Positions 1 through 64,000 of a stretch of 64,000 bases of DNA are shown here, in pieces. The notes under the pieces are model-generated. The model saw nothing but the letters and a program-made list of their open reading frames with translations, ran no database searches and had not been told where the DNA came from. Source of the DNA: Lactarius indigo (lineage: Eukaryota; Basidiomycota; Agaricomycetes; Russulales; Russulaceae); contig JAFKAC010000078.1 in the NCBI GenBank assembly GCA_025766275.1, forward strand, positions 62,001 through 126,000, written 5' to 3'. The position numbers and the translations under genes were made by a program. The first letter of the stretch is position 1. Each line of letters starts with the position of its first letter.

Positions 1-813
1 CTTTTTCAGCTGTTCGTCGATCCATTCACGCAGCTTCTTGTCTTCTTCTTGGGTCATAGGGTATATCTTGCAGTCGATGGCGTCAGCTGTCCCTGGTTTG
101 AATTTGATGGCGTGATCCCAGGGCCTGCTGGGTGGAAACCTGTCCAATGCCTCTTCGCTGAAGAGTCGTTCAAATTCGTGGTATTCGGAGGGTAACTCAG
201 CTTTGGTAACATATTGCTGAGCGGCAATAGTGAGGTCGGTGGCGGTGGCTCTAATTCGGCACCCTTCTTCGAACTGTTGTCGTTGTTCATCTGTGATAAC
301 ACAAGAGTGTACGACTTCGTAATCGTCGCTTTGAGAAGTGGCTGCCACAATTGTTGTTGTTTTGAGATAAGGATTGGTTGATCGGATGATGATAGGGAGC
401 ATGTCTTCGTGGATGGCGGCTTGTGACCATTTGATGTGTGGGTCATAGATGGCGAGCCAGGGGTATCCTAGTATGATGTCTTCATTGCCAATATCTGTAA
501 TAAGGAAGCGGATCTCCTTATGAATGCCTTTAGTTTGGACATCGACGTCTGTATAATGGGTAATACGTCCCGATCTATTTTCTGTATTATCAATGTTCCA
601 TATTTTCTTTGGGATGTCGAGTTGTTTAGTCCCAAGTCCCATCCTTTTTGCAAAGGAGGGTTTCATGAAGCAATGAGTTGCTCCACTGTCGACTAGTGCT
701 CGTATGTCGGCCATTGCGTAACTGGTGTGAATCAATACTGGAACTCTCATAGAACGATAGCGAGTCATGATTACACTGTTACAATTAACTGCCCTCGCCC
801 AGGCCGATGGGTT
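1..813 (-). CDS. Pol polyprotein N-terminus: retropepsin and spacer to RT (partial)
   Basis: One frame stays open from about 840 down to base 1. It holds a retropepsin-like aspartic protease, with DSGATH near 690 and hydrophobic strands after it including an ILGYPWL segment. The motif LDRFPPSRPWDH and then KIYPMTQEEDKK follow, which in this superfamily lie just before the reverse transcriptase fingers. Gag ends at a TGA at 813, and pol lies in the -1 frame relative to it with overlap, the arrangement used by many Ty3 elements for programmed -1 frameshifting. The product would process Gag-Pol and copy the RNA genome in virus-like particles. No stop occurs in the visible part. Confidence 0.8.
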
Positions 814-2767
814 CAGGTGTCCTGAAAACCCTCCTTCTTCCACAGTTGTTGGAGGATAATGTCTTTTACGTTGTCTGATTCTCCTGCTACTCCGTTAAGC
901 CAATCACTGGCGCGCTGTTGAGGGGGTACATCCTGGACCGCCCTGGTAGCGACTTCGGGTTCTTGTTGATGGTAGTCGGTGTCAATATACCGACTGGTTG
1001 ATGCTTGAGGTTGGTAGCTCCCTCGTGGTTGTCTACAGTCATGGGCCATGTGTCCGTCCTTTCCACAATTATAACAGGTGACTGGCCTTTGATTGTTACG
1101 TCCTCCTCCTCTCTGCAAAAATCCTCCCCTTGGTCGGTATGGGGGACGAGGGGCGAGTATGTCTTCGGCCCCTGCAAGTCGCCCTCGGATTTGGTCTGCA
1201 GAAGTATCCATGGCGTTTGGATCGCGGGGTAGATTTCTTGGTTGCCAAGAGCTTCTTGGCGGTCCTTGCCACTGTTGCGACTGGCGCGGGCGTCCTTGTC
1301 CTTGTCCCAGGGGAACTCCTTTGTTTAGTACCCGCTTTGAGGTGGAGGTATTGTTGCTGGCGAGTGGTGGCTGCTTCTTTCCACTCGCGATAGTTGCGGG
1401 GGTTGTCGAGGGTGTAGACCTTTTCATATAGGTCTTTTGGTAGCCCACTTGTGAATAGATCCAACGTTTGGGGATCGTCAAGTCTGTACTGAGCGCGGCG
1501 TATAAGCTGCTCAAACTGGGTGCAATACTCATCTAGGTTGCCCCCAATCATTTTGACTCCCTTCTTAAGTTCGTATTGGGCTTGTTCTTGTTCCATCGTA
1601 TTCTGGAAGCGCTGCATGAAGCTGTGCGTAACCTCGTTCCATAGTCCTTTACTTGTACGGGGTATTCCTGCTTGCGTCTGGCCGTTGAGCCAGGTGAGCA
1701 TGGCTAATACCCATTTGCTAACGTTGACGCCTTTGATGTAGGAGAGAAAAAGCAGGGCGCGCCGGTATGGGGTCACCATGATGCCTTCGTCAGCATTCAT
1801 ACCCCAGTAGACGTGCCATTGAGTGAGGAACGCTTCAACTTTGTTCTCCATCGAATACTGTAGGTGCTTCACCAGCCAGTTTGTTACTTGGAGGAATAAT
1901 GGGTCCTGCACCTGGTAGCCCTCCTCCGGGATGCCCTCCTCCTGGTGGTCCTCCTGGGAATCCTCCAGGAAATCCTTGAAATCCGGGTCCTCTTGATGGT
2001 GGTCCTCCTCCTCCAGGTAAGTCACCGGGGGGTCCGCCTCCTCCACTAGGAGGGTCAGCTACGTCGGGCCCAATGGCACGGTGGATTGCTACATCATCTT
2101 CGGTCATTCGATGACCCGTGTAAGGGTTGATGGGAGCTAGATTAGCTCGTGATTCTTCTGCGATGCGTCTTTGTTCTTCCAGGACTATTTGATCCCGTGC
2201 TTCAGTGGTGAGTTGTATCTCTTCTTCTGTAATGGTGGCAGTTGCCATTGCGACTGCTGGGCTGCGGATGTGAATTACTTCTGGTTCGATTTGGTGAATG
2301 GTGAGGGACTCAGTTTGTTGTATAATATGATCGCCAATAGCTCTCAAGCTGGCGTCTTCTACTGGTGTTGTTCCTCTGCTTGGGGATTGATTTTCAGAGG
2401 CTTCTCCTCTGCTAATTTCTTCATCTGTATGTTCTTGTGCTTGTCTGTCAATAGGACCGTAGTCGGCACGGCTATTAAGCTCTCATGCGTCGATGTCGCA
2501 ATTGTAATTTCTTCCTGCTGGTCGTACGATGTCCCAGCGATGGTCTATGGGGTTCCAAGTAATCTCAGTCCAACAGAGGTGTTCGAAATTGAACTCAACA
2601 GGTCGGAAACGGTTAGGACCGTTAAACTCTACGAAGTATCCGGTGTCTTCTCCTCGTTCTCTCCACTGGGCTGCTCCTAGAAATCTTGTAGGTACGTTGC
2701 AATCTCCTCGTCTTTCAATATGATAGGGACGGAACGACGTCCACTGATCTCTGGTCGAGTACGCCAC
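813..2767 (-). pseudogene. Retrotransposon Gag with CCHC knuckle, frame-broken
   Basis: Three overlapping frames together make one Gag. The N-terminal part (about 2767-1835) has a Pro/Gly-rich tract. The core (about 1850-1330) is a classical retrotransposon gag domain with YRRALLFLSYIKG and FMQRFQNT. The C-terminal part (about 1330-813) has the zinc knuckle CYNCGKDGHMAHDC near 1075-1035. Frame changes occur near 1840, where the N-terminal frame hits TGA just as the core frame begins, and near 1330. Both look like small indels rather than introns because no good splice sites flank them. Gag would form the particle and bind RNA. This copy should not make a full-length protein. Confidence 0.75.
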
Positions 2768-2788
2768 AATTGAGGATCTTGGTCTTAA

Positions 2789-3297
2789 TGTTACACTCCA
2801 CCGGCGTTAGTCCAACTTGGACTCGGGACAGGCGTAATCGACTTAGCAAGGGTAAGTGAATGGGGATCATGTATCAACCCAACATGAGCTGAACAGGGGC
2901 ACTACGGGCACACGCTGCAGCGATAAGATGAAGAAGGGTATCCCTTGGTGGATACGAACAGAGGCACACTTAGTCCAAGACTAAGGCAAGCAAAAGACGA
3001 GTCAAGAGGTGGATTGAAGAAGACCAAGATGGGGACTTCTTGGTCTTCCGAGTTAACTACTTATACAGATACGCGCGGGCTTTAAAGTGCCGCTAGAATG
3101 GTAAGTAACCAATAGCGTAACTAGCTCGAACCCTAGTACAGCTATCCTAGGAATGAGTCATGCGTGAGTCACAATTCACATGTAAACTACTATGCTGACT
3201 GATGCGAAGTAAGAGTCCATGACTAATGTTGATACTGGACCGTAGTCATAACCGGTCGTGAGTCGTGTGTAAGAGTCATCAAGTCCGTATCGTAACA
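2789..3297 (-). repeat. 5' LTR of the Ty3/gypsy element (509 bp)
   Basis: On the minus strand the segment starts TGTTACGATACGG and ends GAGTGTAACA, so its termini TGTTAC and GTAACA are perfect 6-bp inverted repeats, as expected for an LTR. It sits directly upstream of gag. A TATAA lies at about 3065-3061 on the minus strand and is the probable core promoter. The partner LTR is outside the window, so identity between LTRs and insertion age cannot be assessed. Confidence 0.75.
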
Positions 3298-3770
3298 CCC
3301 TTGCTCGCTCACCTCCTCCTCCCCCTCCTCCCCCTTGCTCACCCACCTCCCCCTCCTCATTGCTCACCTCCCCCTCCTCCTCGCTCGCCTCCCCCTCCTC
3401 CTCATCCCCTCACTCACCTCCTCAATCACCTCCTCCTCCTCCTCGCTCACCTCCTCCTCGCTCACCTCCTCCCCCTCGCTCGCCCTCCTCCTCACTCACT
3501 TCCTCCCCTCGCTCGCCTCCTCCTCCCCCTCCTTCTCCCCTCGCTCGCTCGCCTCCTCCCCCTCCTCCCCCTTGCTCGCCCACCTCCCCCTCCTCATCGC
3601 TCACCTCCCCCTCCTCCTCGCTCACCTCCCCCTCCTCCTCCTCCCCTCGCTCACCTCCTCGATCACCTCCTCCTCCCCCTCGCTCGCCCTCCTCCTCACT
3701 CGCTTCCTCCCCTCACTCGCCTCCTCCCCCTCCTCCCCTCGCTTGCTTACTCACAATTTGATTTCGCTAG
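3298..3770. repeat. Polypyrimidine CCTCCTCCCCCT-type low-complexity tract
   Basis: About 470 bp of almost pure pyrimidine on the plus strand, built from irregular CTC, CCT and CTCGCTCAC units. It lies between the gypsy LTR and the LINE target site. All three forward frames are open because of composition only, so the apparent Pro/Ser/Leu-rich reading frames here are not genes. Confidence 0.9.
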
Positions 3771-3790
3771 ACTTGGGAGGGTGCTCATGT

Positions 3791-3804
3791 GACTTTTGAT
3801 TATT
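3791..3804. repeat. LINE target-site duplication, left copy
   Basis: GACTTTTGATTATT, identical to 11578-11591. It abuts the poly(T) run that is the 3' poly(A) tail of the minus-strand LINE. Confidence 0.92.
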
Positions 3805-3999
3805 TTTTTTTTTTTTTTTTTTTTTTTTGGAGAGCGTTTTATTCCGGTAACTACCGTGTGCCTAATTACCGGTAATAAGTGCTAGATAGCAGGAGATTTA
3901 CCATCAGCCCTATCTAGCCCGCATGTAGCCGGGCCGAAGCCCAGAAGTGAGGGAAAATGTGTTTACGCACGCCCCATGGTGTTTGGGGTTGTGTGGGAC

Positions 4000-6900
4000 T
4001 CAGTGCACGTGTTCATCTCGGGTCCAGACGTTCCGTGCTCTCCTACCCACTAAAACCTCACAGTCGGTCATCCAGTTGGGCGGTAGTTCCCGTTCTTGGT
4101 TTAGGGCTGCTTTCCATGTGCTGTCTACTGACTGCACCATGGCACCGTTTCTCTTGACTTTTGTAGCGGTTATTTTGTCATTGGTGAGTCTTTCGTTGAT
4201 TATTCTTACCCATCGGTTTTTAATTTCCTGTGCCGAGTGTGTTTTCAGTTGTATTGAACGTTCGCACCTCAGTACCCAGATCAGGTATGCAGATTCGGAG
4301 ATGAGGATGTGGAGCAGCCGGTTGGGGCCAGAGAGGTTGGGTCTGTTTTGTTCCTCCTGGGCTTGTCGGTCTTGGTTTTCTGGTGGCACTAGAGCAAGGG
4401 AGCCGCAGCCTAGGATCGTTCCGAAGTTGATTTGGGGCCAGCTGTCCTGGGGGTGGGGCCATGTTACACGTGCCATCTCCCATATGAGTTTGACGGGTGT
4501 GGCAGGGCAGTTAACCAGTATGTGCTCCATTGTTTCTGTTTCGTGACATGTAGCGCACCACATCCTGTGTCCGTTTTCTGGTATATTTTCCCAGAATTCG
4601 CCCAGTCTAAAGATTCCATGCATGGCTTTGAACAGGTATTGTTGGATCTTTGGTCTGATCGCACAGTTTTCTGATGTTTTTCCAGATGGTTCCGGCTGTT
4701 TCTGGGAGCTTGTTGAATGTCAGTACAGCCGCTTTCGCGAGGTCGATGTTTTTCATGGTCGTTGGGCGCGAGTGGGGGGGGCGAAGGTCGCGTATGCCTC
4801 TATAGGCAGTGGCCTGTGACAGTGAGGCTAGTTTCGCGCCTTGGAGGTTGAATTCTGCTGGTATATCGAGGGGTAGGTTGTCTGGATCGTCTTTCTCAGC
4901 TCCTTCCCTTGCTAACTTGTCGCTTTCTTCGTTCCCCAGGATCCCATTGTGGCCTTTTACCCATTGGAAGGATGTCGTCGCTGTTCTCCTCTTTAGGATG
5001 TAGGCCGCTCTTTTAAATAGGGCCGCGTTTTCTATTCCGATCCAGCCGGCGTCCTCCCACTTGCCAAGGTTAGTCGTTAGCCCTTCTATGACATACTTTG
5101 AGTCTGTCTTTATCAGAATTGGCCAGAAGTTGGGGATTTTGCTGACTGCTGCGATTACAGCCGCGATTTCGCCTATCTGGTTGGATTGTTTGGGGCCTGG
5201 GATTCTGATCGCTTCATTTCTCGGGTCTTCTCGTCCGATCCACATGCCACTCCCACATCTCAGCGTTCGCCTTACCGTTGTTGAGGCATGCACCATCTGT
5301 ATAGATTGTTATCTTTTGGTGTCGCAGGTTCAGACCTACAGTATAGGGTCTGCAGGCTGGGATTGGGGGTGTTTCTGCTGGGCTGGTGAAGATCCTGAAG
5401 CATTCAGTGAGATCAGTTTTTACAGGTTATGGATGGGTCGAAGAGTATCTCCTCATCCTTCTCTTTAGCCCTTCGCAGTTTTGCCTTTTCATGTGCTGGG
5501 TGAGGGAGAGATTGTCAGTGTGGGTCACCTGGGTTCAAGGGGTTGAGCCTGGGGATGATGTTGTAGGATTCGGGTGAGTGCTTCCGCTGTGCATTTGTGT
5601 GGGTGTTGGCAGCCGTTTATTCGGTCCAGCATACAGTCTTCGCAGTCGCAGCGTGGAGTGGGTGTGTGGGGTATTGTGGGGGTAGAGGAGCGCAGCCTTG
5701 TGGAGGTCTTGATTAGGTCTGCCACGGTCTTAATGTTGTGGTTTTTGATTAGACATTTTGACTGACAGGTTATTCAGGGATCTTGGCTTGGATTTTATGT
5801 GGTACCATGCTGGGGAGGCTTGCGCGGAGGGTCGACGATAGGTGGATCGCTGCTAGGCTGGCTCCATGTTTTTTGGCAACTTTCAGCATCCTTGCTGTAT
5901 CGTGGCCTAGCAAGGCCGCTCTCTTGCCCCTGGTGGGGGGGGGCCAGTTCTGGAGGTAGCAGTTTATCAGGGCGAGAGGGGAGAGTCCTGGGCAGGGCCG
6001 CTGCGCTTATGGTTAGGTCTGTGACTGTTGCCCAAGTGGGGCAGGGAGTTAGAGAAGTTTAGGTATGATTTTAACCATCCGATCTCTATGGCTTCAGTTT
6101 CTGGCCTTGATGTCTAATAGGTTCAGTCCTCCTTCTTCGAGGGGGGCATGTAGGGCAGTCCATGGCTATGCGTGGTGGGGCAGTCTTCTCCCCAGATGAA
6201 GTTTCTAATCATTTTGGTAAATGCTGCTTCTATACTTTTTCGGCATGCCTTGGGCCCTTGCCAGGAATTGTGTGTGGCCACCAACTATGGCCTGTACGAT
6301 CAGCCTCTTTCCATACATGGTAGGTCTCATTTCCTCCCAGTTGTCAATCTGGCGTTTTGTCTTATCTATGACTGGTTCCCACGGAACTGCTACATCGGCA
6401 GTGGTTGCCTAGCCATGCTCCTAGGATTCGTACGGCTTCGCCATCTTCAGCAATCTTTATATTCCTTTCAAGGGTGGCAGTCTTCTCTGTTAAGCTTCCT
6501 TGATGTCATGATGGCCCAGTCTATGGTCCTCAGTTCCAATTGGTATGATTCTCTGTTTTCTCCATGTTGAACTTGGCGCCTGCTGCTTTACACCATTTTC
6601 CTAGGATTCGCTTGGCCACATCAAATTGGTCTCTAGCACTTAGGAAGAGGTTTGTGTCGTCTGCTGAAGAGGGTGACAATTAGTTTGTTAGGTAACCCCG
6701 GGATTTGGATTCCTTCTAGTTGGTCCATGTTCCGGAGTGTGCATGCTAGGGGTTCGATTGCTAGGTCGAAAGAGTGCGCAGGATAGGGGGTCCCCCTGTC
6801 TGACTCCTCTTGTCACCTTGAAGGGGGAGCTGAAGACTCTGTTTATGGCGACTTGGGTCTCTGCGTAGCGGTAGAGGGCTTTGACTGTGCTGGTGAATCT

Positions 6901-9081
6901 TCCTGGGAGGTTAAAGGACTCCAACATCTTCCACAGGTATTCGTGTCAGATTTTGTTGTAAGCTTTTTCCTGGTCTAGCACGACAATTGCTCCATTCTCC
7001 TCCATCACTTCTGTGTAGTTGATGATGGCTTTTGCCAGTCTAATGTGATCGAAGATGGAGCACTTTGGGATGAAGCCTGCTTGGTCAGGGTGAACTAGGG
7101 CATGTATGGGTTCTAGTAGCTGGAGGGCCATCGCCTTGGTGAGTAGTTTGTAGTCTGTGTTGAGGAGGGTTATTGGGCGGTAGTTGCATATTTTTGACGG
7201 GTCTTTCTTTTTAAAGATTGGGCACATCCAGCCAAGAGAAAACCCTGAGGTTTCATCAACGCTGAACTCCTGTATGTCTTGAAAGATGGTTGTGAGTGTG
7301 TTTATTATGTCGAAGCCTTGGGCTCCTGTGAGTGCCAAGCTGTCGTTCTGTTCTTTCAAGGCTTTCCATAGTTCGTATGTGCATCCGTCCATACCTGGGG
7401 CTGAACCGTTCTTGGACAGGTGGAGCGCCTTCTCGACTAGTTCAGGGGTTATTTTCCAGCTTTCATCTCTCCTTGGGTGGTTGGGAAGCTTTTGGTTCTG
7501 TGGGATCTCACGGAGCGTTTCCTCTAATTCCCTTTCATAGTCAGCGGGGCTTTGTCGGGTATCTATGTCTTGCTCCTGTAAGTTCATATGGTAGTTTCGG
7601 GCCAGCTCTGCCATTTGTTTGGTGTTGTGTTCAAATTGTGGGGGGGTTGAGTTGGGAATGCGGAGGCGGCATATGTAGTCCCTCGGTTTCTTTTTCTTGT
7701 ACTGTGCTGACCAGATTCTGCCTAGTTTCTCCCCATGGTTCGAGGCCATGGCTCTGAAGTACTTTTTGCAGCCAGATGCATCTAGTTTTTCTAGGTGGGA
7801 TAGTTCGCTTGCAAGAAAAGCTTCATTTGCTCTCAGGGAATTGTTGGCATCTAGCTCTGGGTTATTCACAAGGCTCTGTATGTCTTTGCTTAAATTTTTC
7901 CTCATTGTGTTACGCTTATCTTGTGAAGCTCTGTGCTTTTTCTTTATGAGGTCACAAATTTCTGTTTTGAATTCTTTCCACAGTAGTTGGGGGTTTGTTT
8001 CGCTTCGTGGTATGTTGTCTCTCTGTATCTTCTCTAGCTGGTTTTCTAATTTTTTGCCCCTTTTCTGGATTTCCATTAGAGTCTTCTTATCGTTCAGCAT
8101 GTGGGTCTTTAGGGACCAGTGTCCATTTCCGATTACCAGGGCCTCCGTGGGTGTGTACTTGACCATGGCTATCCAGTGGTCTGTTGGGACTGGCGTGGGG
8201 GCTATCTTCCATTCATAGGTGAGTCCATCGACTTGTCTTGCCACGTAAATTCTGTCAATGCATGATTGTATTTGTTGGCTGTTGATGTTTGCTCTGTAGG
8301 TGAAACACCTGTCTGTTGGGTTGTAGTGCCTCCAGGTGTCCTCTAGTTGATTCCAGTGTTGGAGGTCCCTTAGTGCTTCGACTGCAGCAGCATCATCTTG
8401 GTGGGCTGGGGCTTGGTCTATGGGGTCTTCTACTAGGTTGAAGTCGCCGAGTAGGAAGCTAGGGGGTCCAATGCTGTGGTCTTGGCTCAGTAGGTTTACT
8501 TGTTCCCAGAAGGTAGGGTGTTCTGCTTTACTGTTCGGGGCATAAACATTGATCAGGGTAGTCATCTCAGATTCCAGCCAGTCAATTTTGAGGGCTAGCG
8601 CGTGTCCTTCAATCAGTTCGCTCACAGTGCATTTTCTCAGGTTGATCAGAGTTTTATTAATGATGAAGGCGACGCCTGCAGACGCACAGGGGGTTTCAGG
8701 GTGGGGGGACATTAGGATGTCCATTTTGCGTCCAAAACAGTTTCGGACATTTTGAAGGAGCTCAAAGTCCATATGGGTTTCTTGTACTGCAAGGATGGCT
8801 ATATTATATGTATTAAGTGTTTTGTTAATCATAGACCACTTTTCTATGCCACTCATGTTGCTTGATGGTGTGGCAAAACCATTGAGGTTTAGGGAGGCTA
8901 TATTAATGTTCGCTTTGCGTTTAAGCACGTTGTGTGTGGTGTGGGATATAGTTGGGTCATTTTCAGTGGGGTAGTGCGGGTGGGTGCTCATATGTCTCCC
9001 GGTTAGATTTCGTACCGGCCTATCTGGTGGTAGGTCGGTGGTGGACAGCAGGCGAGAGGGGCCGATAGAGTGGGGGGGCAT
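4000..9081 (-). pseudogene. LINE ORF2: endonuclease, reverse transcriptase, RNase H
   Basis: The first frame, 9081-6946 (711 residues), starts with an APE-type endonuclease: NIASLNLNG, AVQETHMD, VYAPNS, GDFNLVEDPID and a TDHW active-site region. It continues into RT up to VVLDQEKAYNKI, where an in-frame TGA stops it. RT resumes immediately (VTRGVRQGDPLSCALF near 6780), then shifts frame. The catalytic FADD box near 6675 is split by one extra base, reading LFS-ADDT across frames. RNase H and a C-terminal CATCHETETMEHIL-C zinc-binding region follow. The protein would nick target DNA and prime cDNA synthesis there. The TGA fits a CGA-to-TGA transition, and the adjacent AYN replaces the usual AYD, fitting GAC-to-AAC. 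Confidence 0.88.
4607..5296 (-). pseudogene. RNase H domain of LINE ORF2
   Basis: An open stretch with the RNase HI signature in order: CGSGMWIG, QSNQIGEIAAV (catalytic Glu), TDSKYVIEG (catalytic Asp) and WVKGHNGILGNEESDKLA (His and Asp). It would remove the RNA strand during reverse transcription. It is joined to the upstream RT through degraded frames at about 5300-6650, and by a further one-base frame change near 4620 to the zinc-binding C-terminus. RNase H in this position supports the Tad1/I-group assignment. Confidence 0.85.
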
Positions 9082-9179
9082 TTCAATGTGGGAGAAAGAA
9101 ACAATAAAATTCTTCGCTATTTAAGTAGCGGTCCCTTGCTGTATCTACTCTCAGTTGTATGGGGAACAGGCGGTTGTGT

Positions 9180-10534
9180 CTACGTGTCACTACGTGGTGG
9201 AGCGGGGTGGTCTCTAATTTGTGTGTAACTAAGGTCTGATGAGGTGGCCGTTTTGGCCCCTAGTTCTAATTCCTCTTCCTCGGGCTCCGTTCTGTTCGCG
9301 GCATCTCTTGGGGCCATTCCACCCTTCAATGGTGGGGAAGGGGCAGAGCCCTCAGGGGTGATCGATGCCATGGCAGATACCACAGTGGTATGGTCTTGGG
9401 TCGGTGTAGCCAAGTCCATGCATGGGGGAGCCATAAGTACGTGAGGCGAGGTAGTCCCTCAGCCTGATCCATATGTCGTCGTTCTGGATAAGTCTTCCTA
9501 TGCCGTATATGTTGAAACGGGGCATAAGGGTGTCACTGGTGTCCTTAACATCGAGGTGGAGGATGTGCAGAGAGCTGAGGAAGTCTCGAATGGACAGGTA
9601 CATTTCCTGTCTTATGTCATCTGGGAGGGGGGTTGTTAGTTTGGTAATGAAGGCACATGTTTCATTGTCGGACCATACACATTCAACTATTTCCCACACT
9701 CCAGTATCTATGAGGGTGGAAAAGCCTTTGATGGAGAATAGAAAGCCAGGGCATGGCGGGCAGAGGTCAGTGACATGGAAGGTGATGGCCTGTGAGGACC
9801 AGACTCTGTGTTGGAGCAGTAAGTCCTGCTGCTTGGGAGTGAGGTTGAAGATGAGGAAGGTTGTCAGGGTCCGTTCCCATCTGATGGCTTCTTCATTTGG
9901 CTTCGGGGCTGAAACTCCGATGGTTTGGGATCCAGTGATCTCCGCTACTGCTGTGAAGATCCTGTTCTTGATACTTTCATGGAGTTCAGGGATCCTGGTG
10001 TCATTGTCGAAGGGGTGGGCCAGGAGTTTCTCGCCTTCTGCTTGCTCCCAGGCTGAGATGAGATCAAGATCAATGTGTTCCAAGGCAGCTGTGGGGCTTG
10101 TGGTGTGGATGAGGGGCATACTGGAGCTGGGACATTTTGTATATTTGTCGATTGGGTCCCTAGGGGAGATCTTCCCAGATGGGGAGGGCTTTCTTCCAGC
10201 AGCTGCCTCCAGGTGAGCACGTAGGGAGAGGGGGTTTGGGGCTGTGCCCAATACCTCTGGGATGTCGGATTCCATACTTATGTCTAAGGTGGTGTCCTGT
10301 TTGCTGGGGTGTGTTGGGGATGGTAGGGGGGTAGCCACGGGAGGGGGTGGCTGGGGGAGCCGGGGTGCCCTCATTCGGGAAAGCTGCCATGGTGAAGGGA
10401 GGGGGGGTGTTGCTGGGTTCTGAAGGGGGATATGGGTTGCTAGCCGGGGCATCCCAGGGCCCTTGTCTTATGGCACCTGCAGGGATTGCCAGTGTCATGA
10501 TGGCTGGGGTAGGAGGTATCAGCGCTGCGGGCAC
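9180..10534 (-). pseudogene. LINE ORF1 (Gag-like, zinc-knuckle protein)
   Basis: A Pro/Ser-rich N-terminus lies in two frames (10534-10160 and 10452 onward). The core follows in the frame ending at 9352, with the fold segments ITFHVTDLCPP and RDFLSSLHILHLD. The C-terminal knuckle reads CGICHGIDHP, then TGA, then GLCPF, so the stop sits inside the knuckle and fits a CGA (Arg) to TGA change. The acidic tail continues to 9180. ORF1 proteins of this clade bind element RNA. This copy would make a protein lacking the end of its RNA-binding knuckle. Confidence 0.75.
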
Positions 10535-11577
10535 GGATGCCGTTTGCTCTGTCTTGTCTGCTAGTGCTAATGTGCGTCAGTTGATGTGGGAGAGTTAGCA
10601 GTGTTGTGCTTACTCATTCGTTTTTTGCAGGTTTTGTGGGCTTCTGCCGTGGCTGCTGCTGGGTTGCTGGAGGCCGCCATCCTGGCGGCGGTGGTGGATC
10701 TGGTGGTGGCGTGGGGGGGATCTGCCTGAGGTGTGATCATTGGGGGGTCAGCGCGAGGCTGGGAGGTGGGAGGGGCTGCAGTACTCATTGTTTAGGCGGC
10801 TGGGTAGGTGGTTGACTCGATGGTTTAAAACATTTGAGGGGGGATTGGGTGTTGTTCGTCACCGGATGGGGTCAGGGTCAGGTTTGCATTTGTGCCAGGG
10901 GGTAGGGTACTGCGTCTTAGAGTGTCCCTGTCATTTCGAGGTGGGTCGGTCTTGCAGCTAGTGGTTGTTCATTTTGTCGCGACGGTGTTTGGTGTCAAGA
11001 GGTACGAGCTAGCTATTCGAGGGAGTTAGCTTTATTGGTTGGCAGGGGGGTGCGGTTACTTAGCTCAGGGACAGAATTTACCATGTTTCCTGGTTAGGTG
11101 GTGTTCAGGAGTTTCGGGTGGTGCAAGGGTATGGGTTTGGTGGCGAGGTGGGGGCGAGGTGGGGGGTGCTTAGTTAGTTGGGTGGTGTTGTGTTGTGTTT
11201 TAGTCGTTCGGTCTTAGGCTGTGGGAGGGTTAATCATCTAGTTATAGGGGGTGGACTTGCTGGGCTTGTCAGGTCTCTTTGTGGGTGGGGGGACATTCCT
11301 TTGTCGTGTTTACTTTTAGGAGTTGGGGTGTAGTCACTCGCTTGGGTTTTTGTTGGGTTAAGGGGGAGGAGGCGGTGTGTTGGTGGTGGAGTGTACGTTC
11401 TCGTCACACATCTTGGGTGGCGGTTCATACATGGATACAGAGGGTATTCCTGGGATCACTACTATTGTATGAGGGGGCCGCTAGTGACCGAGGATGCATG
11501 AGCATCCACCCTTGTCCCGACTTAGCATCGTGGAAAATTCCGCCCATGGTGGTGGTTGCGGTTCAAGGGGCCCCCCC
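10535..11577 (-). other. LINE 5' untranslated region and ORF1 leader
   Basis: G-rich on the plus strand (C-rich on the element's sense strand), with no convincing conserved protein. It ends at the run of seven C before the right target-site duplication. An internal promoter would be expected here in a LINE, but I see no specific element. Confidence 0.6.
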
Positions 11578-11591
11578 GACTTTTGATTATT
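11578..11591. repeat. LINE target-site duplication, right copy
   Basis: GACTTTTGATTATT, an exact copy of 3791-3804. It marks the 5' junction of the LINE. Confidence 0.92.
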
Positions 11592-11929
11592 AGCTAAGAA
11601 ACAAAAAAGTTGTATACATGTAAATATAATGTTATTTATTAGTTAATAGTTGCCGCCTGAGTAAATAAAAAAAGTGTGTTTGGACGGAGATCAAACTTTG
11701 GCGACGGTCCAGAGCGGACCGGACCGTGAGATCTTTGCGAAAAGTACGCAACTGCCTCTGACAGTCATTCACACATCCATCTTTGCTTCATCAGAGTTCT
11801 TCACAAAGCACCCCAAGCTTAAACAACCAAATTCCTTATATCTTGGGATGGGATCTAATTCAAGATCTGCAACTGATATAGACGATCGACCTCAGTTCGT
11901 TCAAACGGCTTCCTCTCGCCGAGCATAGA

Positions 11930-12448
11930 CTGACCGAATCACGCACAGAGTTATTTATTTGAAAGGTATATGGAACCTACCATTGCTTCTCAAAAGAATT
12001 GATATAGTTGCGTAGAAATATCTGTCGATTTTATCAAGACACGTCCCACATCCGACCTCGAGCTGGTTTTCAAAGACGATGCCGGTGTCACACACAAGTC
12101 TAACAAATTCAAGAACGGCGACCTTGTTCGCTGGGACCCCAACATGTTCGTGTCATTAGCCATGTTTTTTCCCTCACCCGTCGAGTGCTAATTATTCCGC
12201 GTAGCTATGTCAAGACCCACACAAAAGCTACGTTGACCATCGAGCGGGCGCTGTTCAAAATAAGGGTCGCTAAACTTTCCGTCGAGTTTATGCCATATAA
12301 GTTTGGAGACGATAAGGTCGTCCGCCTGGAAGGTGGTGGTGCCTTTCCTCCCAGTACAATCCGCTTCTTACTGAGCGGCTTCACAGATAGCGACCATCGC
12401 GTTGCCGTGACTTTTGTTTACACGAAATCCAAATGCGTGGGTCTTTGA
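11930..12448 (+). CDS. C2-like domain protein, 3' exons only
   Basis: Three exons fit in phase: about 11930-11971 (after a CATAG acceptor), 12016-12145 and 12205-12448 (TGA). The introns are GTATAT...GCGTAG and GTTCGT...GCGTAG. The encoded segment has ISVDFIKTRPTSDLEL, then HKSNKFKNGDLVRWD, then LTIERALFK and VEFMPYKFGDD. This alternation of strands and a THKSxKFxxGxxxRW turn resembles C2-like domains seen in fungal multi-domain proteins; that assignment is from memory of the pattern. No start codon is visible. The LINE inserted 340 bp upstream may have removed or separated the 5' exons. It lies 100 bp before the GTPase gene on the same strand. Confidence 0.5.
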
Positions 12449-12549
12449 TTGTTCTCTAGTGCCAGAAAGCCGTTGAATTCCTCCTATAGTCGGCAGACGT
12501 CACTCGCGATCTTGACCCTCGAGCCACCTTCCCAAACACCATTGCTCCA

Positions 12550-13532
12550 ATGGACATAGAGCAACCCCGTCGTCGAATTCCAGAAATCAAGTTCCGCGTG
12601 CTTATTATAGGCAGAGCAAACGCAGGAAAGACGTCTATCCTGCAGAGAATCTGCGAAACAACAGAGAGCCCCATCATTTACCGGGGAGGGGAGGAAGTAC
12701 GTAGTCCAACCTTTTTGTCCGCGAACCTGATCTCACTGCCGACCAGGTTAAACTCGATCCGTCCATGGATGTAAGTGATAGTAGGATTCTCTTCGGTCGT
12801 CTTAAACACGAAGCCAGCGAGGCGAGCACGGAATCGACGACGAACTCGTGTTCTCTAATCATAAGGGCTACGTTTTCCACGACTCGTGTGGAATTGAGGC
12901 AGGAAGCGCCAAGGAACTCATGATTCTGCAAGAGTTCATTCGACGCAAGTGTGGAGAAAGGCGACTGGCAAACAGATTGCATGCGATATGGTTTGGACTG
13001 TCAAGTGTTCACGATTATGACAACTAACGGTCATGGTTTTTGAGGTACTGCGTCCCAATGGACAACCAACGGCCACAGCTCGATCTCAAATTTTTCAAGG
13101 ACATCTGTCCTGACGGAAACGGTGTGTCATTACGGACGTCCGTGACTAGATTAACCAGATAATTTTCAGTCCCTATCGTTGCTGTATTTACAAAATATGA
13201 TCAATTCCTACGAAATGTCCAAATCTATGTGGAAGATTTCGGAGGCCCAGATGACAATGTATCGGATGTGGCGGAGAAACAATTTGAAGAGCACTACTTG
13301 CGTGCACTGGATGATGGTGTTAGATTCGTACGATTAGAAAGTGAGTGGAGGGCCAGATACGAGAGTTACGTGCTAATACTTTTGGGCAGAAATGCACAAG
13401 CAAAATATGGGCTGCGATAAGCTTATTGAGACGACAGCTGCAGCTTTAAATGACGACATCGTCGGATTGATGCTTTTGGCCGTGCAGAACGGTAATTTAG
13501 CATTAAGTGTTAAAGAAGCTTTGAGGCGGTGA
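12550..13532 (+). CDS. P-loop GTPase (fungal G-domain family), copy 1
   Basis: Six exons join without any frame break: 12550-12696, 12747-12770, 12818-12990, 13045-13121, 13170-13340, 13390-13532, giving 244 residues. The Walker A/G1 motif GRANAGKT is at residues 21-28, a DSCG in the G3 position is in exon 3, and TKYDQF (G4) is at the start of exon 5. HAIWYCVPMDN is assembled across the exon 3/4 junction. The family is greatly expanded in agaricomycetes and its cellular role is unknown; nucleotide binding is inferred from motifs. The paralog at 48286 has the same exon lengths apart from 12 nt in exon 1. The TGA stop lies within a perfect GTGAGT donor, so an alternative spliced tail (exon 13583-13655) is possible and would lead into the repeat array. 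Confidence 0.85.
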
Positions 13533-13582
13533 GTGTGCTAATGGGAGTGCAATGTGAGCAACAATGACGATGAGCATTGCAG

Positions 13583-13655
13583 TACCGGTTCCCATACTTA
13601 CATGGGGGTCAGAGATATAGTTCGGGAGTGTCTCATCCCGTTTCCACACATCTGG
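13583..13655 (+). other. Possible alternative C-terminal exon of GTPase copy 1
   Basis: If the donor at 13529 (CG|GTGAGT) is used with the acceptor ending at 13582 (ATTGCAG), a 73-nt exon follows in phase. It encodes a tail containing VRDIVRECLIPFPHIW and ends before another GTGAGT at 13656. From there the next acceptor can be TACTAG at 13727, the first acceptor of the microexon array, or GTACAG at 13694, which gives a stop almost at once. A hydrophobic FPHxW tail is plausible for this family but is not proven by the sequence. Confidence 0.45.
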
Positions 13656-13727
13656 GTGAGTATCGATAAGGCAATACAGTAAATTGTGGTACAGGATTGA
13701 TAATCTTTGATACTGCCTGACTACTAG

Positions 13728-16167
13728 TGGGTGAGTGGCTGCCGTGGCTCTCTGTGTTTCAAATCTGCTGACGATGGCTGTCCTCGGCTATCCAGAGAGT
13801 GAGTGGCTGCTGTGACTCTCTGTTTCGAGCCAGCTGACGACAGCTTTCCTCGGCTCTCCAGAGAGTGAGTGGCTGCTGTGGCTCTCTGTGTTTTGAGCCT
13901 GCTGATGACGGCTGTCCTCGCCTCTCCAGGATGTGAGTGACTGTCGTGTCTATCTGTGTTTCGAGCCTGCTGACGACAGCTGTCCTCGGCTCTCCAGGGA
14001 GTGAGTGGCTGCTGTGACTCTCTGTGTTTCGAGCCTGCTGACGACAGCTGTCCTCGCATCTCCAGAGAGTGAGTGGCTGCCGTGACTCTCTGTGTTTCAA
14101 GCCTGCTGACGACAGCTGTCCTCGCCTCTCCAGAGAGTGAGTGGCTGCCGTGACTCTCTGTGTTTCGAGCCTGCTGACGATGGCTGTCCTCGCCTCTCCA
14201 GAGAGTGAGTGGCTGCCGTAGCTCTCTGTGTTTCGAGCCAGCTGATGACGGCTGTCCTCGCCTCTCCAGGATGTGAGTGGCTGCTGTGACTCTCTGTGTT
14301 TTGAGCCTGCTGACGACAGCTGTCCTCGCCTCTCCAGAGAGTGAGTGGCTGCCATGACTCTGTGTCTCGAGCCTGCTGACAACAGCTGTCCTCGCCTCTC
14401 CAGAGAGTGAGTGGCTGCCGTGACTCTGTGTTTCGAGCCTGCTGACAACAGCTGTCCTCGCCTCTCCAGGAAGTGAGTGGCTGCCATGACTGTCTGTGTT
14501 TCGAGCCTGCTGATGACGGCTGTCCTCGCCTCTCCAGGATGTGAGTGGCTGCTGTGACTCTCTGTGTTTCGAGCCTGCTGACGACGGCTGTCCTTGGCTC
14601 TCCAGGAAGTGAGTGGCTGCCGTGACTCTGTGTCTCGAGCCTGCTGACGACAGCTCTCCTTGCCTCTCCAGAGAGTGAGTGGCTGTCGTGACTCTCTGTG
14701 TTTCGAGCCTGCTGACGACGGCTGTCCTCGCTTCTCCAGCTCGTGAGTGGCTGCCGTAGCTCTCTGTGTTTCGAGCCTGCTGACGATGGCTGTCCTTGGC
14801 TCTCCAGGAAGTGAGTGGCTGCCGTGACTCTCTGTGTTTCGAGCCTGCTGACGACGGCTGTCCTCGCATTTCCAGGGAGTGAGTGGCTATCATGACTCTC
14901 TGTGTTTCGAGCCTGCTGACGACGGCTGTCCTTGGCTCTCCAGTTTGTGAGTGGCCGTCGTGGCTCTCTGTGTTTTGAGCCTGCTGACGACAGCTGTCCT
15001 TGGCTCTCCAGTTCGTGAGTGGCCGCTGTGACTCTGTGTTTCGAGCCTGCTGACAATGGCTGTCCTTGGCTCTCCAGAGAGTGAGTGGCCGTCGTGGCTC
15101 TCTGTGTTTCGAGCCTGCTGACGATGGCTGTCCTTGGCTCTCCAGAGAGTGAGTGGCCACCGTGACTCTGTGTTTTGAGCCTGCTGACGACTGCTGTCCT
15201 CGCCTCTTCAGGAAGTGAGTGGCTGCCGTGACTCTCTGTGTTTCGAGCCTGCTGACGATGGCTGTCCTCGGCTCTCCAGAGAGTGAGTGGCTGCTGTGAC
15301 TCTCTGTGTTTTGAGCCTGCTGACGACAGCTGTCCTCACATCTCCAGGGAGTGAGTGGCTACCATGACTCTCTGTGTTTCAAGCCTGCTGACGATGGCTG
15401 TCCTCGGCTCTCCAGAGAGTGAGTGGCTGCTGTGACTCTCTGTGTTATGAGCCTGCTGACGACAGCTCTCCTCGCATCTCCAGGGAGTGAGTGGCTACCA
15501 TGACTCTCTGTGTTTCAAGCCTGTTGACAATGGCTGTCCTCGGCTTCCCAGGAAGTGAGTGGTCGCCGTGGCTCTCTGTGTTTCGGGCCTGCTGACGATG
15601 ACTGTCCTTGGCTCTCCAGTTCGTGAGTGGCTGCTGTGGCTCTCTGTGTTTTGAGCCTGCTGATGACGGCTGTCCTCGCCTCTCCAGATAGTGAGTGACT
15701 GTTGTGTCTATCTGTGTTTCGAGCCTGCTGACAACAGCTGTCCTCGCCTCTCCAGAGAGTGAGCGGCTGCCATGACTCTGTGTTTTGAGCCTGCTGACGA
15801 CAGCTGTCCTCGCCTCTCCAGCTCGTGAGTGGCTGCCGTGACTCTCTGTGTTTTGAGCCTGCTGACGATGGCTGTCCTCGCCTCTCCAGAGAGTGAGTGA
15901 CTGTCATGTCTATCTGTCTTTTGAGCCTGCTGACGACAGCTGTCCTCGGCTTTCCAGAGAGTGAGTGGCTGCCGTGACTCTCTGTGTTTCAAGCCTGCTG
16001 ACGACGGCTGTCCTTGGCTCTCCAGGAAGCGAGTGGCTGCCGTGGCTCTCTGTGTTTCGAGCCTGCTGATGACGGCTGTCCTCGGCTCCCCAGGTCGTGA
16101 GTGGCTGCCATGTGTCACTGTGTCTTGAGCCAGCTGATGACTCTTGCCCTCGGATCTTCAGGATGTG
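13728..16167 (+). repeat. Tandem array A: 36 intron-like 66/68-bp units separated by 3 nt
   Basis: GTGAGT-type donors occur at 13731, 13799, 13865, 13933, 14001 and so on to 16165: 37 donors and 36 complete units. Most units are 68 bp; the 66-bp ones lack one CT in GACTCTCTG. Each unit reads donor GTGAGT, a CTGAC branch-site match about 24 nt before the end, a pyrimidine tract, and acceptor CCAG or TCAG. Exactly 3 nt then precede the next donor. The intron-like part is 63-65 nt, a normal length for this genome. The 3-nt spacers vary: AGA 15 times, GAA 6, GAT 4, GGA 4, TTC 2, CTC 2, and TTT, ATA, GTC and TGG once each. The donor at 16029 is GCGAGT; all others are GT. It may be a chain of single-codon microexons or an expanded intron minisatellite. 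Confidence 0.9.
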
Positions 16168-16960
16168 AGTTACCATATGCCTTTCTGCGTCTTTTTACCT
16201 GTTGATTATACCTGTCTTTGACTATTCATCAATCTCACTCATCCCTGATCACCTAGAGCGTGCGTGCTTGCTCCCTTTTCTAGCTTGCTAATGGTGTTTA
16301 CCTCTAGTTTTCCAGTTTGTAAGTGCTTTCTGTATATTCACCGAACCAAAAATCTGACTTGTCCTTCAGACAGTGCAGATTATGTCACTGCCCGCCATTC
16401 GAAATGTGTTCTTTTTGTACTACATTCATCTATCCCTGGCTTACGATTTTTATCTCTCTAGCTTACTGCCACCGGTCTTGGCACCAGTTATCATTTGATT
16501 CTCGGTATTTCACATCATTATCTTTAGCGCCTATTTGACTTTTGTCTAAGCTCTCATCCTCATCTTGAAGCATGCCAGTTTATTATGTCTCTCAAACATG
16601 TCACCTGAATTAGCTTTAACCCATGCGGACATTTGCTATTGGGATGCAAACATTGCCTCGAAAATTCAACAATACCTTGCTGCACCTCAAGAGCACTCTG
16701 ACGAGTCATTTGCAAGCTTTATTATGTCCACTGATTTCGTTCGTTTGTTTTTATATCTTTTAATATATTGTCTCAATCTTTTAGTACAGTCCTACTCTTC
16801 GGTAGAAACCACATTTTCACAGACATGATCGTTGGTTTAGGCCGTTCTGGGAATCAATATTCCCATGCAAGTTTATCTTCTTACTGGAGTTGAGCAACAC
16901 CGCATGGAAGATAGTTAGATCTATTATTTAATGGTCTAGGAATCGTGTACTATTTGAGCC
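16168..16960 (+). other. Putative downstream exons following array A
   Basis: The acceptor-3 nt-donor pattern continues twice beyond the regular array: CTAG|AGC|GTGCGT at 16257-16259 and CCAG|TTT|GTAAGT at 16316-16318. Larger blocks are then shared with the region after array B. One is an exon-like segment after TGCAG at about 16379. Another, at about 16565-16735, encodes LALTHADICYWDAN and KIQQYLAAP. A third, at about 16795-16850, encodes RWFRPFWESIFP. The second copy (19.6-20.3 kb) has diverged in nucleotides but keeps similar residues in the same frame (LTQAELDYREAN, KIQRHL, RFKRFWKPVFP), supporting real coding exons. I do not recognise the protein. Confidence 0.45.
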
Positions 16961-19012
16961 ATGTATGATGTGTACGATCGAACTCGATGTCATAGACTGC
17001 ATCCACCCCCAATCATTCGTCCGCTCACGCTTCAGTTGCCACCCTCTCTGCAGCCTCTACTATCACTAGTCCGTACAACCACAGCGGGTGCACACATCTC
17101 AGCGGTCAAAGTGGTAGATGCAGATGTAGAATACACAGTGGCATTAAAGGGTACAACACCTGCCATATCTGTGTGCCGCTTGATCGTGTGATTGAGCCTG
17201 GTGACCTTTTTGGGGTCTGGGACAGGGAGCCGTGTGGGGTGCCCTCATCTGACAGTGCGATCTCCGCAAAGCTATGTCTTTGAAACGTACTGTCAGAGGT
17301 GCTCTGTCCAGCTTATGGGCGCCATGCATAGGAACGTAACCAGGGTTTCGTTCGCCTGCTCATGGATCAGCTTGAATTGGTGGTGCTGTGAGGAATTGGC
17401 CCTCCTCGTCTTCCCTGTATACATGCGCGAGTTCGTGCAAGGGCTGTAGGCATGTGGTTCTGTCGTCTGTTTGAGGCCGGTAATGACTAGACACGATGTT
17501 GGTGATGTTATTGAGCAAGCACTCTCTTGAATCGGACCCTGGTGTCCTGACTGAGTCGGATGAGCGGGGTGCCTAGGAGTTAGGGGCACACAGCGCAGAA
17601 TGAGTAGAATGTGGATATTGTAGGTCTGGCCCACATGCTCTTGGGCATTTTCTGGGTGGAGACAATGATATCTCAAGCATCGAGACCAAGTGAAGCTACT
17701 CAATAATACAAGTGTGCAGGTTTCACGGTGGACCAGAGGGAAATTTATGGCATGGACCAGAGCTGCGCAATGGCCGATATACAAGTACTCTACACCCGAC
17801 TCAAGGCTTCTCGAGAACTATTGCCTCAAATGGGTATTCGCTTGCAAGTGCGTTCAAACAAGTCCAAAGAGACGCATCGCGGAAGGAAGGTCACTGGTCC
17901 AATGTTTTTCCTCTCCGAATTCTCCCCTTGCCGATCTTTATGACGCGACAGTGCTACTTTCCACTAGTTCTGCATTGCATTTGTAGTTCAACGTGCCATA
18001 ATTGTATCACTGTGTGACTCCGAGACTCTCCGTCGTCCAGGTGAGCATGTCAGTCGCTACCACTTTCAGCGAGTCAGTCTCATTCGAAACAGCTTTGTTT
18101 GCGTCAACGACTCGCCGCCATCGATATCTTTTCACACATCGCCAGAAATGGCTTCCTGTCGCTTTTCAATCCCCCCTGCAGTACTGAAGTGTGCAGCGTC
18201 CCTACCCTTTATTTAATGCCCACAACTTCAAGTTCATCCCACTCCAGAACACAGGGCACTGTGTCATAAGGACTAACACGCGTAAACCTCAGTTCCTAAG
18301 CTATATTTGGTCTAACCTATGTCAACACTCCCTCCTCTCTGACCAGGGGTCCCGCCACCACCAAACCGGAAACGTCATGCGGTCAAAGTTCCTCGCCGAC
18401 TTCAAATACTTACTACACTAGTACTCGTAATGTCTAGTAAAGACTCCAAACCATCCCCATCGCCGCTTTGCGCATAACACCGATGCGATTTCTCCATCTG
18501 TGTTGCCGGACGAAATCAGGATACTATCGCGATCTCGTCTTCGGTGGGCAACGCCGTGCCGTGGTCGATGTCTCACAGCGGACTCTCTCCTCGCGCCCAC
18601 GCTTGGATGGCGGGCATCCACGCCATTGCAGAAGCAGGATAGCAGGAGATGACCTCGAGTTTGAAGCCCCAGAGAAGGTCCATGCCAACGCTCATTGGTC
18701 TGTCCATGTTGTCCCGGTAGCCGCTAAGCCTCGCGGGTGCAAAGCTTGGGGTGGTCGCAGAGGTAGATGCAGACGCAAACGCGGCACAGCAAGGTGGAGG
18801 CTAGGAGCACGCTGTCCGCTGTGCGTGTGCGGAAGGACAGCTCCAACGAGTCTTTCGGCCTGGTGACCTTTTCAGGCCAAATACGGGGAGGCATGCATCG
18901 GCCTGTGCAATTTTCGTGAAGCTCCGTCCTTAACGCATCGAGTCAGAAGAATGGGACTGGAGGATGTGGGCAAGTGAACGAACACCAAACGAGGCGCGGA
19001 AGGTCCTGTCCA
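16961..19012. other. No secure gene; possible decayed third copy of the array gene's 5' part
   Basis: Short frames only. Parts of 17039-17320 resemble 18690-19013, just before array B. Shared words include GCGGGTGCA, GGTAGATGCAGA, CCTGGTGACCTTTT and CTGTCCAGCT. At 17320 the sequence corresponding to the first array acceptor is followed by ATGGGC instead of a donor, so no array follows. This suggests a truncated duplicate, but the similarity is patchy. Confidence 0.3.
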
Positions 19013-19013
19013 G

Positions 19014-19642
19014 CTGGTGAGCAGCTGTGGTGACTTGGTACATTTCGAGCCTGCTGACGATGGCTGTCCTTGGCTCTCCAACATGTGAGTGGTTTCCAAA
19101 ATTTCAAGCTTACCGGCAATAGCTGTCCTCGGCTGTCCAGTTGGTGAGTGGTTGTTGTGGCTCAGTGCGTTTCAAGCTTAGTGATGACGGCCATCCTCGG
19201 CTGTCCATCATGTGAGCAGCTGCTGTGGCTCAGTGCATTTCAAGCCTACCGACAACGGCTGTCCTCTGCTCTCCAGTCCGTGAGTGGCTGCCATGGCTCG
19301 GTGCTTTTCAAACCTACTGACGACAGCCATCCTCGGCTCTCCAGAAAGTGAGTGGCTGCCGTGGGTCAATGCGTTTCAAGCCTACTATGACGGCTGTCCT
19401 TGGCTCTCCAGTTTGTAAGTGGCTGCGTTGTCTCAGGGCGTTTCAAGCCTACTGATGACAGCTGTCTTTGGCCTCTAGTTGGTGAGTGGTTGCAGTGATT
19501 GGGGCCTTTCAAGCCTCCTCATCAGGCCTATCCTCGGCTCTCCAGGAAGTGAGTAGCTGTTTCCTCGGTCTATTTCTACACCTGTTGATCACGCTTGTCC
19601 TTGACCTTCCATTGATCCTACTCATTCCTGGCCCTCAAGCGC
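19014..19642 (+). repeat. Tandem array B: diverged intron-like units with 3-nt spacing
   Basis: Donors lie at 19017, 19085, 19144, 19212, 19280, 19348, 19415, 19482, 19549 and 19643. Each is preceded by a 3-nt spacer (CTG, CAT, TTG, CAT, TCC, AAA, TTT, TTG, GAA, CGC) and then by AG, except two positions where AG has become AA or AT. Units are 59-94 bp. Interiors differ substantially from array A and from each other, yet donors (GTGAGT, GTGAGC, GTAAGT, GTGCGT) and the 3-nt spacing persist. The last units align with the end of array A (GAA, then AGC in A and CGC in B). Confidence 0.75.
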
Positions 19643-20390
19643 GTGCGTGCCGCATGCACTTCAAGTTCTTTCCAGCCTGTTAATCGTGTTTAGCTTTGGT
19701 TATCTTCTTTGTAAGTGCTCCCCGTATGTTCACTCAACCAAGTATAAGGCAATGCAGGCTACGTCATTTTCCACCCTTCAAAATGTGTTATTTTCGTATC
19801 ACAACCATCTTTCTCTGTCGCTTATGATATTTATTTCTCTAGCTCACCCACAAAAGTCATCGTGATCCTCATTTGATCTTTGGTATTGCACTCTATCGTC
19901 TTGAGAGCGTATTTAACCTCTGTGGAAGGTGCTATCATTATCTTCAAGCATACCACGTTCTTACGACTCTCGGGCCTCTCAGCCGAATCCGTACTGACTC
20001 AGGCGGAGCTGGACTATCGAGAGGCGAATGTTGACTTGAAAATTCAACGACACCTCACGAGGTCTTCTCACTAGAAAGACTCTGTTGTGCTATCTGCACG
20101 CTTTATTATGGCTACGGATATTGGTTCTTTTTTACTCTTGCGTCTGTTATGATAATATCTAATCATGCTTCTAGGGCTATCTCAGTCCCCACATCGGTCC
20201 TTGGATGAGCTTTTAGTGCCCGCCCAATCTTCTGTCGAAACACACGTGCATAGAAAAGACCATCGGTTTAAACGGTTTTGGAAACCCGTATTTCCGCGCA
20301 CGTCTTGAGGGTCACCACAAGGAAGGTTTAATAGATGCTGTGTCGGGTGGTCCAGCAATTGTGTAGTCGAGCGTATGATGTATATGTCAT
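19643..20390 (+). other. Putative downstream exons following array B
   Basis: Diverged duplicate of 16260-16960. It contains a segment at about 19950-20075 encoding LTQAELDYREAN and KIQRHL, and one at about 20170-20310 encoding RFKRFWKPVFP. Reading frames are conserved between copies better than the surrounding sequence. The product is unknown. Confidence 0.4.
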
Positions 20391-21159
20391 TCGGCATTGT
20401 TGTTGTCGTTTCACCAAATCCGGTTTCTGTTCGTGAGATGGGAGAAGTCCATTACCATGTATGATCAACGATCAACAAACGATTTGATTTTGGAGAGCTG
20501 TGAGGATAAACTTTCACTTTACTTTCCCTCTCCCCACCAACCGCTGGCAGTGACCACTCGTAGTATGTTTCATAGCGGCTCTTCGGCGCCTTATACAAGC
20601 GTCTGGGCTGCGCATTGTGCCGGAGAGAGGGTTATGGAGATCGTGCTCGAAGTCTCAGACCGCATACTAGGGTCATCATTGCTGCCAACAACACTAGGCT
20701 ACCCGATGGTGACAGAGTCAGTCTGGGGAGCGCGTCCGCTGTGCCCATCTGGAAGCCTGAGAGCATGTAGTCCGAACCTAGAGACTTTTTTTTTTGGGCC
20801 GAAGCCGGCTCGCAGGCAAACCGAATCGGCGACCTGGGCTAACACTAGCAGAGACAATCCCACTCTTACATTGAGCGGCCCTGGGAGTTCAGGGCCAAGC
20901 CGTAGACACAAAACTCGGAAGACCAGAGACTGGGCTCGCACGCGCCGAATGCCCATTCTATTGATATTGGATCTTCACCCACATCGCTAGCAGAGCAGAC
21001 CGGGAAATCTATGCACAGGGTATGTTACCAGAGGTATAAATGGCGACACGACATGGATAGATAAAGCGATAAGTATGTTATGTACATCCAAAAGGCACGA
21101 CCGCCCGGTCAGCGTAGTAGTGACTTAACCAAACTCGTCAAATAAGACATCGCTGTCAC
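20391..21159. other. Intergenic; possible truncated retroelement tail at 20788-20990
   Basis: At 20788 a run of ten T is followed by GGGCCGAAGCC and about 190 bp of GC-rich sequence without coding character. On the minus strand this reads as unique sequence ending in poly(A), like the 3' end of a short truncated LINE or a SINE. No flanking target duplication could be seen. A 197-codon forward frame here (20397-20990) shows no recognisable domain and spans this insert, so I do not call it a gene. Confidence 0.3.
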
Positions 21160-23202
21160 CTATGACGAGGACGATGCTGCGCCCGACCCGCCAACGGCGG
21201 CACCCACGAACCCGCCCAGCAAGTCGCGCCATCCACGACGCACAGACACGCGCGTGCCGCCCGCATACTCCTCCGCAAGCCACTCAACGAAGCGCGCATC
21301 GAGGCTGCTCAGCGGGCCCAGCGCGAGCGCGAGCAAGTCGCGCGGCGTCAGTTGCGCATCTGAGACAGTAGACGCGGTCGACGGGAGGACGGTAGCGAGG
21401 CGGGAGAGGAGGAAGCGCGTCTGCGCGTGGAAGGTCTGCAGCAGCGCGAGCGTCGTGCGCGTTTGTCGGCTGCGCACCAGCACCGCGCCGTCCTCCTCGT
21501 CCTCCTCCTCGCTGGAGCCGTATTTCCCCGCGTCGTCGTCGTCGTCGTCGTCGTCGTGTGAGCGGTACGGCGCGCGGCGCCCTTCGATGCCGTCACCGTG
21601 CGGACGGACATGCGCACGGCGCCCGGTCCCGGTCCACGACCATTGGTCGCGCGATCTACTGGAGCCATTGCCGTTGCCGTTGCCGTTGCTGCGCCAGAGG
21701 CCGGAGCAGAGCCTTGCGCAGACGACGCAGACGTCCTCGTATACGCCCCATGCGTCCGTCCAGGCCCAAGCCGGGGCCGATGCGCGATGCGCACGCGCGC
21801 GCGCGACGCCGTTCGTGTCTGCGTCCAGCTGGAGTATACGGTCGAGCTCGGTCCACTGTCCAGGACTCAGTAGATGCACGACGTCGAGCACGGGGGAGGG
21901 AACGTACCAGTTTCACGTCGCTCCAGGTGAAGCGTATGGTGGAGAGGCGGTATGTCGGCCTGCGCGCGTACGACTCCTTAGTCGCGAGCTGTAGGCCCGG
22001 GCGCGCGGTCGCTCGGCGCTCGGTAGGTGCATAGGAGGTCAGATCGACGACCAAGTCGTAGTACTGCGGCTTTTCGAGGAAGACCGCGTCGGTCGTGCAG
22101 GCTATCCAGCCGCGGCCGGTACGCGACTCGCGCTCGAGCGTGTCGATGTCATGTAGCGTGACCATGCCGAGGACGTTGATGCCCTCTTTGTGCTTTCCCT
22201 TTAGCTCAAGGGTGGCCGCGAGCCCCTCACCCTGGGTCGTGGGGGTCGTCTGGTCCTCGAAACACATATCCGCGGCTACTTGGCAGAGGAAGCACGCCGC
22301 TTCGACGGGCGGCTGCGTGTAGATGAGTATTCGCCGCCGACCGAGTACATGTTTGTATAGCGTGAGCGAGGAGGGCCCCAGTACGCGCAGGAGGTGAGGG
22401 AGGTGCAGCGTCGGAGGCGTAAAGGGCTATCACGAATGAGTTGTGAACGAAAAACTCTCTCTAAGCGTGCAAGAGCTCACCTCGTACCCATCGCCGCCGT
22501 CCTCGACCCCTCCATCGTCCATATCGAATTCGAGTTCCTCACTCCACCGATTCCACGCGCCTGCACCACCCAGGTCTTCGAGACGGGCCTTGCGCAGCTC
22601 GAAAAAGCGCCGCGCGGGCGCCCAGACGTCCTGGCTGCTATCGCCCTGGGTAACAGAAGGATCGGAGTGGAGATCGCGCATGAGGGCTTTGAGGGCGGGG
22701 ACGTGGCGCCATGGGCGTGGGCGCAGGGAACGCGCGAGGAGAATGCCGAGGGAGGAGAGACGGAAACCGCGCTGGCCCTGTTCGGATGTCGGGCGCCGGG
22801 TAAAGACGCATACACCGCGTAGGCCGTGCTTCGTGAAGTACCTAAAGCAAAGAGGTGAGGCGAGGGTAAAATGGAGGGGGGAATGGAGACGTACACGACG
22901 TCCTCTTCTACGAGGTGGAGTCCGCTGGGCAGCGAGCTGAACTCGACGCCATCGAGTTGTAAGTCTGCGTGCGTTAGCGAGCGCCGGGGATGTTTGTAAA
23001 GGAGAAAGTAGGTACCATCGCTGGCTTTGAGGGACCAGTCGAGGTCGTTGCCTCGTGTGGGGTGGAAAGAGGCGTGAAAGATAGCGACTGCGGATTATGG
23101 TCCGGTGTCAGCCCCAATGCGCCAGCGGATATGTCAACTTTTGTACGTGCCTATGTCCTGTGGTGGGGCTTTTGTCGAGGCCGCCGCCGTCGCCATCGCC
23201 AT
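21160..23202 (-). CDS. LCHN/DENND11-like protein (DUF4484 family)
   Basis: Six exons on the minus strand join in phase: 23202-23151, 23087-23016, 22964-22895, 22841-22481, 22426-21908, 21855-21160, giving 589 residues. The N-terminus contains AIFHASFHPTRGNDLDWSLK, then VEFSSLPSGLH and YFTKHGLRGVCVF, typical of the u-DENN-like start of LCHN/Anr2 proteins. The middle has VLGPSSLTLYKHVLGRRRILIY. The C-terminal part carries a poly-Asp run and an acidic stretch. The family is linked to membrane-traffic GTPase regulation; the specific partner is unknown. Intron 1 must use a GC donor (ATAG|GCACGT) to keep frame and the conserved DIVAIFHAS. The start at 23202 is the first ATG of two in frame and lies 95 bp from the divergent prefoldin gene. 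Confidence 0.85.
21531..21557. repeat. GTC trinucleotide run (poly-Asp in the LCHN-like protein)
   Basis: About nine consecutive GTC units, read on the minus strand as GAC and encoding the poly-Asp run in the last exon. In-frame length variation between strains would be tolerated. Confidence 0.85.
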
Positions 23203-23297
23203 CGACGTACGAGTTGGTGGGAGCGAAAATGATCGAACAGGGGGAGTGGTGGCTGAATGGAGAAATAATTTGTCGCGTGGGCTGTATTACAACACCC
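23203..23297. promoter_or_regulatory. Divergent promoter between LCHN-like gene and prefoldin 5
   Basis: Only 95 bp separate the two start codons, which face away from each other. Both transcripts must initiate in or near this interval, so a shared bidirectional promoter is inferred. No clear TATA box is visible. Confidence 0.6.
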
Positions 23298-23908
23298 ATG
23301 TCTGCAACAACCGCTCCCCAACAGATCAATGTCGCCGATCTGGAGCTTCCTCAGCTCGCAGAGGTGAAAAAGCAGCTCGAAGAAGTACATTTTCATGTGT
23401 GTGCTCACAGCGAGAGGCTACATTGAAACCAATTTTGCAGGAACTCTCACACCTAACCAACTCGTTTGCGCAACTGAAACAAGCGCAAGCGAAATTCCAC
23501 TCGTGCATCGAGAGTGCCAAGGAGGTCAAGCCAGAAAACAAGGGTAAGTAAACCCTTGGCAACGCACGAGGATGATACGGATGCACGCGATTCAAAGATA
23601 AAACTATCCTGGTGCCGCTCACGGGCTCTCTCTACGTCCCGGGAAAGCTACGAGATGTGGAAAATGTGATGATCGATGTCGGGACGGGGTACTACGTGCA
23701 AAAGGTGGAGATCGTGATCACATCTGACATGAACACTGAACCGATCTCACGGCAGACACGAGGCCAGGCGGTGAAACACTACGAACGAAAGATCGAATTC
23801 ATCAAGACGAATCTGGACACGCTGCAGGAGACGATACAAAAGAAGCAGGATAACATGAATTACTTGGTGAATGTAATCCAATCGAAGCTGCAGGGAGGAG
23901 CAGCATAA
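23298..23908 (+). CDS. Prefoldin subunit 5
   Basis: Three exons (23298-23384, 23441-23543, 23598-23908) give 166 residues, the normal size for an alpha-class prefoldin. The N-terminal helix includes LPQLAEVKKQLEEELSHL. The beta hairpins contain ILVPLTGSLYVPG and VMIDVGTGYYV. The C-terminal helix has YERKIEFIKTNL and ends with the Gln-rich coiled coil ETIQKKQDN. Prefoldin is the hexameric cytosolic co-chaperone that delivers unfolded actin and tubulin to the TRiC/CCT chaperonin. All splice sites are GT-AG with phase preserved. It is divergent from the LCHN-like gene and 136 bp before the PIN-domain gene on the same strand. Confidence 0.95.
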
Positions 23909-24044
23909 AAAAAAGGGGTCGTCATCATGACATAATCCCTACCCTAAGAAGTGTGAATCTAGACTTGAAACACGTGACACCCGGAGTGAAGAGTGGCCGT
24001 GTAAGTGGGACGTGAGAGCGAACGAACCCAGTCTAACACTGACC

Positions 24045-25333
24045 ATGGCTACTCAGAACGACTCGGTAACCGTATTCCCTCGTCCCCGCCGCTTTTATTA
24101 ATGTCCTGCCAGGCAAGCAAGCTCGCCATGTCCCGTGCTCTCGGAGCTGCATTCCTCACCCACCAAGTCGAGCAACTCGAAAAGTCGGTCTCCGCTTCCC
24201 CTCCCCGCAACAATAACAACTACAACCCCAACCATAATACAAACTGGAGAGAGCGCCAGCGCTCGCACCCTCAGTCAACCGACTCGAGGCGTGGTCAGCT
24301 TCCTGTCGGCGGTATCAAGTTCACCACTACTGCCGCCCCCACCCCCAATCAACCTTATCAGAGGGACCAGAAGGAGCGTCCAATGGCTGTCGGTGCGGGT
24401 CCTAGGAAGCGTGGAGCCGAGGATCCCCACCCCCGCAGGGGCGGAGCTAAGGACAAGGACGCCGACGTCATCGTCGTCGACGCAAGCGTGCTCGTCAACG
24501 CCCTCGGACAACTCAAGAAATGGTGCCGCGATGGCCAGGAGGAGATCATCATAGTGCCCCTCGAAGGTTTGTCTCACACACGTTGGTAGCGTGTAGCGCT
24601 CGTTCGCTGGCTAACGACGGGAACTCCTTGCCCACCCCTGTGCCCTGACTCACCAGCGCTTAACACTCTCGACCTCCTCAAGAAGGGCTCTACACCGCTC
24701 GCCCAGCGTGCCCGCACCGCCTCGCGCATGCTCGAATCCCAGGTTGGCACCAACCCGCGCGTGCGCGTCCAGCAGGACGCCGCGTTCGTCCTCTGGGACC
24801 AGATCGCCTTTTCCGACGACGAGCCGCCGGCGCCGGCGCCGCTCTCCTCGCCCGAGTGGGTCCGCCGCACGATATGCTGTGCCCGATGGGAGGCCGAACA
24901 CGCCGACGCCGCCCGCCCACGCGTCGTCCTCGCCACCCTCGCGCAGTCCCCAGCCACCCAACCGCAACAGGGCATCTCGCCCGTCCCGTTGCCCCTCTCC
25001 GCGCCACAGAACCGCCACGAGCCCCGTGCGTCCGGCACACTCGTCGCGTACTGGGCGCGCCGCGCGCGTCTGACCGTGCTCGAGGTGTCGTCCTCCTCCT
25101 CCCACGGCGGCGGTGGTACCGGCGCACCGGATTCCGTCGGTGGCCGTGCGATTTCGCCTGAGGGCCGTTGGTCCGCTAATCATCATCATGGGCACCGCGG
25201 TGGACGTGGTGGCGGTGGTGGCGGTGGCGGGATGGTGGAACGCCCGCCGGCGGTCAAGGCCATGATGGACGTTATTTCCCAGCCTAGCCGCGTCGTGCGT
25301 GTACTTGCTCGCGGCGAGAAACTCGATCCATGA
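24045..25333 (+). CDS. PIN-domain protein (SMG6-like ribonuclease fold)
   Basis: Three exons (24045-24065, 24113-24566, 24657-25333) give 383 residues. The first exon encodes only seven residues (MATQNDS), supported by a clean GTAACC...TGCCAG intron that joins it to the next frame. A low-complexity Asn/Arg/Pro-rich N-terminus precedes a PIN domain with DVIVVDASVLVNALGQL (first acidic residue), IIIVPLEALNTLDLLK, and RTASRMLESQ. The C-terminus has a Gly-rich/His-rich stretch and ends ARGEKLDP. PIN domains are metal-dependent RNases, with SMG6-type members acting in mRNA decay. Which RNA this one acts on is unknown, and not all acidic residues can be placed with certainty. Confidence 0.82.
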
Positions 25334-26989
25334 GGCCCCGTGAGCGCCTCCCCACGAAGAAGTGCTGGATCGCCCATCCGTGATTACGTCGTTCATATGT
25401 AGAAAGTGAAAGTTGGTGGGTTTTAAAGTCGACGAACCTAACCGGAATGGTGCGTTTTTTTTTTCTCAATAGTATGTCTAATTGCTGAGAGAGTTTCCGC
25501 GACCGCAAGGTTTTATAGATCGGACGGATGTTTTCTGGATTCTGGAAATGCCTCAAGTGTCCTGCTGTGGTTCGCTCTCACCCTCATCGCACCCCCCGGC
25601 CTGCCTGCCTCCTTTGGCCCCCCCCTGCCGAGTGATCGTGTTCAAGTTTCCGTGGGTTAGCGTGGCCGCACAGGAATCATTATAGACTCTACTAGCTCCC
25701 GTAGCTTTTATTACGCGCGCCGTTCCCCTTAGCTCCGTCCTCTGTCTCGCTTTCCCGTCGTTCGCTTCGACTCGAGCTTATTGGACATCCTGAGCTTTTC
25801 TTTCTTGCATCTCGTTTTGTATGCCTTTCTTCTCCCCTTTTTGTTTTACATTATGATTGTCGCTCCCAATGCCCGAGGTCAAACCTCCTGCGCGTTTTGT
25901 TTGTTTGATCCTGTGTAATATGATATCATGCAATCTTATGTTGTTTGTTTGTCTGGGTTCATATGTTCGAGCTGTCGGCTCGGAGCCTTAGCCATCTCGT
26001 CTCGTCCTCGGAAATGGTACCATCGTTTTCAACTATTTCTCCATCGCTGTTCTATCTACTTTGATTCTGAAACTTTCCTAGTCTCGTCTTCGGTCGCGAG
26101 CCGAACGCGAACTACTGAACCTGACCCGGAAGAAGAGAGACGTCGCCGGATCACCGATCAAAGCTCGGATCAAACACAGATTCTACCCATCGTACCATAC
26201 TTTCCCACAGTTCTCCGAAGTGCCCCAGGCGACGCGCAAGGGCCCATCGCGGTCGGAAATTTCCTTCTCTGCTGCTCGGACAACCCCGTCCAAAGAAGAA
26301 AAAAACAAGGTTTTATGTGCCTATATATTGCTCGAACGGGACTGGGAGGTATACGAGTCGCGAACCCGACTCGAGTCCGACCCTTGCTCTGTCGCATAAG
26401 GCATGGGCTTTCCCTTACCTCCTCGTCCTGACCGCATCGCCCGAGGCTCTCAGGTGATCGATTGTTTTTGTGGGGGGGAGGAGGAGCCTTTTGCCTAATA
26501 CCCTAAGTATAATTGGGCTGGCTTGAAGCGTACGCGGCCAGTTATGGCTCTCACCTGAGCCAGGTTGTCAGCTCGGCTCGATTGACGATAGCTCGGAGTC
26601 GTGTCTGATCAGCTAGGTTTGGTCAGAACCAGTGGTAGTCTTTCACGATAACTAGCAATCCGTCATTTTGAAAGTCTCTCTCTGCCCCCTTCCCTGCAAA
26701 GTCTAAGTTAGTTAGTTTAGATTAGCATCTGCAATGTATACTAGTATGCACGCAGTGCATCAGAGCAAACACTCTCATGGACAGACGAGCACCTTCCTGT
26801 GCAAGTTTGGTTATCGATCATCTAGTATTGTCATTCGGAGGCGACGGGATATATTTCTCCGCGTTGATTGCCGCAGTCAGTGTGTGGTTCAATCACCGTG
26901 ATGCACGAGCGATTTTGCAAAAATAGTTTTTTTTTTTTGCGCGGGCGGATAAAATGTGAACGACGACCTGTGCTCTGACAAGTACACCC
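25334..26989. other. Intergenic, 1.65 kb, no supported gene
   Basis: Contains the 3' flank of the PIN gene, pyrimidine-rich stretches around 25690-25860, and a T13 run at about 26925-26938 upstream of the dioxygenase gene. Short frames, such as one at 25928-26431, lack domain character. Confidence 0.6.
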
Positions 26990-27712
26990 ATGCGTACCTA
27001 CTACTTTGACAATCTCCCCGGCGACCAGCGCCTCCAGCACGATTCCGGGAAACAGCTCGACACGGACCATCTTCGCAAGTTCGGGGTCCTCTACTGGACC
27101 GTCCCTCTGGACAGTACAGGCGGCGGATACGAGGCCGAAATCGACAGGATCGCAGATCAGCGAGGATACAAAAACCGCGATACTATCAATGTGACCAAGG
27201 AGGGTCTCGGCGACCAATACGAGTCTAGGCTCAAGTCGTTCTTCGATGAGTGGGTATTAGATAGTACTAAGATACCACCCGGATCTCACGCCGCCTATGA
27301 TAGACACATGCACGAAGATGAAGAGATACGGTACATCCTCTCTGGATCTGGCTTCTTTGATGTACGCGGTGGGTAAAAAAAACAGATGGTCCCGCGAGTT
27401 CTCCGAGTAAGCTAAGTAATGGAATCCGCAGAACATCCCTCGGACGAGTGGATCCGCATTCACGTCTTTCCCGGAGATCTGTTAGTCCTCCCGGCTGGCA
27501 TCTACCACCGCTTCACGCTCGACGAGCTGAACCAGATCAAAGCTCTGCGCCTGTTCAAGGTCCGTCGTCGTCTCGCCCTCCATCTGACACATTCTGAACG
27601 CGATGCGTTTTTATCATAGGACGAACCAAAGTGGATACCTTACTCGCGCAGCCAGGAGACTGAGTCCAACCCGTTCCGTATTCAATACATCAACGAAATC
27701 ACTGCTGTTTAA
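26990..27712 (+). CDS. Acireductone dioxygenase, copy 1 (methionine salvage)
   Basis: Four exons (26990-27249, 27304-27368, 27432-27559, 27620-27712) encode 181 residues, the family norm. The cupin metal site is complete: His88, Met, His90 and Glu94 from the HMHEDEE motif, and His134 in [10 protein letters not shown]. Earlier motifs [13 protein letters not shown] and later ALRLFKDEPKW match the family. The enzyme oxidises acireductone to the keto-acid precursor of methionine plus formate, using Fe(II). Intron 1 uses GA|GTGGGT; a GTATTA site 5 nt further on would lose frame and the metal motif. Paralogs lie at 30728 and, broken, at 34641. Confidence 0.95.
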
Positions 27713-28344
27713 ACCTTTTGACCGTGATGGGGGTCCAAGTCGTCCCATGTAAGTATATAATGTATACGCTCCATAGGGGTGGAGGACGGTGAATTGATTC
27801 GTGAGCGGCGAAACGCTCTTTTTTGTGATGAAACTGCTCTATTACTGGTACGACGTTCGCGCTCTGGTCCCAGTTTGGGGTTTTTTTTGGCCGCACAAGG
27901 AATTCGCCGCCAACCCCCTAACATCAAGGACAAGTCGATGTCAGTGCGACGATTTCCTATTACGGTACAGCCCCGACATCACTTGCGTCCCACTGCCAAC
28001 CTCAGAGCGTTGGTTACTGCTGGCCAAAGTGTTATTTTGAGACGACAGCCTCAAAGCAGACTCAGATGGTGCCATGGTGGACGTCAGTACCAAGCAACAT
28101 GCGCCCCCGACGACGATAACGACGCAGCTGCGTGTGACCCCAACTTGGACTCGGATGACAACCACCCTACGTCGATGCGAACCACGCAGATGCGCCCCAG
28201 CCACCGACATGAGGCCGAACATTTTGAACTGTTAACATGTACCTTGTCCCTCTATGCGTCTGAAACACCATGTGTGTCGTGCGTGTAATATGGCGATAGT
28301 GCGACAATTGTTTTCCTTTTCGTTGAATCGTCTCCTCACCTTAC
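27713..28344. other. Intergenic, no supported gene
   Basis: Open frames at 27779-28288 have no recognisable domain and no matching splice structure; nothing further is seen. Confidence 0.5.
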
Positions 28345-28880
28345 AAGGAGCGTGATGAAGCCTTCTCTCCTTCCTACCTGGGTCCTTCGACATCAACCAG
28401 GCCTTCTCTGAGAAGACGCCCGAGTCGGAGTGGGTAAAGCCTGACGCCGTTCATCCACTCGCCGCATGCGTTGGTCAGTGCGTGACCTGACGCTTCAGTT
28501 AGAGCTCCCTTCCCTGGGTGGGGTAGAGGCGCGCGTGCGGCGCGACCCTATCTGGGTCTCTTTTTTTCGCGACCATCGACAAAGGTGCGCAGCGGAGTAA
28601 CGGGCGGGTGTGACGATCCCTGGAGAAAACCAGAGCGGGGAGATGATCGCCTGGGTGGTTTGTCTTCCCGCGCATATGCAGTTCGAACGCCGTCGGCCGT
28701 ACACCCTCTCGAGATACCCGCCCCCCGGGCGTGGCGCATGCCGAGGTCTCGGCTTTCGACGGGTATAGTGGACGGTACACGCCACGGCGGGAGGCATAGG
28801 CCTGAAGGAAGAGCATCTTACGCTGGACATGAGTGTTGCTTGAGGGATTGGGCCCATGAGAAAGGTACCTAACTCCAGAA
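28345..28880 (+). pseudogene. GNAT acetyltransferase pseudogene
   Basis: A degraded copy of the gene at 29537. Shared stretches include CGACATCAACC, CCCGAGTCGGAG (gene: CTCGAGTCGGAG), GACGCCGTTCATCC, GAGGCGCGCGTGCG, GCGACCATCGACAA and, near the end, GGCCTGAAGGAAGA. Internal deletions and multiple stops prevent any long product. It stands immediately before the GTPase fragment, so several partial duplicates are packed between the two intact dioxygenase genes. Confidence 0.75.
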
Positions 28881-28925
28881 ACCCGGGCCGCTGCAATTCG
28901 ATGTTTCTTAAACTTTGTCGTGCGA

Positions 28926-29184
28926 ATGTTCACCCGAAAACCCCGTCGTCAAATTCCAAAGATGAAGCTCGATGAAGTTCCGAGTCCTTATTATAGGAAG
29001 AGCACATGCTGGAAAGACGACTATCCTACAAAGAGTCTGTGAGACATCCGACAGCCACATTTATTACCAAATATCCGGAGAAAGGATCAGGGAGAGGACC
29101 CGGAGAAGGTACATGGTCCAACCTTGTCTACGAGTCCAATCTCACTGCCGACCAGGTTAAACTTGAATCGTCCATCGATGTCAG
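28926..29184 (+). pseudogene. GTPase family fragment (exons 1-2), copy 3
   Basis: Corresponds to the start of the GTPase genes at 12550 and 48286: CCCCGTCGTC, then FRVLIIGRAHAGKTTILQRV, an intron GTACAT...GACCAG, the 24-nt exon 2 (29155-29178 approximately) and a GTCAGT donor. The sequence then diverges, with exons 3-6 absent. Near its start GATGAAGCTC GATGAAGTTC is a 10-bp tandem duplication that shifts frame between the initiator and the P-loop. It is therefore a truncated, frame-broken relic. Confidence 0.8.
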
Positions 29185-29536
29185 TAACAGTGGTACTTTT
29201 CTTCTCAATTTGTACCCATCAGTCAGTGTGGTTGAACGAGCGCGTTTTATGACCTTACATCTGACATATTGCCAACCCATCACCTTAGAGTTTTCTACTG
29301 TGCTGTCTTCTTGTTGAAACAAGACCACATTACCTCGCTCATCATGAATACACTCACACTCGCATTGACACGTGGTAAGTGATCAGAACCACACCCCACC
29401 ACGCCGTGCACGTAATAGAGCGCTGGTACAGTAATCCTTTCCCCCGCTGTATCGGAACCCACCGGCCAGACATAAAAAGCTCCGCAATCTCCGCACTGTG
29501 ACTCATCGAGTACTCATCTCCTCACCTCGCAAACAG

Positions 29537-30313
29537 ATGGCATATATCAACTCTTATGAGAAGCCTGAGAGCCCCACTCTCTTACCTGGATATTTTGGTC
29601 CAGACCCCTACGACATCAACTGGGCCTTCCCTCTCTACGAGGAGACTCTCGAGTCGGAGCGGGTCAAGCTGACGCCGTTCATCCCCTCGCTGCACGCACA
29701 GGAGTACGCAAGGCAGGTCAGCGCGCGACCGGAGCTGCAGCGATGGTTCCCGTTCGACCTCTCTTCGCTAGACCTACTCCTGACGGCGGTAGAGGTGCGC
29801 GTGCGACGCAACCCTTCATGGATCCTATTCGCGATCATCGACAAGGCGCGCGGCGGCGCGATGGCAGGCGTGATCGGGCTGATCAACGCATCCCCAGAAA
29901 ACCTGACCGCCGAGATCGCCTGGGTGCTCGTCTTCCCCGCATTCCAGCGCACATATGTTACCACGAACGCCATTGGCATCATGCTTCATTACGCCCTCGA
30001 GCTCCCCTCACCCGAGCCCGGTCCCGGACGCAGCGTACGCCGAGGTCTCGGCTTTCGGCGCGTGCAATGGACGGCGCACAGTGCGAACAAACCGTCGCAT
30101 GCGGCGGCGGCGCGCATGGGCCTGAAGGAAGAAGGCATCCTGCGCTGGACGTGGGTGCTGTATGGAGGCGCGGAGGGGAATGGAATCCCGATCCGGACTG
30201 GAGACCCGCTGAGTCCGAGACCAGGGCGACATAGCGTGTTATTCGCTCTTTGTGCGGACGATTGGGAGAACGGGGGCCGAGAACATGTGCAGCAACTGAT
30301 AGACCGCAAATAG
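29537..30313 (+). CDS. GNAT-family N-acetyltransferase
   Basis: One uninterrupted frame of 258 residues. ESERVKLTPFIPSLHAQEYA at the start is the usual entry to the acetyltransferase fold. AGVIGLINASPENLTAEIAWVLVFPAFQRTYVTTNAIG carries the central strand and the acetyl-CoA loop, here of the RTYVTTNA type, and RRVQWTAHSANKPSHAAAARMGLKEEG is the C-terminal motif. Fungal members of this subgroup resemble ribosomal-protein-alanine acetyltransferases (RimJ/RimL-like); the substrate is not known. The start at 29537 was preferred over the frame extension from 29498 because it immediately precedes the conserved residues. A TATA-like ATAAAAAG lies about 65 bp upstream. Confidence 0.88.
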   Translation: MAYINSYEKPESPTLLPGYFGPDPYDINWAFPLYEETLESERVKLTPFIPSLHAQEYARQVSARPELQRWFPFDLSSLDLLLTAVEVRVRRNPSWILFAIIDKARGGAMAGVIGLINASPENLTAEIAWVLVFPAFQRTYVTTNAIGIMLHYALELPSPEPGPGRSVRRGLGFRRVQWTAHSANKPSHAAAARMGLKEEGILRWTWVLYGGAEGNGIPIRTGDPLSPRPGRHSVLFALCADDWENGGREHVQQLIDRK

Positions 30314-30727
30314 GCCATGGGGTGGGCCCGCGGGGATGGGTGGGCGCAAGGATGAGGGAGCCATCTAATCCGAGTCAGTAGTACTAGACTCAGTACTAGT
30401 CTTCTTATATTGATTGATGAGTATGGACGACCTACAGTAATCAAGGTTGTTACCATATAAGTTACTCTAACTTGAATTCAATTGGCGGTCACCAGTCACC
30501 GATCACCGGTCACCAGCTTGGTCACCAGCCTTGCCTCACATGCCAGACTCTCACTTTTTGGATCCAACTTGGGTCACCACTTCTCGTACCTCAACGACCT
30601 CGGTTCGGTTTGACCGGTTTTGTCACGTACATGCCCTGTAGTATAAAGACGTTCAAGAAAGGATACTGGGGCCCCAACTCAGGGCGACTGTCGGTGTCTC
30701 CTCTATCCTCGCAGTCCCTAGCACACT

Positions 30728-31450
30728 ATGCACGCATACTACTACGACAATGTCCCCACCGACCAGCGCCTTCCGCACAATTCAGGACTGCCCGTAGAGC
30801 TCGATTATCTTCGCAAGCTCGGCCTTACCCTCACCACTGTCCCTTTGGACACAGAGGGTGGGTGGGAGCCCGTAGTTGACAAGATGGCGGCTGAGAATGG
30901 CTGGGACAACCGCGACATTATGGATATAACTAAAGAAGGACTTGGCGACCACTTCGAACAGATGCTGGACAAGTACTTTACAGAGTTCGTGACACCTGCG
31001 ACGTTACTTTTACCGCCATGGACTAAATTCATCTGGCAGACACATGCACGACGATGCGGAGATCCGATATATTCTCTCTGGCTCCGGTTACTGGGATATA
31101 CGAGGTCTGTAGAGTATCTGCAAACCTCAATGATCCTTCATTGCTCACTCTTGGGTACAGAGTATCCCACAGACAGGTGGATCCGCGTTCAGGTCCTTCC
31201 TGGAGATTTAATTATCATTCCAGCTGGCATTTACCACCGCTTCACGCTGGACGAATTCAATCAGGTCAAAGCTTTGCGCTTCACCAAGGTCCGTTCTCAA
31301 GGTCTCTCCGACGATCGTCGCGTTCTAAAATTGATATTTGTTCAGGGGGAACTCCAGTATTCTTCCACAGCGCGCGGTTCGGAGACTGACGCAAGTCCCT
31401 TCCGTTCTCAATATCTTGATTCGATTAAGGAGGTTGTAGTTGGCGCATGA
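30728..31450 (+). CDS. Acireductone dioxygenase, copy 2
   Basis: Four exons (30728-30984, 31040-31104, 31161-31288, 31346-31450) encode 184 residues. Exons 2 and 3 are exactly as long as in copy 1 (65 and 128 nt). Metal ligands are kept: His87, His89 and Glu93 in HMHDDAE, and His133 in [10 protein letters not shown]. The middle Glu of the usual HEDEE is Ala, but that position is not a ligand. Exon 4 has diverged: copy 1 has DEPKWIPY, whereas this copy has GELQYSST. Intron 1 uses a weak donor GA|GTTCGT. It is probably an active second methionine-salvage enzyme, or one with altered metal or substrate preference. Confidence 0.88.
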   Translation: MHAYYYDNVPTDQRLPHNSGLPVELDYLRKLGLTLTTVPLDTEGGWEPVVDKMAAENGWDNRDIMDITKEGLGDHFEQMLDKYFTEFVTPATLLLPPWTKFIWQTHARRCGDPIYSLWLRLLGYTRSVEYLQTSMILHCSLLGTEYPTDRWIRVQVLPGDLIIIPAGIYHRFTLDEFNQVKALRFTKVRSQGLSDDRRVLKLIFVQGELQYSSTARGSETDASPFRSQYLDSIKEVVVGA

Positions 31451-32550
31451 GCACGGGTGCGACGAACGCGGACATCTCGCCGGAGCTACGAATCTACATT
31501 CTCATCAGACCCATGTCGTAAACAGAAGAACGAAATTTCCATTTGTCTCTCCGCGTTCTGTCTTCATCAGTAGGGTGTCGCTATTCCGAGTCTAATCTCA
31601 GTTCGGCTAAGAATTCACAATATCCTTCTTTCGAACGGCACCAATTCGAGTTACGGACATGGGACGAGTAGCTCCACTGGCACTCCATGAGATCCGGCAC
31701 TCATACACTTCTTCAGGATTGCAGTTTCATATCAAACCATGTGATCGGAGTCGTACTGTCTAGGCGACGGCGTGAGTGGATCATGCGACGAATGGCGAAC
31801 TTGATGTGGTCTGTAAGGCCGCCAATAGTGGCATCCAAGATCTTGTCCAAGATGGCATCTCTGCGTTGTGGCGCCCCGGGCCGGTGTCCAGGTGTTCTCT
31901 TTTCCGACACCGTGACTGCTCGCAAGGCGCCCGATCCTCACATACTCGAACTAATCTTTTCGTGGTCTAATATATAAATCTAGACTCCGCGAATACAGAA
32001 CCTCAGGCTTCAGGCCTCAGGCCCGACGCATCTACTACTAGTACATATAGTACATACAAGAATCACTGCTATCGCCTTCGATCAATTCCAAATCCGATGC
32101 TGACCGTATCGCGCCGCGGCTGTACGTTAATCAGCACTTACTCCAGGTTCTTCCTCTGCGACATCGTCGGCAAGAGGGATCCTGAACACGTAGATGCTCC
32201 TGTTTCCGCCATGCAGGAACTCGACGATAAGCGACGTTCGGTGTGCGGCCTAATTCCGACTCTCTACTATGGATGTGCGGTTTGAACGCCGCGGGACTCG
32301 CCCGATGGTGACTGCCGTAAATCGTGTCATGCTTACGCGTGATCGGGGGGAAGATGCAAATTTGAGTACGCCTTTAATCCGCCGCTGATACTATCTGTTT
32401 CAATTCGAACTACTGGCAGCTGATCAATCTCGTTTAGTTTTTCCACGTGGACACGACGTTCCTTCTTGTGCACCCTTCGACATTCAACAACTCCCCCCGA
32501 GCTCGTACCCAGCAAATTGCGACGTCTTTCCTGAATAGCTCTTCCGCAGT
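31451..32550. other. Duplicated 3' flank of ARD copy 2; no supported gene
   Basis: The stretch at about 31560-31830 resembles 35340-35600 downstream of the broken third ARD copy. Shared words include GGGTGTCG, CAATTCGAGTT, TGGCTCCACT or TAGCTCCACT, and ATGGCGAACT. The duplication unit therefore includes more than the gene. A 96-codon forward frame at 31687 falls in this repeat and has no domain. Confidence 0.45.
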
Positions 32551-33415
32551 GTCAACGGCGATGTTATTGCGCCTGTATACTACGTGAATCAAGCGCTTTT
32601 CCTATTCGATGAACAAAAGCTTGAACAACTTGAAGCCTGGCGCTCGTGGGGCGATTCTGCCGGGTTCTTGTTAGAGGTTTTCAAACCTGGGTGTTCCGAG
32701 TTCATCGCATGTAGACTGTAGCCACTTGGAATGGCGTATGATCACCGCCCCACCGGAAAAATAACTCACCGGGGACATCACAAATTCGGTGCGCCGCACT
32801 TACCGACAAAATTTCACTACCCTCCTAAAGGCTGATGAATACGAGCTGCATAACGCCGCCACACACCCGCGCCGCGGCTGTGTTTCTAAGCCGGTGCGTT
32901 GCTTCGTCTACGATATCGTGGTAGTACACGTTCAGTGTCCAACCATGTGAGTGGGCTACCACAGTCCATCACGCGCACCCTATGCGTTCGCTCATCTGTA
33001 GTATCAGCTTATTCATAACGAACCACACACGATACCCCACGCCCTCGCACACACCTTGAGCTGAAACCCCAAAGAAGCCCGCGGCGAGCGACGCAAGCGC
33101 CATGCAACCACCCACACGAGGGCCGACGTGCGTGAAACACTGCTACCTGCCAAGGCAAGTGCGGGTAAAGCGTCATATCCGGGCCCCACGGATCAGGTGT
33201 GCAGCTAGGTGACAGGGAAGAAAAACTGCGCCATGACGATGTACTACAGGTATTTCTTCGGCTGTATTTCTCGAAGCAGCACGCGACGGAGCAAAGAAGG
33301 GCGGCAAAGAAGCCAAGATGAAGCGCAAGCATCAAAGTTCTGGCGCAGAATTTGACAGCGAAGGTGATTGTTCTAGCATTGACGACGATATTGACCCGGA
33401 GGAGGGCGAGATTTA
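32551..33415 (+). pseudogene. Possible decayed gene of unknown type
   Basis: Several plus-strand segments have coding character but are separated by stops. About 32557-32730 contains NGDVIAPVYYVNQALF and EQKLEQLEAWRSWGD and ends at TAG. About 32790-32940 contains FTTLLKADEYELHNAATHP. About 33270-33415 contains GAKKGGKEAKMKRKHQSS and an acidic end IDDDIDPEEGEI before TAG. The acidic and basic C-terminus suggests a nuclear or transposon-encoded protein, but I do not recognise it. Confidence 0.3.
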
Positions 33416-34640
33416 GATAGAAGGTACACTAGAGCTGCCACGGGGTCTAGCTTATAATTAATCAGGGCGACGAAACCATTAATACCACCGAGAGCTGGCC
33501 AAAGCGGAGGCATTAGCAACAGTTAATTGACCCAGTTGATTGACCACGACGATCACGATCTCACTGGGGAGATTGAAGATCTTACGCTTCCATCGGTTTG
33601 TCGGCGTCGATTCACCGTCGAAGATGCTTTCCTCTGGCTCGCGGTCCGGTGAGGACGCCTTGGACACCAACAATCTGTTGGGTCCTGGTTTCGAGGCTTC
33701 GGTTGACCTCATCAGATTACGTGACCAACCCTATAGAGAAGCGGACAGGTCTTAGCTGTATCAGTGACGACAAAAAGGAGAAAAGAGCGGAGGCAAATGG
33801 AGCGAAGACACTGGGAGCGCCTTTCTGATTTTAAAAAGAACCTCCTTGTTGACCAGGGTCCTCGGGTGGTCTGTCCATATGTCCATGGAGTGAATTGATG
33901 GAAGAATATGCGCAATACATCACAGTCAGGTCCTGCTCATCGACGGCGTGCTCGGATGCATTTTTGTATTTTTATTGTTTTTGCGTTCTTGCCTTGGTCT
34001 TGGTCAAAGCCCCCACCCACAGGGCATGAATCAGTGCCAGTGGAACCCTCCATTGATATACACTTTCTCTGACACGCACCTCAGCTGCACCCTCGTCACG
34101 CTCCGATTCACATTTTCGACCCCCTCTATTCACAGCACCAGACGTCCCATTCACACCTCAGTTCACGGATCCGACGCTTGACATCTCGCGCTCGCCCAGC
34201 CACTAGCTAGCAATCGTGGTCCATTCTGACAGCAACGCGCGCGTCGTGATGCTGATGCCAGATATTTTCGTCGCCACCAGCGCACCTTTGCCTTCAGATT
34301 GAGATTTATTCGGGCGCCTGCAGACAGTTGGCCTATAAAGGGGTGATGCTGGGCGGAGAGAAGGGCGACCGGACGGTATGATTTAATGAAAGGGGAAAAA
34401 AATAACTGTACAGTATCACAAGAGTATACTGGGGAAATGGTGAAAGCGGGCCGGTCCGACACCGTCCGAGGGATGACGAAGTCAAAACCCAATCCCTGGT
34501 CAAAACTCTCCGAGTCCTTGTCAAAACCTCGGAATACCGTGCCATGAGATCTAACAAGATGCAGAAAAATGGCAGCTCAGGACGCTGCGCTGTCTCTTCT
34601 CGATCTTCGCTGGCCCTCTCTCTAATCACGTCGCACACTA
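33416..34640. other. Intergenic, no supported gene
   Basis: Only short frames. One minus-strand frame at 33712-33479 contains KIFNLPSEIVIVVVNQLG, faintly like an F-box start, but it is isolated and too short to call. Confidence 0.45.
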
Positions 34641-35234
34641 TGCGCGCCTACCACTTTAACAATGTCTCTGCCGACCAGCGCCTTCCACACAGTTCAGGAC
34701 TGCCCGTAGAGTTCGATTATCTTCGTAAACACGGCCTCGCCCTCTCCGCAGTGCGGCACGTGCCCTTGGACACCGAGGGGGGGTAACCCGTGGTTGACAA
34801 GATGGCGAATGAGCGTGACTGGGACAATTATGATATCATAAACGTAACTTAAGAAGGGCTTGGCGACCACTTCGGACAGATGCTTGACAAGTTCTTTGTG
34901 GAGTTAGTGAGACATGTGAATCACAACCTTACTATGATCGTCGTGTATCACACAGATCGATGGATCCACGTTCAGGTCCTCCCTGGAGATTTTATTATCG
35001 TCCCAGCTGGTATTGACCACCGCTTTACGACGAATCTAATCAGGTCGAGGATTTGCGCTTCACCAAGGTCCGTTCTTGGGGTTTCTCTCACGATCGTCGC
35101 GTCCTAAAAGCTGTCGGTGAGTGTTAAAGAGGGAACTCCAGTATTTTTCCACAGGGCGCAGTTCGGAGACTGATGCCACCCCCTTCTGCTATCAGTGTCT
35201 TGATTCAGTCAAGAAGGTTCTAGGATACGCATGA
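34641..35234 (+). pseudogene. Acireductone dioxygenase pseudogene, copy 3
   Basis: Clearly derived from copy 2: RAYHFNNVSADQRLPHSSGL and later WIHVQVLPGDFIIVPAGIDHRF. A GGG GGG TAA stop follows the first exon's PLDTEG, a second TAA replaces a Lys codon in the NVT-KEGLG motif, and exon 2, which encodes the HMHxxxE metal-binding motif, is missing altogether between about 34906 and 34955. The remaining His site reads IDHRF instead of IYHRF. It cannot encode an active enzyme. Confidence 0.9.
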
Positions 35235-36166
35235 ATACGGATGCGATGAACGCAGCCCCACGTAGGATCTATCTTCCATTAGGCCTATATCGTAAGCAGA
35301 AGGGCGAAACTTCCATTCTCTAGTCGCGTTCCGCCTTCATCAGGGTGTCGATTCTCTGTTCCGAGTCTTATCTCAGCTATGAATCTGCAAAGCCCTTGTT
35401 TCAGACTGAAGCAATTCGAGTTGGGAGCATAGGCCGAATGGCTCCACTCGATATGCATTGCATCCGACACTCGTTCAATTCTTCTAAACTGCAGTTCCAG
35501 ACGTATCAATCGCCTGGCTATATGACGTGAGCAGAATACAGCGACAAATGGCGAACTGGTTTGGTTCCGTGGCGCGTGGTGCCACCAATGGCGGCGGCTC
35601 TGTGTTCTTGTTTAGGTTTTGTGTTATTGAGTGCCTTCCCTTCCAACTTGAACGCCATTCGCGAGGTTCTTAGGGTCTTAAGCCAGTTGGTGCACATATG
35701 TTTACTGCCATTGGCCAATACAAAATCTAGGTTTGAAGGTAACGCGTCACGAGATAGATTATTCGGATCTTCCTATTCGTCCAACTGAAGCCAAGCTAGT
35801 GTTGAAAACACCTTCTCCACAGTCAAATAATACGGACCATCACTTGACCTTATCGAGATAGATAGAACCACGTTCACCCTCGATTTATAGGGTATCGTGG
35901 TGTCCGCGGCACTGCTCTCTACCGAGGGACATGCTAATATGGAGAATTAGCGATCACTCGGTCACGGAACAATTATAATGGCATCACGAATCCGGTCAAT
36001 GGTACATCGGGAGTTCAACTACCCAAGCTGTCCCCTCCTCGGAAATACGATGATAAGACTCTAAGGTCTCGCTTTGTCCCGTTGAAGTATCAACGGCATT
36101 TCGACATTCGCTTCCCTCCGTGGATCAAGACCCACTGAGTTCCGTACGGAGAGAAAACTTGCTGAC

Positions 36167-36210
36167 ACCTTCCGGGGTATTTTCTTTTTTTTTGAACCTT
36201 CCGGGGTATT
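36167..36210. repeat. 15-bp direct repeat bracketing a T-rich run
   Basis: ACCTTCCGGGGTATT occurs at 36167-36181 and again at 36196-36210, separated by 14 nt that are mostly T. This is what a target-site duplication around nothing but a poly(A) tail in minus orientation would look like. Confidence 0.75.
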
Positions 36211-38079
36211 CCAACACCGTAAATGTCCTTTGAGGATTCCAGCGAACCGGTTTCCGCGTCTACAGTACGGTACAGTAACGCTTTCATCTGCATGTGTTAT
36301 CAGCGGACCTAGAATACGCCGCCCAGGAAGCACTGGGGTGAGACGTTCCCTGTCCTAATTGACAAATTGAACGCACGTTGGGACGGCGTCTATCTAGTCT
36401 GAATGTGCATCAACCTGTATCCAGGTTCAACTACACAGTTGGGAGCTCTTCTCGCACTTGGCGATCTCAGCGTCAAAAGTTGACCAAGCCCTGGGGTCTG
36501 TAATTATAAGTATCAGATACGCATATAAGAACGTGATCGGAAATCGAGGACATGGATACTATTGATACACTGATACACGCCCAGGTGGGATGCTACTACC
36601 AGTATCGCATACAACCTCCGCGGAATTGCATTTCGACCCTGAATGAGTGTTGTGATAATACCAACGGCCTTCTGAGATTCGAAGAGGCCCGCTTCGGTAC
36701 CGCCTTGTATAGGAACAAAAGACTACACAAACCGTTTAGCAACTTGAAGGAGCAGCGGTCACTGTCGGGACCTACTCTTGGTGTCTGACTGCATGTTATA
36801 GGACGCTGCGAGTCGCGGCGAGCGACCACGATACACGTGTAACAGTGTAAACGCCCCCTGTTTCTTCCCCTTTGGCGTCGACGTCGTATTCATCCGTAGT
36901 GACTTTCGAATTGTGCCTAGCCTCCCTCTCCAATCGTTTTGCCTCCTTTTCTGTATAATTCAATGAACAGCGGTTGGCAAGATATGATTATCCGAAGCTC
37001 CGGGGACAGGTCTGCAACTAGCTGCAACCCCCGAGTTGGAGTCTGGGACACGAGCGCATCATATGATCTACTGTAAGGAAAGATTGATGCAGCTCAACGC
37101 GAGCATGAATTACATCCTGAGTCATCGAATCACCACGTTGCTGAACAGCCACGCTTGTGTGGGAACAAACTCTACGATAATAAGTCATTGAGTTGCCAGT
37201 GGGTGCGTACGCCATACGGTACCTCGGTTCCCCTTTGTAAGAGCGCGAGAATGCGCGACTCAGCCATTTGGGAAGAAAGGCTGAGGTCGTTCGACGTGAA
37301 CTTTGAAGTATTTATGTAGGGAAAATTAATTTCGTAGAGCAAAAACCGATTCCGCGGTCCAGCTTGAAGCCGCGGTCGAGAAACGGAGCTCTACTTACGT
37401 AACACTGACTTAACGCAGTATATTGCCGGTCCAGCCGGTCCGATGCTTATGCATGTGCGACTCTCCAACTGCAACAGCCTTGTTACGGTGATGTCCGAGT
37501 CTAAGCTGTGGATTTATGCACATCAGAGAATGTCAACGTGTGTGTGGGAATCTGATTCGCACAGTAACGCCCATTAGGGTTCTCATCGTCATACACTCCG
37601 ACTGTTTTAGACTTCTGTCATCCAGTCCTTGTCGTCACCCAAGCCCACACTGGCTGTTTTCTCACTCTGAAACGTGAGCAGCTCCGCAGTATTTGTCGCC
37701 GGCACTTCGTCGTCGCGTCATCAATCAAGGCAAAAAAGAACCATGGTGTACTGATCTGAGGGCCACTTCTATTGATGATCTACACCAGGTGTCAGCTATT
37801 TTCGTCAGCTCAGCCGCTGCACTGACACTTCTACAGCCAGCGGATAAAAATTTCTCGTAAACTCCTTTCGGGCCCTACCAGCACCCCGCGGCCTATTGTC
37901 ATTAGGTTTTACTAACAGTCGCGACTTGAAGTAACGAGGTGGGATCACACCACGCCGGGAGGAGGTCACCCTGCGCCTGGGGCCATCAGATAATGGGGAA
38001 AGAAGATACCAGGAACAAATATGAGCCACCATGCACCGTCCATCAGCCCGAGAAATTGCCCACGTTGATTTGGTCAGGC

Positions 38080-38101
38080 TCGTTTATATGCTGAACAGTA
38101 G
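38080..38101 (+). promoter_or_regulatory. TATA-like element of membrane-protein copy 1
   Basis: CGTTTATATGCTGAACAGTA, about 105 bp before the start codon. Related sequences occupy the same place upstream of copies 2, 3 and 5. Confidence 0.5.
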
Positions 38102-38194
38102 TATGCCATAACAGATTTCCATCCCCCATCACGGCGTCGTTTGTCTACTCTACTCCACTGGTTGGAGACAATTTCTGTGCAAGCCACGAATATT

Positions 38195-39711
38195 ATGGGT
38201 CCCGAAAACGTGCTAGTGTTTCGTCAGCGAGGGATGACTCTACTTTTTCGCACCTTCTATCTAATTATTCAATCCGTTTTTTATGGTGAGCTTCGTATTC
38301 TAATTTCTCTACGTTAGTCAAGCTTATATGTGTTCATTGCTTAGGGATCTATGCAACGCTTATCCCGATTTCAACCTATATAACGATGTTAGTTGTCTTA
38401 TTTCCTTCTGGACAAATCGTTCCAACATATGCGAAGGAAGAAGGGTCTGCACTCCCTGAGTCAGAAAATCTTGTTCGGCGTAGTAATCTTCATGTTTTCT
38501 TTGTCGACTGCGTACCTGGCCGTCTCAATTGCGGACTTGGTCACCCTCATCAAGACCTGGTATCTCGTTGTAGATGTCCCCGACTCAGTCGGCACAACAA
38601 GACCTACGGAGAACCTTCTGGTTCTATTCAACGCCTTGACCGTAATTAATGTCGGTGGATGACCTCACTCTTATCTTCAATTTCCTGGTAATATGCTCAC
38701 GAGCCCTGCAGTATTCCCTGACGGATGGCGTCGTCGTCTGGAGAGCTTGGACCATATGCCATGACGAATACAGAAAACTGTTGATAGCGCCGATTGTGAT
38801 GTTCGTGTTGACGACGCGTACGTCGCCCTCTCCTCCTGGCTTTTACATTCTACAAGTGGAACCCCTTTCCAGTCGGTGTCGCAGCAACCATCTTCGTCAG
38901 AGTATTCATCACGATCGACCCCGTTAGGGACCATAATCGCCTGACAACCGCCATCAACGTTTTCCAGGAGACCACGTTGATTTCTTCCCTTGTCACCAAT
39001 ATTTTGGGTACGGGGGTAATATCGTTGAAAGCATGGTACGCCTGGGGTACTATCTAGGTGACGCAGTGCTGATAAGCTACCCTAGGAGGTATAGAAGATG
39101 GATCGTAGTGGATCTGCGACGTGTCGTGAACAAGAGGACAAAAGCGGAAAGAGTACTGGCCCTTCTTGTAGAATCTGGCGTGTTTTATATGTTTTCTGGC
39201 GTACGCCCGGTCTACTCTCTGAAAGGAAAGATAACTAATCCTCAGTTGATCAAGGCGATGTTAGTCGCGGCATCCCTCATACGTCTGCCTGGATCCCACT
39301 TCATGCTTGGGAGTTTATATTCGCAAGCCGCCGTTCACCTGGCGGTAAGTATTGTCTTCGGATTTAAGTCTGGAACTGACAAGATCATGTCAGGGGATCT
39401 ACCCGGTGATTGTCCTCATACTCGTCAACCAAGAAGCATCAATGGACACGACACTATTTAATTCGACCCTCCCCGTAATTATCACCGACTTAGAACAAGC
39501 CGCCTCCCAGTTCAGAGCCAGTCAGGCTGCTGCTCGCCAAACCAAGTCTATTCCGGGAGCCAGCCTCCGCTTTACACCTGCGCAGGGGCCGCACCCTTCG
39601 CGAAGCTCTCTCGCCTCGTCGTCACCACGAGACTCCTTGGCATCCAGTTCAAGCCTGGAGCCCGATGCTGACCGGGAGACCAGATTAGAGACCAGGGACA
39701 GTGTGGAATAG
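38195..39711 (+). CDS. Seven-helix membrane protein family, copy 1
   Basis: Eight exons join in phase (38195-38285, 38345-38387, 38437-38650, 38712-38817, 38873-39035, 39086-39200, 39255-39344, 39394-39711), giving 379 residues. Seven hydrophobic segments alternate with short loops. Landmarks are FMFSLSTAYLAVSIADL (helix 2), LTDGVVVWRAW (helix 3), ALLVESGVFYMFSG (helix 6) and YPVIVLILVNQEASMD (helix 7). A long Ser-rich, probably cytosolic, tail ends the protein. The topology is receptor-like and belongs to the large uncharacterised seven-helix families of Agaricomycetes; no ligand or signalling partner can be named. It is intact and is the first member of the tandem array. Confidence 0.82.
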
Positions 39712-41436
39712 GCTTTAAACCCGATTCCCATGCCCAGTCGATGATGCAAGGTGCATAAAACCCCGAAGAAAACGTCCAACAAACATCACCTTCGGATCAG
39801 TCACGTTCACGTGCCACACTCGATTTGGGTTTGGGGGTATAAACATTCCAAGGTGTACTCGGGCCGTTCTTCAGAGATAAGGTGCAATCCCCCAAGTCTC
39901 TGCAGTTCGGACTGCTGCACCTATTGCCACGATAATGAAGAAGACAGGAGTCTCGGCTACTGTAATAGTACTGTACAAATACGGAATAGAATGATATGTC
40001 GTTATCAGCTAAGCCCTAAGACCGACATTCTTTTGGATTGGCGTAGGGAGTGGCTTTGAGCCTGCTTGCAAGTGCTGTGCGAACAACCCGAGGAACAATC
40101 TATCTCGACAGCGGATTATAGCAAGGGGCCACCGGCCCTGATGAGTCTACAACATCTGCATTAGGTCAGCACCTTGAAGCAGCCCCAAGGTATGCCAGTG
40201 CGCATATATGCAGTGTTTTATGACGGTCGCTCGAAGCCGCATCGCAACGCAAACACCCAGATCGGTTCCGTACCGTAACTTGAGCGACCCATCTACTAGA
40301 ATGTGAAACGTACTTTTCTTTCCACTTCGCGTTGTATTCACCCTACCTTTTTCTCGCTTTGGTTTTTTGGGACTACTCGTATGACCGGGAGAGTGAGTGG
40401 CCTCAATACTGTTGCAGAGCCAGAGATCGCACCGGTGTGATATCGTTGTGACCTCGAAAGTATGTGTACTGTATGGTACTAAGGGAGTACGGATAAATGT
40501 ACGTATTGCTTTCGCAATCGTGTTCCAAGTCGTATTCACCAAGGTATTCACGAAAATATCAAGACGAAAACGGTCTCGGTCATCAGGCAAAGAGTGGCAC
40601 GTGTCTTTTATGACTAATCCGGGATGTATCCGTACGCAGCTGTTCTCATCAAGGTTCTCATCTCCATTCTCCCCACTGGCAGTTGATTAGATTTATTCGT
40701 CCCCATTCTCCTTCTGGAACCCATAGAGGTTCACGCAAAAGACCAATTAATTGACTTCGTATCACCTGCAGAGAGTGCGATGGGTCTGGCTGATTGCTGA
40801 CTTTGCCACTACTAGGACGAGTGAGAGTCTGTGAGACTGCGAATTTGAAACTTTAACTGCCAAAAGCCGACAGCCCTCCAGCCTGAGTTACTAGTACAGT
40901 CATCGCTCGACATGAAGGTGCACCGGTCTATATGGCTCATTCAAAAAAAGAAGGTCCAAGAACCCCTGGTGCCACTAATAGGTCCGCACATGTCAGCCAT
41001 TTCATTAACACAGCCGCCACACTTCCGCCACCGGCGGCAAGACTGGCAGGAGAAATTTCACGGCTTGTCAACTTCAGACACTACCGGCCCCCTACGGCCT
41101 ATTGTCGCCACATGTTGTATGTTTCAGAGACATCACAGCGACAGTCATAACCAATAGGTGTGGTGGGATTGCCGGATTTACACCCTAGAAGAAGCTTGCA
41201 TCAATATTTTGTCAGCTTATTTATCTCAGGTCATCAGATAGTTGGGGCACAGGTGCTGAGAATGAATGTGAGCTATCTTCCATCACGCCCGACATCAGCC
41301 TGAGACCTTACCTATGCTAACTGTCAAGTTCGTTTATATTCTGAACAGTACTAGTGGTAATATGCCCCAACGCTTTTCCAGCCTCCCCCACGTTTGTCTA
41401 CTCTACAGATATATTCTGCGCAGGCCGGAGAATATC
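39712..41436. other. Spacer between membrane-protein copies 1 and 2
   Basis: Contains a 147-codon minus frame (40590-40147) without domain character. The last 500 bp hold the promoter-proximal sequence shared with other copies. No gene is supported. Confidence 0.5.
41331..41352 (+). promoter_or_regulatory. TATA-like element of membrane-protein copy 2
   Basis: CGTTTATATTCTGAACAGTA, about 100 bp before the start codon; matches copy 1 at 18 or more of 20 positions. Confidence 0.5.
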
Positions 41437-42952
41437 ATGGTTTCCGAAAATGTGTTTCACCAGCGTGGCATCACTTTACTTTACCGTACATTCAATCTTA
41501 TGATCCAGTCTGTTCTTTATGGTAAGTTTTGTATTCTCTTCAAGTTCGCTCTACTCAGGTGAAGCTGGTACGTGCCCAGGAATCTATGCATCACTTGTCC
41601 CAGTTTCGACCTATATAATGATGTGAGTTACCCGTATTCCTTCTGAAAAACCATCTCAATCGGCAGTCCTACCAATGTGAAGGAAGAAGGGCTTGCGCTT
41701 GCTGAGCCAAAAAATCTTGTTCGGCGTAATACTCTTTATGTTTTCTTTGTCAACTGCGTACCTGGCCGTCTCAATTGCGGATCTAATAATTCTCATTAAG
41801 ACCTGGTATCTCTCTGTGGGTCTCTCCGAGTCGGCAGGCACAAACAGCCCTACGGAGGCACTTCTAATTCTATTCAATGCCTTGACTCCCATTAATGTTT
41901 GCGGGTGCTATTCTCACGCTGTGTGCCAATGGGCTCACAAACTCCGCAGTATGCTCTGACGGATGGCGTCGTCGTCTGGAGAGCTTGGATCATATGCCGT
42001 GATGAGTACAGAAAACTGCTGAGAGTGCCGATTGTGATGCTTGTGTTAACGATGAGTACGTTGTCCCCCCCTTTTACAGGCTAAGTTCCACGAGCAGCCC
42101 CTTTTCTAGTCACTGTCGCAGCGACCATCGGCATTAGAGTGTTCATAAATACTGACCCCATTAGGGACAAAAATCGCCTGGCAACTATCATCAACGTCTT
42201 CCAGGAGATCACGTTGATTTCTTCGCTTCTCACTAATATTTTGGGTACGAGTGTTATCTCGTTGAAAGCGTGGTATGCCTGTCGTTCTTGCTATGTGCAA
42301 CACCACTGAGTCCGATACCGGCTGCTATAGGAGGTATCGGAGGTGGATCGTAACGGACCTACAACGTGTCGTGAACCTGAGGACAAAGACGGAAAGGGTG
42401 CTGGCCCTCCTTGTAGAATCTGGGGTGTTTTATATTTTTTCTGGCGTGCGCATGGTCATCTCCTTACTGAAAAAAGTGCTAATTCTTCATTGATTCAGTC
42501 GATGTTGGTCGCGTCATCCTTCATACGTATCCCTGGATCCCACATTATGCTCGGGAATGTATACTCGCAAGCAGCTGTTCACATGGCAGTGAGCGTTCTG
42601 TCTAAATTTAGGGTTGGAACTAACAAAATGTCAGGGAATGTACCCAGTGATTGTCGTCGTGCTCGTCAGCCGAGAAGCGTCAATGGACAAGACAGTGTTC
42701 AATCAAACCCTCCCAGTGGTCATCACCGACTTACAACAAGCCTCCTCCCACTTCGCAGCCAATCAGACCGCTTCTCGCCAAGTCAAGTCCACACACATGA
42801 CCAGCCTCCAATTTGCGAGTGCGCAGGGTTCGCATCCTACGCGGGGTTCTCTCGACCCATCGTTGTCATTGAACTCCCTGTCCTCCGGTTCAAGCATGGA
42901 GTCTGATGTTGGCGCAGAGATCCAATCAGACCATAGGGGTAGCATGGAGTAG
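41437..42952 (+). CDS. Seven-helix membrane protein family, copy 2
   Basis: Eight exons (41437-41521, 41580-41622, 41683-41896, 41950-42055, 42110-42272, 42331-42445, 42499-42588, 42635-42952) give 377 residues with no frame break. Exon lengths 43, 214, 106, 163, 115, 90 and 318 are identical to copy 1; only exon 1 is 6 nt shorter. The same helix landmarks are present: LTDGVVVWRAW, LLVESGVFYIFSG and YPVIVVVLVSREASMD. The 54-nt intron 4 contains an in-frame TAA and must be removed here. The function is unknown and probably receptor-like by topology only. Confidence 0.82.
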
Positions 42953-43598
42953 GCCCGTGCAGGTGTCATCCCCTGAGGGAATTCAGATGGTCGCTGTATC
43001 AACTAATTTAGCAATAAGGATAAATGCGGGTCTTCTTTACCTTCCCGAAATAAGCCCCGCTGTCGGCCATGCGCCACTACCATCTCAGGATAGAGGCTCG
43101 TTCTTTGTACCATCGGGTACTGAAGCTTACAAAACACTTTCTGAGTGTATGCAAGCCCAGGCTGTCCCTTAGATATATTTGGCACATGCCCACTCTCTCG
43201 ACCTAGAGTGCGGGCTGTTGCCGGGGGAGCCATGAAAAATGGGGCATTTAAAGGATATGTCACAGATGCTTCAGGAGGTATGTGTCCGGTTTTGCATCTG
43301 GGTAGGTATCCAGGACGGGAATCTTCATGCTGGCTGGATTCGTAACCTGTCGCAACTGACATAGAGTCACTGTCAGTGGTCCTAAACAGAATCAGCACCC
43401 CTTTAGGGCGAGTGTTCACCGGTCGACTACGCACTTACTTTGCGTGTCTCTAATCCCCAACGGCATGCTCAGACTCTGTATGTCTTGTTGATGCTCGTGT
43501 CGTGCTCGCGGTGCGCCTCCTCGACACCTCTGTACGTTATTCCTAAATAAAGACCAAGATCCCCAACCGCCGGTTGCGTGGGAACGAGCTAAGAATCG

Positions 43599-43700
43599 AG
43601 TTTGGTGCGCACCTCAGTTGCCTCGCGCTGATGCGCATCGAACATATTCGGCTTTGCCGCAGTCACGACGGACTTCTGCACAGGTTTGAGAACGATGACG
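43599..43700. repeat. Dispersed non-coding module (GTTTGGTGCGCACCTC type), copy a
   Basis: One of four related stretches of roughly 110 bp lying in the spacers of the membrane-protein array; the others start at about 44381, 50738 and 53978. Each runs from TGGTGCGCACCTC through an ACGACGG or ACGATGG block to GAACGACG or AAACGACA. It has no coding potential in common. Confidence 0.6.
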
Positions 43701-44380
43701 CCACTGAGCCTGAGGGAAGCCGAACTGATTTCGAGTGATAACCGTCGTGACCTCATAATAGCGGTACTATACATTCAAGTTGCCATTGGCGAGTCATCAC
43801 AAGAGAATATATACACTTCCCTGACGAAGTTGATTGCCAACCTTGCCTTGCACTTTTCTATGATATGGATCGCGGCAGCAGGAGCTTTGTTCGTACTGTA
43901 GTTCCGTAAATCGCTGACTAAGCGATAGCGATCATCATCACTGTAGACCTTTTTTCCGAGTACCAATGGGGCAACACTGGTAGAATATTTAAAGGTTTTA
44001 GGAGGAGATGCTCTTGCTCCAGAAGGCACGTGTCCAGTTTTGGATTTGAATGCGCAACGATAGGGCCCTCACGCTGACTAGACTTGTGACCTGTAGCAGA
44101 GTGAGGGTGTCGCGTCGCAAGAGAGGCAGAACTACTGGCACTCGATCGAAGCAATGGGACCCAAATTGAAGTCGGTACTTCCATTCGAGCGAACACTCAC
44201 CACTGACGTGACTTTTCGAGTCCCTAATAGTATGCTCGTAGTCAATTACTCTTGTCGGTGCTCATCTTGTATTTTCAGTGTGCGTCCTCAAGCTTCAGGC
44301 TTGGGCCGTTCTCGGATAAAACCTGAGACAAGCTGCGACTCCTCAGTCCACGAAACCAGCGGCATGGGCTAACCTATCGA

Positions 44381-44490
44381 CTTTGGTGCGCACCTCCGTT
44401 CGCCTTGCGGTGAGCATCGGAGGGATTCAAGTCTGCCTCGGTCACGATGGACTTTGGTACTGATCTGAAAACGACAACGCCCCTGTGTGG
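44381..44490. repeat. Dispersed non-coding module, copy b
   Basis: CTTTGGTGCGCACCTCCGTT start, then TCACGATGGACTTTGGTACTGATCTGAAAACG in the same order as copy a. Confidence 0.6.
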
Positions 44491-45072
44491 AACCTGGCAG
44501 CCTGAGATTGCTTACGCCGTTGGCTGATACTGCATTTGACGGTTTTGGTTTGGCGCGACTCGCGACACGACATGTAAAGTCGCTGACTAAGCAATGGCAT
44601 GTCTCGTTATTTTAGTTACGGTCTTGGTTACAGTCGTCATGCATCCGTCAATCAAGGTGCACTGGTCCGAAACTGCCCCTGTGATGATCTCCATACATCT
44701 GAACATTAGCCAACTTATTCAACACAGCCGTAACATTTACCCTATCATTGGGCGCAATTTTCGTGGCTCATAAATCCCGCTCATAAACCCCCTTTGGACA
44801 CTGCTGGTACCACTCCTCCTTCAAGCCTATTGTCGGTAGGTCCCAGGGACGCTAACAGTCGCAAACCAACTAGGCGGGATTGTAACGCACGACGACGGGG
44901 GGAGCGTGCGTCAATACTTTATTACTTTGTCGCCTAGCGTACTCATCTTAGACCATCAGACCCATCAGAGGCGCAGACGCCGGGAATGAATACGTGCCAT
45001 CAGCGCGTCAGCTGCCACATGCATCGCACTGCAACTCATCAGCCCGACATGTTACTGATGTTACTTGTCAGG

Positions 45073-45095
45073 TTCGTTTAAAAGCTAAGCAGTAG
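45073..45095 (+). promoter_or_regulatory. TATA-like element of membrane-protein copy 3
   Basis: TTCGTTTAAAAGCTAAGCAG, about 105 bp before the start codon, in the same place as in copies 1 and 2. Confidence 0.45.
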
Positions 45096-45183
45096 TATTC
45101 CAAAATGGATTTCCACTCCCCTCCACGTTTGCCGACTCTACGGTATTGGTTTGAGACATATTCTGTGCAGGTCAGGGAATATC

Positions 45184-46712
45184 ATGATTTCCGAGAACGT
45201 GTTTCACCAGCGCGGCATCACCCTACTTTACCGCACCTTTAATCTCATAATCCAGTCCGTTATTTATGGCAGGTTTCATATCCTTATCTCTATGCTCCAT
45301 CCGAACTCATACGTATTCAGGGATCTACGCAACACTTATCATCATCTCAACATATCTAATGACGTGAGTGGTATTACTGTATATTCCTCCGGAAAAATCA
45401 ATTTAACCGGTCCGACCAATGTAAAGCCAAAAGGGCCTGCAATTTCCGAGCCAGAAGATTATGTTCGGCGTGATAGTCTTCATGTTTTCCTTGTCAACTG
45501 CGTACCTGGCTGTCTCAATGGCGGATTTGATCATTCTCATCAAGACCTGGTATCTCGCTGTAGATCTCTCAACCAGTAGGAGGAGCCCTACAGAGACACT
45601 TCTAGTTCTATTCAACGCTTTGGCCCCCATCAATGTTGGTAGATGATCTTACTCTCACATTGTGTACTAATGGACCCACAAAGTAGTATGCCCTAACGGA
45701 CGGCGTCGTCGTCTGGAGAGCTTGGATCATATGCCGTGATGAATACAGAAAACTTTTGAGAGCGCCGATTATGATGCTTGTGTTGACGATGTGTACGTCA
45801 TCCTCCCCTTTTACCGTCTGAGTTCCACGAGCGGGCCCCCTTACCAGTTGGTGTCGCATCGACCATCGGTGTCAGAGTCTTCATAAACGTCGACCCCGCG
45901 AATAGAGAAAGCCGCCTTGCCGATACCATCAACGTCTTCCAAGAGATTACGTATATTTCTTCGCTTGTCACTAATATTTTGGGTACGGGAATCATTTCGA
46001 TGAAAGCATGGTACACTTGGGGTTTCTGGGTAGGTAGAACAATTACTGATTAGCTGCTATAGGAGGTATCGAAAATGGATTGTAGCGGATCTGCAACATG
46101 TCGTAAACAAAAGGACAAAGGCAGAAAAGGTGTTGGCCCTTCTTGTAGAATCCGGCGTATTTTATATTTTTTCTGGCGTGCGCCTGGTCTCTTCTCTAAA
46201 ACGAAAGACGTAAGCTAACTCTTCATTGATTCAGGCATTTATGGTCGCGTCGTCCCTCATACGTCTGCCTGTCTCCCACTTTACACTTGAGAGTTTATAC
46301 TCACAAGCCGCCGTTCACTTGGCAGTAAGTGTTGCGTCTGAATTTAGGACCGAAACTGATAACACGTCAGGGAATGTACCCGGCAATTGTCGTCATACTC
46401 GTCAACCGAGAAGTATCAATGGACAAGACGGTGTTCAATTCAACGCTCCCCATAACGGCCATAACCATCACCGACTTACAACAAGCCACCCAGTTCGGAG
46501 CCAGTCGTGCTGCTTCTCACCAAGCCAAGTCACTCTCCACGCTCATGACGAGCCTCCAATTTGCATCTACGATGGGGCCTCATCCTACACGAAATTCTCT
46601 CGACCCATCCGAGTTGTTGTCGCAGGACTCCCCGGCCCCCAATTCGAGCCCAGAATCCAACGTTGACCCAGAGATCCAGTCAGACACCGCTACTGTAGCA
46701 TCCGAGTTGTAA
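45184..46712 (+). CDS. Seven-helix membrane protein family, copy 3
   Basis: Eight exons (45184-45268, 45321-45363, 45427-45634, 45687-45792, 45848-46010, 46063-46177, 46235-46324, 46371-46712) give 383 residues. Exon 3 is 6 nt shorter and exon 8 is 24 nt longer than in copy 2, both in frame. Intron 1 begins with GCAGGT instead of GT, so this model needs a GC-AG intron; the nearest GT donor 4 nt later would shift frame. LTDGVVVWRAW and LLVESGVFYIFSG are retained. The function is unknown. Confidence 0.75.
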
Positions 46713-48285
46713 CCTTGATCCTGTTCTGATCCCGAGCTCGATCCCTGATTTTGATCCCCTTGATCGTGACTGAGGGTAACATCCGGTCAAAGTCGCTGAC
46801 TAAGCAACAGTATGCGTTGTCACGATCAAGGTCACGGCCATCAATCAAGGTACATTGGTCTAGCTAACATTCTACACACCAACAAAACACAGCCGTGATA
46901 ATTAAAAAAAAAACCCCCCATTTGTGAGTTAATGTATTTCGGGACAGTATGACCACAAGGCCAATCACCACATTTGGAAAGCGTGGCTTCAGGTTGCAAC
47001 TACGTAAGTAACAAAGTCAGTCCTCGGAGTACGAGGGCATGAAATGGTGGGTCCATCCCAGAGGGGCCCAGAGTGGCGTGTGGTGACGAAAGAAGTAATA
47101 ACGACAGGCATCCGTCAAGAAGAAGCATAGTAAGTCCAATTTCAGGTTTGGAAGCCAGCCGTGCGTGTTTGATGCACTTCATGAAGAGAAGCATCGTGTC
47201 TGTGTTCTTAAAGAAGTTGGATACTGGGGCGCCGGGGCGCATGATCATGACCCCCTGTTCCCTGTTGATGTGGGACAAGCGGGGACAGTGGCAAAGGAGA
47301 TGAAGGAAGTTGCGGTGCGGTTGGGCCCATGGGCGCGCGGCCTCCTTCGGTGGTTTGCGGAAGTGTAGGGTGTAGTCCACAGTGAAAGCATGCTCAACGT
47401 CAAGTTTGGAGGGCAGCCAAGGCGGCGTGGCCGTACCCATGTTTGTTTACATGGGAATGACGTGATGTCTTGTAGCCATAATCCGTGCGCGGGCATGATT
47501 ACGGCCGTCAGGTGGGTGATGGCGAAGTTCAACGTTCAGCGCACCTTCCACTAGTACCGGGAACGAAACTCCCATGGCCCGTAAACCCCTCTCATAAAAT
47601 CTACTCGGGTCACGGTCCTACCAACTCCTCCATGCTGTTTATTGTCGGTAGGCCCTAGCAACACTAATCACTGACACAGTCGACGACATGGGACGCCCGG
47701 TGCACCGCACAGCAGGAGGAGCACCAATACATTGTCACCGTATCTTGAATCATTTACTCACAGATGGGAAGCCGTGAGCTGTCATCGAGTCGGCACTTCA
47801 GCCCCAGGATATTTGAGAGAATTGCCAGTAGCCACAAGTCGAGCCACTAGTGTAGTCGCCTACCCTACGCCATCATGCCTCAGGCGTCGAGGTGATTGAA
47901 GACGAGACATGAGTTAGCGTGTCAGGATGTTGTCACGGACAAGCGGCTGTGGAGGAATGGACACTCTCGCCCATTTCCACACATGCATGTCTCTCACAGT
48001 CTTGCTCACAGTCGTCTGGCACGCCGACCTAGTTGGTGTTGAAGTGTTCTGCCCTTGGATTACTGGCAAACTGATTTGAAACATTGCGAATGCATTTGAC
48101 GACAGAATCAAGTCATATTTTCCCGAGTCCACTGGACTCCTGGCTGTCCTGGCTATACGATAGGCCGGCTGCCACGGGTTCGATGTAGGATAAATAAGGA
48201 AGGTCAACAACTCGATCGTGTGAACCATCGATCGAGGATGAGATCGGTCAACTATTCTTGTGTTTCCTGAACTCCGTCGCTCCAA
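46713..48285. other. Spacer containing foreign insert between copy 3 and GTPase copy 2
   Basis: Contains another CTGACTAAGC module at about 46797, an A10 C6 run at 46903-46920, and a minus-strand coding-like relic at 47000-47532 (listed separately). No intact gene is seen between 47533 and 48285. Confidence 0.5.
47000..47532 (-). pseudogene. Possible retroelement C-terminal relic
   Basis: A minus-strand frame (47440-47000) encodes NFLHLLCHCPRLSHINREQG followed by APVSNFFKNTDTMLLFMKCI. The HLLCHCPRL cluster followed by a hydrophobic helix resembles the zinc-binding tail after the RT/RNase H domains of LINEs. A second frame (47532-47245) may hold the preceding part. No poly(A) tail or target duplication was found, so the identity is tentative. 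Confidence 0.3.
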
Positions 48286-49280
48286 ATGCACATGCAACAA
48301 CCCCGTCTTGAAATTCCAATGTTCCCGTTCCGAGTCCTTATTGTAGGAAGGGCAAATTCAGGAAAGACGTCCATCTTACAAAGTGTCTGCGACACAACGG
48401 AGAGCCCTATTGTTTATCGCCGAAATTATCGGGGAAAGGAGAAGGTACAAGCATTTTGTCTGGAGGCTGATCTCACTGTGGACCAGGTTACCCTTGACCC
48501 GTCTATGGATGTCAGTGGCAATAATACTTCTCTTCTGTTGCCTCTAAATGTGCAGCCAGCGAAGCGAGCAAAGGATCGACAACGAACTCATGTTCTCCAA
48601 TCACATGGGTTATGTCTTCCACGATTCTCGTGGGATTGAGTCAGGCAGCGCAGAAGAACCTGAGATTTTTCAGGAGTTCATCCGACGCAAGTGTGGAGAA
48701 AGCCAACTGCAAGACAGATTGCATGCAATTTGGTTGGACTCTTCCACGTTCGTGCGTTCATGATTATGGCAACTGACGGACATATTTTGAGGTACTGCAT
48801 CCCAATGGACAACCAACGACCACAGCTCGATCTTAAATATTTCAAGGACATTTGTCCTGACAAGAATGGTGCGTGGTTTCGAATGTTCGTGGCTGTATTT
48901 AACACAGTAGTTCCAAGTGCCTGTCATTGCTGTGTTTACTAAGTACGACCAATTCCGCAGAAATATCCAAATCCATTTAGAGGACTTCGGAAGCCCAGAT
49001 GACAATGTGTCTGATGTGACGGAGAAACTATTTCAAGAGCACTACCTGCGTCCCCTTGGTGATGATGTTAAATTCGTGCGATTAGAAAGTGGGTCCAGAA
49101 TTGACGGCTGGTTTTACGTGCTGAATTTCTTCGGTAGAAATGCACTGGAAAAATAGGCACTGCAGTGAACTTATTGAGACGACGGCAATGGCCTTAAATG
49201 AGGATGTCGTCGCATTGATGTTTTTAGCCGCGCAGAGGGATGATTTAGGACTCGGTGCTGAGACAGTTTGGAACTGGTGA
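48286..49280 (+). CDS. P-loop GTPase (fungal G-domain family), copy 2
   Basis: Six exons (48286-48444, 48487-48510, 48560-48732, 48792-48868, 48918-49088, 49138-49280) give 248 residues. GRANSGKT (G1) lies at residues 21-28, HDSRG is in the G3 position and TKYDQF forms G4. Exons 2-6 have the same lengths as in the gene at 12550 (24, 173, 77, 171, 143 nt). HAIWYCIPMDN is assembled across intron 3. The protein probably binds GTP; its role is unknown. It stands alone between members of the membrane-protein array, apparently inserted with the surrounding spacer. Unlike copy 1, no donor overlaps the stop codon and no array follows. Confidence 0.87.
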
Positions 49281-49699
49281 CGCTCACTTGTCGGGATTTT
49301 TCCTCCCCAAATCCTCCACCTACGCATATCTTTGGAGAGACGCGCACGGGAACACAAACGCTCGACAGGAAGGAGAATCTGGGAATGCAAATACGTACTA
49401 GCAGACTAAGCTGAGGCTATCTTGGCTATATAGTTGCACACTCTATACCTCACCGTTACCACTAGTCATCGGTTATCGGCTTACCTGTCATTTCCATGAT
49501 GTCGAATAGGTAGATTTCTCACTTTGTTGTGATCGGCAAGGCGCTCGGCGCTTGATTTGGTGCGCGACTTGCGGTTGTCTCGATGACTAAGCGAGAACCA
49601 GTAAGTTGATTCGTTACGGTCATGATCATGCATCATGCACCCGTGAACCAAGATGTACTGGTCTGAGGCCGGCGCTGCTAACGTCATACGTGTCAAGAG

Positions 49700-50060
49700 C
49701 TCGCTTTGTACTTGGGAGTTTATGCAATGTTTATGCTTGCAAACCGCTGTTGACTTGGCAGTAAGTGTTACGTGACATGCGTCCGAATTTAGGACCGAAA
49801 TTGATGGCATGTCAGGGAATCCACCCGGCAGTTGTCTCATACTCATCAGCTGAGAATCGTCGATGGGAAAGACACCATTTAATTCCACGTTATCTACAGC
49901 CATTGTCGACTTACATTAAGCCTCCTCCCAGTTCAGAGCCAGTCGTTCCTCTGCCAGCCAAACCAAGTCCACGCCCATGGAAAGCCTTCAATTTTCAGCC
50001 GCGATGGGGCCCCATTTTACGCGAAGTTCCAGTAAGACCACATCGGCAGTGTAGAATAGG
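49700..50060 (+). pseudogene. Seven-helix membrane protein relic, copy 4 (exons 7-8)
   Basis: Matches the last two exons of the family: CTTGGGAGTTTATGC, then CTTGGCAGTAAGTGTTACGT (exon 7 end and donor), GGCATGTCAGGGAATCCACC (acceptor and exon 8 start), and the 3' end GTGTAGAATAGGCC. Stop codons and small indels break exon 8, and exons 1-6 are missing. It shows that the array once had another copy between 3 and 5. Confidence 0.8.
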
Positions 50061-50737
50061 CCTGCTGTGGCACCCCTTTGGGGCTACGTGATGCGTGATA
50101 ACGTCTATTAACAAAATATTCCAGCTTGAGACATTCATCAACTAATCAAACGGATTTGTAAAAGCAGATCCCCCCCGACGCATCAGTCACGCGACACCGC
50201 CCCAAGATAGAATCTAGCTCGTGCTATTGGGTGCTGGAGCGAACAGTACACTTTTTCGAGATATATGCGAGCTTGGGCTGTTGACCATCAAAGATCCGGC
50301 GCACGCACCTCTCCCGACATAAAGTGTTGTTTCCGAGTGCCGCCACGACAAGTGACACGGGTCTCAACTATGGAACATTTGAAAGGGGTTTCGGGACCAC
50401 GTCACAGCTCCAGGAGGTACGTGTCCGGTTTTGCATCCGCGCGTGGAGCAAGGGAGGGAGCCCATGCTGGCTAGAGCTGTGACTGGTCGCAGTGTGGGCC
50501 ACAGGTGATGCACAACCACTCGATCGAGGTCCTATTTGGGGCTGGCACATCCATTAGAGTGAAGGCTCACCGGTCTACATGCTGGCATGATCGCGTCTCG
50601 GGTCCCACCAGTAACGGCATGCTCGGACTTAGTCGGATTTGTCTCGTGCTCGCGGGGGCGCATCCTCGGCACCGAATGGCTGTGCGTCGTTCCCAAATAA
50701 AACCGAAACTGGCTGAGAGACCATATGCCAGGGATCG

Positions 50738-50850
50738 AGTTTGGTGCGCACCTCGGCTCGCCTTTCGGTGCTCGTCGCATTGAAGCTATTTGAGTTTCCC
50801 GCGGACACCACGGAATTTGTTAAGGTCTGAGAACGACGGTACCCGTGTGA
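50738..50850. repeat. Dispersed non-coding module, copy c
   Basis: GAGTTTGGTGCGCACCTCGG start, followed by a block ending GGTCTGAGAACGACGGTACC, parallel to copies a and b. Confidence 0.6.
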
Positions 50851-51662
50851 GTGAACCTGCCAGTGTGCGGTTGTTCTCATCAGCAAGTCGTGACAGGAAA
50901 ACAAATACGTACTAACAACAGTTCACCAGTTGGTGTCGATGTGGCGTCGCCGGTTGGTATGCTACTGATCCACGTGTCAGTAAGTCATCGTATAACTCAC
51001 AGCAAGACTCACAGTCAACAAGTGCCAACTTGGGCTTAAGGCGAGCGTGTTTTCCCTTCAGTCATTTCTATCATATCGTGACTGAGGAGTACGTAAATGC
51101 TTTCTTAGCTACTCTCCACATCGCTAACATATTAACACATTACTATAGCATCCGAGTCATGACCTTGATCCCCAGGCTCGATCCAGAGCTTGCCACTGAT
51201 CGAGACTGAGCTTGACCTTCCATTAAAATTGCTGACTAAGCGACAGCACACGTTTTAGGTTACGGTCATCAAGCATCCGTCAATCAATGTGCACTGGTCT
51301 GGCGGTTAACGATCTGCATATGCCCTACACTAACAATGCACGGCCGTAGCACTTCCACTGGCTAGCAAAATTCCTTGGCCCTTTATCCCTGCTCATGAAG
51401 CTTCCTCCGAACCCTACCAATTCATCCGTGCGGCTTATTGTTGGCTTATTGTTGGCGGGTCTGACCGACACTGACAGCCATAGCCAACGAGATGGGAATG
51501 CATCGCATGGCGGGAGGTGCGTGCATCAATACTTTTTCACCATATCTTGGATCATCAGACACTCGGCAATGAGGGACGCAGGTACCGAGGAAATGGGAGC
51601 CGTCATCCATCACATCATCACAGCCCGCGTCAGCCCGAGATGTTAGTTAGATTAGATGTCAG

Positions 51663-51685
51663 ATTTATTTATAAACTGAGCAGTA
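51663..51685 (+). promoter_or_regulatory. TATA-like element of membrane-protein copy 5
   Basis: ATTTATTTATAAACTGAGCA, about 100 bp before the start codon; position and flanking CAGTAGTATGC are shared with copies 1-3. Confidence 0.5.
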
Positions 51686-51763
51686 GTATGCTAATTTCTA
51701 CCGCCCTCTACCTTTGGTTACATTATTGGTTGGGGTCATATTCTGCGCGGGCCGGAGAATATC

Positions 51764-53259
51764 ATGGTTTCCGAACACGTCCTTCGCCAGCGTGGCATCA
51801 TTCTGCTTTACCGCACTTCCAACGTCATAATTCAATCTACTGTTTATGGCGAGTTTCCTCTTCACTCTCCGATCCATTCAAACTCATACATGCTCAGGAA
51901 TCTATGCATCACTTATCCCAGTCTCAATGCATATAATGATGTGAGTTACATGTTTTCCTTCCGAACAAATCACTTCGACGGATGTGAAGGAAGAAAGGTT
52001 TACACACGATGAGCCAGAAAGTCTTGTTCTGTGTGATAGTCTTCATGTTTTCCTTGTCAACCGCGTCCCTGGCTGTCTCAGTAGTGGATTTAATTACTCT
52101 CATCAAGGCCTGGTATCTCGTTACAGATCTCTCCGAGTCAACCGGAACGAGGAGCCCCACGGAGTCACTTCTGGTTCTATTCAACTCATTGACTGCCATT
52201 AGCGTAGGCGAATTACTCTTGTATCGTGTGTCAATGGACTCACGAAGTAGTATGCCCTGACGGATGGCGTCGTCGTCTGGAGGGCCTGGATCATATGCCG
52301 TGATGAATGCGGAAAATTACTGACAGCGCCGATCGTGATGCTCGTCTTGACGATGCGTACGTAGTCCTCCTTTTTACTGCCTCGGCCCTACGAGCGGGCC
52401 CCCTTTCCAGTCGGCGTCGTAGCGACCATCGGCATCAGGATATTCATCAACATCGACCCTGTGAATAGAGCAGGCCGCCTTGCCGATACTATCGACGTCT
52501 TCCAGGAGATCACATTTATTTCTTCGCTTCTCACCAATATATTGGGTACAGGAATAATATCGTTGAAAGCATGGTACGCCTAGGGTTTCTGACTATGTAC
52601 AACGTTACTGATTCTGGGGCTGGCTGCCATAGGAGGTATCGAAGATGGATTGTAACGGATCTGCAACGTGTCGTGAACAAGAGGACGAAGGCGGAAAGGG
52701 TGCTGGCCCTTCTTGTGGAATCCGGTGTGCTTTATGTCTTTTCTGGAGTGCGCCTGATCTCCTGTCTAAAAAGAAAAAGGCTAATGTTTTAATCGTTTAT
52801 TCCAGGCACTGTTGGTCGCCTCATCCCTCATACATTTACCTGGATCCAACTTCGTACTCGGGAGTTTTTTCTTGCAAGCCGCTGTTCACTTGGCAGTAAG
52901 TGTTGCGTCTGAATTCAGGACCGAAGCTGACAATATGTTAGGGAATGTATCCAGTGATTGTCGTCATACTTGTCAGCCGAGAAGCGTCGATGGACAAGAC
53001 ACTGTTCAATTCGACCCTCCCCGTAGTCATCACCGACTTACACCAAGCCTCCTCCCAGTTCAGGGCAAATCAGACCGCGGATCACCCAACCAAGTCCACG
53101 TCTGCAGCAAGCTTCCAATGTGTCGCGGTTCAGGGGCCGTGCCCCACGCGAGGTTCTCCCGACTCATCGTTATCACAGAACTCCTTGCCCTCCAATTCAA
53201 GTCTGGGAGCCGATGTTGACATTGAAATCAGGTCAGGCGATAGAGGCGACGTGGAATAG
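51764..53259 (+). CDS. Seven-helix membrane protein family, copy 5
   Basis: Eight exons (51764-51848, 51898-51940, 51990-52203, 52251-52356, 52411-52573, 52633-52747, 52806-52895, 52942-53259) give 377 residues, with every exon the same length as in copy 2. Intron 1 starts GCGAGT, so a GC-AG intron is required. Intron 4 (54 nt) contains an in-frame TAG and must be spliced. Helix landmarks LTDGVVVWRAW, LLVESGVLYVFSG and YPVIVVILVSREASMD are kept, followed by a Ser-rich tail. The function is unknown. Confidence 0.78.
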
Positions 53260-53977
53260 GCCTGCTGGGGTATTCATTGGTGGCAACATGATGCACAATG
53301 ACGAAGTAGTTATAAATTAATTTACCTTGAAATTTACAGAGGCAGGTTTCCTTGACGCCCCAAAGTGAACCCTACCGCTACTCATGGTTCCAGGATAGAG
53401 CCCACAGGCTGTACCATTGGGTGCTGAGGCAAACGGCACACTGTTCGAGGTATATGCAAGCCTGAGCTGTTCCCTAGAGACACAGCGCACGTCCCTTTCT
53501 TTTGACCCAGAGTGCGGACCGTTGCCAAGTACCGCCACGACAAATGAAGCGACACGGGTCTCATATTAAACTTAAGAGGCCAGGTCACAAGTGCGGTGCC
53601 GTAGCTCCAAGAGGCAGGCGTCCAGTCTTTGCGTCTGGCTGTGTAGCAACTTGAAGCCCGAGGGTGGAAACCTTTACGCTGGCTAGACTTGCGGAACAGC
53701 GGCAGAGTGAGGATGTCGCGTCGCAAGTGGCGTAAGATCACTCGCCGATCAATGTCCTAATCGCTGAGCAGAGCCAGCACCCGCATTGGAGCGAGCGCTC
53801 ACCGGTCTACACGCTGGTGTTGCAGCGCCTCGGGTCCATAACGGCACTGCTCAGAGTCAGTCGGTCTTGTCTCGTGTTTGCAGCGTACCCTCATGTACAC
53901 GGAACCTTTGTTTCATCGTTCCCTGGGTCAGAGAAAATTGAGAACGACCGCGAGACCACGGGCCGACCTGAAAGAAA

Positions 53978-54100
53978 TCACCGAGTCTGTTGCGCACCTC
54001 CATTCGCCGAATCGCCTTGTGGTAGAAATTTGAGTCTCCCATCATGTCCTCGATCATGGACTTGCTAACAGCGCTCCTAGCGCCCCCTGTGTGTGTTTTG
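53978..54100. repeat. Dispersed non-coding module, copy d
   Basis: GAGTCTGTTGCGCACCTCCA start; more diverged than the other copies but in the same position relative to its upstream membrane-protein gene as copy c. Confidence 0.5.
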
Positions 54101-54791
54101 TGACATACGCAGCTGTTCTCATCAGTCAAGTCATCGCCAAGTCATCACGGATAGCCTAGCTAGCGCTCGCAAATAGTATGTACTAGCAACTAGACTAGCT
54201 AGGACTGGCAGCTCTAGATAAACAATAATCAATGGTATACTCTATTTCACACCGTCACTGGTCACCAGTTACCTGTCAATTTCCCTGATGTCAAGTGGCA
54301 GATTGCTCACTTTTGCTATGATGCCTTGTATGATGCAGTCCTTTGGCGCGCGCCATTCGCCGTGAAGTCGATGACTAAGCAAGAACGTGCACTGATAACA
54401 GTTACGGCCATGATCATCATCCGTCAATCAATGCGCACTGGTCTGAAGCCATGCATATATTCAACACGAGCAAATTCAAGTTGTGTTACACACAGCCGCG
54501 ATACTCCGCTACCATTTTCGTAGCTCAGAAATGCTGCTCGGAACCCCCCTTGCCACTGTCTTACTGGCTCCTTCATGCGGCGTTTTGTTTGGAGGTCTCA
54601 ACGATACTAACCAACGAGGTAGGATTGCGTCGCACAGCGGAAGGAGGGGGCGTCAATATCTATATCTGGGACCATCAGATAATGGCGTTCAGGGGTCCAT
54701 CACTAGGAACGAACGTGAGCCATGATCGTCCGATATTCTAATTGTCAGGCAAGTTGTCAGGTTCATTTAAGTAGCGTTCTAAAAATGGATT

Positions 54792-54816
54792 CCCCCCCCC
54801 CCCCCCCCCCCCCCCC
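54792..54816. repeat. C25 homopolymer
   Basis: Twenty-five consecutive C, 65 bp upstream of the start of membrane-protein copy 6, at a place where the other copies have mixed sequence after AAATGGATT. Such runs are unstable and error-prone in sequencing. Confidence 0.95.
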
Positions 54817-54880
54817 TTTCACCTCGGTCTGCTGTACATTATTGGTTCGGAGACATATTCTGCGCAGGCCGGAGAATATC

Positions 54881-56407
54881 ATGGTCTCCGAAAACGTCTT
54901 TCACCAGCGCAGTGTCACCCTACTTTTCCGCACCTCTAATCTCTTGATCCAATCCATTCTTTATGGTGAGTTCCGTATTCTCGTCTCCGTTCTATATTCG
55001 AGCTCATACATGCTCAGGGATATACGCATCACTTATCCCAGTTTCGGCGTATATAATGATGTGAGTTACCTTCCTTCTAGCAACTAACTAACCTGACCGA
55101 TGTAAAGCCAGAAAGGCTTGCGCTCTCTAAGCCAGAAAGTCTTGTTCGGTGTAATAGTCTTCATGTTTTCCTTGTCAACTGCGTATTTTGTTGTCTCAAT
55201 TGTGGATTTAATCATTATCATCAAGACCTGGTATCTCGTGGTAGACCCCTCTGACTCAGCCGGCACAAGGAGTCCTACGGAGACACTTCTAACTCTATTC
55301 AACGCATTTGCTCCTGTTAATGTTGGTGGATGGTGTCCCTCTCGCCTCGTTTGCTAAATGGGCTCACCAAAGTAGTACTCCCTGACGGATGGCGTCGTCG
55401 TCTGGAGGGCTTGGATCATATGCCGTGATGAAAGCAGAAAACTGCTGAGAGCGCCGATTGTGATGCTCGTTCTAACAATGCGTACGTCGTCCTACCCTTT
55501 TTACCATTTGCGTCCCACCATGACAAACGGGGCCCCTTTGCCAGTCGGTGTCCTGGCGACTATCGGCGTCAGAATATTCATAAACATCGACCCCGTGAAT
55601 AGAGATAAAGGCCGCCTTGCCGATACTATCGATGTCTTCCAGGAGATTACGTTGATATCTTCACTTATCACCAACGTTCTTGGAACGGGAATAATATCGT
55701 TGAAAGCATGGTGCGCCTGGCGTCTCTGGCTATGTACAACGTTGCTGATGGGCTGTCATAGGAGGTATCGGAGGTGGATTATAACGGATCTGCAACGTGT
55801 CGTGAACAAGAGGACGAAAGCGGAAAGGGTGATGGCACTTCTAGTAGAATCCGGCATACTCTACGTTTTTTCTGGCGTGCGCCATATCCCCTCTTTTGAA
55901 AATCGACCTTTTTGCTAATCCTTCGTTGATCCAGGCGATGTTGGTCGCGTCGTCCCTCATACGTCTCCCTGGATCCCATTTCATACTCGGGAGTTTATAC
56001 TCGCAAGCCGCAGTTCACCTAGCGGTGAGTATTGTTGCGTCCAATTCTCAGACCGGAACTGACAGGATGTCAAGGGGATGTACCCGGTGATTATCGTCAT
56101 AATCGTCAACCGAGAGGCATCAATGGACAAGACGCTGTTCAATTCGACCCTCCCCGTGGTCATCACCGACTTGCAACAAGCCTCCTCCCAGTTCAGAGCC
56201 GGTGAGACCGCGGCTCGCCAGGTCAAGTCCACTGGAACGCCCATTTCTGGCCTCCAATTTCAAGTTGCGGCCACGCAGGCGCCGCATCCTGATACGCGAG
56301 ATTTTCTCGACTCATCGTCATCACTGGACTCCCTGTCTTCCAGTTCAAGTTCGGTGTCCCGGGCCGATGATGACGCAGAGGTCCCATCAGAGACGGCACC
56401 GGCGTAG
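54881..56407 (+). CDS. Seven-helix membrane protein family, copy 6
   Basis: Eight exons (54881-54965, 55018-55060, 55108-55321, 55376-55481, 55545-55710, 55762-55876, 55935-56024, 56075-56407) give 383 residues. Intron 1 has an ordinary GTGAGT donor. Intron 4 is 63 nt, a multiple of three, and free of stops, so retaining it would add 21 residues without breaking the frame. Landmarks are LTDGVVVWRAW, LLVESGILYVFSG and YPVIIVIIVNREASMD. The tail is rich in Ser and acidic residues. The function is unknown; this is the last intact member before the array is interrupted by two unrelated genes. Confidence 0.82.
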
Positions 56408-56960
56408 ATTAGGTTTGCTCTAAGTTTACTCAGTACGCGGCGAACGCGAGACGAACGCCGACAAGACGAACCGACCGAGCATATCGTTAGGGGACCCGAG
56501 AGGTCGAGGCTCCTACCCTTACCATATTGTTGACTTCTCGAACTCCGAAGAAGTGGTAGTTGTTTGTAGGAATAGCGGTGATGATTTGGCGGTGTAGGCT
56601 ACCCTGATGTATACACGTGTTGTATTTATGTATTCTAAAGACGAAACACATTATTTATTGAACCAGATGCATACCCAGGTGCAGAGCGTTTACTGGACTC
56701 GTATCTCTTGGATCTAGGACGAGCACGTACTTCAAAATGTACGGCTGTTGGCGTAGAGTTGGCACCAGGGTTAGTCTTGAACTCGCCTCAAGCGCTGCGC
56801 GGACAGCTCATAATGATACCACATAACAACACCAATATCGCCATTCATTCATAAATTCTCGACATAGTTGTGGGTACTCTAATCTAGCAGGGATGGTGTT
56901 CTAGCAAGAATGTAGGAAATAATAAGTGGTAAGTTAGATGCAAATCTCTGAGTAGTGTCG
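56408..56960. other. Convergent 3' flanks of copy 6 and the oxidoreductase gene
   Basis: The two genes end facing each other across 553 bp. AT-rich stretches (for example 56610-56660) could serve as polyadenylation regions; no reading frame of note. Confidence 0.5.
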
Positions 56961-58404
56961 TCATATGTAGTAATTCTCCACCCCTGGCGCCTTCCGACGC
57001 CACATCTTAAGACTGCTCCCCCCGATGTACCCCTCATCGCTCAGTCTCCACTGTGGATCTCCGACCTCCGTCACAGGGTCGCTAAAATGCAACTCCCGAG
57101 TCTGCATCATACCGTCATCATCAGTTCTAGGTCTCCAAGGGTATGTAGACAACAACCGGACGACGACTCACCAAGCCAAGTGACAAACAGATCCTCCACG
57201 GCACTTGCGAGTACTCGGACAACGCAGCATCGGAATTCCCGGTCGCGAGGCACGCGATATTCTCTGCTACTACATGCGCGTGCTGGACGGCGCGGCGTGC
57301 CGCCTTTTGGTTCTTCGTATCTGCGACGTCGCCGATCGCAAATACGTTGGGAAATGCGGTATTGGCGAGTTGCAGAGTGGGCCGCACGGAGATGAAGCCG
57401 TCTGATGTAATGCACTCTGGTGCGAGCGTGCGTAATGGTGGAAAGGCGGGCGTGTGGCCGGTAGCATGGATCTTGGGCAGAGGTGAGGGCCGAGAGAAAG
57501 AGAAGTGACGATGCACGTACCACCAGATCCGCGCGTAAGCAGCTCCCACTCAAGAGGTCGACATCAAACTCGGAGCCGTCTTCCGGGAAGCCATCTGTTG
57601 GAACTTTGACACGCTCGTCGAGCACCATATTGATACCGAGCTCTTCTGCGCGCGCAGAAATGAGATCGTGGAGTTTCGGGTGGAACTTGTGCATAACTCG
57701 CGATCGCGAATGCACCAGCGTGACGGATTTGGACGAGTAATAGTCTTTGATGTCTGTGGCCAGCTCTATGCCAGGAAAGTAATAAGCGCACGTTACACGA
57801 TGCGCGCGAGTCACGACGCACGGACGCCAACGGCGCCACCGCCCACGACGACGACTTTGTTTGCCCTTTCGACGCGTCGTTGGTGCCGTTGCAGAAAAGC
57901 GATGCCGTCTGCTTTTCCCTTCACATTGAGTGTACTTGGTGGTGCAGAACACGTGCCCGTCGCGATGATGAGGTACTCGTACGAAATGGGCCGGCCGCAA
58001 TCGAGCTCCACGCGATCTGGGTATATGGCCGTGACGCGAGCCTGTACTACCTCCGTTGCGTCTGGAGGGAGGTCTTTGAACATGGCTGAGTAAGGGATGA
58101 ACGCGCGGTGCTCAAAGCCATGTACGACGGAGTAGCGCGGAAGCGCATAGAGGTGGTGGAAGTGCGAGTGCGGCTCGACGAGGATCGTACGATAGGTCGG
58201 GTGCATCCGGGCTGCGATAAGCTCGACTGCCTTCGTACCTAGGAATGGAGGCAGATCATGAGTCACCGTTGGTTCTTTGAGTGTCACGCGATCCATAAAG
58301 TCCGAAGAGATGTATTTATACCAAGTGGACTTACCAGCATAGCTTCCCCCGACGACTACAATGTTACCTCTCTGGTGACGGCTGCGGAGTTCAACGGAAG
58401 GCAT
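56961..58404 (-). CDS. AIFM2/FSP1-like NAD(P)H oxidoreductase
   Basis: Five exons on the minus strand (58404-58335, 58238-57822, 57765-57521, 57471-57172, 57101-56961) give 390 residues, the usual length of AIFM2-type flavoproteins. The FAD-binding GxGxxG-like motif is NIVVVGGSYAG near residue 15, followed by the characteristic SHFHHLYALPRYSV and HRAFIPYSAMF. The NAD(P)H-binding motif KVVVVGGGAVGVQLATDI spans intron 2. AFPNVFAIGDVADT is the second FAD contact. The C-terminus ends WRRKAPGVENYYI. Enzymes of this type pass electrons from NAD(P)H to quinones and often act at lipid droplets or mitochondria; no targeting signal is visible. Intron 4 was resolved by phase to the acceptor GATGCAG. Confidence 0.88.
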
Positions 58405-59341
58405 GTCGGACGGGAGTCGGGAAGCGGTGGGGCGAGTCAAAGTGGTGGTGAAAAGTCAGGCAACTGGTCGGATTATTTAATGGGGACGGCCATTCGGGGA
58501 TTATCTAATCTGATACCCGATTCCACGGCATCGGCCGATCATTCTTCTTTCGGTTCTCAGGCCGAGTGCATCGCGTGCACAACTGACAGTGTTTCGGCTA
58601 TTCGGAACAATTTGTTGGTCAGTTGACCCTCGTTCTAGTGGGGTAACGCGTCAGCCGCTCCTACTTTTGTTGCTTCTTGTCATCATCCACCCCTCATCTG
58701 TGCTCCAAACTTCCGTTCTTGGGTGCAGGTGTATTTTCACCAGCGTTTCTGAGCCTGAATGTATGTCTCATGCATGGGCTATCTACAGCCAACTCGGAAA
58801 ATTACTTGCGAACTTACCACCGGTAATCAGTCGCGGTTCATCGGCCACGGTCTGGTCATGTTGCTAAACCATTGCCCCCTTATCATCTCCACTGCTAATA
58901 CCGAGACAAATTCAAAAACCAGCCTACATGGCGGAAGGAATTTGATCACGTTCCTCAGCTTGAGACCTCGGAATGAGGTAGCTTTTACTGGCTGCACATA
59001 TTACCGACGCTTCTCTCGAGGAACACCGGCTTTACGGAGTTCCCGGCGGGACGAGGTGATCGAAATTTTTTTTTGCGCACCGGGCGCATAGCGTTTCGAA
59101 GGGGTCCGTAAGTACTGTCCTAAGCTGAGCCACCACGCTGAGCGCACCTGATGTCTGAGGCTAGGCGCCTACTCTGTCAGCCGCTTCTCCAGTGATGTCA
59201 TTTGTCATTTTCCGAGATTTGTGGTGGGACTGCCCGACCTTCATAAACCCCACCGGAGAGCCATCTTGTTTCTCCACCCGACTCGACCGCCCCGCGTCAT
59301 AATTTACTCTCTCATCTTCAATTCACGTGTCACGACCCATC
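58405..59341. other. Divergent intergenic region between oxidoreductase and sugar transporter
   Basis: About 940 bp that must hold both promoters, since the flanking genes point away from each other. Short frames only; a T-rich run at 59067-59075. No further gene is seen. Confidence 0.55.
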
Positions 59342-61598
59342 ATGGCACTGTTCTATGTGTACGTCGCGTTCTACCGAATATGTGTTTGGTGCTCACCAGG
59401 ACGTACAGTCAGGGTGTGCCCATTGGGTACATGGCGATAATGTTGGCTATGATTGCTTCCATGGGAGGAGTAAGACCTTCAATGTTAATTCGCCAGTGAT
59501 CGACGATGCTGACATATTCGATCAGTTTATCTTTGGTGTATGTCATCTGTGAGGGTACTCGAAATGTCCGCCTGATTGACTTTCTAGTATGACACTGGTC
59601 AAATATCCGACATTCTGCTAATGGATGACTTCCTCGTTCGCTTTGCCCAATGTGGGGTTCCCGGAGACGTGGCGACTTGTCACTTTTCCAGAGTTCGCGA
59701 AGGCCTGATTGTATCGCTGCTCTCCGTTGGAACGCTCATTGGTGCGCTCGTAGGGGCCCCGTACGTCCTTTTCTCACAATTCCTCCGTTCCAAATTTTCT
59801 GACGCTTTTCCCCCAGGACTGCAGACTTCCTTGGTCGCCGCCGCGCCATGCAATCGGAGTGCCTTGTTTTCTGTGTTGGAGTGATTGTCCAGATAACTTC
59901 CAAGTCTGAGTGGGCCCAATTCTCCGTCGGCCGCCTCATTGCTGGTCTAGGAGTCGGCGCGCTCTCCGCTGCAGTCCCTATGTATCAGGCAGAGACCGCG
60001 CCTCCGCAGATCCGCGGTGCGATGACGTGAGTTGATCCTGTGGTATTGGGGCCTCCAGAGCTGACTCGAGTTCACCTGTACAGCGCTACCTATCAGCTGT
60101 TCATCACCCTCGGCATTCTCGTTGCCTGTTCGTCCTTTGCTTTCTTCGTTATGTGTAGCCTGACTTTGTCCTCGTGGTATAGACTGTATTTCTATTGGCA
60201 CGCGCCACATGTCCGGCTCTGGCTCGTGGCGTATGGTCGTGGGTCTCGGCTTCATCTGGCCTGCCATCTTGGCTGTCGGTATCGAGTTTATGCCCGAGTC
60301 GCCTCGATGGCTCGCGTCACGTGGTGAGCTCGAGCAAGCCCAGCGCGCACTTGCCGTCGCACGTGGTATCAAGGCGTCCGAAGCGGACGCCAACTACCAC
60401 CTCCGCCGTGAAGCAGAAGGTATTCGTGCGAGCATCGAGCATGAAAGGAGCGTGCGTGGCGGATGGATAGATTGCTTCCGTGTGGAGAACAAGACGCTCT
60501 ACCGCACTCTCCTCGGTATGTGCTCTTCATCCGGCCTTATTGACCCATCGAGTCTGATTCCATCCATATCAGGCATGTCCTTACAATCGCTGCAGCAACT
60601 CACGGGCGCAAACTACTTCTTCTATTATGGCGCGACGATCTTTACTTCCATTGGCATCTCGGACTCTTTCGTGACGCAGATCATCTTGGGGAGCGTCAAC
60701 TTTGTTTGCACTTTTGGTGGTCTGTACGTCATGGAAAAGGTACGCTAGTCCGCGGTCCATACCTTCGTTCGAAAGGATGTTGATTCGAGATAGTTTGGAC
60801 GTCGCCTACCCCTTATTCTCGGAGGTCTTTGGCAGTCGGCATGGCTCCTTGTGTTTGCCATAGCCGGAACCGCCAAGGATCCGTCAACGGACAAGACTAT
60901 CGGAAATCGTACGTATACCCAATTCCTCCATCAAAGCATGTATTTACTCGTTGATCACACAGTGATGATCGTTTCCGCTTGCATGTTCATCTGGGGCTTC
61001 GCAACAACTTGGGCCCCGTATGTTTCTCCTTGATATCGTTTCTGTGACACGGCAGCTGATCCACCCACCCTCGTAGGGGCATCTGGATTCTGATTGGCGA
61101 GACCTTCCCAACACGGACGCGTGCCAAGCAGGGCTCCCTGTCGACCGCTTCCAACTGGGGCTGGAACTTCCTCATCGCGTTCTTCACGCCCTTCATCACA
61201 AGCGACATCCACTACAAATACGGCTTCATTTTTGCAGGTACGTCTCGTCGAAACAAAAGCTCTCTAAAATAATAATGACGATGACAATAACAACAACACA
61301 CATAGGATGCAACCTCTTCGCATCGGTCTTCGTATTTCTCTTCCTGTACGAGTCCTCCAACCTCTCGCTCGAGGCGGTCGACCAGATGTACAACGACCCC
61401 AACTGCAAGCCATGGACCTCGAGCACCTGGGCCCCGCCGGGCTACAGTAACCGACGCGACCTGATCGAGAAGACGCGCGCCGAACAAGCGCACAGGGACG
61501 ATAGAGAGGAGGCACCCATCGAGAAGGCCGCACGTCGTTCGAGCGCGACGGGCAGCGCGACGTTTAACGAACCCGCCGCCCCCAATGAAAAGGTTTGA
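59342..61598 (+). CDS. Major facilitator superfamily sugar transporter
   Basis: Twelve exons join without frame break (59342-59358, 59400-59469, 59526-59537, 59588-59760, 59817-60026, 60084-60127, 60183-60515, 60573-60739, 60794-60908, 60963-61017, 61077-61237, 61306-61598), giving 549 residues. Sugar-porter signatures are GYDTGQIS in helix 1, GRRRA in the 2-3 loop, GRLIAGLGVGALSAAVPMYQAE, PESPRWLASRG in the central loop, QQLTGANYFFYYG in helix 7, and FGRRLP in the 8-9 loop. It is predicted to bring hexoses across the plasma membrane by proton symport or facilitated diffusion; specificity is not visible. Exon 3 is a 12-nt microexon encoding FIFG of the GGFIFGYDTG motif. Intron 6 uses an unusual GTTCGT donor. 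Confidence 0.93.
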
Positions 61599-63099
61599 CG
61601 TTTCTGACCCACCCACCCACTCCAACGACCAACAGCTACGACAAGAGTACTATATAAGACCCCACGGCAACGCCGATTTTTTAATACCCTTTTTTGTCTT
61701 TTGTTTTTGTTTTTTCACCTCGCTTACGATGGACCGATGCAATATGTAACTGTATCGGGAAATGAACGCCGCAATCGCACTCATACAGTACGGCCGAGCG
61801 AAAATAACTCGCAGGACATCGTAAATGCTTCTGAGGACTCCTTTAAAGTTTCTCCCCCGCGCCATTCGTCTCGACCGGTCTTCGGGGACTCGGTCCTCGG
61901 AGAACGTAATGTCTGACGACTGTTGTCCCGTTGTGCAAAGCATGGTGCCTGCATGAATGGTCAACCGACCCGTGACGACGAACGACGCCTGCCATCGCTG
62001 AACTACTGATTTAGCAGCCCAGGCTTATGGGCCAGAAGCCAGTCTTAGCCAGAAGTCAGAGGCCGGGCTGAGCTTGAGCTAAGGAGTGACTCAAAGTATC
62101 TATATTTATTCTGTACGGCAATATGGCTCTTGGCATGATAACTAGGTTGCAATCAAGGTTGCAAGACTTATATTTTTTTCTCGCCGCGGGAGTGCAGTGG
62201 CGTGTCTCAGGCCACTCTTTGGCCCTACAGTAGCATCAAGCTCCGGGTCAATACAGTATTGTTCATCTCATCGACCAATATAAATCTGCCACTTGAGGGC
62301 CCGTTGGAACTCCGACATGGCGTCCCACGGCGAGTGACAGTGACAAACCCACATCTCGTGTGTTTCTGCTGTTTTTTTTCCCGTTAGATCGTCTGTTATA
62401 TGTCCTCGCTGACAAGGTGTCCCCTATTATTTAAACATACAGGTGAAAATGCAGGCCACAGAAACGTCCGCCGACCGAAGTTGAGGTTCATTAGTCAGCA
62501 ACATTAGCACCCCGCCCAAGTGAGGAGCTGTCTCGCTCTTGGTCTCGCTCGTTTCAGCTCAAATCGTGCCCTTTTTGCACCTGCCTTTTTCTGTGACTGG
62601 ATGCAGAAAACTGGCAACTATGTCGTACTCTGTGTGACTCGTATTCAGTGACTTGTTGGTATTACTGTATACGGCATAAAACCCATCAGCTTCCTGTAGG
62701 ATGCTTGGTAGGATGCGTCGATGATTCGATTTTTGATTCTTATTACTTGTCTTCTCGACTTCTCAAAGGTCTCAACCCCGGTGATATAAGGACTCGTACT
62801 CTGATGGTCCAAGCCTTAAGCTTTGGCCTTTGTGCAATCCGGCTCAAGATCCAGCCATTCCTTGCTTCACTCGACTGATTCCCTCTCAGACTCCAAGTCG
62901 CTCTACTAAGCGTGATCCTTTGGGTCTGCCTTCCTGTGTAAGACAGCACACTTTTGACTTCTGATCTGTTGCGCCTTTGTGCTGACAGCGATTGACTTTT
63001 GTATAGGCAAATCACCGACACACTTGGCTAGCGTGTTAGTGACATTACTTACGCTATTGGCTAGGTTGGAGGCATAAACTACGCAGGCCGGAGAGTGTC
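61599..63099. other. Intergenic, 1.5 kb, no supported gene
   Basis: T-rich 3' flank of the transporter (61675-61715), then mixed sequence without conserved frames. The family's upstream blocks are not clearly recognisable before copy 7. Confidence 0.5.
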
Positions 63100-64000
63100 A
63101 TGGTTTCCGAAGACGTGTTTCACCAGCGTGGCATCGCGCTACTTTACCGCACCTCGAATGTTATGATTCAATCTGTTTTTTATGGCGAGTTTCGCTTTCA
63201 GGTTCTTCGCTCTCTACTCCATTCAAGCTCATCCGTGCTCAGGAATGTATGCGTCACTTATCCCAGTTTCGGTCCATACAATGATGTGAGTGGCCTGTTT
63301 TCCTTCCGAACAAAATCGCTTCGACTGATGTGAAGGGAGAAAGGTTTGCACTCGCCAAGCCAGAAAATCTTGTTCGGAATAATCGCCTTCATGTTTTCCT
63401 TGTCAACTGCGTACCTGGCTGTCTCAATGGCGGATTTAATCCTTCTCATTAAAGCCTGGTATCTTGTTGCAGATCTCTCCGAGTCAGCCACTAGTACAAC
63501 GAGTTCCACGGAGGCAGTTCTGGTTCCTTTTCAACGCCTTGGTACCCATCAATGTCGGTGGATTATCTCACTCTCACACTGTGGGTTAATGCCAGGCCCC
63601 ATAAAATAGAATGCCCTTATAGATGGTGTCGTCGTCTGGAGAGCCTGGGTCATATGCCGTGATGAATGCAGAAAACTGTTGAGAGCACCGATTGTGACGC
63701 TTGTGTTGGCGATTTGTACGCCATCCTCCTCTTTTACCGTATCAGTCTCACGAGCGGGCTCCTTGCCAGTCGGCGTCGTAGCGACCATCTGCGTCAGAAT
63801 ATTCATAAACATCGACCCCGTGAATAGAGATAAAGGCCGCCTTGCCGATATCATTGCCGTCCTCCAGGGTATCGCGTATACTTTTTCGCTTCTCACTAAT
63901 ATCTTGGGTACAGGAATAATATCGTTGAAAGCATGGTATTCCCATGATTCCTGGCTATGTACAACATCACTGACCCTGGGACTGCCATAGGAGGTATCGA
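63100..64000 (+). pseudogene. Seven-helix membrane protein family, copy 7, frameshifted and cut by window end
   Basis: Exons 1-2 (63100-63184, 63243-63285) match the family, with a GCGAGT donor for intron 1. Exon 3 starts at 63336, but near 63520 CTGGTTCCTTTTCAACGCC replaces CTGGTTCTATTCAACGCC. One extra base shifts the frame before the end of helix 3. Downstream exons look otherwise sound: GVVVWRAW, a 54-nt stop-free intron 4, and KAW with donor at about 63936. Exon 6 begins at about 63991, where the window ends. A single-base error in the assembly could also explain the frameshift. Confidence 0.75.

Follow-up and report, generated by a model that had tools for sequence, protein, structure and literature searches.

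The window, by which we mean the whole stretch of 64,000 nucleotides analysed here, carries a GTPase gene in which a long array of candidate one-codon exons lies between the GTPase domain and a conserved last exon (Table 1). Seven exons of the domain were delimited by reading the DNA, at about 12550-12696, 12747-12770, 12818-12990, 13045-13121, 13170-13340, 13390-13528 and 13583-13655; the N-terminus is uncertain. Their translation scored 21.9 bits against PF01926 (MMR_HSR1), exactly the curated cut-off (21.9), and by inspection it holds GRANAGKT, DSCG and TKYD, which we take to be the G1, G3 and G4 motifs. A protein search of the genome returned paralogues that match the window GTPase exon by exon. 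PF01926 was also found in the protein of the distant locus L030 (25.9 bits) and in that of L032 (30.0 bits), which belongs to a second subfamily, family B. Pfam gave a GTPase domain and no WD40 for the window and L030 proteins, and NACHT appeared in the family B protein only below the cut-off.

Table 1. Features around the array, in positions of the window.
Feature	Position	Strand	Evidence
GTPase-domain exons with ordinary introns; the last ends in phase 0 (...GVRDIVRECLIPFPHIW)	12550..13655	+	DNA reading, PF01926, paralogue matches
Intron into the array, GTGAGT...CTAG	13656..13727	+	sequence
Chain of 39 putative one-codon exons, WRRDGRRRDRREDERLEGFFRRERGRGEFIRLRREVDSF	13728..16318	+	junction scan, exon-length-free parse, stop count
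Similar introns of 63 or 65 nt, GTGAGT ... CTGAC/CTGAT ... CAG, separating the putative one-codon exons	13731..16161	+	sequence, Tandem Repeats Finder, spacing
Three diverged introns (92, 56 and 51 nt) flanking AGC (16257) and TTT (16316)	16165..16369	+	spacing, parse, last-exon search
Last exon, opening in phase 0; codes for TVQIMSLPAIRNVFFLYYIHLSLAYDFYLSSLLPPVLAPVII, a conserved C-terminus, and closes with TGA	16370..16498	+	last-exon search
Detached and decaying 3' half of an array gene, about 11 units	18991..19760	+	Tandem Repeats Finder, inspection
Additional GTPase copy of this family, with no array (limits approximate)	48286..49280	+	protein search; no chain of >=4 strict junctions

The junction scan found 39 successive [CT]AG-NNN-donor junctions between 13725 and 16324, and in all 39 the triplet stands between a CAG or TAG and a donor. 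The triplets are TGG at 13728, 36 more at 13796-16164 and the two set between diverged introns; all 39 are in phase 0 and none is TAA, TAG or TGA. This bears out the initial annotation, which had read about 39 single-codon exons with minimal introns from 13728 to 16318, had seen no phase-0 stop among the triplets and had added AGC at 16257 and TTT at 16316 to the regular series. Its description of the introns was somewhat too uniform. The GTGAGT donor that it gave to every unit is present at 35 of the 39 junctions, the others being GTGAGC after 15756, GCGAGT after 16026, GTGCGT after 16257 and GTAAGT after 16316, and the length of 63-65 nt holds for the regular introns and not for the last three. 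It had also been written without the GTPase frame ending at 13655, the conserved last exon from 16370 and the decaying second array at about 19011-19710. Tandem Repeats Finder reported the array at 13731-16170 with a period of 68 and 36.1 copies. The junction spacing is 68 or 66, then 95 and 59, because the length of the introns varies and that of the triplet does not. An array end with diverged introns, as in the window, was matched in many paralogues. Judged by its short introns and its GTPase family, the sequence looks fungal.

The genome searched comprised 90.3 Mb in 291 contigs, with the window on contig C268. The protein search gave 95 exon matches, which by reading correspond to about 50 gene copies; some of these copies are haplotype or segmental duplicates. 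Each of the 23 regions centred on GTPase matches contained a chain of 15-77 strict junctions. With weaker sites allowed and the exon length fixed at 3, the chains reached 84 in L030 and L031, 77 in L018, 70 in L026 and L027, 59 in L023 and 53 in L011. Two GTPase copies had no array, one at 48.3-49.3 kb of the window and one in L009. What had been described as one gene is thus a family of genes spread over many contigs of the same genome, and the variable, mostly charged segment that had been read as a short peptide, although its one-codon reading is supported, is not free-standing and lies inside a GTPase. Genome-wide scans with paired one-codon junction patterns gave 70, 4 and 17 matches, against 0 for each reversed-pattern control. 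A further pattern scan gave 221 matches, of which a part was listed. Nearly all of the matches listed in these scans were at GTPase loci, the patterns being ones that need a one-codon junction and are blind to lone intron copies elsewhere; the matches at C231:150720 and C231:244056 were without a tied GTPase match.

The comparison across loci carries most weight, because the regularity of one array could be copied from a single founder. When exon length was left free between 1 and 60 nt in a dynamic-programming parse, 994 of 1011 exons were exactly 3 nt long in the 26 arrays, of which L018, L030 and L031 were covered only in part. The covered part of L030, an array with much diverged introns (about 0.5 in an ungapped comparison), gave 47 of 50. 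The 17 other exons ranged from 6 to 59 nt, and several of them hold a full acceptor or donor that was passed over. Two parses were incomplete: that of L022 is without about nine units, and that of L013 ends before 15 further strict junctions. One altered acceptor in L022 would give a 1-nt exon.

Once 15 terminal triplets had been set aside as part of the last exon, not one stop codon was found among the 1186 triplets of the 26 parsed arrays (window, L001, L003 and L009-L031). Shuffling each codon position separately in the 910 triplets left after five near-duplicate arrays had been dropped gave about 94 stops, with a minimum of 73 in 2000 trials, although the triplets within an array are largely copies and the stop-free counts overstate their independence. 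Every array, L030 included, was free of stops by itself, with 1.5 to 10 expected in each. On these counts, the splice sites and the exon length, we reject a plain unconstrained satellite.

An open frame was also present on the minus strand, where a long repeat protein might be coded across the array: the window has an ORF of 478 aa and 543 open codons there, and L016 up to 941 open codons. However, the three minus frames contain 66-81 stops in L030, 38-49 in L018 and 21-34 in L029, and the longest open stretches occur in homogenised arrays. As its frames are not conserved, we reject this protein, which we regard as hardly credible.

The last exon was found after an AG, in phase 0 and with recognisable protein sequence, at 24 of the 26 loci, the parse having stopped too early to reach it in L003 and L013. 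In the window it counts 42 codons, and the distant L030 has ITHAMSLSIISEVLFSYYGDVLSLLPLTIFLSTILLVPAATI at this place against TVQIMSLPAIRNVFFLYYIHLSLAYDFYLSSLLPPVLAPVII in the window. Of these 24 exons, 12 share the same end point, eight run on past the usual stop (L010, L016, L017, L018, L021, L024, L025 and L029) and four are frameshifted or cut short (L001, L014, L026 and L027). Codon-position counts over the first 20 codons in six pairs showed no clear excess at third positions, so that the conservation of this exon is one of phase and sequence and not a measured dN/dS. The maximum Kyte-Doolittle mean over 19 residues was 2.23 in L030 and a moderate 1.39 in the window; because of the latter value, a membrane anchor formed by this exon is only a guess.

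The distribution of differences between arrays also points to constrained splice sites. We compared 13 pairs, with the splice sites defined on one partner only, and summed eight of them (L026/L027, L009/L010, L016/L017, window/L012, L024/L025, L019/L023, L018/L029 and L011/L013). The five pairs left out of the sum reuse an array or are nearly identical, as L030/L031, with 0/252 exon and 7/4517 intron differences. Over the eight pairs, differences amounted to 1.2% in acceptors (13 of 1053 nt), 1.1% in donors (24 of 2098 nt), 7.3% in introns (1395 of 19156 nt) and 33% in triplets (344 of 1050 nt), the last figure being raised by misalignment where units were gained. Where units have come or gone, the whole-array nucleotide alignment overstates how far triplets diverge; for L016/L017 it gave 43 of 120 nt, compared with 6 of 44 triplets when the arrays were aligned by unit. 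Conclusions on triplets were therefore based on the unit alignments and on the comparison within arrays, and those on splice sites on the whole-array alignment. Within 21 arrays, pairwise diversity was 0.67, 0.68 and 0.63 for the three bases of the exon, whereas most intron positions lay between 0.1 and 0.35. The zero diversity at AG and GT within arrays is in part an outcome of the parse, which demands both dinucleotides, and the comparison between arrays is the fairer test. Among 448 unit pairs within arrays that are identical over 20 nt on both sides, the triplet differed in 328, in 180 of them at all three bases, and 324 of the 328 changes alter the amino acid while four do not.

Unit-by-unit alignment, which favours similar introns, revealed how the codons change. 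In L024/L025 only 9 of 31 triplets were common with aligned introns 97.4% identical, and the common triplets were 20/40 in L019/L023, 17/25 in window/L012 and 38/44 in L016/L017 (introns 99.7%). The unit order is conserved in L026/L027 (64/68 common) and L009/L010 (37/41), which stay near what intron divergence predicts. Since these two order-conserved pairs diverge as their introns predict, fast codon change goes with unit turnover. Where both flanking introns were at least 98% identical, 20 triplets were changed and 54 unchanged (seven pair comparisons, with arrays shared among them); for 10 of the changed triplets the flanks occur only once in the first array. Replacement of a single triplet without its introns is thus only partly supported.

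The arrays also differ from ordinary exons in their choice of codons. A NAG codon after the acceptor would create an acceptor of the NAGNAG type, and among the codons for Lys, Glu and Gln, NAG made up 9 of 145 in the arrays of family A, to which the window array belongs, whereas the ordinary exons of these GTPase genes had 85 of 178 (p 9e-18). GTN codons accounted for 2.8% in family A arrays and 7.9% in ordinary exons. Arg in family A arrays is AGA in 113 of 128 cases; AGA, which places AG directly behind the acceptor, is common. The exon triplets are C-poor and A-rich, and the introns A-poor. The introns range from 52 to 88 nt, and 759 of 793 match the branch-site consensus YTRAY, with the branch A at -25 in 697. 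The idea that the codon set follows purely from splice signals is weakened, because Arg is mostly AGA in family A and only CGA in L032-L034, and because GTC is common in family B although GTN is rarer in family A. Unit copying explains the small range of codons within an array better than selection site by site.

Family B was recognised by the junction-pattern scan, which gave matches with unrelated intron sequence on C218, C240 and C82. L032 has the second GTPase subfamily upstream of its array, and the L033 sequence starts within a GTPase of this kind. By our parse, L032-L034 contain 141 one-codon exons, with introns mostly of 66 nt, and Arg is CGA throughout; both the introns and the codon set differ from those of family A. 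No stop occurred among the 141 triplets, for which the null gave 6.0 and not a single stop-free shuffle in 2000. The further copy L035, on a small contig, has indels in exons as well, with the result that one exon is of 2 nt and one of 4 nt, and its parse contributes the only stop of family B, a TGA (1/161). Homopolymer changes in its introns suggest that these defects are due to assembly error or decay.

The detached array at 19.0-19.7 kb of the window looks free of selection. The protein search of the genome found no GTPase upstream of it, and four of its approximately 11 units have no YAG acceptor (CAA, CAT, AAG and TTC), three of them no AG at all, against none of the 39 units in the main array. 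This bears on the reading that the array is a non-coding minisatellite in one large intron, grown from an intron plus three exon bases and skipped by joining the donor at 13656 to the last acceptor at 16369. The window array is a tandem repeat, the similarity of all its sites makes long-range pairing possible and in frame, and the conserved last exon also fits. However, a skipped array would not need 1186 triplets without a stop, low divergence at the splice sites, 3-nt exons beside drifting introns or the avoidance of NAG, and the detached array, seemingly unconstrained, loses its acceptors. We consider a minisatellite of this kind improbable.

Instead, we suggest, with a probability of roughly 0.8, that the array is a coding segment of the GTPase with one codon in each exon, built by stepwise splicing. 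Splicing and translation of the one-codon exons is the favoured reading because of the absence of stops, the 3-nt length when length is free and the low divergence of the splice sites, and also because of the avoidance of NAG, the diversity centred on the triplets, the phase of the last exon and the existence of a second type of array. Each YAG-NNN-GTGAGT junction may act as a ratchet point that keeps three nucleotides. The introns of about 65 nt would probably be removed serially by intron definition, and the removal of intron n would fuse one codon to the growing upstream exon and expose donor n+1. Thirty-nine such steps in the window gene, and up to 84 in the paralogues, would yield a segment, variable and for the most part charged, that lies between the domain and the conserved C-terminus. 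Three nucleotides between acceptor and donor leave no space for two spliceosomes, so that simultaneous removal is unlikely, and ordered removal is probably the natural model. We know of no precedent for the serial removal of 39-84 introns.

At the level of the genes, recombination among the similar introns would homogenise the introns and shuffle the codons, while selection would keep the splice sites intact and the codon series diverse. As all units are in phase 0 and free of stop codons, they could be gained, lost, exchanged or skipped without a break of the frame. From the DNA, we infer that the chain is spliced, and in order, that the product is made and that recombination is the mechanism.

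The array could also work as a device for alternative splicing, in which any donor pairs with any later acceptor and one gene gives a mixture of in-frame peptides. The units are alike in phase 0 and in their signals, and since they are whole codons no combination would meet a stop. However, constitutive inclusion would account just as well for the low divergence at every site, and ordered removal would restrict the choice. We hold such a device to be rather unlikely, if worth keeping in mind.

The stepwise splicing that we prefer is compatible with a different origin of the arrays, in which introner-like elements invaded an older continuous exon between every codon and the units were not duplicated. 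The codon series of L030 has the look of an ordinary protein, with an acidic stretch and a Cys-rich hydrophobic core (SVLLVCCLCCFCPICIPCCLCNCF); introns are similar within an array, and those of families A and B differ. Yet insertion does not easily place an intron at every codon in a single phase, close copies differ by whole units (46 in L016 and 49 in L017 by the fixed-length parse), and, for patterns that would miss lone intron copies, the matches listed fall almost wholly at GTPase loci. An origin by invasion is in our view unlikely.

Schistosome micro-exon genes are fast-evolving protein families with many small exons, and like the exons of the aphid bicycle and megacycle genes, theirs exceed one codon and vary in length. 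The genes of both groups are without tandem repeats and belong to another phylum and to other protein families. The aphid genes form fast-evolving protein families spread over many small exons, as here, with more than 100 microexons in megacycle (PMC9168663). Splicing of exons no longer than one codon is documented by a 3-bp micro-exon reported in Drosophila homothorax (PMC7392893) and a 1-nt exon in Arabidopsis APC11, for which intron definition combined with recursive splicing was suggested (PMC4674806). The latter study likewise argues against simultaneous removal around the 1-nt exon and proposes stepwise splicing. The tiny exons of these two genes are single and isolated, whereas here 39-84 are consecutive and form a variable codon series. 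Among the 1011 inferred exons, the 994 of 3 nt lie within the size range of microexons (3-30 nt, with splice sites). By its own statement, PMC11121469 is the first description of functional microexons in filamentous fungi.

Recursive splicing resembles the proposed mechanism in that acceptor and donor are juxtaposed and one removal exposes the next donor; at the ratchet points described in PMC8605326, however, usually zero nucleotides are left in the mRNA and the introns are long, whereas here one codon would be left and the introns are short. Three nucleotides stand between AG and donor at 39 of 39 window junctions. Fungal introner-like elements are near-identical spliceosomal introns that multiply in genes (PMC4457414); they occur in unrelated genes, and the accessible text describes no one-codon chains. 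Here, for patterns that need a one-codon junction, nearly all the matches listed are at GTPase loci. In Cryptococcus, repeat expansion gave one gene two additional introns (PMC2395259), against the long chains found here. Isolated exons of 3 nt and 1 nt, ratchet points, introners and families with many microexons are thus already known. No report of a gene with consecutive one-codon exons came up in searches of the open-licence full-text literature, and this design would be new if transcripts confirm it.

The WD repeats of the Podospora HNWD genes (het-d and het-e) evolve in concert, with four codons per repeat under diversifying selection and a variable repeat number (PMC1805685). Homogenised repeats with diverse codons are the likeness, since here 328 of 448 flank-identical unit pairs differ. 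The repeat described there is a protein WD unit in a NACHT protein, whereas here the homogenised part is an intron, in a GTPase gene, and each unit would contribute just a single codon to the protein. Because of this analogy, the large family and the variation between close copies, we infer that the segment may be a recognition surface in allorecognition or an immunity-like function. More tentatively, and with somewhat less than even confidence, we put forward a new gene architecture, in which one-codon exons assembled by a ratchet, with introns serving as recombination homology, would give a hypermutable, frame-proof recognition tail to a GTPase of self/non-self or pathogen recognition.

Exons this small are usually regarded as difficult for the spliceosome. 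If our reading is true, intron-defined splicing can run as a processive and ordered ratchet, and evolvability would be separated from coding in these genes, with the introns providing the homology for recombination, the codons the variation and phase 0 the guard of the frame.

The detached copy that lies downstream of the main array of one-codon exons is decaying, and the YAG acceptor is absent from 4 of its approximately 11 units. The acceptor preceding CAT is kept in the copy at the paralogous locus L012 (7820-8364) and was lost in that of the window. The GTPase paralogue of the window that has no array is apparently cut off past the G domain, and the long minus-strand ORF across the main array is probably a by-product of the repeat. 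At the left end of the window, candidate retroelement-like ORFs were recognized by eye on the minus strand (813-9081), adjoined by a stretch (10001-12000) with strong strand skew, in which G exceeds C (0.32) and T also exceeds A.

Coordinates of the features in the window
Feature	Position	Strand	Remark
Zinc-knuckle gag-like ORF (candidate)	813-1532	-	by eye
RNase H-like ORF (candidate)	4607-5296	-	by eye
Endonuclease/reverse-transcriptase-like ORF (candidate)	6946-9081	-	by eye
478-aa ORF running through array	13724-15160	-	
Detached 3' half of array gene, decaying	18991-19760		tail similar
GTPase paralogue, array-less	48286-49280		

Elsewhere in the genome, two one-codon junction pairs (G000:C231:150720 and C231:244056), to which the protein search of the genome linked no GTPase match, may represent diverged or orphan arrays. 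Four arrays (L032, L033, L034 and L035) are assigned to a second GTPase subfamily; their introns, mostly of 66 nt with the consensus start GTGAGTCGCTCTCTCTG, are unrelated in sequence to those of the main family. The 84-codon segment of L030/L031, two loci with near-identical arrays, differs from the other parsed arrays in its Cys-rich hydrophobic core, SVLLVCCLCCFCPICIPCCLCNCF, flanked on both sides by charged stretches.
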